64,000 nt of DNA from Ferrovibrio sp. MS7 (lineage in GTDB: Bacteria > Pseudomonadota > Alphaproteobacteria > Ferrovibrionales > Ferrovibrionaceae). Numbering within the stretch: the first letter of the stretch is position 1; each line of letters opens with the position of its first letter. Of this stretch, positions 1 to 64,000 are shown piece after piece. Location of the stretch: the NCBI RefSeq assembly GCF_038404985.1, contig NZ_JBBKBA010000001.1:1330001-1394000 (forward strand), read 5' to 3'. The notes beneath the pieces are model-generated. The model ran no database searches. It saw nothing but the letters and a program-made list of their open reading frames with translations, and had not been told where the DNA came from. The position numbers and the translations under genes are program-made.

Positions 1-1395
1 TGGTGCCGCCTGATCGCCGGCTATGCGCGCGACCGCGGCTACAAGGTGACGATTCTGGATTCCGAGGCTGAACAGATCGGTCCAGCCGGCATCGCGGCCA
101 AGGTTGCCGCGTTGGCGCCGCGCCTCACATGCCTGGTGGTGTTTGGCCATCAACCTTCCGCATCCACGCAGCAGATGGTTGGTGCGCGCGATGCTTGCGA
201 GGCGATCAAGGCTGACCTGCCGGAGATGCCGATCCTGATCGTCGGCGGCCATGTCTCGGCGCTGCCCGAGCGCACGCTGCAGGAAGAACCGGTGGACTTC
301 GTCTGCAAAGGCGAGGGGCCAGTCACCACTGTGCAACTGATCGATCAGCTCAAAGCACCGGTGCCGGATTTTACCCAGGTGGCCGGCCTAGTCTGGCGCG
401 ATGCCGTCGGCAAGGTTGTGAACAACAAGCCCGCTGAACTGATCAAGGAACTAGATATCGACCTGCATGGCAATGTTTGGGACTTGCTGCCAATGCAGAA
501 ATACCGGGCGCATAACTGGCAGTGCTTCGGCGACTTGCCGTCGCGCATACCCTATGCCTCCGTCTATACCTCGCTTGGCTGCCCCTATAAGTGTACGTTC
601 TGCTGCATCAACGCGCCGTTTGATGTGAACCGCTACCGGATGCGCAAGCCTGAAGCCGTGGCTGCCGAGATCGATCTGCTGCACAACACCTATGGCGTAA
701 AGACCTACAAGTTCATCGACGAGATGTTCGTGCTGAACGATCGCCATGTGATGGCGATCTGCGACCTGCTGATCGAGCGTAATTACGATCTGAATATCTG
801 GGCCTATGCGCGCGTCGATACGGTGAAGCCGCATATGCTCGAGAAGCTGCGCAAGGCCGGCTTTCGCTGGCTCGCGCTTGGCATCGAATCCGGCTCCAAG
901 CACGTACGCGATGGTGCGCAAAAAGCCCTGCGACACGAAGACATCATCAGCATCGTGCGCCAGATTCAGGCAGCCGGCATCAGCGTGATCGGCAACTTCA
1001 TCTTCGGCCTGCCCGACGACGATGCTGAGACCATGCGCGAAACCTTGGAACTGGCGCAGGAGCTGAACTGCGAATTCGCAAATTTCTACTCCGCTATGGC
1101 TTATCCCGGTTCCCCGCTTTACACACAGGCGGTGGCCAATGGCTGGGCGCTACCCGATAATTGGTCGGGTTTCTCTCAGCATTCCTATGATTGCCAGCCG
1201 CTGCCAACCGAGAAGGTTTCCGCGGCCGAGGTGCTCGCCTTCCGCGACGAGGCCTTCCACGCGTATTTCGAGCACCCCCGCTATCTCGACATGGTTACCC
1301 AGCGCTTCGGCTGGGATACCCGCCGCCATATCGAAGAGATGGCGCGGCATCGCCTGAAGCGCAAACTGCTGGAAGAACGGGAGCGCGCGGCTTGA
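1..1395 (+). CDS. B12-binding radical SAM protein, 5' truncated by the window edge
   Basis: The frame is open from base 1, so the true start is outside the window; the GTG at 46 is internal because the codons before it (reading GYARDRGYKVTILDSE) look like the start of a cobalamin-binding Rossmann fold. That N-terminal domain is followed by a radical SAM core with the C-x3-C-x2-C cluster motif in SLGCPYKCTFC (about bases 571-603). Family members bind cobalamin plus a [4Fe-4S]-SAM centre and usually methylate or rearrange unreactive carbons. The substrate is unknown. The next gene starts in a 4-base overlap with the stop, and its heptose-nucleotide function suggests a glycan substrate (inference). 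Confidence 0.9.
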   Translation, partial: WCRLIAGYARDRGYKVTILDSEAEQIGPAGIAAKVAALAPRLTCLVVFGHQPSASTQQMVGARDACEAIKADLPEMPILIVGGHVSALPERTLQEEPVDFVCKGEGPVTTVQLIDQLKAPVPDFTQVAGLVWRDAVGKVVNNKPAELIKELDIDLHGNVWDLLPMQKYRAHNWQCFGDLPSRIPYASVYTSLGCPYKCTFCCINAPFDVNRYRMRKPEAVAAEIDLLHNTYGVKTYKFIDEMFVLNDRHVMAICDLLIERNYDLNIWAYARVDTVKPHMLEKLRKAGFRWLALGIESGSKHVRDGAQKALRHEDIISIVRQIQAAGISVIGNFIFGLPDDDAETMRETLELAQELNCEFANFYSAMAYPGSPLYTQAVANGWALPDNWSGFSQHSYDCQPLPTEKVSAAEVLAFRDEAFHAYFEHPRYLDMVTQRFGWDTRRHIEEMARHRLKRKLLEERERAA

Positions 1396-2132
1396 GCGTG
1401 AGTTGCGCCGAGGAAGGCCTGGAGGCCGTTATTCTCGCAGGCGGATTGGGCACGCGGCTTCGTGGCGTGCTGGGCGACATTCCGAAAGTGATGGCACCGG
1501 TTGCTGGGCGACCGTTTCTTGACTGGCTGCTCGAAGCGCTTGCTGCAGCCGGCATCACGCGCGTGTTGCTCTGCCTTGGTCATCTAGCACATAAGGTGGT
1601 GGCGCATCTGCAGGATCAGCCACCGCCGCTGGCGGTTTCCTGGGTGATAGAGCCATCGCCGCTGGGCACTGCTGGTGCATTGCGCCTGGCACGGCCGCAG
1701 CTCACCGGGCGGCGCGTGCTGGTGATGAACGGCGATACCTGGATTGGCTTTGACATGCCGGGATTCCTGGCGGCTTTCGAAACTGCCGGCACCATGGGCG
1801 CGCTGGTTTTTGCCGAGGTCGCTGATGCCGGCCGTTACGGCAGCCTGGATATTGATGCGGATGGGCGTATTCGCGCGTTCCTTGAAAAGGATGTGGAGCG
1901 GCATGGCGGCGGTGCCATCAATGGCGGCGTCTATCTCTTTTCCGCAGCCCTGCTGGACCGCGTTGCCGCTGCCGATGCGGTGTCGCTAGAGCGCGATATA
2001 CTGCAGTATCTGCCGCCTGGCAGCCTGCTCGGTTTCCGTGCCAGCGGCGATTTCATCGATATCGGAACGCCAGAAAGCCTGGCGGTTGCACCATCGGTGA
2101 TGGGCGCCGGCGCTTTTGGACGTGTGCCGTGA
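1392..2132 (+). CDS. hddC: D-glycero-alpha-D-manno-heptose 1-phosphate guanylyltransferase-like nucleotidyltransferase
   Basis: Sugar-phosphate nucleotidyltransferase. The pyrophosphorylase signature LAGGLGTRL with the downstream PKVMAPVAGRPFL segment sits about 15 residues from the start, and MNGDTW supplies the metal-binding Asp. In GDP-heptose synthesis HddC joins GTP and D,D-heptose 1-phosphate. The start is taken at TTG 1392, overlapping the previous stop and preceded by GGGAG at proper spacing; GTG 1398 is an alternative. The following gene is HddA-like and overlaps by 4 bases, which is the main reason for preferring the heptose assignment over a hexose nucleotidyltransferase; sequence alone does not settle the sugar. 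Confidence 0.8.
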   Translation: MSVSCAEEGLEAVILAGGLGTRLRGVLGDIPKVMAPVAGRPFLDWLLEALAAAGITRVLLCLGHLAHKVVAHLQDQPPPLAVSWVIEPSPLGTAGALRLARPQLTGRRVLVMNGDTWIGFDMPGFLAAFETAGTMGALVFAEVADAGRYGSLDIDADGRIRAFLEKDVERHGGGAINGGVYLFSAALLDRVAAADAVSLERDILQYLPPGSLLGFRASGDFIDIGTPESLAVAPSVMGAGAFGRVP

Positions 2133-3133
2133 TCATTAGCCGCACGCCTTTCCGCATTTCATTGTTCGGCGGCGGTTCCGATTATCCGCATTGGTATCGC
2201 AGCCATGGCGGCCAGGTGCTGGGCTTTGCCATCAACAAATACTGCTACATTTCACTGCGCGAACTGCCGCAGTTCTTCGGACATCGTCATCGCCTGGTCT
2301 ATTCGAAGGTCGAGACGGTCAATCGGCTTGAGGAAATCCAGCATCCGGCGGTCAGGCATGTGCTGCAGGAGATGAAAGTCGATCTCGGCGTGGAAATCCA
2401 TCACGATGGTGACCTGCCGGCGCGCTCAGGCCTCGGCTCCTCCTCGTCCTTCACGGTTGGCCTGATCAATGCCATAGAGGCGCTTCGTGGCCGCATGATC
2501 AGCAAGCAGCAGCTTGCTCAGGAGGCGATCCGCATAGAGCAAGATGTGATCCGCGAGAATGTTGGTTCGCAGGACCAGATCTGGGCCGCCTATGGCGGGT
2601 TCAACCGCATCGATTTTCACCGTGATGGTGGCTTTGAAGTGGCGCCGCTTATCTTACCGGTGATGCGCCGCGATGCCCTGATCGGCAACCTGATGCTGTT
2701 CTTCACGGGCATTTCACGGATTGCTTCGCAGATTGCCGGTGAGAAAATCGCCGCACTAGATGAAAAGGCCGCGCATATCCGCCGCATGACCGGTTTGGTG
2801 GACGAGGCTGTGGCGATCCTGAACCGGGAGCGTGGCGATCTGGATGATATCGGCCATTTGCTGCATGAATCTTGGCAGTTGAAGCGTGAATTGACCGGCT
2901 CGATCTCGACCCCAGACGTCGATGAGATCTACCAGCGTGGCCGTGCGGCCGGTGCATTGGGCGGCAAGCTGCTGGGAGCCGGCGGTGGCGGTTTCATGGT
3001 GTTCTATGTGCCGCAAGGATGCCGCGATGCAGTGCGGGCCGCGTTGGCCCCGCTGATTGAAGTGCAGGTGAATGTCGACATGTCAGGCAGCAAGATCGTG
3101 GTCTATGAACCCGATGGGCTCCAGAGCCGATGA
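2129..3133 (+). CDS. hddA: D-glycero-alpha-D-manno-heptose 7-phosphate kinase-like GHMP kinase
   Basis: A 334-residue GHMP-superfamily kinase. The N-terminus MIISRTPFRISLFGGGSDYP is the typical HddA/FkpA-type opening, the GHMP ATP-binding loop is GLGSSSSF near residue 105, and a C-terminal GGGGF motif (GAGGGGFMVFY) is present. HddA phosphorylates D-glycero-D-manno-heptose 7-phosphate at O-1. The GTG start overlaps the hddC stop by four bases and the next gene starts inside its stop, so the genes are translationally coupled. No GmhA isomerase or GmhB phosphatase is visible in the window; they may lie upstream. Confidence 0.85.
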   Translation: MIISRTPFRISLFGGGSDYPHWYRSHGGQVLGFAINKYCYISLRELPQFFGHRHRLVYSKVETVNRLEEIQHPAVRHVLQEMKVDLGVEIHHDGDLPARSGLGSSSSFTVGLINAIEALRGRMISKQQLAQEAIRIEQDVIRENVGSQDQIWAAYGGFNRIDFHRDGGFEVAPLILPVMRRDALIGNLMLFFTGISRIASQIAGEKIAALDEKAAHIRRMTGLVDEAVAILNRERGDLDDIGHLLHESWQLKRELTGSISTPDVDEIYQRGRAAGALGGKLLGAGGGGFMVFYVPQGCRDAVRAALAPLIEVQVNVDMSGSKIVVYEPDGLQSR

Positions 3134-3711
3134 AGCATATACCAGAAAACATTGTCAGCCTGCTCGCACGCCAGGAAGGCAAGGGCAACAGCAAGTGGCG
3201 GGTCTTCTACGATCACATTCGCGGCGCTAATGGCACCGAGGTGAGCGACTATCTGGTGCTCGAGCCGCGTTCGACCCGGCCCGACCAGATAACGGGTGCC
3301 AGCGTGCTGCCGTTGGTGGGCGACCGTATCGTGCTGCTGCGCACCTATCGCCATCCACTAGCCGAATTTGCCTGGGAATTGCCGCGCGGCTTCGTCGATC
3401 CTGGCGAGGAGCCAGAAGCGGCGGCCTTACGCGAACTGGAAGAGGAAACCGGCTTGCTTTGCGAGCCGAGCAATCTGCGCCGTATCGGCACTTTTACGCC
3501 GGAAGCCAGCACCATCATTGGCCGAGGCGCGCTGTTCGTGGCCAGCGATTGCCGGCCAGGCGGTACGCGGCAGGAAGACGAACCGGGCCTTGGCGAGATG
3601 CATTTCTTTACGCGCGCGGAGATCGCCGGCCTGCTGGCGCAGCATGCCATCCAAGATGCTTCCACGCTGGCTGCGCTGTTCCTAGGCCTAGCTCATTGGC
3701 CGGGAAGCTGA
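3130..3711 (+). CDS. Nudix hydrolase
   Basis: A 193-residue Nudix protein with a complete Nudix box (GFVDPGEEP, then REL-EEETG) around residues 83-105, so it should cleave a nucleoside diphosphate linked to another group with Mg2+. The arrangement, with the box preceded by FAWELPRG, resembles ADP-ribose or sugar-nucleotide pyrophosphatases. Its ATG overlaps the hddA stop (ATGA), so it is part of the heptose operon; a housekeeping role on GDP-sugars of this pathway is an inference from position only. Confidence 0.85.
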   Translation: MKHIPENIVSLLARQEGKGNSKWRVFYDHIRGANGTEVSDYLVLEPRSTRPDQITGASVLPLVGDRIVLLRTYRHPLAEFAWELPRGFVDPGEEPEAAALRELEEETGLLCEPSNLRRIGTFTPEASTIIGRGALFVASDCRPGGTRQEDEPGLGEMHFFTRAEIAGLLAQHAIQDASTLAALFLGLAHWPGS

Positions 3712-3716
3712 CGCGT

Positions 3717-4673
3717 ATGACGGGCGACTACGATCTGGCGGGAAAGCGGGTCTGGGTTGCCGGACATCGCGGCATGGTCGGCTCGGCACTGGTGCGGCGC
3801 TTGGCGCGCGAGGGTTGCGAGATGCTCACCGCCGATCGGGCCGAGGTCGATCTGCGCCGCCAGCAGGATGTGGAGGCCTGGATGCGCGTAGCGCGGCCGC
3901 AAGCCGTGTTTATCGCAGCGGCCACTGTCGGCGGCATCCATGCTAATTCCACTCGGCCGGCGGAATTCCTCTACAACAACATGGCGATTGAATCCGCCAT
4001 CATCCATGCTGCGCATGAGATTGGTGTGGAGAAGCTGCTGTTCTTTGCCTCGAACTGCATCTATCCCCGGCTCTCGCCGCAGCCGATGAAGGAAGAATAT
4101 CTGCTCACTGGTCCGCTCGAGCCGACGAATGAATGGTATGCCCTGGCGAAAATCACCGGCATCAAGCTCTGCCAAGCCTACCGGCAACAATATGGCCGCG
4201 ATTTCATTTCCTGCATTCCTGCCAACTTGTATGGCCCCGGCGACAATTACGATCCAGTGCAGGGCCATGTGCTGCCGGCCTTCCTGGCCAAGCTGCATCA
4301 GGCGAAGCAGGAGGGGCGCGACAGCGTGGAGATCTGGGGCACTGGCAAGCCGGTGCGCGAATTCATGCATGTCGACGACATGGCCGATGCCGCCATTCAC
4401 CTGATCCGGTATTACGCGTCTGCCGAGCCCATCAACGTCGGCAGCGGCGAGGGCATCAGCATACAAGACCTGATGCATTTGGTCGCCGATGTGATCGGCT
4501 ATCGCGGGCGTTTCGTCAATGCGCCCGACAAGCCCGACGGCATGCCGGTGAAGCTGCTCGACAGCAGTCGCATGACTGCGCTCGGCTGGCGGCCACAGGT
4601 TACACTGCGCACCGGCCTTGTTGGTGCCTATGGCGATTATCAGGCCTATCTCAAAGACCGCGGCGCGGCCTGA
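3717..4673 (+). CDS. fcl: GDP-L-fucose synthase-like NAD(P)-dependent epimerase/reductase
   Basis: A 318-residue extended SDR. The dinucleotide-binding loop GHRGMVGSA lies near residue 15 and the catalytic YALAK (Y-x3-K) near residue 140, with the CIYP and NLYGP segments usual in WcaG/Fcl. The ATG at 3717 is chosen because the family N-terminus aligns there; the frame is open further upstream inside the Nudix gene. Fcl converts GDP-4-keto-6-deoxymannose to GDP-fucose; related enzymes in heptose capsule loci (Campylobacter MlghC/DdahC) act on GDP-4-keto-6-deoxy-heptose. The hddC-hddA neighbours make the heptose reaction a serious alternative. No GDP-mannose dehydratase (gmd) is in the window. 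Confidence 0.85.
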   Translation: MTGDYDLAGKRVWVAGHRGMVGSALVRRLAREGCEMLTADRAEVDLRRQQDVEAWMRVARPQAVFIAAATVGGIHANSTRPAEFLYNNMAIESAIIHAAHEIGVEKLLFFASNCIYPRLSPQPMKEEYLLTGPLEPTNEWYALAKITGIKLCQAYRQQYGRDFISCIPANLYGPGDNYDPVQGHVLPAFLAKLHQAKQEGRDSVEIWGTGKPVREFMHVDDMADAAIHLIRYYASAEPINVGSGEGISIQDLMHLVADVIGYRGRFVNAPDKPDGMPVKLLDSSRMTALGWRPQVTLRTGLVGAYGDYQAYLKDRGAA

Positions 4674-4691
4674 GGCCTGAGGCGGTAGCCT

Positions 4692-6704
4692 CTAGCCGAT
4701 TACCTTCTGGATCTCCAGTGCCTGGCTCGCTGCTATTTCAGGCACCGACTGGAAGGCGGTACGCACTAGCATGGTGCCACTCTTGCGGCCCCAGAGGATC
4801 GTCTCGCGGGCGAAGCGCTTCTTGTCGCCGGCGAAGTCGATCGGGCTAGTGGTCATGCTCTGTGGGATGGCCACAAGTGGCACCGGCTGTGTCGAGAAGC
4901 GCCGTTCAAAATATTCCGGCAGGTTATGGCGGAAGTTGAAGGCGGTTTCGTCTGGAAGGTAGCGGCTCGGAATGCGTGCACGCTGATAATGCATCACTTC
5001 CTCAAGGTCGGCGCGGTCGAAGATTACGCCACGGCTCGCCAGGAAATCGGCTACCAATTCCTCGAACTCGGCATAGAAGCGACCGAGATCCTCGGCGGCA
5101 TTGAGGAAGGTGGATTCCTCCACATCCCAGTATATGTCGCCGTATTCGCGCAGCGCTAGGCCGCGGCCGGCGCCATCATTCAGCATGTTATCGATGAGTG
5201 CATCGTAGGAATCGAGTTCACGACCCAGCATGGTCTCGCCACGATCAGGCATGTCGCGGTCGGAGATATATTGGATCAGATCACTCGCCTTGGTGCCGAA
5301 GCGATCGCGCAGCCAGATCATCACATAGAAGCCAAGTTTCATCGAATGCAGCACCATGGTGATCCACGAGAGGCGCACCATGCGGCGCCACTCGGCTTGG
5401 GTCATGGAATAGGTCTCGGTGATCACATGCTCGAATTCGGTAACCCAAGATTTGTCGCGGATACTGCCGTGAATCTCGTTCAGTTCGATCTGCTTGGTTT
5501 TAATGCCGAATTTTTCACAATAAGCCGGATCGCCGAGCTCTGTATTGTTAAACACCTGACAGAGATAGATGAAGAGCTGGTTCTTCAGGCCGGATTCCAG
5601 CAATTCGTCGATGCCGTTCTTCCATGTGGTGACCGTCTCGCCGGGCAGGCCGAGAATCAGCTCGCTGTATATCGGTACATTCGCGTCATTGAAGCGCGTC
5701 TGCAGGTTGGTGTAGGTCGACATCTTGATGTTGCCGCGCTTGATATTCTTCAGCGTGGTCTTGTCGTTGGTCTGACGGGCAAGCGTGATGCCCTTTTCCA
5801 GTCCCTTGCTGTGGAACAGCAGGCCAATATTGAAAATAGTTTCGTCGGTATTCTTGCCGAAGCAGGTGCGGAACTTGTCTGGATAGCCGTACTTCTCCTT
5901 CACCGACACGATGAAGTCGGCGATGTCGGGATCGCGCTTGTGCATGCCAAAATTGGAATCGGCATTGAAGACATAGAGGATCTTGTTGCGGCCAGCCCAG
6001 TCGAGCTCGGCAAACACACGGTCCATGTCGTGGTAGCGGTATTTGCGGCTCAGGCCGCCGCGGCCCCAGTAACAAAAGGTACATTGAAACGGGCAGCCGC
6101 GATTGGTCTCGATGATCGCCTGGAAATCCAGCGTATCGCTGCGCAGCGACAACAAATTGTCGAACACGCCTTCAAGATAGGGCGAGGGATAGGAATCCAG
6201 GTCGCGCTGGAAGGGCCGCTCTTTCGCTACCTCAATGATCGCGCCATCGCTCTTGCGGCGGTAGGAAACATTCGGAATGTCGTCGAACTCGCGGCCTTCG
6301 AGATGATACAGCAGAATATCGAGGAAGGTTTCCTCGCCTTCCGCCCGCACCGCCACATCGATAAAGGGGTGCCGTTCCATATAGGCCGTGGGATGATGCG
6401 GTACATTGGCGCCACCGAAAACGATCAGGCAGTTTGGCCACCGGCGGCGCACTTCGGCAGCCACCTTAAGGTTAAGCTGCTCATTCCACATTGCGACCGA
6501 AAAGGCGGCCACGTCCGGCTCCTCGGTATACTGGGCCATGACGTTGTCGAAGCTGTCGATGGAGAAGATAGGGCGCATGAACTGGTAGTTTGCGCGCACA
6601 ACATCTGAGGTCTGCGCGTAGCATTGCAACAGGCCTGAGACGAGGGGCAGATAGCACATCTTGCCCATACGAACATTGTATTCGTTAAAATAGACCCGCT
6701 TCAT
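4692..6704 (-). CDS. B12-binding radical SAM protein
   Basis: A 670-residue protein with an N-terminal cobalamin-binding Rossmann domain (residue run CLIVFGGANVPHHP near residue 95) and a radical SAM domain with C-x3-C-x2-C in NRGCPFQCTFCYWG near residue 190, plus a long C-terminal extension with no motif I recognise. ATG 6704, reading MKRVYFNEYN, has AAGG upstream; GTG 6746 would add 14 residues without a ribosome site. It runs convergent to the heptose genes and is much longer than the first radical SAM protein (bases 1-1395), so the two are not simple duplicates. Substrate unknown. Confidence 0.85.
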   Translation of the reverse strand: MKRVYFNEYNVRMGKMCYLPLVSGLLQCYAQTSDVVRANYQFMRPIFSIDSFDNVMAQYTEEPDVAAFSVAMWNEQLNLKVAAEVRRRWPNCLIVFGGANVPHHPTAYMERHPFIDVAVRAEGEETFLDILLYHLEGREFDDIPNVSYRRKSDGAIIEVAKERPFQRDLDSYPSPYLEGVFDNLLSLRSDTLDFQAIIETNRGCPFQCTFCYWGRGGLSRKYRYHDMDRVFAELDWAGRNKILYVFNADSNFGMHKRDPDIADFIVSVKEKYGYPDKFRTCFGKNTDETIFNIGLLFHSKGLEKGITLARQTNDKTTLKNIKRGNIKMSTYTNLQTRFNDANVPIYSELILGLPGETVTTWKNGIDELLESGLKNQLFIYLCQVFNNTELGDPAYCEKFGIKTKQIELNEIHGSIRDKSWVTEFEHVITETYSMTQAEWRRMVRLSWITMVLHSMKLGFYVMIWLRDRFGTKASDLIQYISDRDMPDRGETMLGRELDSYDALIDNMLNDGAGRGLALREYGDIYWDVEESTFLNAAEDLGRFYAEFEELVADFLASRGVIFDRADLEEVMHYQRARIPSRYLPDETAFNFRHNLPEYFERRFSTQPVPLVAIPQSMTTSPIDFAGDKKRFARETILWGRKSGTMLVRTAFQSVPEIAASQALEIQKVIG

Positions 6705-7015
6705 CGGCCCAACCTTAGCATCTTCAATCATTTGGCGGCTTGCCACCTGTTGAAGTGTCTATCATGCCAGACTGGGCTTGTCTCAGTAATCCTGTGTATT
6801 TGTTAATAGATTCTGGTTCGGTGGGGGCGTATGCCGGCCCCTGGGTGAACCGATTCCGGCCCTGGTTGGGCTGCTAGATACCTTGCCACACGCCAATGTG
6901 GAAAACCCAACTGTGCCGTTCATCGCACCGAGCTGGACTAACCATTTAGATTGACTGGTTTTTTGGCGCCAGATGGAACGCTGGTCTCTGCCGGCCACTT
7001 CCCATGGCCTGACCG
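6705..7015. other. Intergenic stretch without a supported gene
   Basis: About 310 bases between the radical SAM gene and the ligase gene, both on the minus strand. It must hold the promoter of the radical SAM gene. Open frames crossing it have no recognisable protein. A short inverted repeat on the plus strand, AACCA then TGGTTTTTT around 6943-6963, resembles a weak terminator but no plus-strand gene ends there. The base composition is more AT-rich than its neighbours. Confidence 0.5.
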
Positions 7016-8269
7016 CTAGGCGCTGCTGAAGCAGCCCAAAGAGACGCCGCCGTAAGCGGCAGAACGGCCAAAGCTGCGCATGGCCACGATCAGCAGGCTG
7101 AAGCTGACGGCCAGCAGGCCGATCCACCAGCTATGCCAGGTGTTGAAGGATGCCAGGAAATAGCATAGGGCCGTGATGAAGGCTGCTGCCGCTGCTGCGC
7201 GCGCGCTGGGTGTCCAATGCGGTGCCGCGATGGCCCGCCAGATCAGCCATTGCCCGGCCAGCAATAACGCGCCGCCAAGCAAGCCCAATTCGAGCCAGAA
7301 TTGCAGGATGCCGTTATGCGGATGGCTCGGCACCTGTTCACCGCCGCTGGCCAGTTCGGCATCGCCACCGGGCAGCAGCCGCGCCGCATCGATCCCCCAG
7401 CCAAGCCATGGCCGTTCGAGATAGCGCTCGGCGACAAAATCCCAGACATGCAGGCGATGTTTCGCCGAATAATGCAGGCTTGGATATGACTCTATGGCAG
7501 CCTCGGCGCTGAACAGCCGGCCTAGAATAAAAGGCGTGAGCAGCATCACCAGGGCAACAAGGCCGCCAAGCAGCAGGGCGGCGTTGCGGCGGCCCAGCCA
7601 TATGAAAAGGCCGGCGGCACTACCCGCCGCGAAGGCCAGTTTCGCGGTCACTTGCGGAGAAACATAGGCGGCGATGCCGCCAATCAGGTAGAGCAGGGCT
7701 GGCAGCCAGAAACGCTTTGCCGTCAGCCACCAGGCCGCCAGCATTGCCGGCCACAGCAGCAGCGTGACCAGCACGCCGGCGCGGATGTTGATATTCGCTA
7801 TCCAGTCGTTGCGGCGCTTCAAAGCACCGATCGTGACAGCATAGACACCGCCGTGCGTTGCCTGATCCACCAGCAGCAATAGAGAGAGAATCAGAAAGCC
7901 GCCGATCAGGCCGCAGGCAAGGCGGCGCTGCCATCGTTCATCGGCAGGCAAGTCGATCAATTGCGCCAGGCTCAGCAGGCATAGCGCAGCAACCAGCAGG
8001 GCGGTGAGGCCTTGCATGGTTTCGAGAGAGTTGCTGGCCTCGATAGACCAGAATGCGCTGAGCAGACCGGCGGCAATCCAGGCCAGCAGCAGGCGGCTGG
8101 AGGGCAAGGTGAGGGCCGGGAGCATTTGCCGCCGTACCAGCAGGAGCAGCAACGCCAGCAATCCAGCCGCACCGCCGAGTCCGGCAAAGCCCTTGCCGGC
8201 GAAAAAAGCCATCAGCCCGGCGGCTGGGGCAAGTATGGTGAAGAAGATCAGGGGCGCGGCGGGGCTCAT
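7016..8269 (-). CDS. O-antigen ligase / polymerase (WaaL/Wzy-like) membrane protein
   Basis: A 417-residue, strongly hydrophobic protein with about ten to twelve predicted membrane segments. The Wzy_C (O-antigen ligase) signature is clear: a large periplasmic loop ending GWGIDAARLLPGG...SHPHNGILQFWLELGLLGG, with the conserved His of HPHNG. WaaL-type enzymes transfer undecaprenyl-linked glycan to lipid A-core; Wzy-type members polymerise. The two cannot be separated by sequence alone. Its position beside sugar-nucleotide genes supports a surface polysaccharide role. Confidence 0.85.
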   Translation of the reverse strand: MSPAAPLIFFTILAPAAGLMAFFAGKGFAGLGGAAGLLALLLLLVRRQMLPALTLPSSRLLLAWIAAGLLSAFWSIEASNSLETMQGLTALLVAALCLLSLAQLIDLPADERWQRRLACGLIGGFLILSLLLLVDQATHGGVYAVTIGALKRRNDWIANINIRAGVLVTLLLWPAMLAAWWLTAKRFWLPALLYLIGGIAAYVSPQVTAKLAFAAGSAAGLFIWLGRRNAALLLGGLVALVMLLTPFILGRLFSAEAAIESYPSLHYSAKHRLHVWDFVAERYLERPWLGWGIDAARLLPGGDAELASGGEQVPSHPHNGILQFWLELGLLGGALLLAGQWLIWRAIAAPHWTPSARAAAAAAFITALCYFLASFNTWHSWWIGLLAVSFSLLIVAMRSFGRSAAYGGVSLGCFSSA

Positions 8270-8315
8270 GCGCCGTTTTCTATCATGGGGGGCAGATTGC
8301 CGCTATCGCCGGCCA

Positions 8316-9218
8316 TCACGGGCCATCGCTGGCTGGCTTGGTCAGCTGCCACAGGCTTTCGGCGGTCTGGCTCTGCCGCGCCCGGGGGCGTAGCAGCAGG
8401 ATACGCAGCGGAATTGCCTCGGCATCCTGGCCGGCAATCACCAGGCGGCCGGCAGCTAGATCCTCAGTCACCAGGCTGTGCGGCAGCCAGGCGAGGCCGC
8501 GGCCATCACGCGCCATCATGCGCAGCACGGCGGCGGAATGCGAGGTGAAGATGGTTCGCAGCCCGGCTTGCGGCCTGGTGGCCTGTGCCGCAGCGATGAT
8601 GCGACCCAGGCCTGACTCGTCGCTGTAGGCCAGGAAGGGTGTGGCCGTATCCTGGCCGATGTGGAAACACGGCCGGCCCGTGGCATCGGGGGCAGAGAGC
8701 GGCAGCAGCCGATCCTCGCCGATCACCCGGCTGGCGAATTGCGCTGCATCCAGCCGCTGCGCCGCCGCATCATGGCCATGGCAGAGCATGAATTGCGCGT
8801 CGCCTTCCAGCATGGCCTGCTCGCAGGCCTGCATGCTTTCCGAGAGCAGATGGATAGGCCCCAGGGCGAGTTCGCTGCCCAGGCGCTGAATCCAGGCGGG
8901 AAAGAAAGTCAGCGACAATGAATGCGTCGCGGCGAAGCGCAAGGCGCTGGCGCCTTCTGCCGCTGTCTGGCGCAGTTCCTCGCGGGCCTGGGCCAGTCGG
9001 CGCAGCACCTCTTCCACCGCCGGGCGCAGCCGCTCGCCGGCCTCGGTCAGGGTGATTGGCTGGCTGGAGCGGTCGAATAGCGGGGCACCGGCCCAGTCTT
9101 CCAGCAGCCGCACGCGCCGGCTGAAGGCCGGCTGGGTCATGTGGCGGCGCTCGGCGGCGCGGGAGAAATTGCCGCTTTCCACGAGTGCGATGAAATCCTC
9201 GAGCCAGGCGAATTCCAT
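8316..9218 (-). CDS. LysR-family transcriptional regulator
   Basis: A 300-residue LysR regulator: winged helix-turn-helix at residues 1-60 (FIALVESGNFSRAAERRHMTQPAFSRRVRLLE) and a periplasmic-binding-protein-like effector domain after it. ATG 9218 is chosen because the family N-terminus MEFAWLEDF begins there and GGGAA precedes it; the frame is open further to 9302. It is divergent from the tartrate dehydratase gene across 122 bases, the usual arrangement for a LysR activator and its target, so tartrate is the likely inducer (inference). Confidence 0.88.
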   Translation of the reverse strand: MEFAWLEDFIALVESGNFSRAAERRHMTQPAFSRRVRLLEDWAGAPLFDRSSQPITLTEAGERLRPAVEEVLRRLAQAREELRQTAAEGASALRFAATHSLSLTFFPAWIQRLGSELALGPIHLLSESMQACEQAMLEGDAQFMLCHGHDAAAQRLDAAQFASRVIGEDRLLPLSAPDATGRPCFHIGQDTATPFLAYSDESGLGRIIAAAQATRPQAGLRTIFTSHSAAVLRMMARDGRGLAWLPHSLVTEDLAAGRLVIAGQDAEAIPLRILLLRPRARQSQTAESLWQLTKPASDGP

Positions 9219-9240
9219 GGCAGTTCCCAAGTACCTGGCC

Positions 9241-9256
9241 GGCATGATGCCATGCC
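9241..9256. promoter_or_regulatory. Candidate LysR operator, GGCAT-N6-ATGCC
   Basis: A dyad with two perfect 5-base arms (GGCAT, ATGCC) separated by six bases, lying between the divergent LysR and tarD start codons. Its position fits an operator, but short dyads of these words are not rare in this GC-rich DNA, so support is weak. Confidence 0.3.
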
Positions 9257-9340
9257 GATCCAGCATTGGCGGAGTGAGCCATGCCCGCCCTATGCTGCGC
9301 AAGCCACAGAGCCAGGGGAATTAGTCCAGAGGAATCCATT

Positions 9341-10507
9341 ATGCGTATCGTCGATGTCCGTGAGAAGACCGTTTCCATCGCCTCGCCTATTGCCAATGCC
9401 TATATCGATTTCTCCAAGATGACCTGCTCAGTGGTGGCGGTGATCACCGATCAGGTGCGCGATGGTAAACCGGTGGTCGGCTTCGGCTTCAATTCCAATG
9501 GCCGCTACGGCCAGGGTTCGCTGATGCGCGAGCGTTTCCTGCCGCGCCTGATGGAAGCCGATCCCGACAGCCTGATCGATGCCAAGCATGGCAATCTCGA
9601 TCCGTTCAAGATCTGGTCCACGCTGATGATGAACGAAAAGCCGGGCGGCCATGGCGAACGCTCGGTGGCGGTGGGCACGCTCGACATGGCGGTGTGGGAT
9701 GCCGTGGCGAAGATTGCCGGTGTACCGCTCTGGCGCCTGCTGGCCGACCGCTATCGCGGTGGTGTTGCCGATGACAAGGTCTGGGTCTATGCCGCTGGCG
9801 GTTATTATTATCCGGGCAAGGGCCTGGAGGCTTTGCAGGACGAAATGAAGAGCTACCGCGACCGCGGTTACCGCGTTGTCAAGATGAAGATTGGCGGCGC
9901 ATCGCTGGCCGAGGATATCAAGCGTATCGAGGCGGTGCTGAAGATCGTCGGCGACGGGCAGAATCTCTGCGTCGACGTCAACGGCCGTTTCGATATCAAG
10001 ACTGCCATCGAGTATGGCAAGGCTTTGCTGCCCTACAACCTGTTCTGGTACGAGGAAGTGGGTGATCCGCTGGATTATGCCCTGCAGGCCGAACTGGCGC
10101 AGCATTACGACAAGCCGATGGCCACCGGCGAGAACCTGTTCTCGATGCAGGATGCGCGCAACCTGATCCGCTTTGGCGGCATGCGCCCTGACCGCGACTG
10201 GCTGCAATTCGATTGCGCGCTGTCCTACGGCCTCGTGGAATACCTGCGCACGCTGGAGATGATGCAGCAGCATGGCTGGTCCAGTCGCCGCGTGGTGCCC
10301 CATGGCGGTCACCAGATGTCGCTCAATATCGCTGCCGGCCTACATCTCGGCGGCAACGAGAGCTACCCCGATGTATTCAAGCCATTTGGCGGCTTCGCCG
10401 ATGGCATCGCGGTGAACGACAGCTATGTCGGCCTGCCGCAGATTCCGGGAGTTGGCTTCGAGGCCAAGAGCGAACTCTACGCCGTGATGCAGGGCCTGCT
10501 CGGCTGA
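9341..10507 (+). CDS. tarD: D(-)-tartrate dehydratase, enolase superfamily
   Basis: A 388-residue mandelate racemase/muconate lactonizing enzyme. Catalytic K181-x-K183 (VKMKIGG), metal ligands D212 (VDVNGRF), E238 (WYEEVGDP) and E264 (TGENLF), and the acid/base H321 (VPHGGHQ) are all present. From memory of the Bradyrhizobium D-tartrate dehydratase (K184, D213, E239, E265, H322), every position is offset by exactly one residue, and long segments such as NEKPGGHGERSVAVGT are the same. The reaction is D-tartrate to oxaloacetate. ATG 9341 follows AGAGGAA. Divergent from the LysR gene and convergent with an SDR. Confidence 0.92.
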   Translation: MRIVDVREKTVSIASPIANAYIDFSKMTCSVVAVITDQVRDGKPVVGFGFNSNGRYGQGSLMRERFLPRLMEADPDSLIDAKHGNLDPFKIWSTLMMNEKPGGHGERSVAVGTLDMAVWDAVAKIAGVPLWRLLADRYRGGVADDKVWVYAAGGYYYPGKGLEALQDEMKSYRDRGYRVVKMKIGGASLAEDIKRIEAVLKIVGDGQNLCVDVNGRFDIKTAIEYGKALLPYNLFWYEEVGDPLDYALQAELAQHYDKPMATGENLFSMQDARNLIRFGGMRPDRDWLQFDCALSYGLVEYLRTLEMMQQHGWSSRRVVPHGGHQMSLNIAAGLHLGGNESYPDVFKPFGGFADGIAVNDSYVGLPQIPGVGFEAKSELYAVMQGLLG

Positions 10508-10520
10508 AGGCTCTAGCCGC

Positions 10521-11321
10521 TTATTCCTTCCAGCGTTCGCCCTCGAAACCGGCGCGGCCAAAAGCGACGCCGCCATCCACGGTCAGCGTAGAGCCGACCA
10601 CATAATCGCCGGCCCGCGAGGCCAGGAAGATGGCGGCACCCGCCATGTCCTCTTCGCTGCCGATACGGCCGGCCGGCACGCGCTTGGCCACGGCCTCACC
10701 ATTGTCGCGGGCATCGGTATTCATGTCGGACACAAACGGTCCCGGAGCGATGGCGGTCACCACGATCTGGTCCTTGATCAGCTTTGCCGCCATACGGCGG
10801 GTAAGGTGGATCAGGCCGGCCTTGCTGGCAGCATAGGAATAAGTTTCCAGCGGGTTGACGAAAATGCCGTCGATCGAGGCAATGTTGATCACCTTGGCCG
10901 GTCGTTCGGCGCTGGCGGCGGCCTTCAGCGGGGCGTAGAGCGCCTGGGTCAGGAAGAACGGCGCCTTGAGGTTGAGGTTCATCACCTTGTCCCAGCCATT
11001 CTCCGGGAATTGCTCGAACTCGGCGGCCCAGGCGGCGCCGGCATTGTTCACCAGGATGTCGAGCTTGCTTTCGCGCTGCTTGAGTTCACTGGCAAGCGCC
11101 TGGGCGCCGGCCACGGTGGAAATATCGATTGGCAGGGCGATGCATTCGCCGCCATTAAGGCTCAGTTCGCGTGCCGTGGCATCGCAGGCGGCTGCCTTGC
11201 GGGCAGTGATATAAACTTTCGCTCCTTGAGCGATGAAGCCGCGCGCGATCATCTTGCCGATACCGCGCGAACCACCGGTGACCAAGGCCACGCGGCCCTT
11301 CAGTGAAAACAGCTCCTGCAT
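10521..11321 (-). CDS. SDR-family NAD(P)-dependent oxidoreductase
   Basis: A 266-residue classical short-chain dehydrogenase: cofactor loop TGGSRGIG near residue 16, NNAG near 92, catalytic Ser in NIAS and the Y-x3-K motif in YSYAASKAG near 162-170. It most resembles gluconate 5-dehydrogenase/RhlG-type enzymes. ATG 11321 sits behind GGGAGG; the overlapping GTG at 11324 is too close to it. It is convergent with tarD, 13 bases apart, and may or may not share its pathway. The substrate cannot be read from sequence. Confidence 0.88.
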   Translation of the reverse strand: MQELFSLKGRVALVTGGSRGIGKMIARGFIAQGAKVYITARKAAACDATARELSLNGGECIALPIDISTVAGAQALASELKQRESKLDILVNNAGAAWAAEFEQFPENGWDKVMNLNLKAPFFLTQALYAPLKAAASAERPAKVINIASIDGIFVNPLETYSYAASKAGLIHLTRRMAAKLIKDQIVVTAIAPGPFVSDMNTDARDNGEAVAKRVPAGRIGSEEDMAGAAIFLASRAGDYVVGSTLTVDGGVAFGRAGFEGERWKE

Positions 11322-11329
11322 CACAGCCT

Positions 11330-11365
11330 CCCTGTTTATGTCTGGCGCCCTGTTTATATCCGGCC
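11330..11365. repeat. Tandem 18-base direct repeat in the SDR leader
   Basis: Two adjacent 18-base copies, beginning CCCTGTTTAT at 11330 and at 11348, agree at 15 of 18 positions. On the SDR coding strand the proximal copy contains the GGGAGG ribosome-binding sequence. It lies between the divergent SDR and TetR genes, so a regulator- or translation-control site is possible; function unknown. Confidence 0.6.
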
Positions 11366-11473
11366 ATGATAGCGCGCCCCGCTGCCGGGGCCAGCATTGG
11401 CCGGTGGAATCTTCGGCTAAGGCCTGTATAGTGCCGAATCAAACATCCAGTTGATCGAGCGTGAGGGTAAGGT

Positions 11474-12211
11474 ATGCCGGCAGCGGGAGCGAAGCGGAGC
11501 GAAGGCAGCGTCAAGCGCCGGCCGGTCGGCGGCGCAGCTAGGCCCGGAGTGGCGAAGACCCAGGCAGCGAAGACGCGGGCGGTGAAGCCCTTGGCGGCGA
11601 AGCGCGGCGAGCAGACCAGCCGCGACCTGCTGCTGGCCGCTGCACATCAGGAATTCGCCAGCCGCGGTTTCGAGGGCGCCCGCGTCGATACCATCGCCGC
11701 CGTTGCCGGGGTCAACAAGCAGCTCGTCTATCATCATTTCGGCAACAAGGATGATCTCTACGCCAAGGTGTTGGAGCGCGCCTATGACGGTATCCGCGAG
11801 CGCGAGCGGTCGCTTGATCTCGGGCAGCTCAAGCCGGCCGCGGCGATGCGGCGGCTGATCGAAATGTCATTCGACTACCTGGCGGAAAACCGCGATTTCG
11901 TTTTTCTGCTCACGGATGAAAACCTGCACCGGGGCAAGCATCTTAAGCAGATCGTGAACCTGCAGCGGCTCAACACGCCGCTGCTCGGCACGCTGGACGA
12001 CATTCTGAAGCGCGGTGCGGAAGAGGGACTGTTCCGCAAGGGAATGGATCCGCTGCAGGTCTATATCTCCATTGCCGGGCTCGGTTTCTTCTACTTCAAC
12101 AACATTTATACGTTGTCGGCGATCTTCGGGCGCAACCTTGATGGCGCAGCGGAAGTGGCGGTGCGCCGCCGCCATGTCGTCGAGATGATGATGAGCGCGC
12201 TGCGCCCCTGA
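11474..12211 (+). CDS. TetR-family regulator, RutR (YcdC)-like
   Basis: A 245-residue regulator with a basic, Ala/Lys/Arg-rich N-terminal tail of about 45 residues, then a TetR helix-turn-helix (VDTIAAVAGVNKQLVYHHFGNKDDLY) and a C-terminal ligand domain whose FVFLLTDENLHRGKHLKQI segment resembles the YcdC-type TetR_C domain. RutR in E. coli binds uracil/thymine and represses pyrimidine use. The gene is followed 125 bases later by a ten-gene operon headed by a palindrome built like a RutR site, so it very likely controls that operon. The basic tail is unusual and may add non-specific DNA contact. Confidence 0.88.
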   Translation: MPAAGAKRSEGSVKRRPVGGAARPGVAKTQAAKTRAVKPLAAKRGEQTSRDLLLAAAHQEFASRGFEGARVDTIAAVAGVNKQLVYHHFGNKDDLYAKVLERAYDGIRERERSLDLGQLKPAAAMRRLIEMSFDYLAENRDFVFLLTDENLHRGKHLKQIVNLQRLNTPLLGTLDDILKRGAEEGLFRKGMDPLQVYISIAGLGFFYFNNIYTLSAIFGRNLDGAAEVAVRRRHVVEMMMSALRP

Positions 12212-12266
12212 CATTCCGTCGCTAATTTCTCGTTCTGGCGTTTCATACTGTCATGCGCTTTTCATC

Positions 12267-12296
12267 TTGACAGCCTGCCGGCCCCGGGTGTCTCAT
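12267..12296 (+). promoter_or_regulatory. Predicted sigma-70 promoter of the amidase operon
   Basis: TTGACA at 12267-12272 and TCTCAT at 12291-12296 with an 18-base spacer. The -10 element is overlapped by the inverted repeat at 12295-12312, so binding there would block initiation, consistent with repression by the adjacent TetR protein. Confidence 0.45.
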
Positions 12297-12312
12297 CAAC
12301 CAACTGGTTGAT
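12295..12312. promoter_or_regulatory. Palindromic operator, likely site of the adjacent RutR-like regulator
   Basis: ATCAACCA-AC-TGGTTGAT: two perfect 8-base inverted arms around two bases. The core ACCA-N2-TGGT equals the core of the E. coli RutR consensus (TTGACCA-N2-TGGTCAA). It overlaps the predicted -10 element and ends 24 bases before the amidase ATG. I found no second copy in the window. Confidence 0.7.
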
Positions 12313-12336
12313 CATGTGCAGCGCACGTGGGGGAAC

Positions 12337-13740
12337 ATGCGGGATTTAGCCTGGGCTACGGCTGCCGAGCTTGTAGCCGCCTATCGTGCCAAGACGCTGT
12401 CGCCCGTGGAGGCGACGGCCATGGTGCTGCGCCGTGCCGAGGGCCTCAATCCCGAACTGAATGCCTTCTGCCTGCTGGATGCCAAGGCCGCCAATGACGC
12501 GGCCCGCGCCTCGGAAGCGCGCTGGCAGCGCGGCGAGCCGCTGGGGCCGCTGGATGGCGTGCCGGTATCGATCAAGGACATCATCCTGACCAAGGGCTGG
12601 CCGACCTTGCGCGGTTCCAAGGCGATCAACCCGGATCAGCCGTGGAACGAGGATGGCCCGCTTGTGGCGCGGCTGCGCGAGCAGGGTTCGGTGATCTTCG
12701 GCAAGACCACCACCAGCGAATTCGCCGCCAAGGCCACCACCAACACCGCGCTATGCGGCGTCACGCGCAATCCCTGGGATCTGGCGCGCACCCCGGGCGG
12801 TTCCAGCGGCGGTGCGGCGGCTTCCGTGGCGGCCGGCATTTCCGCCATGGCGGTGGGCACCGATGCCGGCGGTTCGATCCGCATGCCGGCGAATTTCTGC
12901 GGCATCTATGGCTTCAAGCCGGGCGGTGGCCGGGTGCCGATGTATCCGCCGACGCCCTATGCCACGCTCGCCGGCTTCGGCCCGATGACCCGCACGGTGA
13001 TGGATGCGGCGCTGATGTTCAGCGTCATTTCCCGGCCCGATAGCCGCGATTGGGAGGCGCTGCCCTACGATCCGGTGCAGTACCAGGATAATCTAGCCGC
13101 CGATCCGAAAAGCTGGCGCATTGCTTGGAGCCCGACATTGTGCGGCGCCCGTGTCGATCCAGAGGTCGCGGCACTCACCGAGCGCGCGGCCAAGGTGTTC
13201 GAGACGCTGGGCGCCAAGGTCGAGCTGGTCGAGAAGGTGTTCGACGATCAGCGCGACCTGATGCATAAGCTGACCCGTGGCCTGACGGATTATGCCTTCC
13301 ACAAATTCACCCCGGCACAGCTCAGCGTCATGGACCGTGATCTGGTGAAGCGTATCGAGGAAAGCCGTGGCACCAGCGCCATCGAGCATTTCGATGCCGA
13401 GATGCAGCGGGCGCAACTGGCCCGCCAGATGAACGATTTCCATCAGCGGTATGACCTGTTGCTGACGCCAGTCACCTGCGTGCCCGCCTTCGATGCCGCC
13501 GGCGATGCGCCGGAAGGCTATGGCGCCCGCGAATGGTATCCCTTCACGCCGCCCTTCAATCTGACACGTCAGCCGGCTGCCAGCCTGCCTTGCGGTTTCA
13601 CCGCCAAGGGTCTGCCGGTCGGCCTGCATCTGGTTGGCCCGCGCCACCGCGATCTGCTGGTGTTGCAGGCATCCTGGGCCTTTGAACAGGCGGCGCCGTG
13701 GCTGGCCCGCCGGCCGGCCGTAGCCGAAAGGAGCTTCTGA
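12337..13740 (+). CDS. Amidase-signature family amidase (operon gene 1)
   Basis: A 467-residue amidase-signature hydrolase with the complete Ser-cisSer-Lys triad: Lys in PVSIKDI near residue 80, the Gly/Ser signature GGSSGGAAAS near 155 and the nucleophile Ser in TDAGGSIRMPA near 179. It hydrolyses a carboxamide to acid and ammonia; the substrate is unknown. ATG 12337 follows a GGGGGA run; GTG 12316, seven codons upstream and close to the operator, is less likely. First gene of a run of ten co-directional genes to 22713. Confidence 0.9.
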   Translation: MRDLAWATAAELVAAYRAKTLSPVEATAMVLRRAEGLNPELNAFCLLDAKAANDAARASEARWQRGEPLGPLDGVPVSIKDIILTKGWPTLRGSKAINPDQPWNEDGPLVARLREQGSVIFGKTTTSEFAAKATTNTALCGVTRNPWDLARTPGGSSGGAAASVAAGISAMAVGTDAGGSIRMPANFCGIYGFKPGGGRVPMYPPTPYATLAGFGPMTRTVMDAALMFSVISRPDSRDWEALPYDPVQYQDNLAADPKSWRIAWSPTLCGARVDPEVAALTERAAKVFETLGAKVELVEKVFDDQRDLMHKLTRGLTDYAFHKFTPAQLSVMDRDLVKRIEESRGTSAIEHFDAEMQRAQLARQMNDFHQRYDLLLTPVTCVPAFDAAGDAPEGYGAREWYPFTPPFNLTRQPAASLPCGFTAKGLPVGLHLVGPRHRDLLVLQASWAFEQAAPWLARRPAVAERSF

Positions 13741-13744
13741 TCCG

Positions 13745-14803
13745 ATGAAGCAGGAACGCAAATCCGACATGCAGGCGACCGAGGCTTTGCCTGGCCGCAT
13801 CGCCGATACCGAGGCCTTGGAAGAAATTCTGTCGCGCCCGGATATCATTCTGCAGCGCGAGTTGCAGAGCCTGGATGGCGACATCATGGTGCTCGGTGTC
13901 GGCGGCAAGATGGGGCCGTCGCTGGCCCATATGGCCAAGCGTGCGGCGCCCGACAAGCGCGTGATCGGCGTGGCGCGGTTCAGCGAAGCCGGCCTGCGCC
14001 AGCAACTCGAAGGCTGGGGTATCGAGACGATCCAGTGCGATCTCACCGACCGCGCGGCCCTCGAAGCCCTGCCGAAGGTGAAGAATATCGTGTTCATGGC
14101 CGGCATGAAGTTCGGCGCGGGCGGCGACCAGCCGCGCACCTGGGCGATGAACACTTATCTGCCCGGCATGGTGGCCGAGACCTTTACCGATGCGCGGATC
14201 GTCGCTTTCTCCACCGGCTGCGTCTATCCCTTTGTCGGCATCGACGAGATTGGCGCCACCGAGCAGACGCCGCTCAATCCGCCGGGCGAGTATGCCAATT
14301 CCTGCGTCGGCCGCGAGCGCTTGTTCCAGTATTTCTCTGCCCAGCATGGCACGCCGGGCCGTTTGATCCGCCTCAACTACGCAATCGACCTGCGCTATGG
14401 CGTGCTGCATGACCTGGCGGTGAAAATCCGCGACGGCAAGCCGGTCGATCTGACTACGGGCCATGTCAACGTGATCTGGCAGGGCGATTCCAACCGCTAT
14501 TCGCTGCGCGCCCTGGCCCATGCCACGGCGCCGACCACGCCGATCAATGTCAGTGGTCCGGAAACCCTGTCCGTGAAGTGGCTCGCCACCGAACTGGCGC
14601 AGCGTCTGGGCAAGCCGGTCACCTTCACCGGCGAACCGGCCAAGACCGCTTGGTTGAACAATGCCGCCGAGGCGATGCGGCTGTTCGGTTATCCGCTGGT
14701 GTCGATCAAGGTGATGCTGGATTGGGTGGCCGACTGGGTTGCCGGCAACGGCCAGAGCCTGAACAAGCCGACCAAGTTTGAGAACCGGGATGGCGAATAC
14801 TGA
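13745..14803 (+). CDS. Atypical NAD-dependent epimerase/dehydratase-like protein lacking the YxxxK lysine (operon gene 2)
   Basis: A 352-residue extended-SDR-fold protein. The dinucleotide loop GVGGKMG is at about 51-57, and the FSTGCVYPF and GEYANS segments match epimerases, but the catalytic Y183-x3-K becomes Y183-A-N-S-C187: the Lys is missing. An N-terminal extension of about 45 residues precedes the Rossmann fold. It could be a reductase using another base, a non-redox NAD-binding protein, or an enzyme with altered chemistry. It starts 4 bases after the amidase stop behind AAAGGAG. Substrate unknown. Confidence 0.85.
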   Translation: MKQERKSDMQATEALPGRIADTEALEEILSRPDIILQRELQSLDGDIMVLGVGGKMGPSLAHMAKRAAPDKRVIGVARFSEAGLRQQLEGWGIETIQCDLTDRAALEALPKVKNIVFMAGMKFGAGGDQPRTWAMNTYLPGMVAETFTDARIVAFSTGCVYPFVGIDEIGATEQTPLNPPGEYANSCVGRERLFQYFSAQHGTPGRLIRLNYAIDLRYGVLHDLAVKIRDGKPVDLTTGHVNVIWQGDSNRYSLRALAHATAPTTPINVSGPETLSVKWLATELAQRLGKPVTFTGEPAKTAWLNNAAEAMRLFGYPLVSIKVMLDWVADWVAGNGQSLNKPTKFENRDGEY

Positions 14804-15635
14804 GGCGATCGGCAGCATGAAGATGCAGCCCTGGCATCTGCCGGGGGCGCTGGCCTTGTCGGCGGAGGCCGGCTGGAACCAGGTCGCGCCCGATTGGCTG
14901 CTGATGATCGAGCATGGCCATGCCATTGGTGTCGAAGCCGGCGATGATGGTGCGTTGGTTGCCTCTGCCTTGGCCTTGCCCTTTGGTGCACGATTGGCCT
15001 GGATCAGCATGGTGCTGGTGACTGCGAGCCATCGCCGCCGTGGCCTGGCGAGCAAGCTGGTATCCGATTGCCTGGCTTGGCTGGAGCAGCGCGGCTGCGT
15101 GGCCGTGCTGGATGCTACCGCTGCCGGTGCCGAAGTCTACCGCCCGCTGGGTTTCGAGACCGTGCGGCGCATCACCCGCTGGCAGCATCCCGGGCAGGCG
15201 ATCTCCGCTGCCACGCTGCAGCCGGCACTGGCGGAACAGGATCTTGCCTGGATCGTGCCGCTGGACGAGGCCGTATTCGGCGCCAAGCGCGATTTCGTGC
15301 TGGCCGATCTGCTGTGCCGCCCGAAGGCCGTGGCCTTGGGTCTGCCATCGCGCGATGGCTTTGCGTTGTCGCGCGAAGGCCGCGTTGCGACGCAGATCGG
15401 GCCGGTGGCAGCGCCACAGGCAGAGGCCGCCACGGCGCTGCTGGATGCCATGCTGGCCCGTATCCATGGCCCGGTCTTCATCGATGCCTATGACGATCAG
15501 GCGGCTTTCGCCGCGCATCTGGAAGAGCTCGGTTTTCGCCGCCAGCGCGGCTTCGAGCGCATGGTGCGTGGCAAGATCGAATCTTTCGGTGACATGGCGC
15601 GGTCCTTTGCCGCTGCCGGGCCGGAACTGGGTTAA
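14790..15635 (+). CDS. GNAT-family N-acetyltransferase (operon gene 3)
   Basis: A 281-residue GNAT protein. The acetyl-CoA loop is in VTASHRRRGLASKLV (R/Q-x2-G-x-G/A type) near residue 82, followed by EVYRPLGFETVRR, typical of the GNAT C-terminal strand; the second half (GLPSRDGFALSREGR..., EELGFRRQRGFERM) looks like a second, degenerate GNAT domain. The ATG at 14790 overlaps the previous gene by 14 bases; ATG 14817 after GAGG is an alternative. The acceptor is unknown, perhaps an amine of the operon's substrate. Confidence 0.8.
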   Translation: MANTEAIGSMKMQPWHLPGALALSAEAGWNQVAPDWLLMIEHGHAIGVEAGDDGALVASALALPFGARLAWISMVLVTASHRRRGLASKLVSDCLAWLEQRGCVAVLDATAAGAEVYRPLGFETVRRITRWQHPGQAISAATLQPALAEQDLAWIVPLDEAVFGAKRDFVLADLLCRPKAVALGLPSRDGFALSREGRVATQIGPVAAPQAEAATALLDAMLARIHGPVFIDAYDDQAAFAAHLEELGFRRQRGFERMVRGKIESFGDMARSFAAAGPELG

Positions 15636-15646
15636 GGAGTAGAGCG

Positions 15647-16744
15647 ATGGCACTACATTGGAGCGATATCCCGGCGCCGGTGCTGAACCTGCTGCGCCAG
15701 GGCACGGTGATCCCGGCGCATCCGCTGGCCCTGGATGAACAGCGCCGGTTTGACCCCAAGCGGATGAGCGCGTTGACGCGTTATTACGTTGATGCCGGTT
15801 CCGGCGGTCTGGCGGTGGGCGTGCATACCACGCAATTTGCCATCCGCGAGGTTGGCCTCTACGAGCCGGTGCTGAAACTCGCCGCCGAGACCGCCGCCGC
15901 CTGGACCTCGCGGCCGCTGGTGCGCGTCGGCGGCCTTGCCGGCCGTACCGAACAGGCCTGCCGTGAAGCCGCCATCGCCCGTGGGCTTGATTACCATGCC
16001 GGTTTGCTCAGCCTTGCCGCCATGAAAGGCGCCAGCGAGGACGAACTGATCGAACATTGCGCGGCGGTGGCGAAGGAAATCCCGCTGGTCGGTTTCTATC
16101 TGCAGCCTTCGGTGGGCGGCATCCGGCTGTCGTTCGATTTCTGGCGCCGTTTCGCTGCTATCGAAAATGTCGTGGCGATCAAAATGTCGCCGTTCAACCG
16201 CTATGCGACGCTGGATGTGATCCGGGGTGTGGTGGCGGCCAAGGCCGAGGATCGGGTCACGCTCTATACCGGCAACGATGACCATATCGTCGCCGATCTG
16301 GTGACGCCCTATACGCTGATCCGCGATGGCAAGCCGGTAACGGTGCGGATCAAGGGCGGCCTGCTCGGCCATTGGTCGGTGTGGGTGCGCGCCGCGGTGC
16401 AGCTTCTGGCGCGCTGCCAGGCGGAAGCCGCCAAGCCGGCGGTGAGCGCCGAATTGCTGGCGCTGGATGCCCAGGTGACGGATTGCAATTCGGCGTTGTT
16501 CGATGTGGCCCACGCCTTCCATGGCTGCATCGCCGGCTGCCATGAAATCCTGCGCCGCCAGGGCTTGATGCGTGGCATCTGGTGCCTGGATCCGAACGAG
16601 GGTTTGAGCCCGGGCCAGGCCGAAGAATTGACCCGCGTGGCGCAATCCTATCCGCATCTCACCGATGACGCATTCGTCGCCGCCAACCTGCAGCGCTGGC
16701 TGGCAGGCGACAGCAACCAGGCACTGAAGGAACTCGCGGCATGA
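15647..16744 (+). CDS. Dihydrodipicolinate synthase / N-acetylneuraminate lyase-family protein (operon gene 4)
   Basis: A 365-residue TIM-barrel of the DHDPS/NAL family, longer than the usual 290-310 residues. The Schiff-base Lys is in VVAIKMSPFNR near residue 182, preceded by VGFYLQPSVGG where DHDPS has its Tyr. The N-terminus (GTVIPAHPLAL, GGLAVGVHTTQF) corresponds to the GG-substrate loop. Such enzymes make or break a C-C bond next to a 2-oxoacid. With the amidase, isomerase and enolase-like neighbours it suggests a multi-step breakdown ending in an aldol cleavage (inference). Confidence 0.88.
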   Translation: MALHWSDIPAPVLNLLRQGTVIPAHPLALDEQRRFDPKRMSALTRYYVDAGSGGLAVGVHTTQFAIREVGLYEPVLKLAAETAAAWTSRPLVRVGGLAGRTEQACREAAIARGLDYHAGLLSLAAMKGASEDELIEHCAAVAKEIPLVGFYLQPSVGGIRLSFDFWRRFAAIENVVAIKMSPFNRYATLDVIRGVVAAKAEDRVTLYTGNDDHIVADLVTPYTLIRDGKPVTVRIKGGLLGHWSVWVRAAVQLLARCQAEAAKPAVSAELLALDAQVTDCNSALFDVAHAFHGCIAGCHEILRRQGLMRGIWCLDPNEGLSPGQAEELTRVAQSYPHLTDDAFVAANLQRWLAGDSNQALKELAA

Positions 16745-17514
16745 TGAAGGCAGTGAAATGGGTTGTCGAACGCCTGCCGGCGCTGTCGCTGTTCGTCGTG
16801 CTGCTGATTGCCTGGCAATTGGCGGTGACGGTGGGTGGCGTACGTGAATACCTGCTGCCTTCGCCGCAATCGGTTTATGCCGCGCTTACCGGCAACCAGA
16901 TTCCCTGGAGCCGCCACATCTGGGTCACGGCGCTGGAAATCTTCGGTGCTTTCACCATTGCGGCGGCGACCGGCGTGCTGCTCGGCACCATGATCGCCTG
17001 GTCGACCATGATCTCGCGCGCCCTGATGCCGTTCCTGGTTTTCGTCAACACGCTCCCGAAAGTGGCGGTGGCGCCGCTTTTCCTGATCTGGATGGGTTAC
17101 GGTATCCTGCCCAACATGCTGATCGGCGCGTTGATCGGTTTCTTCCCGGTGGTGATCAACACCGCCGTTGGCCTGACCCAGATCGACCGAGACCTGCTCG
17201 ACCTGGGCCGCGTGTTCAGTGCACCGAAATGGAAAGTGTTCGTCAAGATCCGCATTCCGAACGCCTATCCCTTCATCCTCAGCGCGCTGAAGATCACCGC
17301 TACCTCGGCGGTGGTCGGCGCTATCGTCGGTGAATTCGTCGCGTCGCAGCGCGGTCTTGGCTATGTGATCATTGCGACCCAGAGCAGCATGAATACCTCG
17401 GTGGCTTTCGCTGCATTGTTCTGGATTTCGCTCATGGGTTTCGCGGTCTTCGGGATTGTGGCGATGCTTACCCGCATCCTCACGCCCTGGGCCGATAATG
17501 GTGACAATCAGTAA
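16741..17514 (+). CDS. ABC transporter permease, NitT/TauT/SsuC family (operon gene 5)
   Basis: A 257-residue inner-membrane permease with about six membrane segments and the BPD_transp_1 EAA-type loop (GRVFSAPKWKVFVKIRIPNAYPFILSALK). The C-terminal EFVASQRGLGYVI is typical of SsuC/TauC/ThiX permeases. The ATG overlaps the preceding stop, so it is translationally coupled to the aldolase. It works with the binding protein at 17554 and the ATPase at 18609. Confidence 0.92.
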   Translation: MMKAVKWVVERLPALSLFVVLLIAWQLAVTVGGVREYLLPSPQSVYAALTGNQIPWSRHIWVTALEIFGAFTIAAATGVLLGTMIAWSTMISRALMPFLVFVNTLPKVAVAPLFLIWMGYGILPNMLIGALIGFFPVVINTAVGLTQIDRDLLDLGRVFSAPKWKVFVKIRIPNAYPFILSALKITATSAVVGAIVGEFVASQRGLGYVIIATQSSMNTSVAFAALFWISLMGFAVFGIVAMLTRILTPWADNGDNQ

Positions 17515-17553
17515 AACACAGCAACCAACAAACACTGCAACAGGAGGGTAGCG

Positions 17554-18567
17554 ATGAAACGGAGTAAGACCTTGTTTGGCGCCTTGGTGACGGCTTCGCT
17601 CGCGCTTGCGGGTGCGTCCGCTGCCCAGGCACAGGAAAAATTCCTCTTTGCCCTGAACTGGTTCCCGGTCGGAGACCACACCGCCTACTGGGTCGCGCTG
17701 GACAAAGGCTACTACGCCAAGGCCGGCCTCGATGTGACGCTGGAGAATTCCAAGGGTTCCGGCGACTCCATCGCCAAGGTGGATACCAATCGCGCCGATG
17801 CCGGCCTTGCCGATGCCGCCGTGGTGATCTCCGCCGTGTCGCGTGGTGCCAAGATCAAGACCGTCGGCATGATTTTCGACAAGACGCCGCTGAACGTGTT
17901 CAGCCGCCAGGATACCCCGATCCGCAAGCCCAAGGATCTGGAAGGCCGCACCATCGCGGCGCCGCCGGGCGACAGCCAGCGCCAAGTCTGGCCGGCTTTC
18001 GCCAAGCTGCATGGCGTCGATATCGACAAGGTGACCTGGGTCAATATCGAGCCAACCGCCAAGGTGGCGGCGGTAAGCGAGAAGCGCGTCGATGCCGTAG
18101 CCGATTATCTCACTGGCCAGCCGAACTATGACAAGGCAATGGGCGGCCCCGGCAAGGCGGTGCTGATGCCCTGGGCGGATTTTGGCTTCGATATGTATTC
18201 GATGTCGATCATGGCCAGCGAAAAGACCATGAAGGATCGCCCGAAAGCGCTGAAGGCGTTTCTCGAGGCTTCCTACATGGGCTGGCGTGACGTGATGGCC
18301 GATCCGGATGCGGCTATTGCCATCTTCAAGAAGCGCGTGCCGGAAATCGATGTGGCCTATATCAAGGCCAACACCATGCTCGGCCTCAGCCTGATGAACA
18401 CCGACCGCTACCGTCAGAATGGTATCGGCTGGATGGACCCGAAGAAGATGTGTGGTTCGGTCGACCTGGTGAACACCTATATGGGCCTCAGCAAGACGGT
18501 GGCCTGCGATCAGGTCTACACCAACGAGTTCCTCACCAAGGTGTCCATGCCGGACAGCTTCAAGTGA
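17554..18567 (+). CDS. ABC transporter substrate-binding protein, NMT1/THI5-like (operon gene 6)
   Basis: A 337-residue periplasmic binding protein with a Sec signal peptide (KTLFGALVTASLALAGASA, cleavage after AQA near residue 27). The mature start FLFALNWFPVGDHTAYWVALDKGYYAKAGL matches the NMT1/THI5 domain, the family of ThiY and pyrimidine- or taurine-type binding proteins. AGGAGG precedes the ATG. Together with the RutR-like regulator this hints at a pyrimidine-like or other N-heterocyclic ligand, but the fold also binds sulfonates and nitrate, so the ligand is not settled. Confidence 0.9.
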   Translation: MKRSKTLFGALVTASLALAGASAAQAQEKFLFALNWFPVGDHTAYWVALDKGYYAKAGLDVTLENSKGSGDSIAKVDTNRADAGLADAAVVISAVSRGAKIKTVGMIFDKTPLNVFSRQDTPIRKPKDLEGRTIAAPPGDSQRQVWPAFAKLHGVDIDKVTWVNIEPTAKVAAVSEKRVDAVADYLTGQPNYDKAMGGPGKAVLMPWADFGFDMYSMSIMASEKTMKDRPKALKAFLEASYMGWRDVMADPDAAIAIFKKRVPEIDVAYIKANTMLGLSLMNTDRYRQNGIGWMDPKKMCGSVDLVNTYMGLSKTVACDQVYTNEFLTKVSMPDSFK

Positions 18568-18608
18568 AGCCGTATTCCGCCTGAACCGGTTCGATAGGAG
18601 GTCGTACG

Positions 18609-19385
18609 TTGAACGATGAAGTGATCCAACTCGACCGGGTTGGCATGATTTATCAGGCGGAAAGCGGCCCCGTCGAGGCGCTGAGCGATATCTCGCTCAG
18701 CGTCCGGCGTGGCGAATTCATTGCCTTGGTTGGCCCCAGCGGCTGTGGCAAATCCACCTTGCTGCGCATCATTGCCGGCCTGCGTCCGGCGACGCGCGGT
18801 TCGGTGAAGGTGAACGGTGCCGAGGTGACCAAGCCGATTGCGGCGGTCGGCATGGTATTCCAGGCAGCGGTGCTGCTGCGCTGGCGCACCATCCTTGACA
18901 ACGTGCTGCTGCCGGCGGAACTGGCCGGTCTCGATCCGAGCAAGTATCGGGAACGCGCCTATGAATTGCTGCGCCTCACTGGGCTGCAGGATTTTGCGCA
19001 GAAACGACCGAACGAATTGTCCGGCGGCATGCAGCAGCGCGCCTCGCTTTGCCGCGCCTTGCTGCTCGATCCGCCCTTGCTGCTGATGGATGAGCCCTTC
19101 GGCGCGCTCGACGCCATGACGCGCGACGACATGAACCTGGAATTGCTGCGCGTCTGGGGCGAAAGCTCAGAGCAGCGCAAGACCATCATCTTTGTCACCC
19201 ACTCGATCCAGGAGGCCGTGTTCATGGCCGACCGGGTTGTGGTGATGTCGGCTCGCCCAGGCCGCATCGCGGAAATCAAGCCGATCCGCCTGCCGCGCCC
19301 GCGCACGGTGCAGGTACGGGCGACGGCGGAAGCCGGCCAGCTTTCGCTGGATATTTTCGAGAAGCTCACCGGGCGCAAGGCTTGA
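18609..19385 (+). CDS. ABC transporter ATP-binding protein, NitT/TauT family (operon gene 7)
   Basis: A 258-residue ATPase with Walker A GPSGCGKST, ABC signature LSGGMQQR, Walker B LLLMDEP and the switch His in FVTHS, all intact. The start is TTG 18609, chosen because AGGAGG stands 7 bases before it and no ATG or GTG is better placed. It energises the permease at 16741. Confidence 0.92.
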   Translation: MNDEVIQLDRVGMIYQAESGPVEALSDISLSVRRGEFIALVGPSGCGKSTLLRIIAGLRPATRGSVKVNGAEVTKPIAAVGMVFQAAVLLRWRTILDNVLLPAELAGLDPSKYRERAYELLRLTGLQDFAQKRPNELSGGMQQRASLCRALLLDPPLLLMDEPFGALDAMTRDDMNLELLRVWGESSEQRKTIIFVTHSIQEAVFMADRVVVMSARPGRIAEIKPIRLPRPRTVQVRATAEAGQLSLDIFEKLTGRKA

Positions 19386-19403
19386 GGCTGTGAAACAAGC
19401 TCG

Positions 19404-20234
19404 ATGAAGCTTTCCTTGTGCAATGAGGTGATCGCCGAGGGCCGCGACTTTGCCGCGCAATGCCGGTTGGCTGCGGTGCTTGGCTATCAGGGCCTGGAAG
19501 TGGCGCCTTTCACCCTGGGCGACGAGCCGCACAAGCTGCAGGCCCAGCGGGTTGGCGAAATTCGCCGCATTGCCGAGGATGCCGGCTTGCGGATTTCCGG
19601 CCTGCATTGGCTGCTGGTGAAGCCGGCGGGCCTGTCGATCACCTCGGATGACCTAAGTGTGCGTCATCGCACCCGCGATGTGATGCACCATCTGGTCGAT
19701 CTCTGCGCTGCGCTCGGTGGCGATGTGCTGGTGCATGGTTCGCCGGCGCAGCGCCGGTTGCCTGAGGGCAATACCGATGCCGCACGCGGCCATGCCGGGG
19801 AGATTTTCGCTGCCATCGCCGAACATGCCGAGCGTGCCGGCGTGATCTATTGCATCGAGCCGCTGGCGGCACCGGGCGCCAACTACATCAATACGCTGGA
19901 TGAAGCCGCGGCTATCCTGCGCCAGGTCAAGAACCCGGCCTTGCGCACCATGATCGATTGCAGTGCCTCGGTGCAGATGGAAGCCGAGCCGCTGGACAAG
20001 CTGGCCGAGCATTGGCTGCCGACCGGCATGGTGGCGCATATCCAGGTGAATGACCGCAACAAGCGCGGTCCTGGCCAGGGCAGCGATCCCTTCGCACCGT
20101 TATTTGCCGCGCTGAAGCGGCTGGACTATCGCGGCTGGATCGCCGCTGAACCTTTCGACTATGTGCCGGATGGTGCCACCTGTGCCGCCCGCACCATCGG
20201 CTACCTGCAGGGATTGATCGAGGCAACGCCATGA
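19404..20234 (+). CDS. Sugar phosphate isomerase/epimerase-like TIM-barrel protein (operon gene 8)
   Basis: A 276-residue xylose-isomerase-like (AP_endonuc_2) barrel. Metal-binding acidic and His residues expected of the fold are visible: E in YCIEPLAAP, D in MIDCSAS, H in VAHIQVND and E in IAAEPFDY. Family members isomerise or epimerise ketoses and 2-oxoacids (hydroxypyruvate isomerase, D-tagatose 3-epimerase) or dehydrate inosose. Its substrate is unknown. The next gene begins in its stop (ATGA). Confidence 0.85.
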   Translation: MKLSLCNEVIAEGRDFAAQCRLAAVLGYQGLEVAPFTLGDEPHKLQAQRVGEIRRIAEDAGLRISGLHWLLVKPAGLSITSDDLSVRHRTRDVMHHLVDLCAALGGDVLVHGSPAQRRLPEGNTDAARGHAGEIFAAIAEHAERAGVIYCIEPLAAPGANYINTLDEAAAILRQVKNPALRTMIDCSASVQMEAEPLDKLAEHWLPTGMVAHIQVNDRNKRGPGQGSDPFAPLFAALKRLDYRGWIAAEPFDYVPDGATCAARTIGYLQGLIEATP

Positions 20235-21664
20235 CCAGCCAATCGCCTTTGCTCACCGTTCTGGCCGTCGAGCCGTTCGAGCGCGCCTACAACAACCGCA
20301 TGACCTTCCGCTTCGGCAACATTACCTCCACCGGGGGGCGGCAATCGGTAGTGCGCCTGCTTGTGCGGCTGGCCGATGGCCGTGAAGGCTGGGGCTATTC
20401 ATCGGAATCCATCGGCGGCAAATGGTTCGATAAGCGGCCGGAACTGAGCGACCAGCAGGCCGCCGATCAGTTGCGCCGTTCGCTCGCCATGGCCGGCGAT
20501 CTCTACATGGCTTCGAAGCCGCGCACGCCGTTCGGCTTCTTTGCCGATCACTATGCCGAGCATGTCGCGGCCTGTGGCGCCAAGGGGCTGCTGCCGCTGG
20601 TGGCGAGCTATGGTCCGGCCTTGCTCGACCGTGCCATTCTCGATGCCGTCTGCCGGCTGCAAGGCATCAGTTTCTATGCCGCGATGCAGTCCAACCTGCC
20701 CGGCATGCATCCGCATGCCATCATCCCGGACATGGCCGGCTTCGATTTCGCCAAATTCCTGAGCGGCCTGAAGCCCGCGGCCAGTATGGCTGCCCGTCAT
20801 ACCGTTGGCATGGTTGATCCCCTGGTGGCGGCGGACCAGAAGCCGGAAGATCGCGTCAATGACGGTTTGCCGGAAACCCTGGAAGAAGTGGCCGCAACTT
20901 ATGGCCAGCGATATTTCAAGCTCAAGGTTGGCGGTGATCTGAAGGCCGATATCGAGCGCCTGAGCAAGATCGCCAGCGTGCTCGACCGCATGGCTGAGCC
21001 GTATTTCGCCACCATCGACGGCAACGAGCAGTATGCCACCGCCGAAGCGGCGCTGGAATTGTGGCATGCCATCGAGGCAACACCGGCATTGCAGCGCCTG
21101 GCGCAATCGACGCTGTTTGTTGAACAGCCGATTGCCCGCCAGATGGCACTTTCCACCTCGGTGGAGCCTTTCACCAAGGCCAAGCCGCTGATCATCGACG
21201 AGTCGGATGGCGAGATCGATTCCTTCCCGCGTGCCCGCGCGCTGGGCTATGACGGTGTGTCGTCGAAGGCTTGCAAGGGGTTCTACAAGTCGATCATCAA
21301 CCGTGCCCGCTGCGAAAAGTGGAATGCTGAAGGCACTGGCCGGCGCTATTTCATGTCGGCGGAAGACCTCACTGTCCATGCCGGCGTGTCGCTGCAGCAG
21401 GATCTGGCCCTGGTCAACTATATCGGCCTCACCCATGTCGAGCGCAATGGCCATCACTTCGTCGATGGCTTCTGCGAGCGTCCGGCCAGCGAAGCCGATG
21501 CCTTCCTGAAGGCGCACTCGGATCTTTATCACCGCCATCACGGCAAGGTGCGGCTGCGCATCGAGCACGGCATGTTGCAGCTCGGTTCGCTGGATTGCGT
21601 CGGCTTCGGCCATGTGCCGGTGCCGGACTTCACGCAATTGACGGCCATGCCTGTCCCTGCTTAG
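20231..21664 (+). CDS. Atypical enolase-superfamily (MR/MLE-like) protein (operon gene 9)
   Basis: A 477-residue protein, roughly 80-100 residues longer than usual MR/MLE enzymes. The barrel carries a K-x-K motif (YFKLKVGGD near residue 237), metal ligands D (TIDGNEQY), E (LFVEQPIA) and D/E (IIDESDGE), and a second Lys (GVSSKACKG) as in muconate-lactonizing/dipeptide-epimerase subgroups, whereas a mandelate-racemase-type His-Asp dyad is not obvious. It presumably abstracts an alpha-proton of a carboxylate, ending in dehydration, epimerisation or cycloisomerisation. Substrate unknown. Confidence 0.8.
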   Translation: MTSQSPLLTVLAVEPFERAYNNRMTFRFGNITSTGGRQSVVRLLVRLADGREGWGYSSESIGGKWFDKRPELSDQQAADQLRRSLAMAGDLYMASKPRTPFGFFADHYAEHVAACGAKGLLPLVASYGPALLDRAILDAVCRLQGISFYAAMQSNLPGMHPHAIIPDMAGFDFAKFLSGLKPAASMAARHTVGMVDPLVAADQKPEDRVNDGLPETLEEVAATYGQRYFKLKVGGDLKADIERLSKIASVLDRMAEPYFATIDGNEQYATAEAALELWHAIEATPALQRLAQSTLFVEQPIARQMALSTSVEPFTKAKPLIIDESDGEIDSFPRARALGYDGVSSKACKGFYKSIINRARCEKWNAEGTGRRYFMSAEDLTVHAGVSLQQDLALVNYIGLTHVERNGHHFVDGFCERPASEADAFLKAHSDLYHRHHGKVRLRIEHGMLQLGSLDCVGFGHVPVPDFTQLTAMPVPA

Positions 21665-21672
21665 CTGCGGGG

Positions 21673-22713
21673 ATGAGGGAACTGCCATCTGAGATCGGTG
21701 GCCCATCCGCGTGGTATGGGCCGGATATGCTGCGCCAGCCCGACTGGCTCGGGCACTTCACATCGGCCGAGATCGCCGAGATCGATGCCGCCTTGGCTGG
21801 CCTGCAGGCCGATCCGGCGCATCTGACCGCCGCGGATTTCCCGTTACCGACATTGGGGCCGCGCCTGGCGGAAATCCGCGACGAGGTTCTGCATGGCCGT
21901 GGTTTCGCGCTGCTGCGCGGCTTGCCAGTGCAACGCTGGGATCAGCGCAGCGCCGCCATCGCCTTCCTCGGACTTGGCAGTCATATCGGCTCGGCGCGGT
22001 CGCAGAATGCCAAGGGGCATCTGCTCGGCCATGTGAAGGATATGGGCCTGTCCAGCGACGACCCCAATGTGCGCATCTACCAGACCCATGAGCGCCAGAC
22101 CTTCCATACCGATTCCTGCGACATTGTCGGGCTGCTCTGCCTGCAGGAAGCGCGCCAGGGCGGCGATTCCGCGCTGGTCAGTTCGGTCACCATCTTCAAC
22201 GAGATGCGCCGTCGCCGGCCTGATCTTGCCGCCCTGCTATTCGAGCCGGTCGAGACCGACCGGCGCGGCGAGGTGCCGGTAGGCGAGAAGCCGTATTTCA
22301 CCATTCCGGTCTATAGCTGGCATGAGGGCCATCTCAATGCCATCTACCAGCGGCAATATATCGAATCGGCCCGCCGTTTCGCCGATGTGCCGCCGCTCAC
22401 CGCCGCCCAGGTGGAGGCGCTGGACCTGTTCGATGCGCTCGCCAATGACCCGGCGCTGAATTTCCATATGCGGCTGCGGCCCGGCGATGTGCAACTGGTG
22501 CATAACCACACCCTGCTTCATGACCGCACAGCCTTCGAGGATTGGGCTGAGCCTGAGAAGCGCCGGCATCTGCTGCGGCTGTGGCTGGCCCCGGCCAATG
22601 CCCGCCCGCTGCCGGCTTTCTTCGCCCAACGCTATGGCAGCGTCGAGCCTGGGGCGCGCGGCGGCATCATCGTGCCGGGCACGCAGCTCACCGTGCCCTA
22701 TGAGGCGGTCTAG
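21673..22713 (+). CDS. TauD/TfdA-family Fe(II)/2-oxoglutarate-type dioxygenase (operon gene 10)
   Basis: A 346-residue protein of the TauD/TfdA fold. The iron-binding H-x-D is in FHTDSCD near residue 147, the distal His lies in LVHNHTLLHDRTAFED, and an Arg-rich C-terminal segment (KRRHLLRLWL) follows as expected for 2-oxoglutarate binding. The N-terminus before RGFALLRGLPV is longer than in TauD. ATG 21673 is used; the frame is open upstream inside the previous gene. Last gene of the run that starts at the amidase. It probably hydroxylates or oxidatively releases part of the operon's substrate. Confidence 0.87.
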   Translation: MRELPSEIGGPSAWYGPDMLRQPDWLGHFTSAEIAEIDAALAGLQADPAHLTAADFPLPTLGPRLAEIRDEVLHGRGFALLRGLPVQRWDQRSAAIAFLGLGSHIGSARSQNAKGHLLGHVKDMGLSSDDPNVRIYQTHERQTFHTDSCDIVGLLCLQEARQGGDSALVSSVTIFNEMRRRRPDLAALLFEPVETDRRGEVPVGEKPYFTIPVYSWHEGHLNAIYQRQYIESARRFADVPPLTAAQVEALDLFDALANDPALNFHMRLRPGDVQLVHNHTLLHDRTAFEDWAEPEKRRHLLRLWLAPANARPLPAFFAQRYGSVEPGARGGIIVPGTQLTVPYEAV

Positions 22714-22726
22714 GGATTAATCGCCA

Positions 22727-23206
22727 CTAGGTATTGATAGGCAGCGCCGTGGTGTATTTCACCTGCTTCAGCGCGAAGCTGGATTTGATGCTGGCGACGC
22801 CGGGGATGCGGGTGAGGTGGTCGAGCAGGAAACGCTCATAGGCCCCGAGGTCGCTCACCACCACGCGCAGCAGATAATCGAAATCGCCGGTCATCAGGTA
22901 GCATTCCATCACCTCCGGCCGCTTGCGCACGGCTTTCTGGAAAGCTTCCAGCGCCGGCTCGATCTGCTTGTCCAGGGTCACATTGGTGAAGATGCTGATC
23001 GACAGGCCGAGTGCCTCCGGGTTCAGCAGCGTGACATAGCGCGCGATCACGCCGGCTTCCTCCATGGCCCGTACCCGCCGCCAGCAGGGTGAGGCGGAAA
23101 TGCCGACCTCTGCCGCCAGCTCGCTGCTGGAGAGGCGGGCATTGTCCTGCAGCTGCTTCAAGATGCGCCGGTCGATCTGATCCAGGGAAAATTGGGGTAA
23201 ATTCAT
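22727..23206 (-). CDS. Lrp/AsnC-family transcriptional regulator
   Basis: A 159-residue Lrp-type regulator: N-terminal helix-turn-helix ([38 protein letters not shown] split around residues 6-45) and a C-terminal RAM effector domain ([17 protein letters not shown]). ATG 23206 has GGA at normal distance; ATG 23218 has no ribosome site. It is divergent from an orphan 2-oxoacid dehydrogenase E1 gene across 126 bases, an arrangement like mdeR/mdeB in Pseudomonas, so it probably controls that gene in response to an amino or oxo acid. Confidence 0.9.
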
Positions 23207-23256
23207 GCTAAATTCCATAATATTTTAGAAGGATCATGCATAAAGATAAGCTCCGG

Positions 23257-23283
23257 TGCAGCTCTTTGCAAAGCAATGCTGCA
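23257..23283. promoter_or_regulatory. Nested palindromes between the Lrp and E1 genes, candidate operator
   Basis: Outer arms TGCAGC (23257-23262) and GCTGCA (23278-23283) enclose a perfect 10-base palindrome CTTTGCAAAG (23264-23273). The site sits midway between the divergent start codons, where an Lrp-type regulator would act. Nested symmetry suits an oligomeric Lrp protein, but no binding consensus is known to me for this one. Confidence 0.4.
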
Positions 23284-23332
23284 TTCGCGGCACTAAATTG
23301 GTTGGATCATTCTTCCGCCCGAGGTCCGTGCC

Positions 23333-25744
23333 ATGCCGATATCGCCCCAGGATCCTGCCCTGATTGCCATGCTGGCGCAGCTTGAGCGCAAGGTGCTGTG
23401 GCTGGCCACCTGGATGGTACACAACGCCAATCATCTGCGCGAAAAGGCAGACGGCCTCAAGGTCGGCGGCCATCAGGCTTCCAGCGCCTCGCTCGCCACC
23501 ATCATGACGGCGCTGTATTTCCATGTGCTGCGGCCACAGGACCGGGTGGCGGTGAAGCCCCATGCCAGCCCGATCTTCCATGCCATCCAGTATCTGTTCG
23601 GCCGCCAGAACCTGGAGCGGTTGCAGAATTTCCGAGGCTACAAGGGAGCGCAATCCTACCCCTCGCGCACCAAGGATATTCCCGAGGTCGATTTTTCCAC
23701 CGGATCAGTGGGCATGGGTGTGGCGCAGACGCTGTTTTCCAGCCTGGCGCAGGATTACGTGAAGGCGCATGGCTGGGCGCAGGATTGGCCGGAAGGCCGC
23801 ATGATCGCCCTGCTCGGCGACGCCGAAATGGATGAAGGCAATATCCACGAGGCTTTGCTTGAGGGCTGGAAACATGGCCTGCGCAACACCTGGTGGATCA
23901 TCGACTATAACCGCCAGAGCCTGGATGCGGTGATCCGCGAAGGCCTCTATGCCCGTTTCGAGGCGTTATTCGGCGCCTTCGGTTGGGATGTGGTAGTGCT
24001 GAAATACGGTTCGCTGCTGGAAGCGGCTTTCAAGGAGCCGGGCGGCGAAAGCCTGCGCGCCTGGATCGACCAATGCCCGAACCAGCTTTATTCCGCGCTC
24101 ACCTTCCAGGGCGGTGCCGCCTGGCGCAAGCGGCTGCTGGATGATATCGGCGACCAGGGAGCGGTGACCGTGTTGATCGAGCGTCGCAGCGACGCCGAAC
24201 TGGCGCGGCTGATGACCAATCTTGCCGGCCACGATCTGCCCAGTCTGCTGGATGCCTTCGGGCGTATCGACCATGACCGGCCAGTGGTGTTCATCGCCTA
24301 CACGATCAAAGGCTTCGGGCTGCCTTTGGCGGGGCATAAGGATAACCATGCCGGCCTGTTGACGCCGCCTCAGGTGGAGGGCTTCCGCGAGGCGATGCAG
24401 GTGCCTCCCGGTGAGGAATGGAGCAAATATGCCGGCATGGATGCGGCGCCTGCCGATATTGAAGCATTTCTACAGGCGGTGCCCTTCCGCCAGGGCATAG
24501 AGCAGCGCCGCCGTCAGGCCGCGCGGATACCGGTGCCGGCGGTGTTGCCCCTGCCGCGCCAGCCTGAGATGTCGACGCAGCAGGCCTTCGGCCTGATCCT
24601 CAATGAACTGGGGCGCAGCGATGCGGCCTTGGCCGAGCGTATCGTCACCACGTCGCCCGATGTCACGGTCTCGACCAATCTCGGCGCCTGGGTCAATCGC
24701 CGCGGCTTATTCGCCAAGCAAGCCATGGCCGATCTGTTCAAGAAGGAGCGCATCCCTTCCACCTTCACTTGGGATTTCTCGCCGCGCGGCCAGCATATGG
24801 AACTGGGCATCGCCGAGATGAATCTGTTCACCATGCTCTCAGCTTTGGGTTTGTCGCATTCCACTTTCGGCGAGCGCCTGCTGCCGATCGGCACACTCTA
24901 TGATCCGTTCATCTGCCGCGGCCTGGATGCGCTGAATTATGCCTGCTACCAGGATGCGCGCTTCATCGTCGTGGCCACGCCGTCGGGTCTGGCGCTGGCG
25001 CCGGAAGGCGGCGCGCATCAGTCCATCGCCACGCCGCTGATTGGCATGGCGCAGGATGGCCTTGCCACTTTCGAGCCGGCTTATGCCGATGAACTGGCGG
25101 TGATCCTGCGCTTTGCCTTCGACTATCTGCAACGCGATGGTGATGGCGAACCGGATGAGCAGAGCTGGTTGCGCGATGAGACCGGCGGCTCGGTCTATCT
25201 GCGGCTCAGCACCCGTAGCATCGAGCAGCCATCGCGCGCCATGGATGAAGAGCTGGCACGCAGCATCATCGATGGCGCCTATTGGCTGCGCCCGCCAGGC
25301 CCGAATACCGAGATCGTGGTGGCCTATAGCGGCGTGATGGCGCCGGAGGCCATCGAGGCCGTCGGCATGATGGCGGAAGACCGCCGCGATGTTGCCTTGC
25401 TCGCCGTCACCTCGGCGGACCGGCTCAATGCCGGCTGGAGCGCGGCACAGCGGGCACGCGAACGCGGCCTGCTGCATGCCCGCTCGCATATCGAGCGCCT
25501 GTTCGCCACATTGCCGCATCATTGCGGTATCGTTTCGGTGCAGGACGGTCATCCGGCCGGCCTCGGCTGGCTTGGCGCCGTCGCCGGGCATCGCCAGCGC
25601 GCCCTCGGAGTCGAGCATTTCGGCCAGACCGGTACCATCCAGGACCTGTTCCGGCATTATGGCCTCGATGCCCAGGCGATCATTGCCGCCGCTGCGGCGC
25701 TCAATCCCGGGCGGCCCATGCGCTATCTGAAGGCGGTGGTTTGA
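23333..25744 (+). CDS. Homodimeric 2-oxoacid dehydrogenase E1 (AceE/MdeB-like)
   Basis: An 803-residue thiamin-diphosphate enzyme of the AceE type, shorter than the usual 880-890 residues. The TPP motif GDAEMDEGNIHEAL...WWIIDYNRQSLD starts near residue 162; the pyrimidine-binding and C-terminal transketolase domains follow (TWDFSPRGQHMELGIAEMN). E1 decarboxylates a 2-oxoacid and passes the acyl group to a lipoyl E2. No E2 or E3 gene is nearby, so it must borrow one from elsewhere. Divergence from an Lrp-type gene recalls the 2-oxobutyrate dehydrogenase MdeB, so a substrate other than pyruvate is plausible. Confidence 0.88.
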   Translation: MPISPQDPALIAMLAQLERKVLWLATWMVHNANHLREKADGLKVGGHQASSASLATIMTALYFHVLRPQDRVAVKPHASPIFHAIQYLFGRQNLERLQNFRGYKGAQSYPSRTKDIPEVDFSTGSVGMGVAQTLFSSLAQDYVKAHGWAQDWPEGRMIALLGDAEMDEGNIHEALLEGWKHGLRNTWWIIDYNRQSLDAVIREGLYARFEALFGAFGWDVVVLKYGSLLEAAFKEPGGESLRAWIDQCPNQLYSALTFQGGAAWRKRLLDDIGDQGAVTVLIERRSDAELARLMTNLAGHDLPSLLDAFGRIDHDRPVVFIAYTIKGFGLPLAGHKDNHAGLLTPPQVEGFREAMQVPPGEEWSKYAGMDAAPADIEAFLQAVPFRQGIEQRRRQAARIPVPAVLPLPRQPEMSTQQAFGLILNELGRSDAALAERIVTTSPDVTVSTNLGAWVNRRGLFAKQAMADLFKKERIPSTFTWDFSPRGQHMELGIAEMNLFTMLSALGLSHSTFGERLLPIGTLYDPFICRGLDALNYACYQDARFIVVATPSGLALAPEGGAHQSIATPLIGMAQDGLATFEPAYADELAVILRFAFDYLQRDGDGEPDEQSWLRDETGGSVYLRLSTRSIEQPSRAMDEELARSIIDGAYWLRPPGPNTEIVVAYSGVMAPEAIEAVGMMAEDRRDVALLAVTSADRLNAGWSAAQRARERGLLHARSHIERLFATLPHHCGIVSVQDGHPAGLGWLGAVAGHRQRALGVEHFGQTGTIQDLFRHYGLDAQAIIAAAAALNPGRPMRYLKAVV

Positions 25745-25777
25745 AGGCACCGCCGGAAGCGTCTAGACTCCGGGCCG

Positions 25778-26590
25778 ATGACCCAACGCGTCGGCCTGAT
25801 CGGCTTTGGCGGTATCGGCCAAAGCATCCTGCAAGCCTGGGCGGCAGAGCCGCCGCTGGGCTATAGCCTCGCGGCCTTGCTGGTGCGGCCACAGCAGCGC
25901 GAAGCGGCGCGCTGGGCTGCCGGGCCGCATGTCCTGATCGCCGACACGGTGGAGGCCTTCCTCGGTGGCCAGCTCGATATCGTCATCGAGGCGGCGGGGC
26001 AGGGGGCGGTGCGGGACTATGCCGAAGCGGTTCTGCGTGCCGGCGCCGAATTGCATGTCATTTCCACCGGTGCTCTGGCTGATGCCGGCTGCCGCGAGCG
26101 GATTTTCGACTTGGCGCAGCAGGGCAATGGCCGCCTGGTAATCCCGGTGGGAGCGACTGCCGGCCTGGACGGCTTGCTGGCGATGCGGCAGGACGGCTTG
26201 CTGCGCGTCACCTATACCTCGATCAAGCCGCCGCAGGCCTGGAAGGGTACGCCGGCGGAAGCCGATTTCGATCTCGACAATCTGCTGGAGCGCCGCGTGA
26301 TCTTTTCCGGCCCGGCGGATCAGGCGGCTTTGCTCTATCCGAAGAACGCCAATCTCGCCGCCACGGTGGCGTTGGCCGGCCTTGGCTTCGCCGAGACCCG
26401 GGTGGAACTGGTGGCCGATCCGGCAGCCAGCGGCAATACCGGACGCATCGATGCCGAAAGCCGGCACTCACAGCTCACAGTGATCGTTTCCGGCCGTGCT
26501 TCGCAGGCCAACCCGAAAACTTCGGCCATCACCGGCATGAGCGTGCTGTCGGCACTGAAGAACCGTGCCGGCTGGCTCAGTTTCGGCTAG
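25778..26590 (+). CDS. L-aspartate dehydrogenase (NadX-like)
   Basis: A 270-residue NAD(P)-dependent dehydrogenase. Rossmann loop GFGGIGQ at residues 9-15, AVIG-like VISTGALAD segment, and the family's LYPKNANLAATVALAG and GNTGRIDAES motifs with the catalytic His in ESRHSQL. The usual reaction is reversible deamination of L-aspartate to iminoaspartate/oxaloacetate. No nadA or nadC is adjacent; the upstream E1 gene suggests amino-acid catabolism rather than NAD synthesis. The 3' end overlaps the convergent DUF1194 gene by 14 bases. Confidence 0.85.
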   Translation: MTQRVGLIGFGGIGQSILQAWAAEPPLGYSLAALLVRPQQREAARWAAGPHVLIADTVEAFLGGQLDIVIEAAGQGAVRDYAEAVLRAGAELHVISTGALADAGCRERIFDLAQQGNGRLVIPVGATAGLDGLLAMRQDGLLRVTYTSIKPPQAWKGTPAEADFDLDNLLERRVIFSGPADQAALLYPKNANLAATVALAGLGFAETRVELVADPAASGNTGRIDAESRHSQLTVIVSGRASQANPKTSAITGMSVLSALKNRAGWLSFG

Positions 26591-27272
26591 AAATCTCCAG
26601 GATCAGCTTGCGCCGCACGGCATCGCCAAAGGAAGCATAGTCGCGCGCCGGAATCATGAAGCTGCCGGGACCGCCGATCACATTCTTTTCGTAATACTCG
26701 TCGATATCGGCTTCCATATGCAGGATCGGCAGGCCGTTGATGGTTACGCCCTTGGCCACTGCCGCGTCGCGCGCCATGGCTGGCGGCCGGCCGCGGTTGC
26801 TGCGGCCATCGCCGGAAATATCGATCACGCGGCGCAAGACCTTTGCCGGCATGCGCTCGAACAGCGCGGCGCCGAAATCGATGGCTTCTGCCGGCGCGGT
26901 GCCGCCGCCGAAAATGGTGCGCGGGGCATCGCCGAGCAACTGGGCGAAAGCCAGGATATCGGCGCGGCTGCGCAGCATGGTCCAGGGAATGGTGTGGTTA
27001 TGGTAGGCGGGGCCGGACCATTGGAAATAGGTGCAGGCAATGCCGCCATGCAGCCCGCCCAGGATGGCATCGATCACCCGGCGGTGGCGGAAGGCATCGG
27101 CATAGCCGCGCTGCTGCAATTCGTAATGCTCGGCCTGCACGCTGCCGGAACAATCCACCGCCAGCACCAGTCCCAGATCCACCTGTGTTTCCTGGGCCAA
27201 GACCTGCGCCTGAGCCGGCCATGCAGCGAAAGCGGCGAGGGTGGTGAACAGGTGGCGGCGGTTCAATGTCAT
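26577..27272 (-). CDS. DUF1194 (VWA-like) secreted protein
   Basis: A 231-residue protein with a twin-arginine-like leader (MTLNRRHLFTTLAAFAAWPAQA) and a von Willebrand factor A fold: MIDAS D-x-S-x-S in LAVDCSGSV near residue 38 and a TMIDAS-like region later (VIDISGDGRSN). This matches DUF1194, common in alphaproteobacteria and of unknown function. ATG 27272 is chosen because the signal sequence starts there; the frame is open further up to 27566. It shares 14 bases tail-to-tail with the aspartate dehydrogenase gene. Confidence 0.85.
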   Translation of the reverse strand: MTLNRRHLFTTLAAFAAWPAQAQVLAQETQVDLGLVLAVDCSGSVQAEHYELQQRGYADAFRHRRVIDAILGGLHGGIACTYFQWSGPAYHNHTIPWTMLRSRADILAFAQLLGDAPRTIFGGGTAPAEAIDFGAALFERMPAKVLRRVIDISGDGRSNRGRPPAMARDAAVAKGVTINGLPILHMEADIDEYYEKNVIGGPGSFMIPARDYASFGDAVRRKLILEISSRN

Positions 27273-27379
27273 GCCGGGCCCGGTTGCTGGCTTAAGGTAG
27301 CGCCATCCTGCCGCGACAAGCGGGGCCCGCGCCAGCAATTTCCGAGGCAGGACAGGTCTCGGACCGGGCGCTGGCTTTA

Positions 27380-27388
27380 TTGTATCCA
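27380..27388 (+). promoter_or_regulatory. TTGTATCCA motif upstream of gntR, candidate GntR site (copy 1)
   Basis: TTGTATCCA about 40 bases upstream of the GntR-family start codon; the same nine bases occur on the opposite strand at 30379-30387 just upstream of the ABC ATPase gene. I saw no other copy in the window. Sharing between the regulator and the putative target suggests an operator, but nine bases is short. Confidence 0.25.
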
Positions 27389-27426
27389 TTCTAATAATAT
27401 ATTGGGTGCATCGATCTGGGTTAAGC

Positions 27427-28137
27427 ATGCCATCCGACGACCTCCGTGGGGTTTCAGAAGCCCCGATCCGACAGCGTATCCTGCAGGCTATTTTCGAGCG
27501 TCGGCTCCAGCCGGGCGAGAAACTGACCGAGGAACGGCTGGCCGAATTGTTCGGCGTCAGCCGCACTGTGGTGCGTCAGGCTTTGGCGCGTCTGGCGCAA
27601 GATGGCATCGTGGTGCAGCGGCCAAACAAGGGTGCCTCGGTAGCGGCACCAAGCCGGCTGGAAGCGCGCCAGGTGCTGGCGGTGCGTCAGATGGTGGAAC
27701 CGGAGATTGCCGCCGAGGCCGCGCGTCTGGCCGATACCGCCGGTCTGCGCCGGCTGCGCAAGCATCTTGAAGCCGAGAATGCTGCCAGGCGCTCCAACGA
27801 CCGCGCTACCCTGGTGCGCCTGACCGGCGAATTCCACATGGTTTTGGCGGACGTGGCCGGCAATCCGATCCTGGTGCGGCTGCTCACCGAATTGCAGGCG
27901 CTTACCTGCCTGGCCATCCTGCTCTATGCACGTGGCGATGATTCCGCCTGCCATCCCGATGAGCATGAGCAGATTGTCGCCGCCATCATCGCCAAGGATG
28001 GGGCGACCGCTGCCGCGATCATGCGCCGGCATCTCGAGCATGTCGAACATGACATGGACTTGAACGAGCCGGCGCAGCGCGGCAATGACCTTGCCAGCGC
28101 GCTTGGCATGCCAGCCAAGAAGCGGTCTAGAGGCTAA
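27427..28137 (+). CDS. GntR-family (FadR/FCD) transcriptional regulator
   Basis: A 236-residue regulator: winged helix-turn-helix (GEKLTEERLAELFGVSRTVVRQALARLAQDG) at about residues 32-65 and an all-helical FCD effector domain with metal-type residues (E-F-H in GEFHMVLAD, H in HPDEHEQI, H in MRRHLEHVEHD). FCD regulators commonly sense small organic acids. ATG 27427 is preferred over GTG 27406. It overlaps the convergent decarboxylase-like gene by 11 bases and probably regulates the amidase and ABC-transporter genes that follow (inference). Confidence 0.88.
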   Translation: MPSDDLRGVSEAPIRQRILQAIFERRLQPGEKLTEERLAELFGVSRTVVRQALARLAQDGIVVQRPNKGASVAAPSRLEARQVLAVRQMVEPEIAAEAARLADTAGLRRLRKHLEAENAARRSNDRATLVRLTGEFHMVLADVAGNPILVRLLTELQALTCLAILLYARGDDSACHPDEHEQIVAAIIAKDGATAAAIMRRHLEHVEHDMDLNEPAQRGNDLASALGMPAKKRSRG

Positions 28138-28846
28138 ATAGTTTTCCGAAGCGGCGCCATGGCGTCTTGTCGGCGCCAAGCCGCTCCAGTGCGCCCCACA
28201 GCGTCACGGCAATCGAATCGAGCACCGGAATGCCAAGCCGCCGCTCCAGTGCCGCTGCCGTGAATGCCGCATCCATATTGGTGCAGACCACGGCGATGGC
28301 ATCAGGTTGCCGCGCTGCTACCTGCTCGATCATTGCCGCGATGCGCTCGGGTGGCAGCGTGGCGAATGAGAAGTTGTCGCTTAAGCCCGCATGCGCCTCG
28401 GCCAGGCAGGCCCAGCCGGCGGCGGTATAATTGGCGATGATCTTTTGCTGCACGTCATCGGTATAAGGCGTCACCAGGCCGAAGCTCTTGGCGCTGAGGC
28501 GGCGATAGAGTTCGTTCAGCGCCAGGATGGCGGTGGTGGCTGGAATGCCGGTGCGCGCGGTGATCGCCTCGCAGAGCGCCTGGTCGCGCTCGAAGCCGAG
28601 CCAGCTTGCCGAGGTGCCGTTCCAGGCAATCACATCCACCTTGGCATGGGCCAGCAATTCCGCCGCGGCCAGGATGGGCGCGGCATCGAACTGCCCCAGT
28701 GCCTTGTCGCCCAGACCTATTTCCGTCACTGGGAAACGGGCGAAATGGGCGGTCACGTTCGGCGTTTCCGCCAGCAGCCTGTAGGTCGCCGGCTCCAGCG
28801 CGGTGTTGGAGGAAGGCGTGAGCATGCCGAGGCGCAGGCGCCGCAT
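28127..28846 (-). CDS. Asp/Glu racemase-fold protein, arylmalonate decarboxylase-like (single catalytic Cys)
   Basis: A 239-residue protein of the maleate isomerase/arylmalonate decarboxylase branch: LGMLTPSSNTALEP at the N-terminus, an AWNGTSASWLG loop where maleate isomerases have a Cys (here Gly), and the second active-site Cys kept in AVVCTNMDA. A Gly in the first loop and one Cys in the second is the pattern of arylmalonate decarboxylase (G74/C188 in the Bordetella enzyme), so decarboxylation of a malonate is likelier than cis-trans isomerisation. It starts in the stop of the amidase gene (TGATG), so both are co-translated. Confidence 0.82.
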   Translation of the reverse strand: MRRLRLGMLTPSSNTALEPATYRLLAETPNVTAHFARFPVTEIGLGDKALGQFDAAPILAAAELLAHAKVDVIAWNGTSASWLGFERDQALCEAITARTGIPATTAILALNELYRRLSAKSFGLVTPYTDDVQQKIIANYTAAGWACLAEAHAGLSDNFSFATLPPERIAAMIEQVAARQPDAIAVVCTNMDAAFTAAALERRLGIPVLDSIAVTLWGALERLGADKTPWRRFGKLFSL

Positions 28847-30192
28847 CAGAAATCTCCCATATAGAAGGCCGGGCAGCGGAAGCCGAAAGCAGGTCGCTGT
28901 TCCAGGCCGGCGGCGAAATCCAGCAGCGCATGATCCGCGCCTGGGGCGGCAACGATCTGCAGGCCGAAGGGCACGGCGCGGCCTTCCGGCCAATAGGGCA
29001 GCGACAGGGCCGGGCAGCCGCTCAGCGAGATGATGAAGGTGATGGCAAGATAGTCGATCACGCTGGGCAGGGGCATTCCATCAATTTCCAGCACTTCGCC
29101 GGCATCATGGTGGAAGGGTTCGATACTGGCCGCCGGCAGCAGCAGGAAATCATAGCGATCGAAGAAATCCAGGAAGCGGCGATGCAATGCGCCGCGCTGG
29201 CGCTCGGCGACAAGATATTCGGCGGCAGTAAGGTGGTCACCACGTGCGATGTTCCAGCGCACGGTTTCGGTAAGCTGATCGCCAAAGCGGTCGCGCAACG
29301 ATGAGAGCGATTGATGGATATGGGCGGCACGCAGAATCTTGAAGGCATTAACGGCGCCACTGCAATCGGGATGGGCTGTTGCCACGCCGCCAAGGGTTGA
29401 TGCTGCCGCGCGCAATGCCGCGCGTTCAGTCTCTGCCACTGGCGCCACACCGAGATCCTCGCTCGCGGCAATGCGAGGCGCGGTGATGTTGCCAGGCTGT
29501 GGCCAGGCGCGCAGCGAAAGCGGGTCGCGCATATCGGGCGCGGACAGCACATCCAGCAGCAGCCTTGCATCGCGCGTGCTGCGGGTCAGGAAGCCGGCAG
29601 TCGGCAGGGCATCCCAGGCCAGCGGACGTTCTGGTGCCGCCAGCCGGCCTGGCGTCGGGCGAAAGCCGACCACGCCGCAGAAGCCGGCAGGCGTGCGCAC
29701 CGAGCCGCCGAAATCGGTGCCGATGGCAGCCGGCAGCAGGCCGGCGGCCACCGCTGCCGCCGAGCCGCCGCTGGAGCCGCCAGAAGAGCGCGTCAGGTCA
29801 TGCGGGTTGCCTGTCGGACCGGCCAGACGATTGGTGCAATGGGCGCCGAAGCCGAATTCCGGCGTGTTGGTCTTGGCCAGAATCACCGCGCCAGCAGCAC
29901 GCACCCGCGCGATCAGCGGATCGTCGCGCTCCGGCACCATATCCTTGAACAGGCTTGAGCCTTGCGTGGTGCGAAGGCCCTTGGTGGCCAGCAGGTCCTT
30001 CACGCCAAGCGGCAGGCCATGCAGCGGGCCGCCGGCTTTGGTGGCCTCCAAGGGCGCTGTATCATCGACCGCAAGGCAGCTTTTCAACGCAGTATCGCCG
30101 CGCGCGATGCGGTCCAGGCAATCGGTGGCGAGACTGGCGGCATCGCGCTTACCGTTTTTCAGGGCCGCAACGAGAGCGGTGGCATCAGTCAT
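28846..30192 (-). CDS. Amidase-signature family amidase
   Basis: A 448-residue amidase with Lys in LPLGVKDLL near residue 68, SSGGSSGGSAAAVAAG near 145 and the nucleophile region TDFGGSVRTPAGFCG near 167; the triad is complete. ATG 30192 begins the family N-terminus MTDATALVAAL; the frame is open to 30279. Because it is coupled to the arylmalonate-decarboxylase-like gene, a sequence of amide hydrolysis then decarboxylation (malonamate or malonate derivative) is a reasonable guess. Divergent from the polyamine-type ABC transporter. Confidence 0.9.
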   Translation of the reverse strand: MTDATALVAALKNGKRDAASLATDCLDRIARGDTALKSCLAVDDTAPLEATKAGGPLHGLPLGVKDLLATKGLRTTQGSSLFKDMVPERDDPLIARVRAAGAVILAKTNTPEFGFGAHCTNRLAGPTGNPHDLTRSSGGSSGGSAAAVAAGLLPAAIGTDFGGSVRTPAGFCGVVGFRPTPGRLAAPERPLAWDALPTAGFLTRSTRDARLLLDVLSAPDMRDPLSLRAWPQPGNITAPRIAASEDLGVAPVAETERAALRAAASTLGGVATAHPDCSGAVNAFKILRAAHIHQSLSSLRDRFGDQLTETVRWNIARGDHLTAAEYLVAERQRGALHRRFLDFFDRYDFLLLPAASIEPFHHDAGEVLEIDGMPLPSVIDYLAITFIISLSGCPALSLPYWPEGRAVPFGLQIVAAPGADHALLDFAAGLEQRPAFGFRCPAFYMGDF

Positions 30193-30378
30193 GCCGCTGC
30201 CTCGATTCCGCGCCGCTGACCACGTTTGCTGCTCAAAAATTCGCCACCGACATGGGCGGTGTTTTGCCGCCCATGCCACACCTTTGGCCTAACCCCTTGT
30301 AACAGCATGACTCGTCCTTTCGGCGTGCGAGTTGGTATGCCTCTTGCTAACTGGATTGTGAACAGAATAAACTGAAAT

Positions 30379-30387
30379 TGGATACAA
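30379..30387 (-). promoter_or_regulatory. TTGTATCCA motif upstream of the ABC ATPase, candidate GntR site (copy 2)
   Basis: Reverse-strand copy of the nine-base motif seen before gntR, 15 bases upstream of the ATPase start codon and between the divergent amidase and transporter operons, where one regulator could control both. Confidence 0.25.
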
Positions 30388-30401
30388 AGCGGACCGCCCA
30401 C

Positions 30402-31520
30402 ATGCACGCTACAGCGCCGGGGTCTCAGGTTCAAGGTCAACGCGAAGCGGGGCATGCGCTCACGCTGGACGCGATCACCCATCGTTTTGGCGCCGCCAAG
30501 GCGGTCGATGATGTCACCCTGGAAATCGGCGGCAGCGAGCTGGTGGCTTTGCTCGGGCCGTCCGGCTGCGGCAAGACCACGCTGCTGCGCATCATCGCCG
30601 GCTTCATCAATCAGAGCCAGGGCCGCGTCATCATTGGCGGCAGCGCCATCGATCACCTGCCGCCGAGCCGGCGCGAAGTCGGCATCGTGTTCCAGAATTA
30701 CGCATTGTTTCCGCATCTCACCGTGGCGGAGAATATTGCCTATGGTCTGGCGGCACGTGGCGTGCCCAAGCCGGAGCAGGAGGCGCGCGTCGCCGAGATG
30801 CTGGCGCTGGTGCAGATGGGCCATCTCGCCGCGCGCTATCCGAAACAGATGTCCGGTGGCCAGCAGCAGCGCGTTGCCCTGGCCCGTGCTCTGGCGGTGC
30901 GGCCCCGCATCCTGCTGCTGGATGAGCCGTTCTCGGCACTGGACAAGAATCTGCGCCTCGACATGCAGATCGAGATCAAGCGCATCCAGCAGCGCGCTGG
31001 CATCACCGCCATCCTGGTTACCCATGATCAGGAAGAGGCCCTGAGCATGGCCGACCGCATCGCCGTGCTGGCGCAGGGCCGGCTGGAGCAGTTCGGCAGC
31101 CCCAGCGCCATCTACGACACGCCGCAAAGCCTGTTCGTGAACACTTTCGTCGGTACTGCCAACAAACTTGCGGGCAAGCTGGTTGGTTTGCAGGGCAATG
31201 AGGCCAAGGTGGCGCTGGCCGCCGGCGGCGAACTGATCCTGGCCGCGCCCAGCACCGAAATTGCGCCGGGCGCCGATGTGGTGGTGTGCATCCGGCCAGA
31301 GAATCTGCGTTTCGTCGAGGGGAGCGCACCGCTCGTGGGCAATGTCGAACTCGGCCTGCCGCTTGGCGCCACCATCGTGCATGAAATCCGCCTTGCCGAT
31401 GGCAGTGGCCTGAAGATTTCCGAGCCGCGTTCCAGTGGCGCCGAGCCACGCCCCTCGGGTCAGCCGGTGGCGCTGGCGCCGATCAATACCGCAACCGTCA
31501 CCCTGTTTCCCGCCATTTGA
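30402..31520 (+). CDS. ABC transporter ATP-binding protein, PotA-like
   Basis: A 372-residue ATPase with Walker A GPSGCGKTT, Q-loop VFQNYALFPHLTV, signature MSGGQQQR, Walker B ILLLDEPFSALD and switch VTHDQEEA, followed by a C-terminal TOBE domain (about residue 260 on, VVVCIRPENLRF). This is the PotA/FbpC/UgpC layout, typical of spermidine/putrescine-type uptake. ATG 30402 is chosen although its ribosome site is poor; TTG 30378 is an alternative. It works with the next three genes. Confidence 0.9.
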   Translation: MHATAPGSQVQGQREAGHALTLDAITHRFGAAKAVDDVTLEIGGSELVALLGPSGCGKTTLLRIIAGFINQSQGRVIIGGSAIDHLPPSRREVGIVFQNYALFPHLTVAENIAYGLAARGVPKPEQEARVAEMLALVQMGHLAARYPKQMSGGQQQRVALARALAVRPRILLLDEPFSALDKNLRLDMQIEIKRIQQRAGITAILVTHDQEEALSMADRIAVLAQGRLEQFGSPSAIYDTPQSLFVNTFVGTANKLAGKLVGLQGNEAKVALAAGGELILAAPSTEIAPGADVVVCIRPENLRFVEGSAPLVGNVELGLPLGATIVHEIRLADGSGLKISEPRSSGAEPRPSGQPVALAPINTATVTLFPAI

Positions 31521-31541
31521 CCCTCAAGGAGAGCCGACATC

Positions 31542-32585
31542 ATGCTTAGCCGCCGCGAAACCCTGGCCACTGCCCTGTCAGTGGCCGCCATGTCGCTTTT
31601 CCCCGGCATGTCCCAGGCCCAGGCACGCCGCCTGGTATTCGCCACCTTCACCGGCAGCTGGGAGGAAGCGCATCGCGACGTGCTGGTGCCGCATTTCCGC
31701 AAGGCCAATGGCAATGCGGACATGGCGCTCGATCCGATGCTCTCGGTGGATCAGATTGCCAAAGTGACCGCCGCGCGCAGCAATCCGCCGATCGACGTGA
31801 TGCTGCATGATCCGGGCCCGGCCCTGGTTGCCATTGCGCAGGATCTGGTCGAGCCCTTCCCGGTGGCCGGCAGCAAAAATTACGCCGACCTGATGCCCGA
31901 TGCGCAGGATCCGCTTGGGCCGGCGATCTTCTTCCAGGCGGTGGGCATCACTTACAATCCCGAGAAGGTGAAGACGCCGCCGAAGAGCTGGTCGGATCTG
32001 TGGAAGCCGGAATTCAAGGGCCGCGTCGGCATCACCAATCTGAATTCCACGCTCGGCACCGGCTTCATGGTGGAAATCGCCAAGCTGCGCGGCGGCGGCG
32101 AAAGCAATATCGATCCGGCCTTTGCGGCGATGAAGGAATTGCAGCCCAACCTCGCCGCCGTGGCAGCGAATCCGGGTGCGCTGGCGACATTGTACCAGCA
32201 GGGCCAGATCGATATCGGTCCTGGCAACTTCAATGCCATCCAGTTGCTGCGCGCGCGCGGTGTGCCGGTAGAGTTCGTCAAGCCTGATACCGGCGCCATT
32301 GCCTTCAAGACCTCGATCCACATCGTCAAGAACTCGCCGAACGCCAAGCTGGCGGCCGCGTTGATCGAATCGGCGATGAGCCCCGAGGTGCAGACCACGC
32401 TGATGAAGAGCCCCTACCTGATCGTGCCGACCAACAAGAAGGTGAAGATGGAGGGTGAGATTTCCAAGGCGCTGGCCAAGGATCCGGATGATCTGCAGAA
32501 GAGCTTCGTGTTCCAGGACTGGAAGAAGATCAACGAGCAGCGCTCGGCCTGGATTGAACGCTTCAACCGCGAGATCAAGGTCTGA
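31542..32585 (+). CDS. ABC transporter substrate-binding protein, PotD-like
   Basis: A 347-residue periplasmic binding protein with a twin-arginine-like leader (MLSRRETLATALSVAAMSLFPGMSQAQA). The mature part opens LVFATFTGSWEEAHRDVLVPHF, as in spermidine/putrescine-type (SBP_bac_8) proteins of the PotD/2-aminoethylphosphonate group. The ligand is unknown; the neighbouring amidases suggest an amide or small carboxylate rather than a polyamine. Its stop overlaps the permease start (TGATG). Confidence 0.88.
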   Translation: MLSRRETLATALSVAAMSLFPGMSQAQARRLVFATFTGSWEEAHRDVLVPHFRKANGNADMALDPMLSVDQIAKVTAARSNPPIDVMLHDPGPALVAIAQDLVEPFPVAGSKNYADLMPDAQDPLGPAIFFQAVGITYNPEKVKTPPKSWSDLWKPEFKGRVGITNLNSTLGTGFMVEIAKLRGGGESNIDPAFAAMKELQPNLAAVAANPGALATLYQQGQIDIGPGNFNAIQLLRARGVPVEFVKPDTGAIAFKTSIHIVKNSPNAKLAAALIESAMSPEVQTTLMKSPYLIVPTNKKVKMEGEISKALAKDPDDLQKSFVFQDWKKINEQRSAWIERFNREIKV

Positions 32586-33457
32586 TGTCTGCCGCGGCCC
32601 CTGTCTTGACGACTGGCCGCGCAACGCCGCGGGAGGGCCTGCTTGCCCTCCCGCTCGGCGGTTTCTATCTGCTGTTCTTCCTGGCGCCCTTGCTGGTGCT
32701 GTTCGCGGTCAGTCTGCATAACGACCAGGCGATGACCGAGTGGGGCTTCGCCAATTACCGCAAATTCCTCACCGATGGCTTCGCGCTTGGCGTGCTGTTC
32801 GAGACGCTGCGGCTTGGCCTCGAGACCACGGCGCTCTGCCTGCTGCTGGGTTTCCCGCTCGCCTGGTTGCACCGCCAGGTCGGTCCGCGCCTGCAATCGC
32901 TGATCATCCTGATCAGCATTCTGCCGCTGCTGACCAGCGTGATCGTGCGCACCTTTGCCTGGATCGTCATCCTGGGTCGCCAGGGCATCGTCAATTCCGC
33001 GTTGATCGAACTTGGCTTCGCCGAAACACCGCTGAAACTGCTCTATACCCATGGCGGCCTCGTGGTGGCGCTGGCCCAGGTGCAGTTGCCGCTGATGGTG
33101 CTGCCGCTGATCGATACCTTGCAGAAGCTGGACCCCAACCTGGAATCCGCGTCTTCCGCGCTTGGCGCCGGCAAGTGGCGCACCTTCTTTCGCGTCGTGC
33201 TACCGCTCTGCCTGCCCGGCATCATCGCCGGCAGCGTGCTTACCTTCTCGGCTGCTGTCACCGCCTTTATCACCCAGAGCCTGGTGGGCGGCGGCCAGCT
33301 TCTCTACATGCCGATGTATATCTACCAGCAGTCACTCACCCTGCAGAACTGGCCGTTCGCGGCGGTAATCTCGATTCTGTTCATGATCTCGGTGCTGCTC
33401 TGCATCGTCGCCTTCAACACGCTGGGCCGCTATTCGCGGCGGCATTTGCAGGGATAG
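32585..33457 (+). CDS. ABC transporter permease, PotB-like
   Basis: A 290-residue inner-membrane permease with six predicted membrane segments and the EAA-type cytoplasmic loop (SASSALGAGKWRTFFRVVLPLCLPGIIAG) in the second half. PotB-type partner of the permease that follows. It begins in the stop codon of the binding protein. Confidence 0.9.
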   Translation: MSAAAPVLTTGRATPREGLLALPLGGFYLLFFLAPLLVLFAVSLHNDQAMTEWGFANYRKFLTDGFALGVLFETLRLGLETTALCLLLGFPLAWLHRQVGPRLQSLIILISILPLLTSVIVRTFAWIVILGRQGIVNSALIELGFAETPLKLLYTHGGLVVALAQVQLPLMVLPLIDTLQKLDPNLESASSALGAGKWRTFFRVVLPLCLPGIIAGSVLTFSAAVTAFITQSLVGGGQLLYMPMYIYQQSLTLQNWPFAAVISILFMISVLLCIVAFNTLGRYSRRHLQG

Positions 33458-33461
33458 AATC

Positions 33462-34277
33462 ATGAAAGCCGGGCGTCGTCATGATTTCGATACCATCAGC
33501 TTCTATGCCGTGATGGGCCTGCTGGCTGTTATCGCCCTGCTACTGGTAATCGCGCCCACGGCGGTGGTGCTGATCGTGTCCTTCACCGACAGCTACTCGC
33601 TGAAATTCCCGCCGCAGGGCTTTTCGCTGCGCTGGTACATATCGCTGGTCGATGCCTGGCAGATTCAGGCCGCCGCCTGGAACAGCCTGCAGGTCGGCAT
33701 TGCCACCACGCTGATCTCGATGCTGTTCGCGGTGCCGGCCGCCTATGCCGTGTCGCGCTCCAGGGCTGCCACGGCGCGAGCGCTTGAATCGCTGTTCATG
33801 TCGCCGCTGGTATTGCCGGCGCTGGCTTTCGGTCTGGCGGCACTGATGTTCTTCAGCGTGATGCAACTGCCGCTGTCATTCGCCACCGTTACCATCGGGC
33901 ATGTCGTGGTCTGCGTGCCTTATGTCTTCCGCACCACGCTGGCTTCCTTGAGCCAGCTTGATGCCTCGCTGCTCGAATGTTCCGCCAGCCTGGGGGCGTC
34001 GCGGTTCTACACTTTCCGGCGTGTCACGCTGCCTTCAATCAAGGGCGGCATCGCGGCTGGTGCCTTCATCTGCTTCATGTCGTCCTTCGACAATGTGCCG
34101 GTATCGCTGTTCCTGTCGGATGCGCGCAACGAGATGCTGCCGATCCGCATGTGGCAGACCATGGAAAACACGCTGGATGTGCGCGTTGCCGCCGTTTCCG
34201 GCGTGCTGGTGTTCTTCAGCCTGTTCCTGATGGTGCTGATGGAACGCTTCACCGGCCTGTCGCGCCGGATGAGCTGA
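33462..34277 (+). CDS. ABC transporter permease, PotC-like
   Basis: A 271-residue permease, six membrane segments, EAA loop ECSASLGASRFYTFRRVTLPSIKGGIAAG, and the PotC-typical FMSSFDNVPVSLFLSD stretch. It completes the four-gene importer from 30402. The gene ends 2 bases from the convergent transthyretin-like gene, with no terminator seen between them. Confidence 0.9.
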   Translation: MKAGRRHDFDTISFYAVMGLLAVIALLLVIAPTAVVLIVSFTDSYSLKFPPQGFSLRWYISLVDAWQIQAAAWNSLQVGIATTLISMLFAVPAAYAVSRSRAATARALESLFMSPLVLPALAFGLAALMFFSVMQLPLSFATVTIGHVVVCVPYVFRTTLASLSQLDASLLECSASLGASRFYTFRRVTLPSIKGGIAAGAFICFMSSFDNVPVSLFLSDARNEMLPIRMWQTMENTLDVRVAAVSGVLVFFSLFLMVLMERFTGLSRRMS

Positions 34278-34279
34278 TC

Positions 34280-34630
34280 TCACGACCCGCGAAACAGCGA
34301 AAAGCCCCAGGGCGTGAATTTGAACGGGAGGTGGTAGTGTTGTTCGGGCGCCGCGACAGTGAAGCGGAAAGGCACGACATCCAGGATGCCGATTGTGGCG
34401 CCCTGCGCCTTGAGCCAGGCGCCGACATGGAAGCGCACTTCATATTCACCAGCGATAATGCCATCGCCGCGCACCGTGGCATGATCCAGCGCGCCATTGC
34501 CCGCCAATGTGCCATCGGCCACCAGCGCGGCATCGGGGCTGAGACGATGCAGTTCGACGCGCAGGCCCTTGGCCGGCATGCCGCGCGCCACATCCACGCC
34601 ATGGATCGAAATACCGCCGGCCTTGCTCAT
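34280..34630 (-). CDS. Divergent 5-hydroxyisourate hydrolase / transthyretin-like protein
   Basis: A 116-residue protein of transthyretin-fold size. Conserved HIU hydrolase elements are HGVDVARGMPAKGLRVEL (His10) and the C-terminal HYHLPFKFTPWGFSLFRGS, where the usual Y-R-G-S ends the protein as F-R-G-S and His100 precedes LP. The conserved Arg of the T-x2-DGR loop is missing (NGALDHATV). HIU hydrolase acts after uricase in purine breakdown. AGGAG precedes ATG 34630. No uricase or OHCU decarboxylase is in the window, so another substrate is possible. Confidence 0.75.
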   Translation of the reverse strand: MSKAGGISIHGVDVARGMPAKGLRVELHRLSPDAALVADGTLAGNGALDHATVRGDGIIAGEYEVRFHVGAWLKAQGATIGILDVVPFRFTVAAPEQHYHLPFKFTPWGFSLFRGS

Positions 34631-34665
34631 TTCCGCACTCCTGATTGCTGCATGGAAAGTCTGCC

Positions 34666-35823
34666 ATGAATGCCCTGGCGGCGCCACTGGGTGCGATGAC
34701 TGCCCTGCAGGGCCTGGTGGCAATGGGTGTCTTCGCCGTGCCGGTGCTGGCGCCGGGCCTGCCTGGTTTCTCGGCCCATTGGCTCGGGCCGTATAATGCC
34801 GCCGTATTCGGCCTTGGCGCACTGGCCTCGCTTTATGGCGGCTTGCTCTGTGGCCGCATCGGCCCGGTGCGGGTGGCGCAGATCTGCCTGTTGCTGGTCG
34901 CCATTGCCATGCTCTGCGTTGCCAGCGGTTCGCCGCTTGGCCTGATTGGCGCCGCGCTCTTGCTCGGCTGTGCCTTCGGGCCGGAAACCCCGGCCAGTTC
35001 ATCGGTGCTCGCCCTGGTGGCGAAACCGCAGCAGCGCACGCTGGTCTTTTCGGTGCGCCAGACCGGCAACCAGATCGGTGCCATGCTCGGCTCGGTATTG
35101 CTGCCGTTGGCCGTGCTGGTCGACTGGCGGCTCGGCTGCCTCGGCATCGCCTTGCTTGCGGTGATTGCCGCCGGCCTGTTCCAGCCGCTGCGCGTGCGGC
35201 TCGACGAAGCGGCGCGGCGTCATGCCACGCGGCTCGACATGCGCGGCGCGTTGGCCTTGCTGAAAAGTGTGCCGGGCTTAGGCCTGCTCGCCGGTGCATC
35301 GCTGGCCTTCTCGGCGATGCAGCTCACGCTCAATGCCTATCTGGTCTCCTACGGTGTCGGTGCCTTGGGCTTCACCTTGATGGAAGCTGGCTTGTGGCTG
35401 GCCTTGGCACAGGGCGGCGGACTGGTGGGGCGGCTTGGCTGGGGACTTGTCGCCGGGCGTTTTCTGACCACCGCGCGGTTGATCGCGCTGCTGGGCTTAA
35501 GCATGGCGGCCTGTGCCCTGCTGCTGGCTGCCGCGGGGCCATCGCTCAGCCGTGCCGCTTTGCACGTACTGGCTTTCCTGTTCGGCCTCTCGGCCAGCGG
35601 CTGGAACGGCATTTTCCTGGCCGAAGTGGCGCGGCTGGCGCCTGAGGGCCAGGTAGGCGCCGCCACGGGTGCGGCTTTGCTCGCCAGCTATAGCGGCCTG
35701 CTGCTGGGGCCGCTCTGCTTCGCCGGCCTCGGCCCGGTTTTCGGTCTCGGCAGTGGCTATGCCGCGCTGGCCCTGCTCTGTATTGCTGCCAGCGTGCCGC
35801 TACTTCTGGGGAGGAGAGCATGA
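34666..35823 (+). CDS. MFS transporter
   Basis: A 385-residue major-facilitator protein with about twelve hydrophobic segments and a central cytoplasmic loop near residue 190. The A-motif region LYGGLLCGRIGPVRVAQ follows segment 2. ATG 34666 has GGAAAG six bases before it. It is divergent from the transthyretin-like gene and overlaps the following amidase start (ATGA), so it probably imports that operon's substrate or exports a product. Confidence 0.88.
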   Translation: MNALAAPLGAMTALQGLVAMGVFAVPVLAPGLPGFSAHWLGPYNAAVFGLGALASLYGGLLCGRIGPVRVAQICLLLVAIAMLCVASGSPLGLIGAALLLGCAFGPETPASSSVLALVAKPQQRTLVFSVRQTGNQIGAMLGSVLLPLAVLVDWRLGCLGIALLAVIAAGLFQPLRVRLDEAARRHATRLDMRGALALLKSVPGLGLLAGASLAFSAMQLTLNAYLVSYGVGALGFTLMEAGLWLALAQGGGLVGRLGWGLVAGRFLTTARLIALLGLSMAACALLLAAAGPSLSRAALHVLAFLFGLSASGWNGIFLAEVARLAPEGQVGAATGAALLASYSGLLLGPLCFAGLGPVFGLGSGYAALALLCIAASVPLLLGRRA

Positions 35824-37112
35824 TTGCAGTAGAAGAACAGCTTCAGCATATCGCCAAGGTCAATCCGGCGATCAATGCCGTGGTCGATCTCGATGCTGGC
35901 CAGGTGCGCCGCGATGCCGCTGCGCTTGATGCATCAGGCCGGCATCTGCCGCTCTATGGCCTGTCCTACACAGTGAAGGACAATATCTGGGTCGAGGGCC
36001 GGCGCATCACGCAAGGCTCGCCGCTATTCAGCGATTTCATCGCGCCGCGCGATGCGTCCAGTGTTGCGCTGTTGCGCGCTGCCGGTGCGCTGCTGCTCGG
36101 CATCAGCAATTGTGCCGAATTCGCCTGCATGGGCGTCACGCGCAACAAAGTCTATGGTCCGACGCGGCACCCGCTGGATCATGCCTTGACGCCGGGGGGC
36201 TCGTCCGGTGGTGCTGCCGCCGCGCTCGCAGCCGGCATCGGCGATTTCGCGCTTTGCACCGATGCAGGCGGCTCGACACGGCGGCCGGCGGCGCATTGCG
36301 GCCTGATCGGCTTCAAGCCTTCCGGTGGCCGCATTCCCCATGCCCATGGTTTCGCTGAACCGATTTTCGCCAATGGCGTGATCGGCATTCTCACCCGAGG
36401 CATGGCCGTGATGCGTCGGGTTTTCGCTGTGCTCGGCGTGCAGGATGGCGCGGACGCCTACAGCGTGCCCGGCCTCTCGCGTCCCGCTAAAGGCCGCCGC
36501 ATCGCCTTCAGCCCCACACTCGGCATGAACTGGCCGGTGGAACCGGTGGTTGCCGCCGGCCTGGAGCAGGCGGTGGCAAAATTGCAGGCGGCGGGTTTCG
36601 AGATTGTGCGCCGCGATCCCACCTGGCCGGAGGATAGCGGCGAGGCCGGCCTGATGCCGTTGCAGCATGTTGGCCTGGCGGCACTTTATGGCGAAGCCTA
36701 TGCGCGCGAGCCGGATCGCTTCGATCCGAATATCGCGGCACAGATCGAGGCCGGCCTGAAATACGATGGCCCAGCTTTGGGCCGCGCCTTGCTGCTGCGC
36801 GAGCAATTGATGCTCAAATTGGCGGCCTTTTTCCAGGAAGTCGATTGGCTGATCTGCCCCACGGTGCCCTGTGCGCCCTGGGGCTTCGACCAGATCGGAC
36901 CGGAGAAGATTGCCGGCCAGCCGGTCGGCCCGCGAGGCCATGCGGTATTCACGCCGCTGTTCAATCATGCACTGGTGCCGGCTATCTCATTGCCTTGCGG
37001 CAAGGATGCGGCCGGTCTGCCTTTCGGCCTGCAACTGGTCGGCCCGCGCCTGCAGGACGAAGCCTTGCTCGATCTCGCCGCTGAGATTGTTGCCGTGTTG
37101 GCTAAGGAATAG
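35820..37112 (+). CDS. Amidase-signature family amidase
   Basis: A 430-residue amidase with an intact triad: Lys in LSYTVKDNI near residue 46, GGSSGGAAAALAAG near 122-135, and nucleophile region CTDAGGSTRRPAAHCG near 145. The C-terminal half ends SLPCGKDAAGLPFGLQLVGP as in AtzF/GatA-type relatives. Co-translated with the MFS gene and followed by a racemase-like gene and a dihydropyrimidinase, which suggests hydrolysis of a ureido or carbamoyl compound (inference). Confidence 0.9.
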   Translation: MIAVEEQLQHIAKVNPAINAVVDLDAGQVRRDAAALDASGRHLPLYGLSYTVKDNIWVEGRRITQGSPLFSDFIAPRDASSVALLRAAGALLLGISNCAEFACMGVTRNKVYGPTRHPLDHALTPGGSSGGAAAALAAGIGDFALCTDAGGSTRRPAAHCGLIGFKPSGGRIPHAHGFAEPIFANGVIGILTRGMAVMRRVFAVLGVQDGADAYSVPGLSRPAKGRRIAFSPTLGMNWPVEPVVAAGLEQAVAKLQAAGFEIVRRDPTWPEDSGEAGLMPLQHVGLAALYGEAYAREPDRFDPNIAAQIEAGLKYDGPALGRALLLREQLMLKLAAFFQEVDWLICPTVPCAPWGFDQIGPEKIAGQPVGPRGHAVFTPLFNHALVPAISLPCGKDAAGLPFGLQLVGPRLQDEALLDLAAEIVAVLAKE

Positions 37113-37116
37113 GGCG

Positions 37117-37866
37117 ATGGCGAAGCTGCTGTTTGTCAATCCGAATACCTCGGTCAGTATCACCGACCGCATCGCCGCCGCCGCCCGCCAGGCAGCGGCA
37201 CCGAGCACCGTGATAACCTTCGAAACCGCACCCCATGGTGTGCCCTATATCGCCACCCGCGCCGAAGCCGTGGTTGGCGCCCAGGTGGCATTGGAAATGC
37301 TGGCCGAGCATCAGGCCGGCCATGATGCCGCTGTGATCGCCGCTTTCGGCGATCCGGGCCTTGGCGGTGCGCGCGAATTGCTTTCGATCCCGGTGATCGG
37401 CATGGCGGAGGCGGCGATGCTCACCGCCTGCATGCTCGGGCGTCGCTTCGCTGTCGTCTCTTTCGCGTCGGCCCTCGGTCCCTGGTACCGCGAATGTGTC
37501 GAGTATCACGGGCTCAGCGGCCGGCTGGCTGGCATCCGCCTGCTGGAAGGCGGTTTCCGCAGCATTGGCGATGTGCAGGAAGAGAAGGAAGATCTGCTGG
37601 TGGAACTGGCGCGCCTGGCGGTGCAGCGCGACGAGGCCGATGTGATTGTGCTGGCTGGTGCGCCGCTGGCGGGGCTCGCCGGGCGGGTCGCCGACCGTAT
37701 TCCGGTGCCGGTGGTGGATGGTGTGGCCGCAGCGGTGAAGCAGGCGGAGGCCCTGGCGGCGTTACGCCCGCGCAAGGCGACGGAGGGCACTTTCCGTAAG
37801 CCGGCACCGAAGCCGACCGATGGCGTGGCGCCGGCCTTGCGGCGATTGATGAGCGGGGAGAACTGA
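37117..37866 (+). CDS. Hydantoin racemase-family protein lacking both catalytic cysteines
   Basis: A 249-residue Asp/Glu/hydantoin racemase-fold protein. LLFVNPNTSVSITDRI at the start and AAFGDPGLGGARELLSIPVIGMAEA are typical of hydantoin racemase, but the two catalytic positions are changed: Cys76 is Ala (IAAFGDPG) and Cys181 is Gly (VLAGAPLAGLA). It can hardly racemise by the two-base Cys mechanism. It lies 4 bases after the amidase and 5 before a dihydropyrimidinase, so a related role such as decarboxylase or hydrolase in the same pathway is possible. Confidence 0.85.
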   Translation: MAKLLFVNPNTSVSITDRIAAAARQAAAPSTVITFETAPHGVPYIATRAEAVVGAQVALEMLAEHQAGHDAAVIAAFGDPGLGGARELLSIPVIGMAEAAMLTACMLGRRFAVVSFASALGPWYRECVEYHGLSGRLAGIRLLEGGFRSIGDVQEEKEDLLVELARLAVQRDEADVIVLAGAPLAGLAGRVADRIPVPVVDGVAAAVKQAEALAALRPRKATEGTFRKPAPKPTDGVAPALRRLMSGEN

Positions 37867-37871
37867 ACGCG

Positions 37872-39266
37872 ATGGACTTCGATCTGGTGCTGCGCAATGC
37901 CCATGCGGTGACGGCCGCCGATGCCATGACCTGCGATATCGGTATCCGTGATGGCGTGATCCAGGCGCTCGGCCGCAGCCTTGGCCCTGGGCATCGCGAG
38001 ATCGATGCAGCGGGCCGTACCGTGATGCCCGGTGGCATCGACGCCCATTGCCACCTGGACCAGCCGATGAGCGACGGCTCAGTGATGGCCGATGATTTCA
38101 TTTCCGGCACCCGTTCGGCGGCCTGCGGCGGCACAACGACAGTGATTCCCTTCGCGGCGCAGATGAAGGGCCATTCGCTTCGCGAGGCGGTGACTGATTA
38201 TCATGCCCGCTCGGATGGCAAGGCGATGATCGACTATGCCTTCCATCTCATCGTCTCGGATCCCACCGCCACGGTGCTGGGCCAGGAACTGCCGGCGCTG
38301 ATCGAGGAGGGCTACAGTTCGTTCAAGCTTTACATGACCTATGACGACATGAAGCTGAACGATCGCCAGATCCTGGAGGTGCTGGATGTGGCGCGGCGCG
38401 AGCGGGCGCTGGCCATGGTGCATGCCGAGAATACCGATGCCATCGCCTGGCTGACCGAGCGGCTGGAACTCGCTGGCCGCATCGCGCCGAAATACCATGC
38501 CGCCGCACGGCCCTTTTTAGTGGAGCGCGAAGCGACGCATCGCGCCATCAGCTTTGCCGAACTGGTGGATGTGCCGATCCTGATCGTGCATGTCTCGGGC
38601 AAGGAAGCGGCCGAGCAGATCCGCTGGGCCCAGACGCGCGGCCTGCGCATCCATGCCGAGACCTGCCCGCAGTATCTCTTCCTCTCGGAAGAAGATCTCG
38701 ACAAGCCCGATTGCGAAGGCGCGAAATGCATCTGCTCGCCGCCGCCGCGCGATAAGGCCAACCAGGATGCAATCTGGCGCGGGCTGGCCAACGGTACCTT
38801 CGATATCGTCTCTTCCGACCATGCGCCTTTCCGCTTCGCAGGTCCGCAAGGCAAGTTCGTTGCTGGCACCAATCCGCCTTTCTCGAAGATTCCCAATGGC
38901 ATTCCCGGTCTCGAGACCCGGCTGGCCTTGCTGTATTCCGAGGGCGTGCTGAAAGGCCGCATCAGCCCGCAACGTTTCGTCGCGCTCACCGCCACCAATG
39001 CGGCGCGGCTCTATGGCCTCTATCCGCGCAAGGGCACCATTGCGGTTGGTGCCGATGCTGACCTGGTGCTGTGGGACGAGGGCAGTCCGCGCCGGATCGA
39101 GAATGCGAAGCTGCATCACAATGTCGATTACACGCCGTATGAGGGGATCGAGGTCAGCGCCTGGCCGGGGCTGGTGCTGTCGCGCGGCGAAGTGGTGGCG
39201 GACGCCGGTGAGCCGGTAGGTCGCCAGGGGCGTGGGCAATTCCTGCGCTGCGCCCGCCCAGGCTGA
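37872..39266 (+). CDS. Dihydropyrimidinase / D-hydantoinase-like cyclic amidohydrolase
   Basis: A 464-residue metal-dependent amidohydrolase. Two-metal ligands are complete: H-x-H in GGIDAHCHLD near residue 58, the carbamylated Lys in YSSFKLYMTY near 150, His in AMVHAEN, His in IVHVSGKEAA and Asp in SSDHAPFRF. It opens dihydropyrimidine or hydantoin rings to N-carbamoyl acids. No separate carbamoyl amidohydrolase (beta-ureidopropionase) is adjacent; the amidase at 35820 may take that step. Last of the MFS-amidase-racemase-like-hydantoinase operon. Confidence 0.9.
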   Translation: MDFDLVLRNAHAVTAADAMTCDIGIRDGVIQALGRSLGPGHREIDAAGRTVMPGGIDAHCHLDQPMSDGSVMADDFISGTRSAACGGTTTVIPFAAQMKGHSLREAVTDYHARSDGKAMIDYAFHLIVSDPTATVLGQELPALIEEGYSSFKLYMTYDDMKLNDRQILEVLDVARRERALAMVHAENTDAIAWLTERLELAGRIAPKYHAAARPFLVEREATHRAISFAELVDVPILIVHVSGKEAAEQIRWAQTRGLRIHAETCPQYLFLSEEDLDKPDCEGAKCICSPPPRDKANQDAIWRGLANGTFDIVSSDHAPFRFAGPQGKFVAGTNPPFSKIPNGIPGLETRLALLYSEGVLKGRISPQRFVALTATNAARLYGLYPRKGTIAVGADADLVLWDEGSPRRIENAKLHHNVDYTPYEGIEVSAWPGLVLSRGEVVADAGEPVGRQGRGQFLRCARPG

Positions 39267-39413
39267 GATTTACAGGAAATTTAGCACCGGAATTCCGGGA
39301 ATTGCCGCGCCGCAGCATAGGCGGCTTGGCGCACAAGGCTGACGGGCGCAGCGCTGCATGCTATGTGCGGTGGGCCTCACCTCCTGTTGTAAAAAGTCCC
39401 GCGAGTCTCCCCC

Positions 39414-40271
39414 ATGATTTTTGGTATTCCGCTTTCCGAACTTCTCATGCTGTCCGTTGCCCTGCTGGCGGCAGGCGCGATCACAGGCATTCTGGCTGGC
39501 GTGTTTGGCGTCGGTGGTGGCGCGGTGATCGTGCCGGTGCTCTACGAATTGTTCAACCTGATGGGTGTGCCGGAAGCGGCGCGCATGCCGCTCTGCGTCG
39601 GCACTTCGCTGGCCATCATCATTCCCACCTCGATCCGATCGTTCAACGCGCATCGCGCCAAGGGTGCTGTAGACATGGCCGTGGTGCGGCTCTGGGCCGT
39701 GCCGGTAGTGCTCGGTGTTGCCGGAGGCAGCCTGATCGCGCGCTATGCGCCGCCCGATCTGTTCAAGCTGGTTTTCGTGCTGGTGGCCGGCGTCTCGGCC
39801 TTCCGGCTGATCTTCGGCAAGGATAGCTGGCGCCTGGGCGACAAGCTGCCTGGTGCATGGCCGATGCGCATGTATGGCCTGGTGATCGGCGTGCTGTCGT
39901 CCCTGATGGGTATCGGTGGCGGCCAGCTTTCCAATCTTTTCCTCACCTTTCACGGCTACAGCATCCACCGAGCCATCGCCACCTCGGCGGGCCTTGGCAT
40001 CCTGATCTCGATCCCCGGCGCTATCGGCTATATCTATGCCGGCTGGCCGAAGATGGCGGAGTATCCCGAAGTTGCAGCGCTGCAATTGCCGCTGGCGCTC
40101 GGCTATGTGTCGCTGATCGGCTTCATCCTGTTCGTGCCCACCAGCATCTGGACCGCGCCGATCGGTGCCCGCCTGGCACATGCCTTGCCCAAGCGCCGCC
40201 TGGAAGTCGCCTTTGGTATCTTCCTCACACTGGTCTCGCTGCGCTTCCTCACCAGCCTGATCGGCTATTAA
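39414..40271 (+). CDS. TauE/SafE-family sulfite/organosulfonate-type exporter
   Basis: A 285-residue membrane protein with about eight hydrophobic segments and the duplicated family motif: GVFGVGGGAVIVP in the first half and GIGGGQLSNLF in the second. Family members export sulfite, sulfoacetate or other small anions. It starts 147 bases after the hydantoinase, and the gap has no terminator I can support, only a 12-base palindrome (39287-39298), so the promoter is probably its own. Confidence 0.88.
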   Translation: MIFGIPLSELLMLSVALLAAGAITGILAGVFGVGGGAVIVPVLYELFNLMGVPEAARMPLCVGTSLAIIIPTSIRSFNAHRAKGAVDMAVVRLWAVPVVLGVAGGSLIARYAPPDLFKLVFVLVAGVSAFRLIFGKDSWRLGDKLPGAWPMRMYGLVIGVLSSLMGIGGGQLSNLFLTFHGYSIHRAIATSAGLGILISIPGAIGYIYAGWPKMAEYPEVAALQLPLALGYVSLIGFILFVPTSIWTAPIGARLAHALPKRRLEVAFGIFLTLVSLRFLTSLIGY

Positions 40272-40287
40272 GAAAGGCTCGTCCGCC

Positions 40288-41274
40288 ATGACCCGTCCGC
40301 AAGCCCGTGTCATCCGCCTGCGCCAGCCCGGCGGGCCGGAAGCGATGCTGCTGGAAACCGAAATGCTGAACCCGCCTGGCAAGGGCGAGGTGCTGCTGCG
40401 CCAGACCGCCATCGGCTTCAACTTCATCGATATCTACCAGCGCAAGGGCTATTACCCGTTGCCGCTGCCCAGCGGCCTGGGTCATGAGGCAGCCGGTGTG
40501 GTGCTGGAAGTGGGGCCGGAGGTCAGTGGCCTCAAGGCTGGCGACCGCGTGGCCTATATGAATGCCGGCCTTGGCGCCTATGCCGACCACCGCGTGGTGG
40601 CGGCGGAAAAGCTGGTGAAGCTGCCCGATACGGTGAGCGACGAGCAGGCGGCGGCCCTGATCTTCAAGGGGCTGACGGCGCAATACCTGCTGCGCAAGAC
40701 CCATCGTGTGCAGCCCGGTGATATCGTACTGGTGCATGCGGCAGCGGGCGGCGTCGGCCAGATTCTCTGCCGCTGGGCTAAGGCCCTGGGGGCGTTTGTT
40801 GTCGGCACGGCAGGCGGGCCGGAGAAATGTGCCATCGCGCGTGCCGCCGGCGCCGATGCGGCGGTCGATTATCGCCAAGAGAATTGGCCCGAGGCCTTCC
40901 TGGCCGCCACCGGCGGCAAAAAGGCACGCGTCGTCTATGACTCGGTGGCGCGCGATACCTTCATGAAATCGCTGGATTGCACGGCGCCCTTCGGTCTGGT
41001 GGCGCTTTATGGCGCGGCCTCAGGTCCGGCACCAGCCATCGAGCCGGAATTGCTGAACAAGAAGGGCTGCCTGTTCCTCACCCGGCCATCGGTATTTCCG
41101 CATAATGCCGATCCGGCGGTGTTCCGCGAGAATGCTGCCGAGGTTTTCGCCGCCATCGCCGCCGGCCATGTGCAGGTGAGCATCGGCGGTCGCTACAAGC
41201 TGGAAGAAGCAGCCAAGCTGCACCAGGATGCCGAGGCCCGTGCCACCACCGGCGCGCTGCTGATGATTCCATAA
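40288..41274 (+). CDS. Quinone oxidoreductase (zinc-free MDR family)
   Basis: A 328-residue medium-chain reductase of the QOR type: GHEAAGVVLEVG near residue 67, nucleotide-binding AAAGGVGQ near 151-158, and no zinc-binding Cys cluster. NADPH:quinone or enone reductases share this layout. Starts 16 bases after the TauE/SafE gene and is followed 13 bases later by a flavin reductase-like gene, so the three may be one transcript. Confidence 0.9.
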   Translation: MTRPQARVIRLRQPGGPEAMLLETEMLNPPGKGEVLLRQTAIGFNFIDIYQRKGYYPLPLPSGLGHEAAGVVLEVGPEVSGLKAGDRVAYMNAGLGAYADHRVVAAEKLVKLPDTVSDEQAAALIFKGLTAQYLLRKTHRVQPGDIVLVHAAAGGVGQILCRWAKALGAFVVGTAGGPEKCAIARAAGADAAVDYRQENWPEAFLAATGGKKARVVYDSVARDTFMKSLDCTAPFGLVALYGAASGPAPAIEPELLNKKGCLFLTRPSVFPHNADPAVFRENAAEVFAAIAAGHVQVSIGGRYKLEEAAKLHQDAEARATTGALLMIP

Positions 41275-41287
41275 GGAAACTGCTGCA

Positions 41288-41902
41288 ATGTTCTACGAAA
41301 CCAGTAAGCGTAACCACGGCCTGCCGCGCGACCCGTTCAAGGCATTGGTGGCGCCGCGCCCGATCGGCTGGATTTCCACCATCGACGACCAGGGGCGCCC
41401 GAATCTGGGGCCGTATAGTTTCTTCAACGCCATGAGCAGCGATCCGCCGGTGGTGCTGTTTGGCGCCGGCCTCAATCCGCGTGGCGAAAACGTGAAGGAC
41501 AGTCAGCGCAATGCCGAGACGACGGGCGAGTTCGTCTGCAATCTGGTCACCTATGACCTGCGCGACGCGATGAACAAGAGCTCGGCGCATCTCCCCCACG
41601 GGGTGAGCGAATTCGAGGCTGCCGGGCTCGAGATGGAGCCTTCGGTGTTGGTGAAGCCGCCGCGGGTGAAGGCGTCGCCGGTGCATCTGGAATGCCGCTA
41701 CCTGCAGACGGTCGAGATTCCGTGCAATACGCCGGGTGGCCGTAATTTCGTGGTTTTCGGCCAAGTGGTTGGTGTTCATATCAATGAAAGTGTCCTGACG
41801 GGCGGTTTTGTCGATATCAAGAAGCTGCGGCCGCTGGCACGGCTGGGCTACATGGATTACTGCGTCGTCGACGAGGTCTTCGCCATGAACCGGCCTGACT
41901 AA
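41288..41902 (+). CDS. Flavin reductase-like FMN-binding split-barrel protein
   Basis: A 204-residue protein. The opening PFKALVAPRPIGWISTIDDQGRPNLGPYSFFNAMSSDPP (residues about 16-55) is the hallmark of the flavin-reductase-like split barrel, with FMN-contacting Pro and Ser/Phe residues. Homologues either reduce flavin for a monooxygenase or act as FMN oxidoreductases; no monooxygenase is adjacent. Same strand as the quinone oxidoreductase, likely co-transcribed. Confidence 0.85.
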   Translation: MFYETSKRNHGLPRDPFKALVAPRPIGWISTIDDQGRPNLGPYSFFNAMSSDPPVVLFGAGLNPRGENVKDSQRNAETTGEFVCNLVTYDLRDAMNKSSAHLPHGVSEFEAAGLEMEPSVLVKPPRVKASPVHLECRYLQTVEIPCNTPGGRNFVVFGQVVGVHINESVLTGGFVDIKKLRPLARLGYMDYCVVDEVFAMNRPD

Positions 41903-41981
41903 CGGTTGATGCAGCCAATTTTCCGGCTGGGGCGAAATCCGACTTAACCGGCTCCGCCTGCCGGGTTATAGTTGCATCGTC

Positions 41982-42572
41982 ATGGATTTCGTCGCTTCCC
42001 TGCCATCGCCGCTTTCCTCCCGCAGCCGGGATTTCCTTGCCATCTGGAATGATTGGCGGCGGGGCCGCATGTTGCCGGAACATCGCGACATGGACCTGGA
42101 GGCACTCGGCTCTCTGGCCCAGACCAGCCTGCTGCTGAATGTGCGCGGCCATGACAATATTAGCATTGACTGGGTGGGAGAGGCGGTGACGCAGCAGCTC
42201 GGCGTCAATCTCGCCGGCCTCAATTATCTTGATCTCACCTCGCGCGAGAACCGTTCCTGGCGCGCCCACCTCACCATTGCCCAGGTGGCTCAGCCCTGCT
42301 GCGCCGTGATCTATTACTGGCTGCGGCTCGGCCAGGGGGGTGTGCTGCCGGTGGAGATCGTCAGTGCGCCGATCCGCCAGGACGGCGACCAGAATGCCAG
42401 CCTGATGCTGTGCAGCATCTCTTTCCTCACCCGGCGCAAGCGGGTTCCCGAGGGCGAAGCCATCGACCCGGATTCCTATGAGGAAGGCGAGGGCATGCGC
42501 TTCATCGATATCGGCGCCGGCATCCCCTCGATGGTGCCGAGCCAGCGCCAGGAAACCCGCCCGGTTCAGTAG
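41982..42572 (+). CDS. PAS_5 domain protein
   Basis: A 196-residue protein resembling the PAS_5 family (formerly DUF) common in alphaproteobacteria: FLAIWNDWRRGRMLPEHRDMDLEAL at the start, a PAS-like core with DWVGEAVTQQLGVNLAGLNYLDLT, and SLMLCSISFL near the end. No output domain, so it may be a stand-alone sensor. It ends two bases before the convergent LacI gene. A second such gene lies at 50608. Function unknown. Confidence 0.7.
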   Translation: MDFVASLPSPLSSRSRDFLAIWNDWRRGRMLPEHRDMDLEALGSLAQTSLLLNVRGHDNISIDWVGEAVTQQLGVNLAGLNYLDLTSRENRSWRAHLTIAQVAQPCCAVIYYWLRLGQGGVLPVEIVSAPIRQDGDQNASLMLCSISFLTRRKRVPEGEAIDPDSYEEGEGMRFIDIGAGIPSMVPSQRQETRPVQ

Positions 42573-42574
42573 CC

Positions 42575-43642
42575 CTATTTCAAGGCGGCGGTGGAGGCGC
42601 GCGGGATCAGTGTGGGCCGCAGCATAACCCGTTGCGCCGGGTCGCCGGGCTGACCCTCCAATGCCGACAGCAGCAATTTAGCCGCATCCTGGCCCATCTC
42701 GCGTGGGCCGATCCGCACTGTGGTCAGTGGCGGGTCGATCATGTCGACCAGCGGCATGTCGTTATGCCCGACCACGGAGAGGTCGCCAGGGCAGGTAAGG
42801 CCGCGCGCGCGCAAGGCCCGCAGCAGGCCCAGTGCCAGCAGGTCGTTGGCGGCAACGATGGCGCTCAGCCTGGGCTTGATGTCCAGCAAGGCCGCAGCGG
42901 CGCTCTCGCCGGCCTCGCGTTCATAGGCCTTGGCCGTACTGATGCCGCCGGCCGGAATTTTCAGGCCATGGGCTTTCATCGCCGCTTCGAAACCCTGGCG
43001 CCGCAGATGCCCGGTGGAAAGATGCGCCGGGCCGGCGATATGGCCAATGCGGCGATGGCCCAGTGCCACCAGATGGTCCACCGCCAGCTTCATGCCATAC
43101 AGGTCGTCGCTCACCACCGCCGGCACGCGGCCTGACTCGTCGGCGCGGTTGACCAGCACCACCGGCAGGCGGGTTTCAAGGCAGTGACGCAGCACGGCAT
43201 CGTCGCGTCGCACGGTGGCGAGGATCAGGCCATCAACACGGCGGGCGATCAGTTCATCCACCAGCGCCGCCTGACGTTTCGGGTCGGAGCCGACATCGGC
43301 GACGATGGTGGAGTAGCCCTGGGCGTTGAGCGACTCGGAAACGCCGGAAATGATCGGTGAAAATACCGGATTGGCGATATCGGGCACCAGCACGCCGACT
43401 AGGCGCGAGCGCTTGGTGCGCAGGCTGGCGGCGGCGGCATCGCGGCGATAGCCGAGCCGGCGCGCCTCGGCCTCGATGCGGGCGGCAACTTCGGCGGCAA
43501 TCAGATGCCGCTTGGCCGGGTCCAGCGCGCGGGAGGCGGTGGAAAGATGCACGCCGGCTGCCGCCGCCACGGCTTTCAATGTGGCTGGCTTCACGGTGGT
43601 TGGCTGGCGGCTGGCGGTACGGGCAGGCGGACGATTCTGCAT
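42575..43642 (-). CDS. LacI-family transcriptional regulator
   Basis: A 355-residue LacI/GalR regulator: an N-terminal helix-turn-helix with hinge (ATLKAVAAAAGVHLSTASRALDP, then SRLVGVLVPDIANPVFSPI) and a periplasmic-binding-like domain. The 5' 20 residues form a basic extension. It is divergent from the intradiol dioxygenase gene, and two identical LacI-type palindromes sit in the intervening promoter, so it represses that operon with an unknown aromatic or ring-cleavage effector. Confidence 0.92.
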   Translation of the reverse strand: MQNRPPARTASRQPTTVKPATLKAVAAAAGVHLSTASRALDPAKRHLIAAEVAARIEAEARRLGYRRDAAAASLRTKRSRLVGVLVPDIANPVFSPIISGVSESLNAQGYSTIVADVGSDPKRQAALVDELIARRVDGLILATVRRDDAVLRHCLETRLPVVLVNRADESGRVPAVVSDDLYGMKLAVDHLVALGHRRIGHIAGPAHLSTGHLRRQGFEAAMKAHGLKIPAGGISTAKAYEREAGESAAAALLDIKPRLSAIVAANDLLALGLLRALRARGLTCPGDLSVVGHNDMPLVDMIDPPLTTVRIGPREMGQDAAKLLLSALEGQPGDPAQRVMLRPTLIPRASTAALK

Positions 43643-43663
43643 GACGCGATCTTAGCAATTCGC

Positions 43664-43692
43664 TTGACAACTGCAAACGATTGCAGTATGCA
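43664..43692 (+). promoter_or_regulatory. Predicted sigma-70 promoter of the intradiol dioxygenase operon
   Basis: TTGACA at 43664-43669 and TATGCA at 43687-43692 with a 17-base spacer. The first LacI operator fills the spacer and the second covers the -10 end and the likely start site, so occupancy would exclude RNA polymerase. The -10 is imperfect, consistent with a regulated promoter. Confidence 0.5.
43672..43685. promoter_or_regulatory. LacI-type operator O1, TGCAAACGATTGCA
   Basis: A dyad with arms TGCAA/TTGCA around a CG-containing centre, the pattern of LacI/GalR operators (compare GCAAACGTTTGC of PurR). It lies between the -35 and -10 elements of the operon promoter, next to the divergent LacI gene. 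Confidence 0.78.
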
Positions 43693-43702
43693 AACGATTG
43701 CA
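43689..43702. promoter_or_regulatory. LacI-type operator O2, TGCAAACGATTGCA
   Basis: Exact second copy of O1, same orientation, 17 bases downstream from start to start. The near two-turn helical spacing would let two dimers or one tetramer bind side by side and cover the -10 region. I found no further copy in the window. Confidence 0.78.
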
Positions 43703-43729
43703 TAATCATAAGAGTTAAGAGGAAACACC

Positions 43730-44620
43730 GTGGTCATCGAGACAGAGCAGGATGTCACGCCCGCCGTTCTGGCCGCCATGGCCAATACGCCGGATGCGCG
43801 GCTGCGCGAAGTCATGGCGTCGCTGGTCAAGCATCTGCACGCCTTCGCGCGCGAGGTGAACCTCACCGAGCCGGAATGGGAACGCGGCATCGAATTCCTG
43901 ATTGGCCTCGGCAAGCTCACCAACGACAGCCATAACGAAGCCATCCTGGCCTCCGATGCCATCGGCTTTTCCACGCTGGTGTGCCTGCTGAACAACGGCA
44001 CGGTCGGCGACAGCGAAACCGCGGCGGCCTTGCTTGGGCCGTTCTGGCGCCTGAATGCACCCAAAACCGAATCCGGCGCCTCCATTGTACGTTCGCCAAC
44101 GCCGGGGCCGGCGTTGTTCGCCGATTGCCGGCTCCGCGACAATAGCGGCCGTCCGATTGCCGGCGCCTATGTCGATGTTTGGCATGCTTCGCCGGTCGGC
44201 ATGTATGAAAACCAGGATGCCGGCCAGGCAGACATGAATCTGCGCGGCAATTTCATCACCGATGCAGAAGGGCGTTTTTCCTTCCGCAGCGTGAAGCCTG
44301 CGGGCTATCCGGTGCCGGTGAGCGGCCCGGTGGGGGCATTACTGGCGGCGCAGCAGCGCCACCCTTATCGCCCGGCGCATCTGCATTTCCTGTTCCACAA
44401 GCCGGGCTACAAGACGCTGATCACTCAAGTCTTCGTGCAGGGCGATCCGTATCTCGAAAGCGATGTGGTTTTTGGCGTCACCAAGCCGCTGGTTGGTGAT
44501 TACCGCCTGCGCCGCGATACACCGCCTGCCGCTGATGTCAGTGGCGAGTGGTATTCGCTTGAGCATGAATTCGTCATGGAGCCCGGCGAAGCCGTGCTGC
44601 CCAACCCACCGATTAAGTAA
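43730..44620 (+). CDS. Intradiol dioxygenase, hydroxyquinol/catechol 1,2-dioxygenase-like
   Basis: A 296-residue intradiol ring-cleavage enzyme with an N-terminal helical Dioxygenase_N domain (residues about 20-90, REVMASLVKHLHAFAREVNLT split) and a C-terminal beta domain. Fe(III) ligands are visible: Tyr in PVGMYENQD, Tyr in AGYPVPVSGP, and two His in RPAHLHFLFHKPG. Size and layout fit hydroxyquinol 1,2-dioxygenase, which yields maleylacetate; a catechol substrate is possible. GTG 43730 follows AGAGGA. First gene of a LacI-controlled operon. Confidence 0.9.
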   Translation: MVIETEQDVTPAVLAAMANTPDARLREVMASLVKHLHAFAREVNLTEPEWERGIEFLIGLGKLTNDSHNEAILASDAIGFSTLVCLLNNGTVGDSETAAALLGPFWRLNAPKTESGASIVRSPTPGPALFADCRLRDNSGRPIAGAYVDVWHASPVGMYENQDAGQADMNLRGNFITDAEGRFSFRSVKPAGYPVPVSGPVGALLAAQQRHPYRPAHLHFLFHKPGYKTLITQVFVQGDPYLESDVVFGVTKPLVGDYRLRRDTPPAADVSGEWYSLEHEFVMEPGEAVLPNPPIK

Positions 44621-44646
44621 CGGCCGCCCATCAAGTGAAAGCATCC

Positions 44647-45408
44647 ATGTCCTCGATTCACTCCCTGAAAGACAAAGTCGCACTGATCATCGGTGGCACC
44701 GGCGGCATTGGCGCCGCCTCGGCCAAGCTGTTTGCCGAAGCTGGCGCCACCGTGATCGTCACCCACCGCGCTGGCGCCAAGGGCGAAGCAGCGGCGGCTG
44801 AATTGCTGAAAGGCCTGCCTGGCCAGGGACATTTCGCGCAAGCCGCCGATGTTATCGATACCGCCAGCCTGGTAGCGCTCCGCGATGTCGTGCAGGCGCG
44901 CTTCGGCAAACTGCATGTACTGGTGAACACTGCCGGTTTCACCAAACCGGTGGCGCATGGTGACCTTGATGCGCTGGATGATGAACTGATCGACCGCATG
45001 TTCGCGGTCAACTGGCGTGGCCAGTTCGCTGCTATCCGCAGTTTTGTGCCGCTGCTCAAGGCCAGCGGTGACGGCGTGATCGTGTCTATTTCCTCGATTG
45101 CCGGCGCCACCGGCAATGGCTCCAGCATCGCCTATTGTGCGGTAAAAGCCGGTATCGACGTGATGACCAAGTCGCTGGCCCGCGTACTGGCGCCGGAAGT
45201 GCGGGTGCTCGGCGTTGCGCCGGGCGTCGTCGATACCGGTTTCGTGCCGGGGCGTGGCGCCGAATTCAATGCCAAGACGGCTGCCACCACGCCGCTGAAG
45301 CGCGTTGCCTCGGCCGAGGATGTCGCCGCTGCCGTGCTGGCTTGCTGCACCCATCTCACTTTCTCGACCGGCACCACCCTGGTGGTGGATGGCGGTCGCA
45401 GCCTATAG
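44647..45408 (+). CDS. SDR-family oxidoreductase
   Basis: A 253-residue classical SDR: cofactor loop GGTGGIGAAS, NTAG at the usual NNAG place, Ser in SISSIAGA and the catalytic YCAVKAG. Most like 3-oxoacyl-ACP reductase-type or glucose dehydrogenase-type SDRs. ATG 44647 used; GTG 44635 is in frame upstream. Located between the ring-cleavage dioxygenase and BKACE, it probably oxidises or reduces an intermediate of the same pathway. Confidence 0.88.
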   Translation: MSSIHSLKDKVALIIGGTGGIGAASAKLFAEAGATVIVTHRAGAKGEAAAAELLKGLPGQGHFAQAADVIDTASLVALRDVVQARFGKLHVLVNTAGFTKPVAHGDLDALDDELIDRMFAVNWRGQFAAIRSFVPLLKASGDGVIVSISSIAGATGNGSSIAYCAVKAGIDVMTKSLARVLAPEVRVLGVAPGVVDTGFVPGRGAEFNAKTAATTPLKRVASAEDVAAAVLACCTHLTFSTGTTLVVDGGRSL

Positions 45409-45424
45409 CCCGAGGGAAACCGCC

Positions 45425-46345
45425 ATGCGTCCGACTCAGAACAAGGTCATCATCACCTGCGCGGTGACCGGCAACCAGACCAAGCCCGAACATACGCCGC
45501 ATCTGCCGATCACACCGGAACAGATCGCCGATGCCTGCCTGGGTGCTGCGGAAGCTGGTGCGGCCATCGTGCATATCCATGTGCGCCATCCCGATAATGG
45601 CCGGCCCTCGATGGAATTGGCGCATTACCGCGAGACGGTGGAGCGTATCCGCGCCAAGAACACTCAGCTTATTCTCAACCTCACCACCGGTCCTGGCGGC
45701 CGCTTCGTGCCCTCGGAAGATGATCCCAAGGTGGCCGCGCCGGGCACCACGTTGTGCCATCCACTCAAGCGCGTCGAGCATATCGAGGTGCTGCGCCCCG
45801 ATATCTGCACGCTGGACCTCAACACCATGAATTCCGGCAAGGAAGTGGTGATCAACACGCCCGGCAATGTGCGCAAGATGGCGGATGTGATGACCCGGGC
45901 CGGTGTAAAGCCGGAAATCGAACTGTTCGACTCCGGAGATATTGCGCTGATGAATGACATGCTTGCCGATGGTTCGCTGTCGGGCCCGATCCTGTGTTCC
46001 TTCGTGCTTGGCATCAAGTATGGCTTCCAGCCCAGCCCGGAAACCATCCTCTATGCCCGTGGCTTGCTGCCGCGCGATGCGCAGTTCACTGCCTTCGGTG
46101 TTGGCCGCCATGCCTTCCAGATGGCAGCGCAGAGCTACCTCGCCGGCGGCCATGTCCGTGTCGGCCTCGAGGATGCCATCATGCTCGACCGCACCACCCT
46201 GGCGCCGAGCAATGCCGCCATGGTGACCAAGGCGCGCCTGATCATCGAGAACATGGGCGGTCAGATCGCCACGCCGGAGGAAGCGCGCGAGATTGTCGGC
46301 CTGCCGACCCGTCTGAGTGGTTCCTCCTTCCGGGCGGCGGGCTGA
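45425..46345 (+). CDS. 3-keto-5-aminohexanoate cleavage enzyme family protein (BKACE)
   Basis: A 306-residue BKACE TIM barrel. The metal-binding H-x-H (IVHIHVRHPDNGRPS) is near residue 49, LTTGPGGRF near 86 and FVLGIKYGFQPSPETI near 200, with VGRHAFQMAAQSYLAGGHVRVGLED at the C-terminal side. BKACE enzymes react a beta-keto acid with acetyl-CoA to give acetoacetate and a shorter acyl-CoA. In an operon with an intradiol dioxygenase, maleylacetate or 3-oxoadipate is the natural candidate substrate, giving succinyl-CoA. ATG 45425 follows GAGGG. Confidence 0.9.
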   Translation: MRPTQNKVIITCAVTGNQTKPEHTPHLPITPEQIADACLGAAEAGAAIVHIHVRHPDNGRPSMELAHYRETVERIRAKNTQLILNLTTGPGGRFVPSEDDPKVAAPGTTLCHPLKRVEHIEVLRPDICTLDLNTMNSGKEVVINTPGNVRKMADVMTRAGVKPEIELFDSGDIALMNDMLADGSLSGPILCSFVLGIKYGFQPSPETILYARGLLPRDAQFTAFGVGRHAFQMAAQSYLAGGHVRVGLEDAIMLDRTTLAPSNAAMVTKARLIIENMGGQIATPEEAREIVGLPTRLSGSSFRAAG

Positions 46346-46349
46346 GGCC

Positions 46350-47381
46350 ATGAGTGCTGTGGCGGATACCAAGATGAAGGCGCGCGGGGATGTGCTGGCC
46401 CGTGCCTTGCGGCTGCATGAAAAAAGCGGCGAAGCGGCGAATATCCGCTTCACGCAAGAGGAAATTCCGCTGCGTATCGAGCGCGATGGCCAGGCCATCG
46501 TGCGGGTCACGGCGGCGGGTGTGAATCCTTCCGATGTGAAAGCAGCGATGGGCATGATGCCCTATGCCGTATTCCCGCGCACGCCAGGCCGCGATTTCGC
46601 CGGCGTGGTGGTGGCGGGGTCTGCCGACCTGATCGGCCAGGAAGTGTTCGGCACCGGTGGCGATGTTGGTATCCGGCGCGATGGCAGCCATGCTTCGCAT
46701 CTGCTGCTGGATAACGGTGCGCTGGCGCCGAAGCCGGCCAATCTGAGCGCTGTCGAGGCCGCCGGTATCGGCGTGCCCTTCGTCACCGCCTGGGAAGGTT
46801 TCCGCCGCGCTGGCATGCCGAAGCCCGGTGAGACTGTGCTGATCATGGGTGCCAATGGCAAAGTCGGCCAGGCCGCGATCCAGATCGCCACCCTGTGCGG
46901 CGCGCGGGTCATCGGCGTGGTGCGCAAGCCTGAAGGTTATCGCGGCCATGCCAATGCGCCAGTTGAGGTGCTGGATCATTCCGCTTGCGACGTGGCGGCG
47001 CGGGTGCGCGAACTGACCAATGGCAAAGGCGCGGACATTGTCTACAACACCGTCGGCGATCCGTATTACGCCGCGGCCACGGCGGCGCTGGCGCTGAAGG
47101 GTCGGCAGATCTTCATCGCGGCGGTGAAGAAGATCGTCGAATTCGACATCTTCGCCTTTTACCGCGGCCGCCACACCTATGTCGGCATCGATACGCTGGC
47201 CTTCACGGCGGTGGAATCGGCGGAACTGCTGCGCGAGATGGCGCCGCATTTCGCCAGCGGCAAGCTGAAGCCATTCCCGATTCACGCTGATTTCACCTAC
47301 CGCTTCAGCGCCGCCAAGGAAGCCTACATGACCGTGATTGGTTCCTCGCCCGAGCGCGTCGTGCTGGTGCCGGAGGAATAG
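46350..47381 (+). CDS. Zinc-free MDR-family alcohol dehydrogenase / enone reductase
   Basis: A 343-residue medium-chain reductase: GVNPSDVKAAMG near residue 60, FPRTPGRDFAGVVVAG, and the nucleotide loop MGANGKVGQ near 167-175. No zinc-binding Cys is visible. Such enzymes reduce alpha,beta-unsaturated ketones or quinones with NAD(P)H, so reduction of maleylacetate's double bond to 3-oxoadipate is conceivable, although the known maleylacetate reductases are iron-type enzymes. Four bases follow the BKACE stop. Confidence 0.87.
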   Translation: MSAVADTKMKARGDVLARALRLHEKSGEAANIRFTQEEIPLRIERDGQAIVRVTAAGVNPSDVKAAMGMMPYAVFPRTPGRDFAGVVVAGSADLIGQEVFGTGGDVGIRRDGSHASHLLLDNGALAPKPANLSAVEAAGIGVPFVTAWEGFRRAGMPKPGETVLIMGANGKVGQAAIQIATLCGARVIGVVRKPEGYRGHANAPVEVLDHSACDVAARVRELTNGKGADIVYNTVGDPYYAAATAALALKGRQIFIAAVKKIVEFDIFAFYRGRHTYVGIDTLAFTAVESAELLREMAPHFASGKLKPFPIHADFTYRFSAAKEAYMTVIGSSPERVVLVPEE

Positions 47382-47383
47382 CC

Positions 47384-47731
47384 ATGCATGTCACCCGTTT
47401 TGATAAGGCCAAGCCCTACGAGGCGCCGGGCCATTTCGACATGAAGATGTTTCGTCTCCAGGGCCGCGATGCCGGCCCGGCGGAAATGCTGTGGCTCGGC
47501 GTGTCGCATCTGCTGCCGGGCGGCCACACCACCTTCAACGCTTCACCGGAAGAGAAATTCTATGTCGTGCTCGATGGTGCCGTGACCATCGAATCCGATA
47601 CCGGCACGGAAACCCTGCTGCCCTGGGATTCCTGCCGCATCGCGCCGAACGAAAACCGCGCCTTGAAGAATAATACCAACAAGCCGGCAACCATCCTGCT
47701 GGCGATGCCCTTACCCAAACCCACACCTTGA
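47384..47731 (+). CDS. Small cupin-domain protein
   Basis: A 115-residue single cupin. The first motif LLPGGHTTFNASPEEKFYVVLDG and a second PWDSCRIAPNENRAL are present, but the metal-binding His set is partial, so it may be a non-metal binding or isomerase-type cupin. It starts 2 bases after the MDR stop and belongs to the operon. Function unknown; tautomerase/isomerase or effector binding are possible. Confidence 0.82.
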   Translation: MHVTRFDKAKPYEAPGHFDMKMFRLQGRDAGPAEMLWLGVSHLLPGGHTTFNASPEEKFYVVLDGAVTIESDTGTETLLPWDSCRIAPNENRALKNNTNKPATILLAMPLPKPTP

Positions 47732-47763
47732 AACCGAGCATAATAAAATAAGAGGAACGCCCA

Positions 47764-48780
47764 ATGATCACGATTAATCGTCGCCACCTGCTGCAAGCCA
47801 CCGCCGCCTCGGCCATGCTGGGTCTGCCGCATATCGCCCGCGCCCAGTCTTCCGAGGTGAAGATCGGCATCGGTTTCGGCATCGGCTTCCTGCCCACTTT
47901 CCTGCTGCGCGAATTGCAACTCGTCGAGAAGCACGCGAAGGCCCAGGGTATCGACCTGAAAGCCAGCTACCAGAGCTTTTCCGGCTCCGGCGCCATGCAG
48001 GATGCCGTGCTGTCCGGCTCGGTGGACTACGGCGTCTACGGCACTGCCGCGATGCTGATCGCCTGGGAGCGCGCCAAGGGCACGCCGCAGCAGATCTGGG
48101 GCGTCGCCGGTGTCACCACCCTGCCGCTGGTGCTGGTGACCAACAAGCCGAATGTGAAGAAGCTCGCTGATTTCGATGCAAAGGACCGCATCGCCATGCC
48201 GGCGCTGGTGTCGCCACAGATGTATGCCTTGCAGATCGCCGCCGAGAAGGAATTCGGCATCGGGCAGCATGACAAGCTGAAGCCGCAGGTGGTGGCGTTG
48301 CCGCATCCGGAAGCGCTGAACGCGGTGACTGGCGGTTCGACCGAAGTGACGGCCTATTTCTCTTCGGCGCCCTTCACTCAGGTGGCGCTGAAGAATCCGA
48401 AGATTTCCCGCGTCATGACGACGACGGACATCTATGGCGGTAAGTCCACCTTCCTCGCCATGGGTGCCACCAAGAAAACGCTGGATGCCAATCCGAAGAT
48501 GGCCGGCGTGATGGTGGCGGCGTTGTCTGAAGCCTCGCAGATCATTACGGGCGATCCGAAGCGCGCGGCCGAAATCTATCTCAAGGTCGAGCCGCAGAAG
48601 ACGATGAGCCTTGAGGATGTGCAGGCCCTGCTGGTCGAACTGAAGGACGAGTTCGATACCGGCGTCTACGGTATCAAGGCGGTGGCCGACTTCATGGGCC
48701 GCATCGGCCAGCTCAAGGCGCCGCCGGCCCGCTGGCAGGATGCCTATGCCCCGGCGCTGCATGGCCGCCAGGGTAGCTAG
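47764..48780 (+). CDS. ABC transporter substrate-binding protein, NitT/TauT (SsuA) family
   Basis: A 338-residue binding protein with a twin-arginine-like leader (MITINRRHLLQATAASAMLGLPHIARAQ). The mature part VKIGIGFGIGFLPTFLLRELQLVEKHA is of the NMT1-like/SsuA fold. AAGAGGA precedes the ATG. It belongs with the ATPase and permease that follow and likely imports the aromatic or acid substrate of the LacI operon; the ligand is unknown. Confidence 0.9.
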   Translation: MITINRRHLLQATAASAMLGLPHIARAQSSEVKIGIGFGIGFLPTFLLRELQLVEKHAKAQGIDLKASYQSFSGSGAMQDAVLSGSVDYGVYGTAAMLIAWERAKGTPQQIWGVAGVTTLPLVLVTNKPNVKKLADFDAKDRIAMPALVSPQMYALQIAAEKEFGIGQHDKLKPQVVALPHPEALNAVTGGSTEVTAYFSSAPFTQVALKNPKISRVMTTTDIYGGKSTFLAMGATKKTLDANPKMAGVMVAALSEASQIITGDPKRAAEIYLKVEPQKTMSLEDVQALLVELKDEFDTGVYGIKAVADFMGRIGQLKAPPARWQDAYAPALHGRQGS

Positions 48781-48798
48781 TCTTTAGGGGGAAGGAAC

Positions 48799-49608
48799 GT
48801 GGAAATGTCGCGGCCCGCGCTCGAGCAGGGAAATCTCGCCGGCAAGCCTCTGGTCGAGGTGGACGGTGTGACGTTGCAGTACAAGACGCCGGATTCTCTT
48901 ATCACCGCCACCTACCGGGTGTCGTTTGATATTCACCCCGGCGACCGCTTCGTCCTGCTCGGGCCTTCGGGCTGCGGCAAATCCACATTGCTCAAGACGC
49001 TCGCCGGCTTTCTCAAGCCGACCGAGGGCGAGATGCGGCTGAACGGCAAGGTGATCACCGAGCCGGGCCCAGACCGCATGATGGTGTTTCAGGAGTTCGA
49101 CCAGTTGCTGCCTTGGAAGACCGTGCAGCAGAACATCACCTTCCCGATGCTCAAGAATGGCGTGGCGCGGCACGAAGCAATGCAGCGTGCCAGCGATATC
49201 CTGGCCAAGGTGAACCTGTCGAAATTTGCCGATAGTTTTCCGCATATGTTGTCTGGCGGCATGAAGCAGCGCGTGGCGATTGCGCGCGCCATGGCGATGC
49301 GGCCGAAGCTGCTGCTGATGGATGAGCCCTATGCGGCGCTCGATGCGCTCACCCGGCGCAAGATGCAGGATGAATTGCTGCAGCTCTGGGATGATGTGCG
49401 CTTCACGCTGGTATTCGTTACCCACTCGATCGAGGAAGCGGTGATCCTCGGCAACCGCATCTGCGTGCTGTCGCCGCATCCCGGCCAGGTGCGCGCCGAA
49501 TTGAACAGCCACGCCTTCGGCCATGAGGATCGCGAGGGCGCCGGCTTCCACGAACTCTGTGGCAGCATCCGCCGCATGCTATTCGGCGACGGCGCCGTAT
49601 CGCACTGA
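48799..49608 (+). CDS. ABC transporter ATP-binding protein, NitT/TauT family
   Basis: A 269-residue ATPase: Walker A GPSGCGKST, signature LSGGMKQR, Walker B LLLMDEPYAALD, switch FVTHS. GTG 48799 (GGGGGA upstream) or ATG 48805 (AAGGA upstream, 8 bases) are both possible starts; the difference is two residues. Works with the permease at 49627. Confidence 0.92.
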   Translation: MEMSRPALEQGNLAGKPLVEVDGVTLQYKTPDSLITATYRVSFDIHPGDRFVLLGPSGCGKSTLLKTLAGFLKPTEGEMRLNGKVITEPGPDRMMVFQEFDQLLPWKTVQQNITFPMLKNGVARHEAMQRASDILAKVNLSKFADSFPHMLSGGMKQRVAIARAMAMRPKLLLMDEPYAALDALTRRKMQDELLQLWDDVRFTLVFVTHSIEEAVILGNRICVLSPHPGQVRAELNSHAFGHEDREGAGFHELCGSIRRMLFGDGAVSH

Positions 49609-49626
49609 ATATCCCCGGGGTTAATC

Positions 49627-50514
49627 ATGTCTGCTAACATTGCCAAACTTGAGCCGCCGATCCGGCCGGAATACGAACATCAGGGCCTGCCCGCTGCCGT
49701 GATCGGCGATATCGCCCGCCCGCTGCCACTCGGCGAACGCCTCTGGGGCTCCAGCACCTTCCGCAAGGCGGTGATCCTGGTGCTGCTGGCGCTGGCCTGG
49801 GAACTTTATGCCCGCTGGCTGCAGAACCCGCTCACCGTGCCGCCTTTCACCGCCACGCTGGAAGCATTATGGGAGGGTATCCAGTCCGGTGTCATCCCGG
49901 CGCGTCTCGCCGTCACGCTGCAGGTGCTGTTGATCGGCTATGGCCTGGGCGTGGTGCTGGCTTGCCTGTTCACCACGCTGGCAGTCTCCACCCGCATCGG
50001 CACCGACCTGCTCGCCACGCTGACGGCGATGCTGAACCCGTTGCCGGCCATCGCGCTGCTGCCGCTGGCCTTGCTGTGGTTCGGCTTGGGCACACCGTCG
50101 CTGGTCTTCGTCATTGTCAATTCCGTGCTCTGGGCGGTGGCGCTGAATGCCCATACCGGCTTTCTCTCGGTATCCGAGACCCTGCGCATGGCCGGCCAGA
50201 CCTTCGGCCTCAAGGGCCTGCGCTACATTCTGGAGATACTGATCCCGGCGGCCTTCCCTGCCATCCTCGCCGGGCTCAAGATCGGCTGGGCCTTCGCCTG
50301 GCGCACCCTGATCGCCGCCGAACTGGTTTTCGGCGTCTCCTCGGGCCGTGGCGGCCTTGGCTGGTTCATCTTCGAGAACCGTAATTTGCTCGACACGGCC
50401 TCGGTATTCGCCGGCCTGCTGACCGTGATGGCGGTGGGTCTGTTCGTCGATGGCGTGATCTTCCGCTTCATCGAGAACCGCACCGTGCGGCGCTGGGGCA
50501 TGCAGCGCGGCTAG
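49627..50514 (+). CDS. ABC transporter permease, NitT/TauT family
   Basis: A 295-residue permease with a hydrophilic N-terminal stretch of about 45 residues, six membrane segments and the EAA-type loop GLKGLRYILEILIPAAFPAILAGLK. The AELVFGVSSGRGGLGWFI segment is characteristic of this family. Last gene of the LacI operon, ending 94 bases before the PAS_5 gene. Confidence 0.92.
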   Translation: MSANIAKLEPPIRPEYEHQGLPAAVIGDIARPLPLGERLWGSSTFRKAVILVLLALAWELYARWLQNPLTVPPFTATLEALWEGIQSGVIPARLAVTLQVLLIGYGLGVVLACLFTTLAVSTRIGTDLLATLTAMLNPLPAIALLPLALLWFGLGTPSLVFVIVNSVLWAVALNAHTGFLSVSETLRMAGQTFGLKGLRYILEILIPAAFPAILAGLKIGWAFAWRTLIAAELVFGVSSGRGGLGWFIFENRNLLDTASVFAGLLTVMAVGLFVDGVIFRFIENRTVRRWGMQRG

Positions 50515-50607
50515 AGGCCTGATGCTGTAATGTTCCTATAGGCTGACCTCGGCCAGGGGTGGTATGGATGGTTTAGCCATGCCACTCCTGTTCCTGGGTT
50601 GCGCCGC

Positions 50608-51117
50608 GTGACAGATGCTTCTCCCCCCGGACCGCCAGCAGCAGCGCCCGGTGCCGCCGGGCAGGCCCGCACTGGTACCGATCCGGCCATTCTCAGCAAC
50701 CAGCATGTGCTGGATTTCTATCATCTCTGGCTGAGCCGTTGCCCGCCTGGGGGGCTGCCGACCAAGGCGGCAATGGACCCGCTGCTGATGGGCCGTTTCC
50801 TCTCCACCCTCCTGCTGCTGAAGGTGCATCGCGACCCACCGGATTTCGAATACCGCATCATCGGCGAAGAGGTCATCGCGCTGCTCGGCAACATGACCGG
50901 CAAGCGGGTGGGTGGCTCGGCGATGATCAACCTGGCGGGCTCGGCCTATGCCAATTATTCCTGGGTGGTGGAACATCGGGTGCCGCAATTCCTGGAAGGT
51001 CCCGCCACCACCGCCTTCCGCAAGGAACGCATCTACGTTATGTCGCGGGTACATTGCCCGCTGGCCGAGGATGGCCAGACCGTAGATCACATCATTTCCT
51101 GCGTCGCCTTCCTCTAG
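50608..51117 (+). CDS. PAS_5 domain protein
   Basis: About 169 residues. After a Pro/Ala-rich N-terminus of 25 residues it matches the PAS_5 pattern: VLDFYHLWLSRCPPGGLPTKAAMDPLLMGRFL, then FEYRIIGEEVIALLGNMTGKRVG and DHIISCVAFL at the end. It is the second such protein in the window (the other at 41982). The start is uncertain: GTG 50608 or TTG 50599. It precedes gltX by 74 bases. Function unknown. Confidence 0.7.
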   Translation: MTDASPPGPPAAAPGAAGQARTGTDPAILSNQHVLDFYHLWLSRCPPGGLPTKAAMDPLLMGRFLSTLLLLKVHRDPPDFEYRIIGEEVIALLGNMTGKRVGGSAMINLAGSAYANYSWVVEHRVPQFLEGPATTAFRKERIYVMSRVHCPLAEDGQTVDHIISCVAFL

Positions 51118-51191
51118 GTCTTGTAGGCGTTGATTCGAGGGGCTGGCGGACCTATCTTCGCGCCGTTTTCGCGTCTTTAAGGATTTCCGCC

Positions 51192-52685
51192 ATGACCGTC
51201 CGCACCCGTGTTGCCCCGTCGCCCACCGGCGACCCCCATGTCGGCACGGCCTATATCGCGCTGATCAACTACTGCTTCGCCAAGCAGCATGGCGGCCAGT
51301 TCTTGCTGCGCATCGAGGATACCGACCGGGTGCGTTCGACGCTGGAATCCGAGCGCGTCATCCTGGAGGCCCTGCGCTGGCTGGGCCTGAGCTGGGACGA
51401 AGGCCCGGATGTCGGTGGTCCGCATGGCCCCTATCGCCAGAGCGAGCGCGGCGCGATCTACCAGCAGCATTGCGATCATCTGCTGAAAGAAGGCCATGCC
51501 TTCCGCTGCTTCTGCACCACGCAGACCCTGGATGCCATGCGTGATGAACAGCGCAAGCGCGGCGAGCAGCCGCGCTATGACGGCCGCTGCCAGCATCTCA
51601 GCGATGCCGATGTGCGCGCCAAGATGGCGGCCGGCGAGCCGCATGTGGTGCGCATGAAGGTGCCGACCGAGGGCGTCAGTGTCATCAACGATATGCGCCG
51701 CGGTGCAATCGAGATCGAGTGGTCGAAGGTCGACATGCAGGTGCTGATGAAGTCGGATGGCATGCCGACCTATCATCTGGCCAATGTGGTGGACGACCAC
51801 CTGATGGGCATCACCCATGTGATGCGCGGCGAGGAATGGATTTCCTCGGCGCCGAAGCATCAGTTGCTCTACAAGTATTTCGGCTGGCAGATGCCGGAAA
51901 TCTGCCACCTGCCGCTATTGCGCAACCCGGATCGCAGCAAGCTGTCGAAGCGCAAGAATCCCACGGGTATTCTGTTCTATCAGCGCATGGGCTACCTGCC
52001 GGAAGCGCTGCTGAACTTCCTCGGCCTGCTCACCCTCTCGGTGGCGGAAGGCGAGGAGATGCGCAGCCTGGACCAGTTGGTTGCCGAATTCGCGCCAGAC
52101 CACATCTCGCTCGGCGGCCCGGTTTTCGATACCGAGAAGCTGAACTGGCTGAACAGCCGCTACATCCGCGAACGCCTGACGCCGGAGCAGCTGATCGAAC
52201 GCGTCGCCGCCTGGGCCTTCCAGCCGGAGCGTCAGCTCAGCATCGCCAAGCTGGCGCAGAGCCGCATCACCCGGCTCTCCGATCTTGGGCCCCTGGCCGG
52301 CTTCATGTTCGCCGGGGTGCTCGATACGCCGGAAGCAGCCTTGCGCGACAACAAGCTGAACGAGACGCAGCTTCGCCAGGTGTTCCAGTTCGGCCTGTGG
52401 GAATTCGACAAGCTGGTTTCCTGGGAAGCCGGCGCCATCGACAAGACGTTGCGCTTCATCGCCGACAAGGCCGGCGTGAAGTTCCGTGATCTGGTGCGCC
52501 CGTTCTACGTCGCCATCACCGGCAGCGCCCAGTCGCTGCCGCTGTTTGACAGTATGGAGCTGCTGGGTCGCGATGTGGTGCGGGAACGCCTGCGCCGCTC
52601 GCTCACCGTGGTCGGCGGCGTCTCGTCAAAGGAAGCCAAGGAATGGGCCAAGCTGCTGGCTGAGGAAGCCTCAGCCGAGGAATAG
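51192..52685 (+). CDS. gltX: Glutamyl-tRNA synthetase
   Basis: A 497-residue class I aminoacyl-tRNA synthetase. The HIGH-type motif is PSPTGDPHVGTAYIAL near residue 10, the KMSKS-type motif is KLSKRKN near 250, and IEDTDRVRSTLESE follows the first as in bacterial GluRS. It charges tRNA-Glu and, in many alphaproteobacteria, also tRNA-Gln for later amidation. ATG 51192 starts MTVRTRVAPSPTG; the frame is open upstream over the PAS gene in another phase but has no family sequence. Housekeeping gene between catabolic islands. Confidence 0.96.
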   Translation: MTVRTRVAPSPTGDPHVGTAYIALINYCFAKQHGGQFLLRIEDTDRVRSTLESERVILEALRWLGLSWDEGPDVGGPHGPYRQSERGAIYQQHCDHLLKEGHAFRCFCTTQTLDAMRDEQRKRGEQPRYDGRCQHLSDADVRAKMAAGEPHVVRMKVPTEGVSVINDMRRGAIEIEWSKVDMQVLMKSDGMPTYHLANVVDDHLMGITHVMRGEEWISSAPKHQLLYKYFGWQMPEICHLPLLRNPDRSKLSKRKNPTGILFYQRMGYLPEALLNFLGLLTLSVAEGEEMRSLDQLVAEFAPDHISLGGPVFDTEKLNWLNSRYIRERLTPEQLIERVAAWAFQPERQLSIAKLAQSRITRLSDLGPLAGFMFAGVLDTPEAALRDNKLNETQLRQVFQFGLWEFDKLVSWEAGAIDKTLRFIADKAGVKFRDLVRPFYVAITGSAQSLPLFDSMELLGRDVVRERLRRSLTVVGGVSSKEAKEWAKLLAEEASAEE

Positions 52686-52687
52686 GC

Positions 52688-53053
52688 TTACTGCCCGCGC
52701 TGCTTCAGCCACTGGCGCATCTGGGCAATCTCGGTTTCCTGCGCCTTGATGATGCCTTCCGCCAGTTTGCGGATTTCCGGGTCCTTGCCGAATTGCAGCA
52801 CCACGCGGGCCATGTCGATGGCGCCCTGGTGATGCGGGATCATGCCCTTCAGGAAATCGGTATCGGCATCGCCGCTGAAGGCGATATCCATGTCGCGGTG
52901 CATGCGGTCATTGGCAGCGCGGTAAGCCTTGGTTGCCGGCGATTCCATGCGCGGGGCAGCCGGAGCGGGGGCATGGGAACCATGGCCGGCATGCTGCGCC
53001 CAGGCTGGAAGGGCAAGAGTGATGACGAGCAGGGAGAGCAGCAGCTTCTTCAT
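52688..53053 (-). CDS. DUF305 family exported protein
   Basis: A 121-residue protein with a Sec signal peptide ([20 protein letters not shown]) and a His-rich start of the mature part (HAGHGSHA). The DUF305 hallmark [12 protein letters not shown] is near residue 72, and a predicted helical C-terminus ends [10 protein letters not shown]. Related ferritin-like/CopM proteins bind copper in the periplasm. ATG 53053 begins the signal sequence. Convergent with gltX, 2 bases apart. Confidence 0.88.
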
Positions 53054-53124
53054 GGCTTTCAAGTCCAGATAGTGGCGATGCCGCAAAGCTTGCGGTTTGC
53101 CACAGTGGGAAGGTCAAGCCTTAT

Positions 53125-54042
53125 TCAGGGCAATTCCGCAGCCAGGCGGCGGAGCGTCTCGCGCAGGCGGTTCAGTGCCGCGCGCGGCAGGGTGTCGAAA
53201 CGCGTGGTGATGCCGACGGCACCGGTCGGCCGGTCGATGCTCACCGGCAGCAGGGCGAGCTGGCCTTCCTCCAGGTCGTCCAGCACCACGCCGCGCGAGA
53301 TGATCCATACCGCATCCGACATGCGGGTGTAGCGCCGGCCGAAACTCGGCGACACGGTCTCGATCGTGTCGGGCAACGCTGTCAGGCCATGGCCCAGCAT
53401 CAGGCGTTCGACATCGGGCCGGATGATCGAGCCCTGGATCGGGAACAGCACGGTATAGGCAGCAATGTCATGCAGGGTGACGGAACTCCGGTGTTGCAAA
53501 GGATGGCCCTGGCGCACCACGAACACGATTTCCTCGGAATAGAGCGGCTCGAAGGCCAGGCCCTGCATCATCGCCGGATCGGACAGCCGGCCGACCACGA
53601 TATCCAGGCTGCCTTCCTTCAGCCGCCCGAGCAGATAGTCATTCGGACCGGTGAGGACGCGGATGGTGGCGCGCAGGCCCTCGGCCTTGGCAGCGATCAC
53701 CGCCGCCGGCACCAGGCGGGTCGCCACTGTTGGCAGGGCGCCGATGGAAATAGTGGTGCCGCCATCGCGCTCGGCGCGGCCAACACTGTCCAGGCCTTCT
53801 TTCAGGGCGGCGAAGGCGGTGCCGGCATAGCGGCGGAATACCTCGCCACTGGCAGTGAGGAAAACGCCGCGCCGGCTGCGCTCGAGCAGTGGCGTGCCCA
53901 GGATGGCTTCCAGTTCGGCAATCGCCTTGGAAACCGCCGGCTGGGTCAGGCTGAGGCTGCGGGCGGCCTTGCCGAAACTCTTCTGTGCCGTCACTTCCAG
54001 GAAGCAGGCGAGATGGCGAAGCTTGATGCGTGGGTCGAGCAT
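53125..54042 (-). CDS. pcaQ: LysR-family regulator PcaQ
   Basis: A 305-residue LysR protein: MLDPRIKLRHLACFLEVTAQKSFGKAARSLSLTQPAVSKAIAELE (residues 1-45) is close to the N-terminus of PcaQ-type regulators, with VLFPIQGSIIRPDVERLMLGHG and RGVVLDDLEEGQLALLP in the effector domain. PcaQ activates protocatechuate genes with 3-carboxymuconolactone as co-inducer in Agrobacterium and Sinorhizobium. It is divergent from pcaC across about 106 bases, the usual arrangement. Confidence 0.9.
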   Translation of the reverse strand: MLDPRIKLRHLACFLEVTAQKSFGKAARSLSLTQPAVSKAIAELEAILGTPLLERSRRGVFLTASGEVFRRYAGTAFAALKEGLDSVGRAERDGGTTISIGALPTVATRLVPAAVIAAKAEGLRATIRVLTGPNDYLLGRLKEGSLDIVVGRLSDPAMMQGLAFEPLYSEEIVFVVRQGHPLQHRSSVTLHDIAAYTVLFPIQGSIIRPDVERLMLGHGLTALPDTIETVSPSFGRRYTRMSDAVWIISRGVVLDDLEEGQLALLPVSIDRPTGAVGITTRFDTLPRAALNRLRETLRRLAAELP

Positions 54043-54063
54043 AGGCTCTTATATATCGTTTTA

Positions 54064-54079
54064 GGCATGATAAAATGCC
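54064..54079. promoter_or_regulatory. Candidate PcaQ operator, GGCAT-N6-ATGCC
   Basis: A dyad with perfect 5-base arms in the pcaQ/pcaC intergenic region. The word GGCATGAT recurs at 54107-54114. The inner TAAAATG and CATTTTA (54071-54077, 54087-54093) give a second, overlapping 7-base inverted repeat. It does not match the ATAACC-N4-GGTTAA form I recall for Sinorhizobium PcaQ, so the exact site is uncertain. Confidence 0.4.
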
Positions 54080-54089
54080 AAAATATCAT

Positions 54090-54117
54090 TTTACATGTGA
54101 TTTTTCGGCATGATACT
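54090..54117 (+). promoter_or_regulatory. Predicted promoter of the pcaCHGBD operon
   Basis: TTTACA at 54090-54095 and GATACT at 54112-54117 with a 16-base spacer, about 31 bases before the pcaC ATG. The -35 is imperfect, as expected for a LysR-activated promoter, and the candidate PcaQ dyad lies just upstream. Confidence 0.38.
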
Positions 54118-54148
54118 CCCAGACTGAAGTCGCATGAGGGAGAAAAAC

Positions 54149-55281
<1,133 letters not shown>

Positions 55282-55283
55282 TC

Positions 55284-55904
55284 ATGGTGAGCTACCTGAA
55301 GGAAACCGCGTCGCAGACCGGTGGTCCCTACGTGCATATCGGCCTGATCCCGCGCCAGGCCGGTTTCGATATCTTCCAGAACAATTTCACCAATGTGGTG
55401 GCGCCGCCGGGCGTGCCGGGCGAGCGCATCATCATCGAGGGCCAAGTGCTGGATGGCGTTGGCGCCCAGGTGAAGGATGCACTGCTGGAAATCTGGCAGG
55501 CCGATGCCAAGGGCCGCTACAGCCACCCCCATGATGGCGATGGCAAGGCCGATTTCCGTGGCTGGGCCCGCACCGGCACCGATTTCAAGACCGGGCTCTA
55601 CCGTTTCGAGACGATCAAGCCCGGTACCATCGCCGATGCCGGCGGCTTCTGGCAGGGCCGCGCCATGGCGCCGCATGTGACGCTGTGGATCGCCGCGCGC
55701 GGCATCAATGTGGGGCTGCATACCCGGGCCTATTTCGCCGATGAGGCGGAAGCCAATGCCAAGGATCCGGTGCTGAACCTGGTGGAAAACCCCGAGCGGC
55801 GCAAAACCCTGGTGGCCGAGCGTTCGGTGCGCGATGGCGTGGCGGTCTACCGTTTCGACATCCGCCTGCAGGGGCCGGGCGAAACGGTGTTCTTCGACGC
55901 CTGA
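55284..55904 (+). CDS. pcaG: Protocatechuate 3,4-dioxygenase alpha subunit
   Basis: A 206-residue paralogue of PcaH without the iron-ligand Tyr and His set, as expected of the alpha subunit. TASQTGGPYVHIGLIPRQAGF and GRAMAPHVTLWIAARGINVGLHTRAYF are the usual landmarks. It assembles with PcaH into the protocatechuate dioxygenase. Two bases after the pcaH stop, so translationally coupled. Confidence 0.95.
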   Translation: MVSYLKETASQTGGPYVHIGLIPRQAGFDIFQNNFTNVVAPPGVPGERIIIEGQVLDGVGAQVKDALLEIWQADAKGRYSHPHDGDGKADFRGWARTGTDFKTGLYRFETIKPGTIADAGGFWQGRAMAPHVTLWIAARGINVGLHTRAYFADEAEANAKDPVLNLVENPERRKTLVAERSVRDGVAVYRFDIRLQGPGETVFFDA

Positions 55905-55925
55905 AGCAGGCATGATCGCAGCATC

Positions 55926-57275
55926 ATGACCAGCGATCCGCTCGACAGCCTCTTCACCACGCCAGACATGGCGGCGGTGTTCGCGCCCTCCACCCGCCTG
56001 CAGGCCATGCTGGATGTGGAGGCGGCACTGGCACGCGCCGAAGCAGCGGCGGGCGTGATTCCGGCGGAAGCCGTGAAGCCGATAGCCACGGCCTGCGATG
56101 CTGCCCTGTTCGACCTCGCGGCGCTTGGCCGTGCCGGGCGCCAGGCCGGCAATCTCGCCATCCCCATGGTGGCGGCGCTCACCGCCCGCGTAGCCGATGC
56201 CGCGCCGAAGGCGGCGGCCTGGGTGCATTGGGGAGCCACCAGCCAGGACATCATCGACAGCGGCCTGATGCTGCAACTGCGCGTGGCGCTGGCGCTGCTG
56301 GAAGCCGACATGGCGCGGCTCGACCGTAGCTTAGCCAAACTGGCGCGGCGTCATGCGAAAAGCGTGATGGTGGGGCGCACCTGGCTACAGCAGGCAGTGC
56401 CGGTGAGTTTCGGCCTCAAGGCCGCCGGCTGGCTGTCGGCACTCCGCCGCGACCGTCAGCGGTTGCATGAATTCAAGCCCCGCCTGCTGGTGCTGCAATT
56501 CGGCGGTGCTGCCGGCACGCTCGCCTCACTTGGCACCAAGGGCCCTGCCGTGGCGGCGAAATTGGCGCGTGAACTGCATCTCGGCCTGCCGGAACTGCCC
56601 TGGCACAGCCAGCGCGACCGTGTCGTCGAACTCGCCGCCTGGGGCGGGCTGCTCAGCGGCAATCTCGGCAAGATGGCGCGCGATATCTCGCTGCTGATGC
56701 AAAGCGAAGTGGCGGAAGTATTCGAGCCGGCGGGTGCCGGCAAGGGTGGTTCCTCAGCGATGCCGCAGAAGCGCAACCCGGTGGCCTGCGCCGCCGTACT
56801 GGCCAATGCGGCGCGCGTGCCGGGCCTGCTTGCCACGCTTTTCGCGGCAATGCCGCAAGAGCATGAGCGCGGCCTGGGTGGCTGGCAGGCGGAATGGCAG
56901 GTGCTGCCCGAATTGCTTGGTCTGGTTGCCGGTTCGCTCAGCGCCATGGCCGAAACCATCGAAGGCCTGGAAGTCGATCCTAAGCGCATGCGGCGCAATC
57001 TCGATGCCTCGAACGGTCTGGTGCTGGCGGAGGCCGCTTCCATCGCGCTTGGCCAGGCGATTGGCAAGGCGGCGGCGCATAAGCTGGTGAGTGATGCCAG
57101 CCGCCGTGCCGTGGCGGAATCCAGGCCGTTGCCTGATATTCTTGCTGCCATGCCGGAAGCGGCAGTGCATCTCGACCGTGCCGCGCTCAAGCGCGTGTTC
57201 GATCCCCTGCGCTACCTTGGCGCCAGCGACAAGTTCATTGCCGCCGCCCTGCGGCAGAAGGTGAAAGGACGTTGA
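55926..57275 (+). CDS. pcaB: 3-carboxy-cis,cis-muconate cycloisomerase
   Basis: A 449-residue fumarase/aspartase-superfamily enzyme with the signature GSSAMPQKRNP near residue 277 and the WVHWGATSQDIIDSG helix near 100. PcaB turns 3-carboxymuconate into 4-carboxymuconolactone; its C-terminal region distinguishes it from adenylosuccinate lyase. Third step of the branch, between PcaHG and PcaC. The start at 55926 (ATG) lies 21 bases after pcaG. Confidence 0.93.
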   Translation: MTSDPLDSLFTTPDMAAVFAPSTRLQAMLDVEAALARAEAAAGVIPAEAVKPIATACDAALFDLAALGRAGRQAGNLAIPMVAALTARVADAAPKAAAWVHWGATSQDIIDSGLMLQLRVALALLEADMARLDRSLAKLARRHAKSVMVGRTWLQQAVPVSFGLKAAGWLSALRRDRQRLHEFKPRLLVLQFGGAAGTLASLGTKGPAVAAKLARELHLGLPELPWHSQRDRVVELAAWGGLLSGNLGKMARDISLLMQSEVAEVFEPAGAGKGGSSAMPQKRNPVACAAVLANAARVPGLLATLFAAMPQEHERGLGGWQAEWQVLPELLGLVAGSLSAMAETIEGLEVDPKRMRRNLDASNGLVLAEAASIALGQAIGKAAAHKLVSDASRRAVAESRPLPDILAAMPEAAVHLDRAALKRVFDPLRYLGASDKFIAAALRQKVKGR

Positions 57276-57277
57276 CC

Positions 57278-58057
57278 ATGGCCGTGGCGCAGCTTGCCGA
57301 TGTCAGCCTGAATTATCGCCTGGATGGGCCGGAGGCGGCACCGGTGCTGCTGTTGTCGAATTCGCTTGGCACCGATCTGTCGCTGTGGGAGCCGCAGGTC
57401 AGCCCGTTGAGCCAGCGTTTCCGCCTGCTGCGCTACGATACGCGTGGCCATGGCGGTTCCGCCGCGACGCCGGGACCCTATACGCTGGATCAACTGGGCC
57501 GCGATGCCGTGGCTCTGCTCGATCATCTCGGCATCGCCAAGGCGCATGTTGCCGGTGTGTCGCTCGGTGGCATGACGGCGCAATGGCTGGCGATCAACGC
57601 GCCGGCGCGGGTGGAGAAGGTGGTGCCCTGCTTCACCTCGGCGCATATCGGCAATCCCGACATGTGGAACCAGCGCATCGCGGCGATCCAGGCCCAGGGC
57701 TTGGGCGCGGTGGTGGAGGGTGTGCTGGAGCGCTGGTTCACGCCGGCCTTTCACAAGAGCCGGCCGGATGAGATCGAGCGCTTTCGCAAGATGCTGCTGG
57801 GCATGCCGAAGGATGGCTATTGCGCGGCAGCCGCCGCCGTGCGCGACATGGACCTGCGGGGTCAGCTCGGCCGCATCGCCACGCCGACCTTGGTGATTGC
57901 CGGTCTGCATGACCTCTCAACGCCGCCGGCCCATGGCGAGGCGATTGCCGCTGGCATCAAGGGCGCGCGCTGCGAGAAGGTGGAGGCTGCGCATATCGGC
58001 AATGTCGAGGCGGCCGGCGCCGTCACCAAACTGCTGCTGGAATTCCTTAGCTCTTAG
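57278..58057 (+). CDS. pcaD: 3-oxoadipate enol-lactonase
   Basis: A 259-residue alpha/beta hydrolase: oxyanion region NSLGTDLSLW, nucleophile elbow GVSLGGM near residue 92, the acid in AGLHDLSTPP and the His in EAAHIGNVEA. It hydrolyses the enol-lactone to 3-oxoadipate. ATG 57278 is used because AAGGA stands 8 bases before it; TTG 57272 is closer. Last gene here; pcaI, pcaJ and pcaF for 3-oxoadipate are not in the window. Confidence 0.93.
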   Translation: MAVAQLADVSLNYRLDGPEAAPVLLLSNSLGTDLSLWEPQVSPLSQRFRLLRYDTRGHGGSAATPGPYTLDQLGRDAVALLDHLGIAKAHVAGVSLGGMTAQWLAINAPARVEKVVPCFTSAHIGNPDMWNQRIAAIQAQGLGAVVEGVLERWFTPAFHKSRPDEIERFRKMLLGMPKDGYCAAAAAVRDMDLRGQLGRIATPTLVIAGLHDLSTPPAHGEAIAAGIKGARCEKVEAAHIGNVEAAGAVTKLLLEFLSS

Positions 58058-58064
58058 TGGCCGG

Positions 58065-58676
58065 TTACCACATGGAGGCTTTGGCACGTTCCGGCCAGGC
58101 CTTGTCGTATGGCTCGCCGCCGACACGGCCGGCGGTGATGCCGGCCAGGATCTGGCCCGCTGTCGGCAGGCTCTTGGGATCGACATGGCGCTCCGGATTC
58201 CACAGTTCCGAGCGCATGATGGCGCGGGCGCACTGGAAATAGACGCTCTCCACCTGCAGCACCAGCACCGAACGCGGTGCTTTCTCCTCCACTGCGAAGC
58301 TTTCCAGCAAGGCCGGATCGATACTGAGCGCGCCACGGCCATTCACCCGCAAGGTAGTGCCGGAGCCAGGGATCAGGAATAGCAGGCCGACGCGGGGATC
58401 GCGCACGATGTTGCGCAAGGAATCGACGCGGTTGTTGCCGCGCCGGTCAGGCAGCAGCAGGGTGCGATCATCCTGGATCCGCACGAATCCGGCCTTGTCG
58501 CCGCGCGGCGAGGCATCCAGGCCTTCCGGGCCGCTTGTCGCCAGCACCACGAAGGGCGAGGCTTCGATGAACCGCCGGTAATGTGGCGTGATGTAATCCA
58601 CTTCCTTGGCGGTCGAAGTTTCCTGTGCCTCGCCGTAAAGCTTTTCCAGTTCAGCCACGCTGGTGATGATGCTCAT
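58065..58676 (-). CDS. FMN-binding pyridoxamine 5'-phosphate oxidase-like flavoprotein (MSMEG_1061 type)
   Basis: A 203-residue split-barrel protein: YRRFIEASPFVVLATSGPEGLDASPRGDKAGFVRI near residues 37-70 and LLFLIPGSGTTLRVNGRGAL near 105 are the signature of PPOX-like FMN proteins with the MSMEG_1061 layout. They reduce or oxidise unknown small molecules and are often not true PNPO. ATG 58676 has GGAGG in front. Convergent with pcaD, 7 bases apart. Confidence 0.85.
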   Translation of the reverse strand: MSIITSVAELEKLYGEAQETSTAKEVDYITPHYRRFIEASPFVVLATSGPEGLDASPRGDKAGFVRIQDDRTLLLPDRRGNNRVDSLRNIVRDPRVGLLFLIPGSGTTLRVNGRGALSIDPALLESFAVEEKAPRSVLVLQVESVYFQCARAIMRSELWNPERHVDPKSLPTAGQILAGITAGRVGGEPYDKAWPERAKASMW

Positions 58677-58707
58677 GCGATCCTCCATGAGGCGTCAGCT
58701 TACGCCC

Positions 58708-59364
58708 TTAAGCCGTCTCGGCAAGCACGCGCTCCAGGATCGGTTTCAGGCCACCGATGAATGTCTCGATCTTTGCGTCCGTGGTCTGCATCTCGCCGGG
58801 TGGCACATCCAGGCCGTAGATGTACTTGCGGATGCCGTCATAGATGATGGCGCCATGCAGGCCCCAGTAGAGTTCCAATTCTGGCGCGCTCACCGGCACC
58901 TTGTCGGGGCCGGGAAGGCCGAATTCATGGCGCATCTCGGCACACAGGCTGATGAAGATATGCTCGCGCACCAAGGCCAGGTAGCGGCGGTTGAAGCCGA
59001 CATTGCGCATGCCGGCCTGGAAGAAGATGCGCAGCCATTCGTAGTCGACGATCACCGGATAATAGTCGTGATAGAAGCGTTTCAGCCGCGCGATCACCGG
59101 CTGGCTGCGGTCCTTGATCCAATCCTCCCATTCCGGCTTCCAGCGGGTGAGATAGACTTCCTCATAAACCCGGTCGATCAGGTCCTGCTTGGTCGGGAAG
59201 TAGCGGTAGAGCAAAGGCTGAGTGACGCCGAGCCGCTTTGCCAGCTCCCGCGTCTGGCCGTCGAAGCCGACCTCAGCAAAAAAATGGATCGCCGCGCGCA
59301 CGATCTGTTTTTCGCGTTCTTCCGGCGAAAGTCGTTGGCGCTTGGACGGTTTTGCGGCAGGCAT
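58708..59364 (-). CDS. TetR-family transcriptional regulator
   Basis: A 218-residue TetR regulator: helix-turn-helix GQTRELAKRLGVTQPLLYRYFPTKQDLIDRVYEE at about residues 34-70, and a C-terminal ligand-binding domain with no further recognition. It lies divergent from the molybdenum hydroxylase operon (151 bases between starts), so it most likely represses that operon. The 3' end is 31 bases from the flavoprotein gene start, same strand, so they may be one transcript. Confidence 0.9.
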   Translation of the reverse strand: MPAAKPSKRQRLSPEEREKQIVRAAIHFFAEVGFDGQTRELAKRLGVTQPLLYRYFPTKQDLIDRVYEEVYLTRWKPEWEDWIKDRSQPVIARLKRFYHDYYPVIVDYEWLRIFFQAGMRNVGFNRRYLALVREHIFISLCAEMRHEFGLPGPDKVPVSAPELELYWGLHGAIIYDGIRKYIYGLDVPPGEMQTTDAKIETFIGGLKPILERVLAETA

Positions 59365-59422
59365 ACGCTCTCCCTCGGGATGGTATTGTAATTAGCACGC
59401 GATAAATTAGCTTGACACCTCC

Positions 59423-59466
59423 CCGGGCTGCCTGCCAACCTTCCTGCTAACGGGCAGGTAGCCCGG
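59423..59466. other. Strong stem-loop in the leader of the molybdenum hydroxylase operon
   Basis: CCGGGCTGCCTGCC (59423-59436) pairs with GGCAGGTAGCCCGG (59453-59466): fourteen consecutive pairs, one a G-U wobble if transcribed, with a 16-base loop. It lies about 50 bases before the GTG start. No T-run follows, so it is not a simple terminator. It could be a leader RNA structure or a DNA site for the divergent TetR protein. Confidence 0.65.
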
Positions 59467-59516
59467 CAATGGTAACCCGTGACCTACATACACAACGGGG
59501 CCAGAGGAGGAAACCG

Positions 59517-60344
59517 GTGAAAGCCCCATCATTCGGTTACGTAAAGGCGCGTGACCTCGGCCAGGTCTTTGACCTGCTGGAACAGCATGGCGACGACGCG
59601 CGCCTGCTGGCCGGCGGCCAGAGCCTGATGCCGTCGCTCAATCTGCGGCTGTCCAGCCCCGGCATCCTGATCGACCTCAACGGCCTCACCGACCTGGGCG
59701 GCATCACCGAAACCGCCACCCATCTGGTGATCGGCGCCATGACCCGCCATGTGGCGGTGGAAACCTCCGCCCTGGTGGCACGCCATGCGCCGCTGGTTTC
59801 CGCTGCCATGCCGCATATCGCCCATTCGGCGATCCGCAACCGTGGCACCATCGGCGGCAGCCTCTGCTTCGCCGATCCGGCCGCAGAACTGCCGGCCTGC
59901 ATGGTGGCGCTGCGCGCCACTTTCGTCGTGCAGGGCAGGGGCAGCGAACGCCGCGTCGCTGCGGCCGATTTCTTCCATGGCCTGTTCACGACCGCGCTGC
60001 AGCCCGGTGAAATCCTGCGCACCATCGAGATCCCGAAAGCCGCTGCCGATCACCGCTGCGCCTTCAACGAACTGGCACGGCGCCATGGCGATTATGCCGT
60101 GGTCGGTCTGGCCGCCGCCGCTGAAGCTGATTGGCTGAACCTGGTCTATTTCGCCGTGGGCGACCGTCCGATCAGCACGCCCAAGGCTGCTGCGGCGCTG
60201 CTGCGCGGCGATGTCGATGGCGCGGTGGCTGCCCTGCAAGGCGAACTTGAGCCCGATGGCGACCTCAATGCCCGCCCTGAAACCAAGCGGCATCTGGCCG
60301 GCGTGCTGTTGCGCCGCGCCGCCGCAGCCTTAAGCAAGGCATGA
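59517..60344 (+). CDS. Molybdenum hydroxylase FAD-binding (medium, CoxM-like) subunit
   Basis: A 275-residue FAD_binding_5 subunit: LLAGGQSLMPSLNLRL near residue 31 and SAIRNRGTIGGSLCFADPAAELPA near 103-125 are the two FAD-contacting motifs of this family. GTG 59517 is chosen because AGAGGAGG precedes it; the frame opens upstream without family sequence. Passes electrons from the 2Fe-2S subunit to FAD. First gene of a CoxMSL-type operon; the substrate is not known. Confidence 0.92.
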   Translation: MKAPSFGYVKARDLGQVFDLLEQHGDDARLLAGGQSLMPSLNLRLSSPGILIDLNGLTDLGGITETATHLVIGAMTRHVAVETSALVARHAPLVSAAMPHIAHSAIRNRGTIGGSLCFADPAAELPACMVALRATFVVQGRGSERRVAAADFFHGLFTTALQPGEILRTIEIPKAAADHRCAFNELARRHGDYAVVGLAAAAEADWLNLVYFAVGDRPISTPKAAAALLRGDVDGAVAALQGELEPDGDLNARPETKRHLAGVLLRRAAAALSKA

Positions 60345-60832
60345 GCATGGATCAGCACGACATCACCTTGACCGTGAATGGCCAGCGCGTGCAGCGTCGC
60401 GTGGCAGCGCGCATGCATCTGGTGGATTTCCTGCGCATCGAACTCGGTCTTACCGGTTCGCATCTCGGCTGCGAACATGGCGTCTGCGGCGCCTGCACCA
60501 TTCGCGTCGATGGCGTCGCGCTGCGCGGCTGCCTGCTGCTGGCGGCGCAGGCCGATGGCTGCAGCATCGAGACCATCGAGGGCCTGAGCGACAGCGGCGC
60601 CATTGCCGACCTGCAGGATTCGTTTCACCGCCACAATGCCTTGCAATGTGGCTTCTGCACGCCCGGCATGCTGGCCTCGGCGGCCGAACTGCTGGAACGC
60701 TGCCCTGATCCAAGCCGCGAACAGGTGCGCGAGCATATGTCAGGCAATTACTGCCGCTGCACCGGTTATCACGCCATTGTCGATGCTATTGTTGATGTCG
60801 CCGAGCAGCGGCGCAAGGGAGGCGCCGCATGA
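60341..60832 (+). CDS. Molybdenum hydroxylase [2Fe-2S] (small, CoxS-like) subunit
   Basis: A 163-residue iron-sulfur subunit with both clusters' cysteines: GCEHGVCGACTIRVDGVALRGCLL (plant-type ferredoxin part) and QCGFCTPGM...GNYCRCTGY (C-terminal cluster). Standard length. The ATG overlaps the CoxM stop by four bases. Confidence 0.95.
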   Translation: MSMDQHDITLTVNGQRVQRRVAARMHLVDFLRIELGLTGSHLGCEHGVCGACTIRVDGVALRGCLLLAAQADGCSIETIEGLSDSGAIADLQDSFHRHNALQCGFCTPGMLASAAELLERCPDPSREQVREHMSGNYCRCTGYHAIVDAIVDVAEQRRKGGAA

Positions 60833-63222
60833 GCAGCGAACCGCTTTCCATCTTCGACCGGCCGAACAGCTATATAGGCCGCACCGTGCCGCGTCCGAAT
60901 GCCAAGAAGCTGCTGCAGGGCCGTGGCACCTTCATCGACGATATCGTGCTGCCGCGCATGCTGCATGTGGTGTTCGTACGCAGCCCGCATGCCCATGCCC
61001 GGATCAAGGAGATCGACCGCGCCGCTGCCCAGGCCATGCCGGGCGTGGTGGCGGTGGTCACCGGCGCCGAGTTGGCTAAGGTCATCACGCCCTGGGTCGG
61101 CGTGTTGACGCATCTGAAGGGCCTGAAATCGGCGCCGCAGCATGCCATCGCGATTGACCGCGCCTGCTGGCAGGGCGAGGCGGTGGCCGCCGTGGTAGCG
61201 GAAACCCGCGCCCAGGCCGAGGATGCCGCCGAGCATGTCTTCGTCGACTGGGAGGAACTGCCCGCTGCCGTCGATATGGAAAAGGCGTTGGATGCCGATG
61301 GCGTGGTGATCCACCCTGAACTCGGCGACAACCTGGCTTTCCGCCGCGAACTGACCGTTGGCGACCCCGATGCCGCCTTTGCTGCCGCGCATCTGGTGGT
61401 GGAGGAAACCTTCCATACCGGCCGTCATACCGGTGTTTGCCTTGAGCCGCGCGCCATCCTGGCGGATTTCCAGCCCGGCGAGGGCAAGCTGGTTGCCTAC
61501 CACGCGACGCAAGCGCCGCACATGATCCAGAATCTGCTCGCCAAGCACCTCAGCCTGGACGAAGCGGATGTGCGAGTGATCTGCAAGGATATCGGCGGTT
61601 CTTTCGGCATCAAGGTGCATGTCTATGCCGACGAGATGGCGACCGCTGCGCTGGCGGTGCTGCTGAAGCGGCCGGTGAAGTTCATCGCCGACCGGCTGGA
61701 ATCCTTCGTCACCGACATTCATGCCCGGGATCACCGCATCAAGGGCCGCATCGCGGTATCCAAGGAGGGCGACATCCTGGCCTTCGAGATCGATGACCGC
61801 ACCGGCATCGGTCCTTATTCGGTTTATCCGCGCACTAGCGCCATCGAGGCCAATCAGGTGGTGAACCTGATCGGCGGGCCCTACAAGCACAAGAATTACC
61901 GCGCCAAGGCGGAAGTGGTGTTCCAGAACAAGAATGTGATGTGCCAGTACCGCGCGGTCGGCCATCCCATCGCTTGCGCGGTCACCGAAGGCCTGGTTGA
62001 TCTAGCTGCGCAGAAACTGGGCATGGACCCGGTGGAACTCCGCCGCCGCAATCTGATCCCGGACGACGCTTATCCCTATACCGGCCTTGCCGGCCTGCCT
62101 TACGAGGACCTCTCGCATCATGCGGCTTTGGATAAGCTGCTAGCGATGATGGATTACAAGGCGCTGCGGGCCGAGCAGGCGGAACTGCGCAAGCGCGGCA
62201 TTCATCGCGGCATCGGCTTTGCCAGCTTCATCGAGGTGACCAATCCTTCCGCTGCCTTCTACGGTGTCGGCGGCGCGCGAATCTCCTCGCAGGATGGCTG
62301 CACGATCCGCCTCGATCCCACCGGCACGATTACGTGCGCCACTGGCGTCACCGAACAGGGCCAGGGCACCGAAGCGATCATTGCTCAGGTGGCGGCGACC
62401 GCTGTCGGCGTCGATATCGCCAAGGTGCGGGTGATCACCGGCGATACCGAGATCACGCCCTATGGTGGCGGCACCTGGGCCTCACGCGGCGCCGGCATCG
62501 GCGGCGAAGCGGCGCTCCAGGCCGGCAAGGCACTGAAGCAGAATATCCTTGTTGTTGCCGGCGCCATGCTGCAGGCGGCGCCAGAAACCCTGGACCTGCG
62601 CATGGGCAAGATCGTCGATGCCGATACCGGCGCTGAACGCCTGGCGCTGGATGAACTGGGCCGTGTTGCTTATTTCCGCCCGGATACGCTGCCCAAGGGG
62701 TTGCAGCCAGAATTCGTGGTGACGCGCCATTATGTGCAGAAGGATTTCCCCTTCGTTTTCACCAATGGCATCCAGGCCAGCTATCTCGAAGTGGACACCG
62801 ATACCGGCTTCGTGAAGCTGCTGAAGCATTGGTGCGTCGAGGATTGTGGCACCATCATCAACCCGCAGCTGGTCGACGAACAGGTGCGCGGCGGTGTGGT
62901 GCAGGGTCTTGGCGCGGCGCTTTTCGAGGAATGTATCTACGATGATCGCGGCCAGCTCGTGAATGGCTCGATGATCGACTATCTGGTGCCGATGGCTGGT
63001 GAGATGCCGGATATCGAAGTCGGCCATGTGGTCTCGCCGACCCGTTCATCTGAACTTGGCGCCAAGGGCGCGGGCGAGGCCGGCACCGCCGGTGCGCCAG
63101 CCGTGGTGATGAATGCCATCAATGATGCCCTGCATCCCTTCAATGCCCGCGTGCTGGCGCAGCCCTTCACGCCGGAGCGGATTCTTCAAGCCTTGGGCCG
63201 GGTGCAAGCGGCCGCCGAATAG
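60829..63222 (+). CDS. Molybdenum hydroxylase large (CoxL/xanthine dehydrogenase-like) subunit
   Basis: A 797-residue Mo-cofactor-binding subunit. N-terminal Ald_Xan_dh_C (LQGRGTFIDDIVLP), then GGSFGIKVH near residue 258, and the catalytic Glu in GAKGAGEAGTAG near 748. The active-site loop reads QYRAVGHPIACAVTE near residue 373, unlike the AYXCSFR of CO dehydrogenase and unlike AYRGAGRPE of form II aldehyde/CoxL-like enzymes. It hydroxylates an unknown N-heterocycle or aldehyde. Co-translated with the small subunit. Confidence 0.92.
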   Translation: MSSEPLSIFDRPNSYIGRTVPRPNAKKLLQGRGTFIDDIVLPRMLHVVFVRSPHAHARIKEIDRAAAQAMPGVVAVVTGAELAKVITPWVGVLTHLKGLKSAPQHAIAIDRACWQGEAVAAVVAETRAQAEDAAEHVFVDWEELPAAVDMEKALDADGVVIHPELGDNLAFRRELTVGDPDAAFAAAHLVVEETFHTGRHTGVCLEPRAILADFQPGEGKLVAYHATQAPHMIQNLLAKHLSLDEADVRVICKDIGGSFGIKVHVYADEMATAALAVLLKRPVKFIADRLESFVTDIHARDHRIKGRIAVSKEGDILAFEIDDRTGIGPYSVYPRTSAIEANQVVNLIGGPYKHKNYRAKAEVVFQNKNVMCQYRAVGHPIACAVTEGLVDLAAQKLGMDPVELRRRNLIPDDAYPYTGLAGLPYEDLSHHAALDKLLAMMDYKALRAEQAELRKRGIHRGIGFASFIEVTNPSAAFYGVGGARISSQDGCTIRLDPTGTITCATGVTEQGQGTEAIIAQVAATAVGVDIAKVRVITGDTEITPYGGGTWASRGAGIGGEAALQAGKALKQNILVVAGAMLQAAPETLDLRMGKIVDADTGAERLALDELGRVAYFRPDTLPKGLQPEFVVTRHYVQKDFPFVFTNGIQASYLEVDTDTGFVKLLKHWCVEDCGTIINPQLVDEQVRGGVVQGLGAALFEECIYDDRGQLVNGSMIDYLVPMAGEMPDIEVGHVVSPTRSSELGAKGAGEAGTAGAPAVVMNAINDALHPFNARVLAQPFTPERILQALGRVQAAAE

Positions 63223-63255
63223 TTAACGCAAAATAAGAACAACCAGGAGGAAACA

Positions 63256-64000
63256 ATGAGCAACAGCAAGATCAAGACTGGCATCAGCCGCCGCCGCGTC
63301 CTCTCTGCCACGGCAGGCGGTGCGGCGCTCGCCGCTTTCACCCCCAGCCTGTTCAACATCGCCCGCGCCCAGGCCGGCAGCATCAAGATCGGCTTCCCCA
63401 CCCCGCTCACCGGCGCCTTCGGTGCCGAGGCGCAGGACCAGGTGCGCGCCGCCGAAATCGCCATCAAGGAATTCAACGATGCCGGCGGCTTCCAGGGCCG
63501 CATGGCAGAACTGCTGGTGCGCGACGACAAGCTCAACCCGGGCGAGGCGGCCACCCGCACGCTCGAACTGATCGAGAAGGACAAGGTGAACTACATCGTC
63601 GGCTCGCTCTCGGCCGCCGTGCAGCTCTCGATCAATAATGTCACCAAGGAACGTGGCGTCATCTTCAACTCGATCAGCCAGTCGGATGCGATCAACGAGG
63701 CGAAGGACTGGAGCAAGTTCACCTTCCATGAGGCGTTGAACCCGCATATGACTGCCGGCGCTGTCGGCCGCTATGCCTTCAACAAGTTCGGTAAGAAGGT
63801 GGTCTATCTCACCGCCGATTATGCCTATGGCCATGAAATGGTGCGTGGCTTCGAAACCGTCGGCAAGGCGGTCGGCGCCCAGACGCTGGCCGATATCCGC
63901 CATCCGATCGGCGCTGCCGATTACTCGGCCTTCCTGCCGCGTATCCAGTCGCTGCGCCCGGATATCCTCTGTATCTGCAATTTCGGCCGCGATCAGGTCA
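63256..64000 (+). CDS. Branched-chain-amino-acid-type ABC transporter binding protein, 3' truncated
   Basis: A frame open to the window end, so only the first 248 residues are seen. It has a twin-arginine-like leader (ISRRRVLSATAGGAALAAF) and a mature start SIKIGFPTPLTGAFGAEAQDQVRAAEIAIKEFNDAGGFQGR of the LivK/HAAT fold. AGGAGG precedes the ATG. It is 33 bases after the large subunit and likely imports the substrate of the molybdenum hydroxylase; the rest of the importer would be beyond the window. Confidence 0.88.
   Translation, partial: MSNSKIKTGISRRRVLSATAGGAALAAFTPSLFNIARAQAGSIKIGFPTPLTGAFGAEAQDQVRAAEIAIKEFNDAGGFQGRMAELLVRDDKLNPGEAATRTLELIEKDKVNYIVGSLSAAVQLSINNVTKERGVIFNSISQSDAINEAKDWSKFTFHEALNPHMTAGAVGRYAFNKFGKKVVYLTADYAYGHEMVRGFETVGKAVGAQTLADIRHPIGAADYSAFLPRIQSLRPDILCICNFGRDQV

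Follow-up and report, generated by a model that had tools for sequence, protein, structure and literature searches.

A LacI-linked operon in Ferrovibrio and other alphaproteobacteria that joins a hydroxyquinol-type intradiol dioxygenase with a BsfD-like BKACE

The operon and its predicted operators

Within a stretch of 64,000 nucleotides of Ferrovibrio sp. MS7 (the window), a single run of genes on the + strand, separated by gaps of 2 to 32 bases, encodes an intradiol dioxygenase (IDO), a short-chain dehydrogenase/reductase (SDR), a BKACE, a zinc-free MDR, a cupin and an ABC importer. A divergent gene for a LacI-family regulator precedes it, outside the stretch that an earlier note on this DNA had described. 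That note spoke of a LacI-controlled run of these genes. All of the named genes are indeed present, and the control would reside in predicted operators. The features are the following.

42575..43642, - strand: LacI-family regulator (Peripla_BP_3 146 bits; LacI HTH 24.1 bits, slightly below the cut-off of 27)
43664..43692, + strand: promoter-like hexamers TTGACA (43664-43669) and TATGCA (43687-43692) with a 17-base spacer, read by eye
43672..43685: putative operator copy 1, TGCAAACGATTGCA, inside the promoter spacer
43689..43702: putative operator copy 2, overlapping the -10-like hexamer
43730..44620, + strand: IDO of the hydroxyquinol 1,2-dioxygenase type (PF00775 and PF04444 over cut-off)
44635..45408, + strand: SDR (PF13561, 157 bits)
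45425..46345, + strand: BKACE (DUF849), BsfD-like subfamily (PF05853, 317.6 bits, cut-off 24.8)
about 46350..47381, + strand: zinc-free MDR, quinone/enone-reductase-like (PF00107 and PF08240 over cut-off; best PDB match 3gaz, then the quinone oxidoreductase 1yb5)
47384..47731, + strand: single-domain cupin (PF07883, 27.9 bits, cut-off 27.2)
47764..48780, + strand: NMT1/SsuA-like periplasmic binding protein (PF13379 and PF09084 over cut-off)
48799..49608, + strand: ABC transporter ATPase (PF00005)
49627..50514, + strand: ABC transporter permease (PF00528)

The label "zinc-free", also taken from the earlier note, is right, since cysteine occurs just twice in the MDR (residues 183 and 213 of 343). 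An alternative start for this gene is an upstream GTG at 46317, whose use would make it overlap the BKACE gene. For the SDR, the 25 top-ranking NCBIfam models all stayed below their cut-offs and no solved relative matched at 1e-40; for the cupin, no close solved relative was found (best match E 0.00016).

The paired operators predicted between LacI and IDO are palindromic. We compared 27 such divergent regions, namely the window and the 26 LacI-bearing BKACE loci (of 32 with LacI) whose LacI gene is divergent at no more than 800 bases. A perfect palindrome occurs in 15 of them; 200 base shuffles gave 0.055 on average and never more than 2. A palindrome with a central CG and at most one mismatched pair is found in all 27, by a loose count without control. 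From the palindromic operator in the promoter we infer that the operon is repressed by its own LacI protein.

Copies 1 and 2 are the only zero-mismatch sites in their own genome. Among the 24 operon-bearing genomes, 13 contain the exact consensus, with 16 copies in all: 15 lie directly upstream of IDO and one beside the LacI gene of the same locus. Since these occurrences are local, the regulon looks local too, and the operon should suffice with its own transporter. A dispersed regulon that would name an upstream enzyme is rejected for now, as the sites found are local.

The dioxygenase and the BKACE

The earlier note proposed that hydroxyquinol is cleaved to maleylacetate, that the MDR or SDR reduces this to 3-oxoadipate, and that the BKACE then makes succinyl-CoA and acetoacetate. 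The type of the dioxygenase favours this route. Among the top five PDB matches of the IDO, three carry the name hydroxyquinol or chlorohydroxyquinol dioxygenase; PnpC (3N9T) is a hydroxyquinol 1,2-dioxygenase too. The iron ligands, two Tyr and two His (Y159, Y193, H217 and H219 in the window protein), are conserved in all 85 aligned relatives. D76 and V247 are, at checked positions, the equivalents of Asp83 and Val251 of 1TMX, which we take to be hydroxyquinol-type residues. (The residue table omits L067 and L068, where IDO identity is under 55%; both have Asp.) The window IDO is like the hydroxyquinol 1,2-dioxygenases 1TMX and 8R2X in fold family, iron ligands and the Asp83/Val251 equivalents, but has Leu102 and Leu101 where 1TMX has Phe108 and Val107. 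Assignment to the hydroxyquinol type is supported both by the nearest solved structures and by the active-site residues.

The BKACE has kept the zinc ligands H50, H52 and E249 and the catalytic E166. Its R93 lies in the loop with which BsfD grips a distal acid, and F168 is present as well. To this extent the earlier interpretation is supported. Membership of this BKACE in the curated 3-oxoadipate type is rejected: the window enzyme scores 179.8 bits with NF053568 (3-oxoadipate:acetyl-CoA acetyltransferase), far under the cut-off of 350, while one of two further BKACE genes elsewhere in the genome (C2:192263-193069, called BKACE2 in what follows) scores 475.3 bits. The two enzymes belong to the same superfamily, and the low score leaves room for some activity of the window BKACE on 3-oxoadipate. 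In the literature, one BKACE group, G3, is listed with beta-ketoadipate and another, G4, with negatively charged substrates (PMC4922564); the route would gain if the window enzyme belonged to a beta-ketoadipate group.

What, then, might the BKACE do? Its nearest solved relative is BsfD of flavophos biosynthesis (PDB 9ZSC), with 158 of 286 aligned residues identical (55%). The model of the window enzyme (pLDDT 84 overall, but about 50 in the loop 91-110, which contains R93) matches DUF849 structures, 3C6C ranking first. BsfD is described as acetylating and decarboxylating its substrate instead of cleaving it (PMC12871164). If the window BKACE did likewise, a beta-keto acid would become a beta-diketone, to be processed by the SDR or MDR. 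Zinc ligands, Arg91/93 and Phe166/168 are shared by the two enzymes, and in the BKACE tree BsfD falls inside the clade of operon BKACEs (46 rows, 100/95), next to L067 (98/88). However, the BsfD branch is long, and spending acetyl-CoA on a diketone would be odd for a catabolic operon. The phenylalanine is also less telling than it seems. All BKACEs are said to have a Tyr in the active site, Tyr145 in Kce and Tyr173 in PdKce (PMC12871164). It is replaced by Phe168 in the window enzyme, but Phe is likewise found in BKACE2, which is over the 3-oxoadipate cut-off. The Tyr therefore looks not to be universal, and Phe alone is no marker of BsfD chemistry. On balance we consider such chemistry in the operon improbable.

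Gene associations across loci and genomes

We counted genes in 87 IDO-centred loci: the best 80 of 559 relatives and 7 of 12 neighbourhoods, so that the fractions apply to near relatives alone. The remaining five neighbourhoods (L069-L073) had no BKACE match and were excluded beforehand; L062 and L126 were counted separately although they are one contig (one duplicate among the 87). Presence was scored by tblastn, because the gene caller mis-frames some genes, at identities of at least 45% (at least 55% for IDO and BKACE). IDO and window-type BKACE, mostly also SDR and MDR, stay together in 44 of the 87 loci, and IDO and BKACE are on the same strand in all 43 loci measured; this makes the association more than chance. 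Many of the operon genomes are closely related to each other. The gene set occurs in many soil alphaproteobacteria, and both its genes and their control have good support.

Accessory genes vary among the loci and include PRK08204-subfamily amidohydrolases, RidA-family proteins and an MFS transporter (best model aromatic-acid symport, below its cut-off); they point to no particular substrate. Molybdenum-hydroxylase-like frames near L067 and L109 gave piecemeal matches only and were possibly mis-called.

The SDR is absent from 3 of the 44 loci with IDO and BKACE (the minimal conserved set of IDO, BKACE and MDR occurs in L074, L075 and L110), and an SDR accompanies a nested relative of the window BKACE where no such IDO exists. 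Reduction of maleylacetate by the SDR or MDR finds no support here. One may ask instead whether the substrate of the IDO is some catechol not related to hydroxyquinol, with BKACE and SDR forming an independent module for beta-hydroxy or beta-keto acids. In G203 the BKACE does occur with an SDR and without such an IDO. Among nine stretches lacking the IDO, four have an SDR match (30-48%) within about 2 kb of the BKACE, and a fifth has a weaker one (29%) at about 2 kb. The strict co-linearity and local operator among IDO carriers, and the hydroxyquinol-type residues of the IDO, speak against such a module, and we judge it as improbable as the BsfD-like chemistry.

The earlier note also had the BKACE replacing PcaIJ and PcaF. 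No gene for these was recognised in the window, which does carry pcaQ, pcaC, pcaH, pcaG, pcaB and pcaD (53125-58057, each over its NCBIfam cut-off), but not from the genome. A genome search for pcaI, pcaJ and pcaF, as that note had advised, found PcaF (727.9 bits, cut-off 597) and the PcaI/ScoA and PcaJ/ScoB subfamilies, all over cut-off, though the models do not separate PcaIJ from ScoAB. A cell that manages without thiolase and transferase is not supported. Nor is the thiolase generally missing from operon carriers: PcaF was matched (E 1e-150) in 22 of the 24 genomes available for 26 named loci and is over cut-off in 21. The two negative genomes are both Bosea (G385, G401), and each encodes a BKACE that passes the NF053568 cut-off, as do 9 of the 24 operon genomes and the window's own genome.

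The search for a maleylacetate reductase, also advised, was kinder to the earlier route. The window operon contains no iron-type dehydrogenase, and those of the genome are only 26-30% identical to the maleylacetate-reductase-like genes (so named by eye) of related loci, which we count as support, as we do the minimal set without SDR. On the other side, it is BKACE2, not the window enzyme, that passes the curated cut-off. The operon of L081 and L108 is adjoined by another dioxygenase (42-45% identical to the window's) and an iron-type dehydrogenase; plain hydroxyquinol may thus be served already, which suggests another substrate for the window-type IDO. Exactly as first proposed, the route is unlikely, if a little less so than the two alternatives above.

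A possible pathway and its relation to known systems

The explanation that we prefer, to which we give about an even chance, is a self-contained catabolic operon, repressed by LacI, in which an imported compound of the hydroxyquinol type would undergo ring cleavage and then acyl exchange with acetyl-CoA by the BKACE. An imported aromatic acid, or an alicyclic precursor, would yield a hydroxyquinol-type (1,2,4-trihydroxylated) catechol. The IDO would cut the ring between adjacent hydroxyls, giving a maleylacetate-like beta-keto diacid. The MDR would probably saturate the double bond (or keep the quinone reduced), and the SDR might adjust an alcohol or keto group. Finally, the BKACE would convert the beta-keto acid and acetyl-CoA to acetoacetate and a shortened acyl-CoA, which would be succinyl-CoA if the substrate were unsubstituted and reduced. 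The genes, their conservation, the active-site residues and the operator sequence with its local occurrence are observed; repression, substrate, order of the steps and acetoacetate as product are inferred. A ScoB/PcaJ-family CoA-transferase gene downstream of the operon in L094 (1 of the 44 loci) would fit the use of acetoacetate.

Several observations count against this explanation. The closest solved relative of the BKACE does not cleave its substrate but acetylates and decarboxylates it. In two genomes of the same genus a window-type BKACE is present while no such IDO is found at E 1e-40, and in one of the two the BKACE has different neighbours. No hydroxylase or decarboxylase able to make hydroxyquinol was recognised in the window's operon by domain search. 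The exact operator consensus was not found in 11 of the 24 operon genomes, and on the IDO tree the association of D76 with BKACE arose only once.

A more specific version is tentative and clearly less probable than the general one. If a substituted hydroxyquinol gave an unsaturated beta-keto diacid, a BsfD-like BKACE could combine CoA activation, chain cleavage and acetoacetate formation in one step, and BsfD, an enzyme of phosphonate antibiotic synthesis, would have been recruited from this catabolic clade. Such a pathway would be undescribed.

If the preferred explanation is true, there is a lower route of aromatic ring cleavage outside the protocatechuate branch that needs neither CoA-transferase nor thiolase. 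The BKACE subfamily to which BsfD is nearest would then have a substrate class, and rhizobia and their relatives a local regulon with an inducer that could be found with a simple reporter. The analysis also indicates that the 3-oxoadipate BKACE of this genome is more likely another gene.

Among the literature matches listed, no title or abstract opening joins a hydroxyquinol-type dioxygenase with a BKACE. BsfD serves phosphonate biosynthesis by acetyl transfer and decarboxylation, and the passages concerned with it mention no dioxygenase partner (PMC12871164). The closest parallel is in the pca clusters of Methylobacterium, in which a DUF849 gene takes the place of pcaIJF and a BKACE acting on 3-oxoadipate has been proposed (PMC8963497, PMC12379598). 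There, as in the window operon, a BKACE is the proposed end of the pathway and the cluster is without CoA-transferase or thiolase, but the window's genome has PcaF and PcaIJ/ScoAB elsewhere. The Methylobacterium clusters belong to the protocatechuate branch and their BKACE is called G4 (PMC8963497), whereas the window operon pairs a hydroxyquinol-type dioxygenase with a BsfD-like BKACE.

A conserved operon and its putative operator

The operon is genuine; near relatives share it, and its regulation appears to be local. Its eight genes run on the plus strand with intergenic gaps of 2 to 32 bases and encode, in this order, an intradiol dioxygenase (IDO), a short-chain dehydrogenase/reductase (SDR), a BKACE (a DUF849 enzyme of a family known to turn a beta-keto acid and acetyl-CoA into acetoacetate and an acyl-CoA), a zinc-free MDR reductase, a cupin, and a binding protein, ATPase and permease. 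A LacI gene diverges from them, directly beyond the interval that an earlier note had assigned to the operon; the gene calls of that note were right.

43672-43685 and 43689-43702: TGCAAACGATTGCA, two copies, putative operator between LacI and IDO
43730-44620, plus strand: IDO, hydroxyquinol 1,2-dioxygenase type

The first copy sits inside the spacer of a promoter-like TTGACA-17-TATGCA, the second past that spacer. A similar palindrome, with at most one mismatched pair, is present in all 27 divergent LacI-IDO regions and is perfect in 15; base shuffling gave a perfect palindrome in a mean of 0.055 regions (maximum 2). Zero-mismatch sites in the organism's own genome are limited to the two between LacI and IDO; allowing one mismatch adds two more, near seemingly unrelated genes. 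A search of 24 genomes that have the operon found 16 copies of TGCAATCGATTGCA, spread over 13 of them: 15 directly upstream of IDO and one, in a Bosea, next to LacI at the same locus. Exact matching gave no copy in 11 of the 24, and the reversed control pattern matched in none of the 24. Since exact sites are local, the regulon looks confined to the LacI-IDO locus, and the imported compound should then require few further enzymes before ring cleavage.

Contigs were scanned with an alignment of eight IDOs as query. Of 559 relatives the 80 best were taken, and these, together with seven neighbourhoods, gave 87 loci (L062 and L126 are one contig, both counted). IDO and a BKACE more than 55% identical to that of the window occur together in 44 of these 87 loci and are co-oriented in 43 of 43 measured. 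At 45% identity, and with some contigs ending early, 41 of the 44 contain SDR, 42 MDR, 31 cupin and 32 LacI. The window-type importer is complete in only five; the others have different transporter genes nearby (named by eye, an MFS protein excepted). That transport varies while the core enzymes stay constant points to a single substrate class.

The ring-cleavage substrate

Three of the five solved structures nearest to IDO carry the name hydroxyquinol or chlorohydroxyquinol dioxygenase; the other two are PnpC, also of the hydroxyquinol type, and an unnamed entry. Alignment to 1TMX, a hydroxyquinol 1,2-dioxygenase, gives Y159, Y193, H217 and H219 as iron ligands, and L73, D76, R214 and V247 as equivalents of the substrate-shaping residues Leu80, Asp83, Arg218 and Val251. 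All 43 relatives whose locus includes BKACE share D76 and V247; in the 42 whose locus lacks it, Gly and Gln occupy these positions in 31 and Asp is kept in 11. The Asp/Gly split is one change on the IDO tree, with only one independent pair obtainable, so D76 marks a clade rather than a repeated coupling with BKACE. Among loci without BKACE, L101, L122, L130, L133 and similar ones have a Gly/Gln-type IDO beside uvrC-, pgsA- and moaE-like genes (by eye), and in Bradyrhizobium-like genomes (L066, L148, L153) a Gly-type IDO adjoins pcaF and pcaHG.

Two sets of loci speak against the proposed reading of the dioxygenase-BKACE operon.

L154:9323-13424: BKACE locus of G203, with TctC-type binding protein, SDR (48% to the window's) and aldehyde dehydrogenase
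L108:15482-20887 and L081:16472-19857 onward: second dioxygenase, iron-type dehydrogenase, PRK08204-like-cluster amidohydrolase and hydroxyacid-dehydrogenase-like gene, beside the operon

G203 and G373, of the same genus, have a BKACE 74-75% identical to that of the window, nested in both cases in the operon clade of the BKACE tree, and no IDO was found in them at E 1e-40 (the G373 contig terminates within the BKACE gene). Hence BKACE can work without this dioxygenase. At L081 and L108 the additional dioxygenase, 42-45% identical to the window IDO, and the dehydrogenase, maleylacetate-reductase-like by eye, make plain hydroxyquinol less likely as the substrate of the operon IDO.

3-Oxoadipate and the BKACE

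The earlier note proposed that hydroxyquinol is converted through maleylacetate to 3-oxoadipate, which BKACE turns into succinyl-CoA and acetoacetate, replacing PcaIJ and PcaF. The general idea is plausible; the specific claim is not established, and one part of it, a lack of PcaIJ and PcaF, does not hold for the genome as a whole. PcaF is encoded (727.9 bits vs cut-off 597), as is a CoA-transferase pair of PcaIJ/ScoAB subfamilies, which cannot tell PcaIJ from ScoAB.

53125-58057: pcaQ, pcaC, pcaH, pcaG, pcaB, pcaD, in this order, each above its NCBIfam cut-off
C2:192263-193069 (L012:9252-10088, own genome): BKACE2, one of three BKACE genes in the genome, the window copy included; 475.3 bits on NF053568, the 3-oxoadipate:acetyl-CoA acetyltransferase model (cut-off 350)

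The pca cluster, about 2.6 kb downstream of the operon, makes 3-oxoadipate; beyond it, at 59469-63222, lie three genes for a molybdenum hydroxylase of the CO-dehydrogenase type. With BKACE2, PcaF and the CoA-transferase pair, the operon is not the sole genomic path through 3-oxoadipate. At 179.8 bits on NF053568, against the cut-off of 350, the window BKACE falls outside the curated 3-oxoadipate type; a poor match to a single model may still be compatible with action on 3-oxoadipate. Among the BKACE groups of PMC4922564, beta-ketoadipate is assigned to G3 and negatively charged substrates to G4.

Comparison with known systems

By sequence, the closest solved chain to the window BKACE is BsfD of flavophos biosynthesis (9ZSC; 158/286 aligned residues identical), 3C6C, canonical Kce and PdKce being more distant. 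As described in PMC12871164, BsfD acetylates a phosphono-beta-keto acid, after which CO2 is lost; this chemistry is attributed partly to Phe166 in place of Tyr, and Arg91 of an inserted loop lies near the phosphonate. Both residues are present in the window BKACE. BKACE2 likewise has Phe at this position, so that Phe alone is no proof of BsfD chemistry. The alignment shows a Glu in the window BKACE where PdKce has the Glu reported as its base (PMC11961710). A BKACE tree of 55 rows contains a clade of 46 (100/95) made up of BsfD, every one of the 43 operon rows and two rows from stretches without IDO; the long branch of BsfD stands beside the operon BKACE of L067 (98/88; L067:6564-7439). The predicted structure of the window BKACE (mean pLDDT 84.4, about 50 at residues 91-110, the Arg93 loop included) matches DUF849 structures in Foldseek, 3C6C on top; 9ZSC is absent among the matches listed.

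Judged by titles and abstract openings, no publication on a hydroxyquinol-type IDO combined with BKACE was found. For Methylobacterium, PMC8963497 and PMC12379598, both resting on Bastard et al. 2014, present a BKACE proposed to end the protocatechuate route instead of PcaIJ and PcaF. Two Bosea genomes, G385 and G401, both have an NF053568 BKACE above cut-off and no PcaF match at 1e-150. They are candidates for a thiolase-free 3-oxoadipate route, and fit the Methylobacterium proposal better than the operon does.
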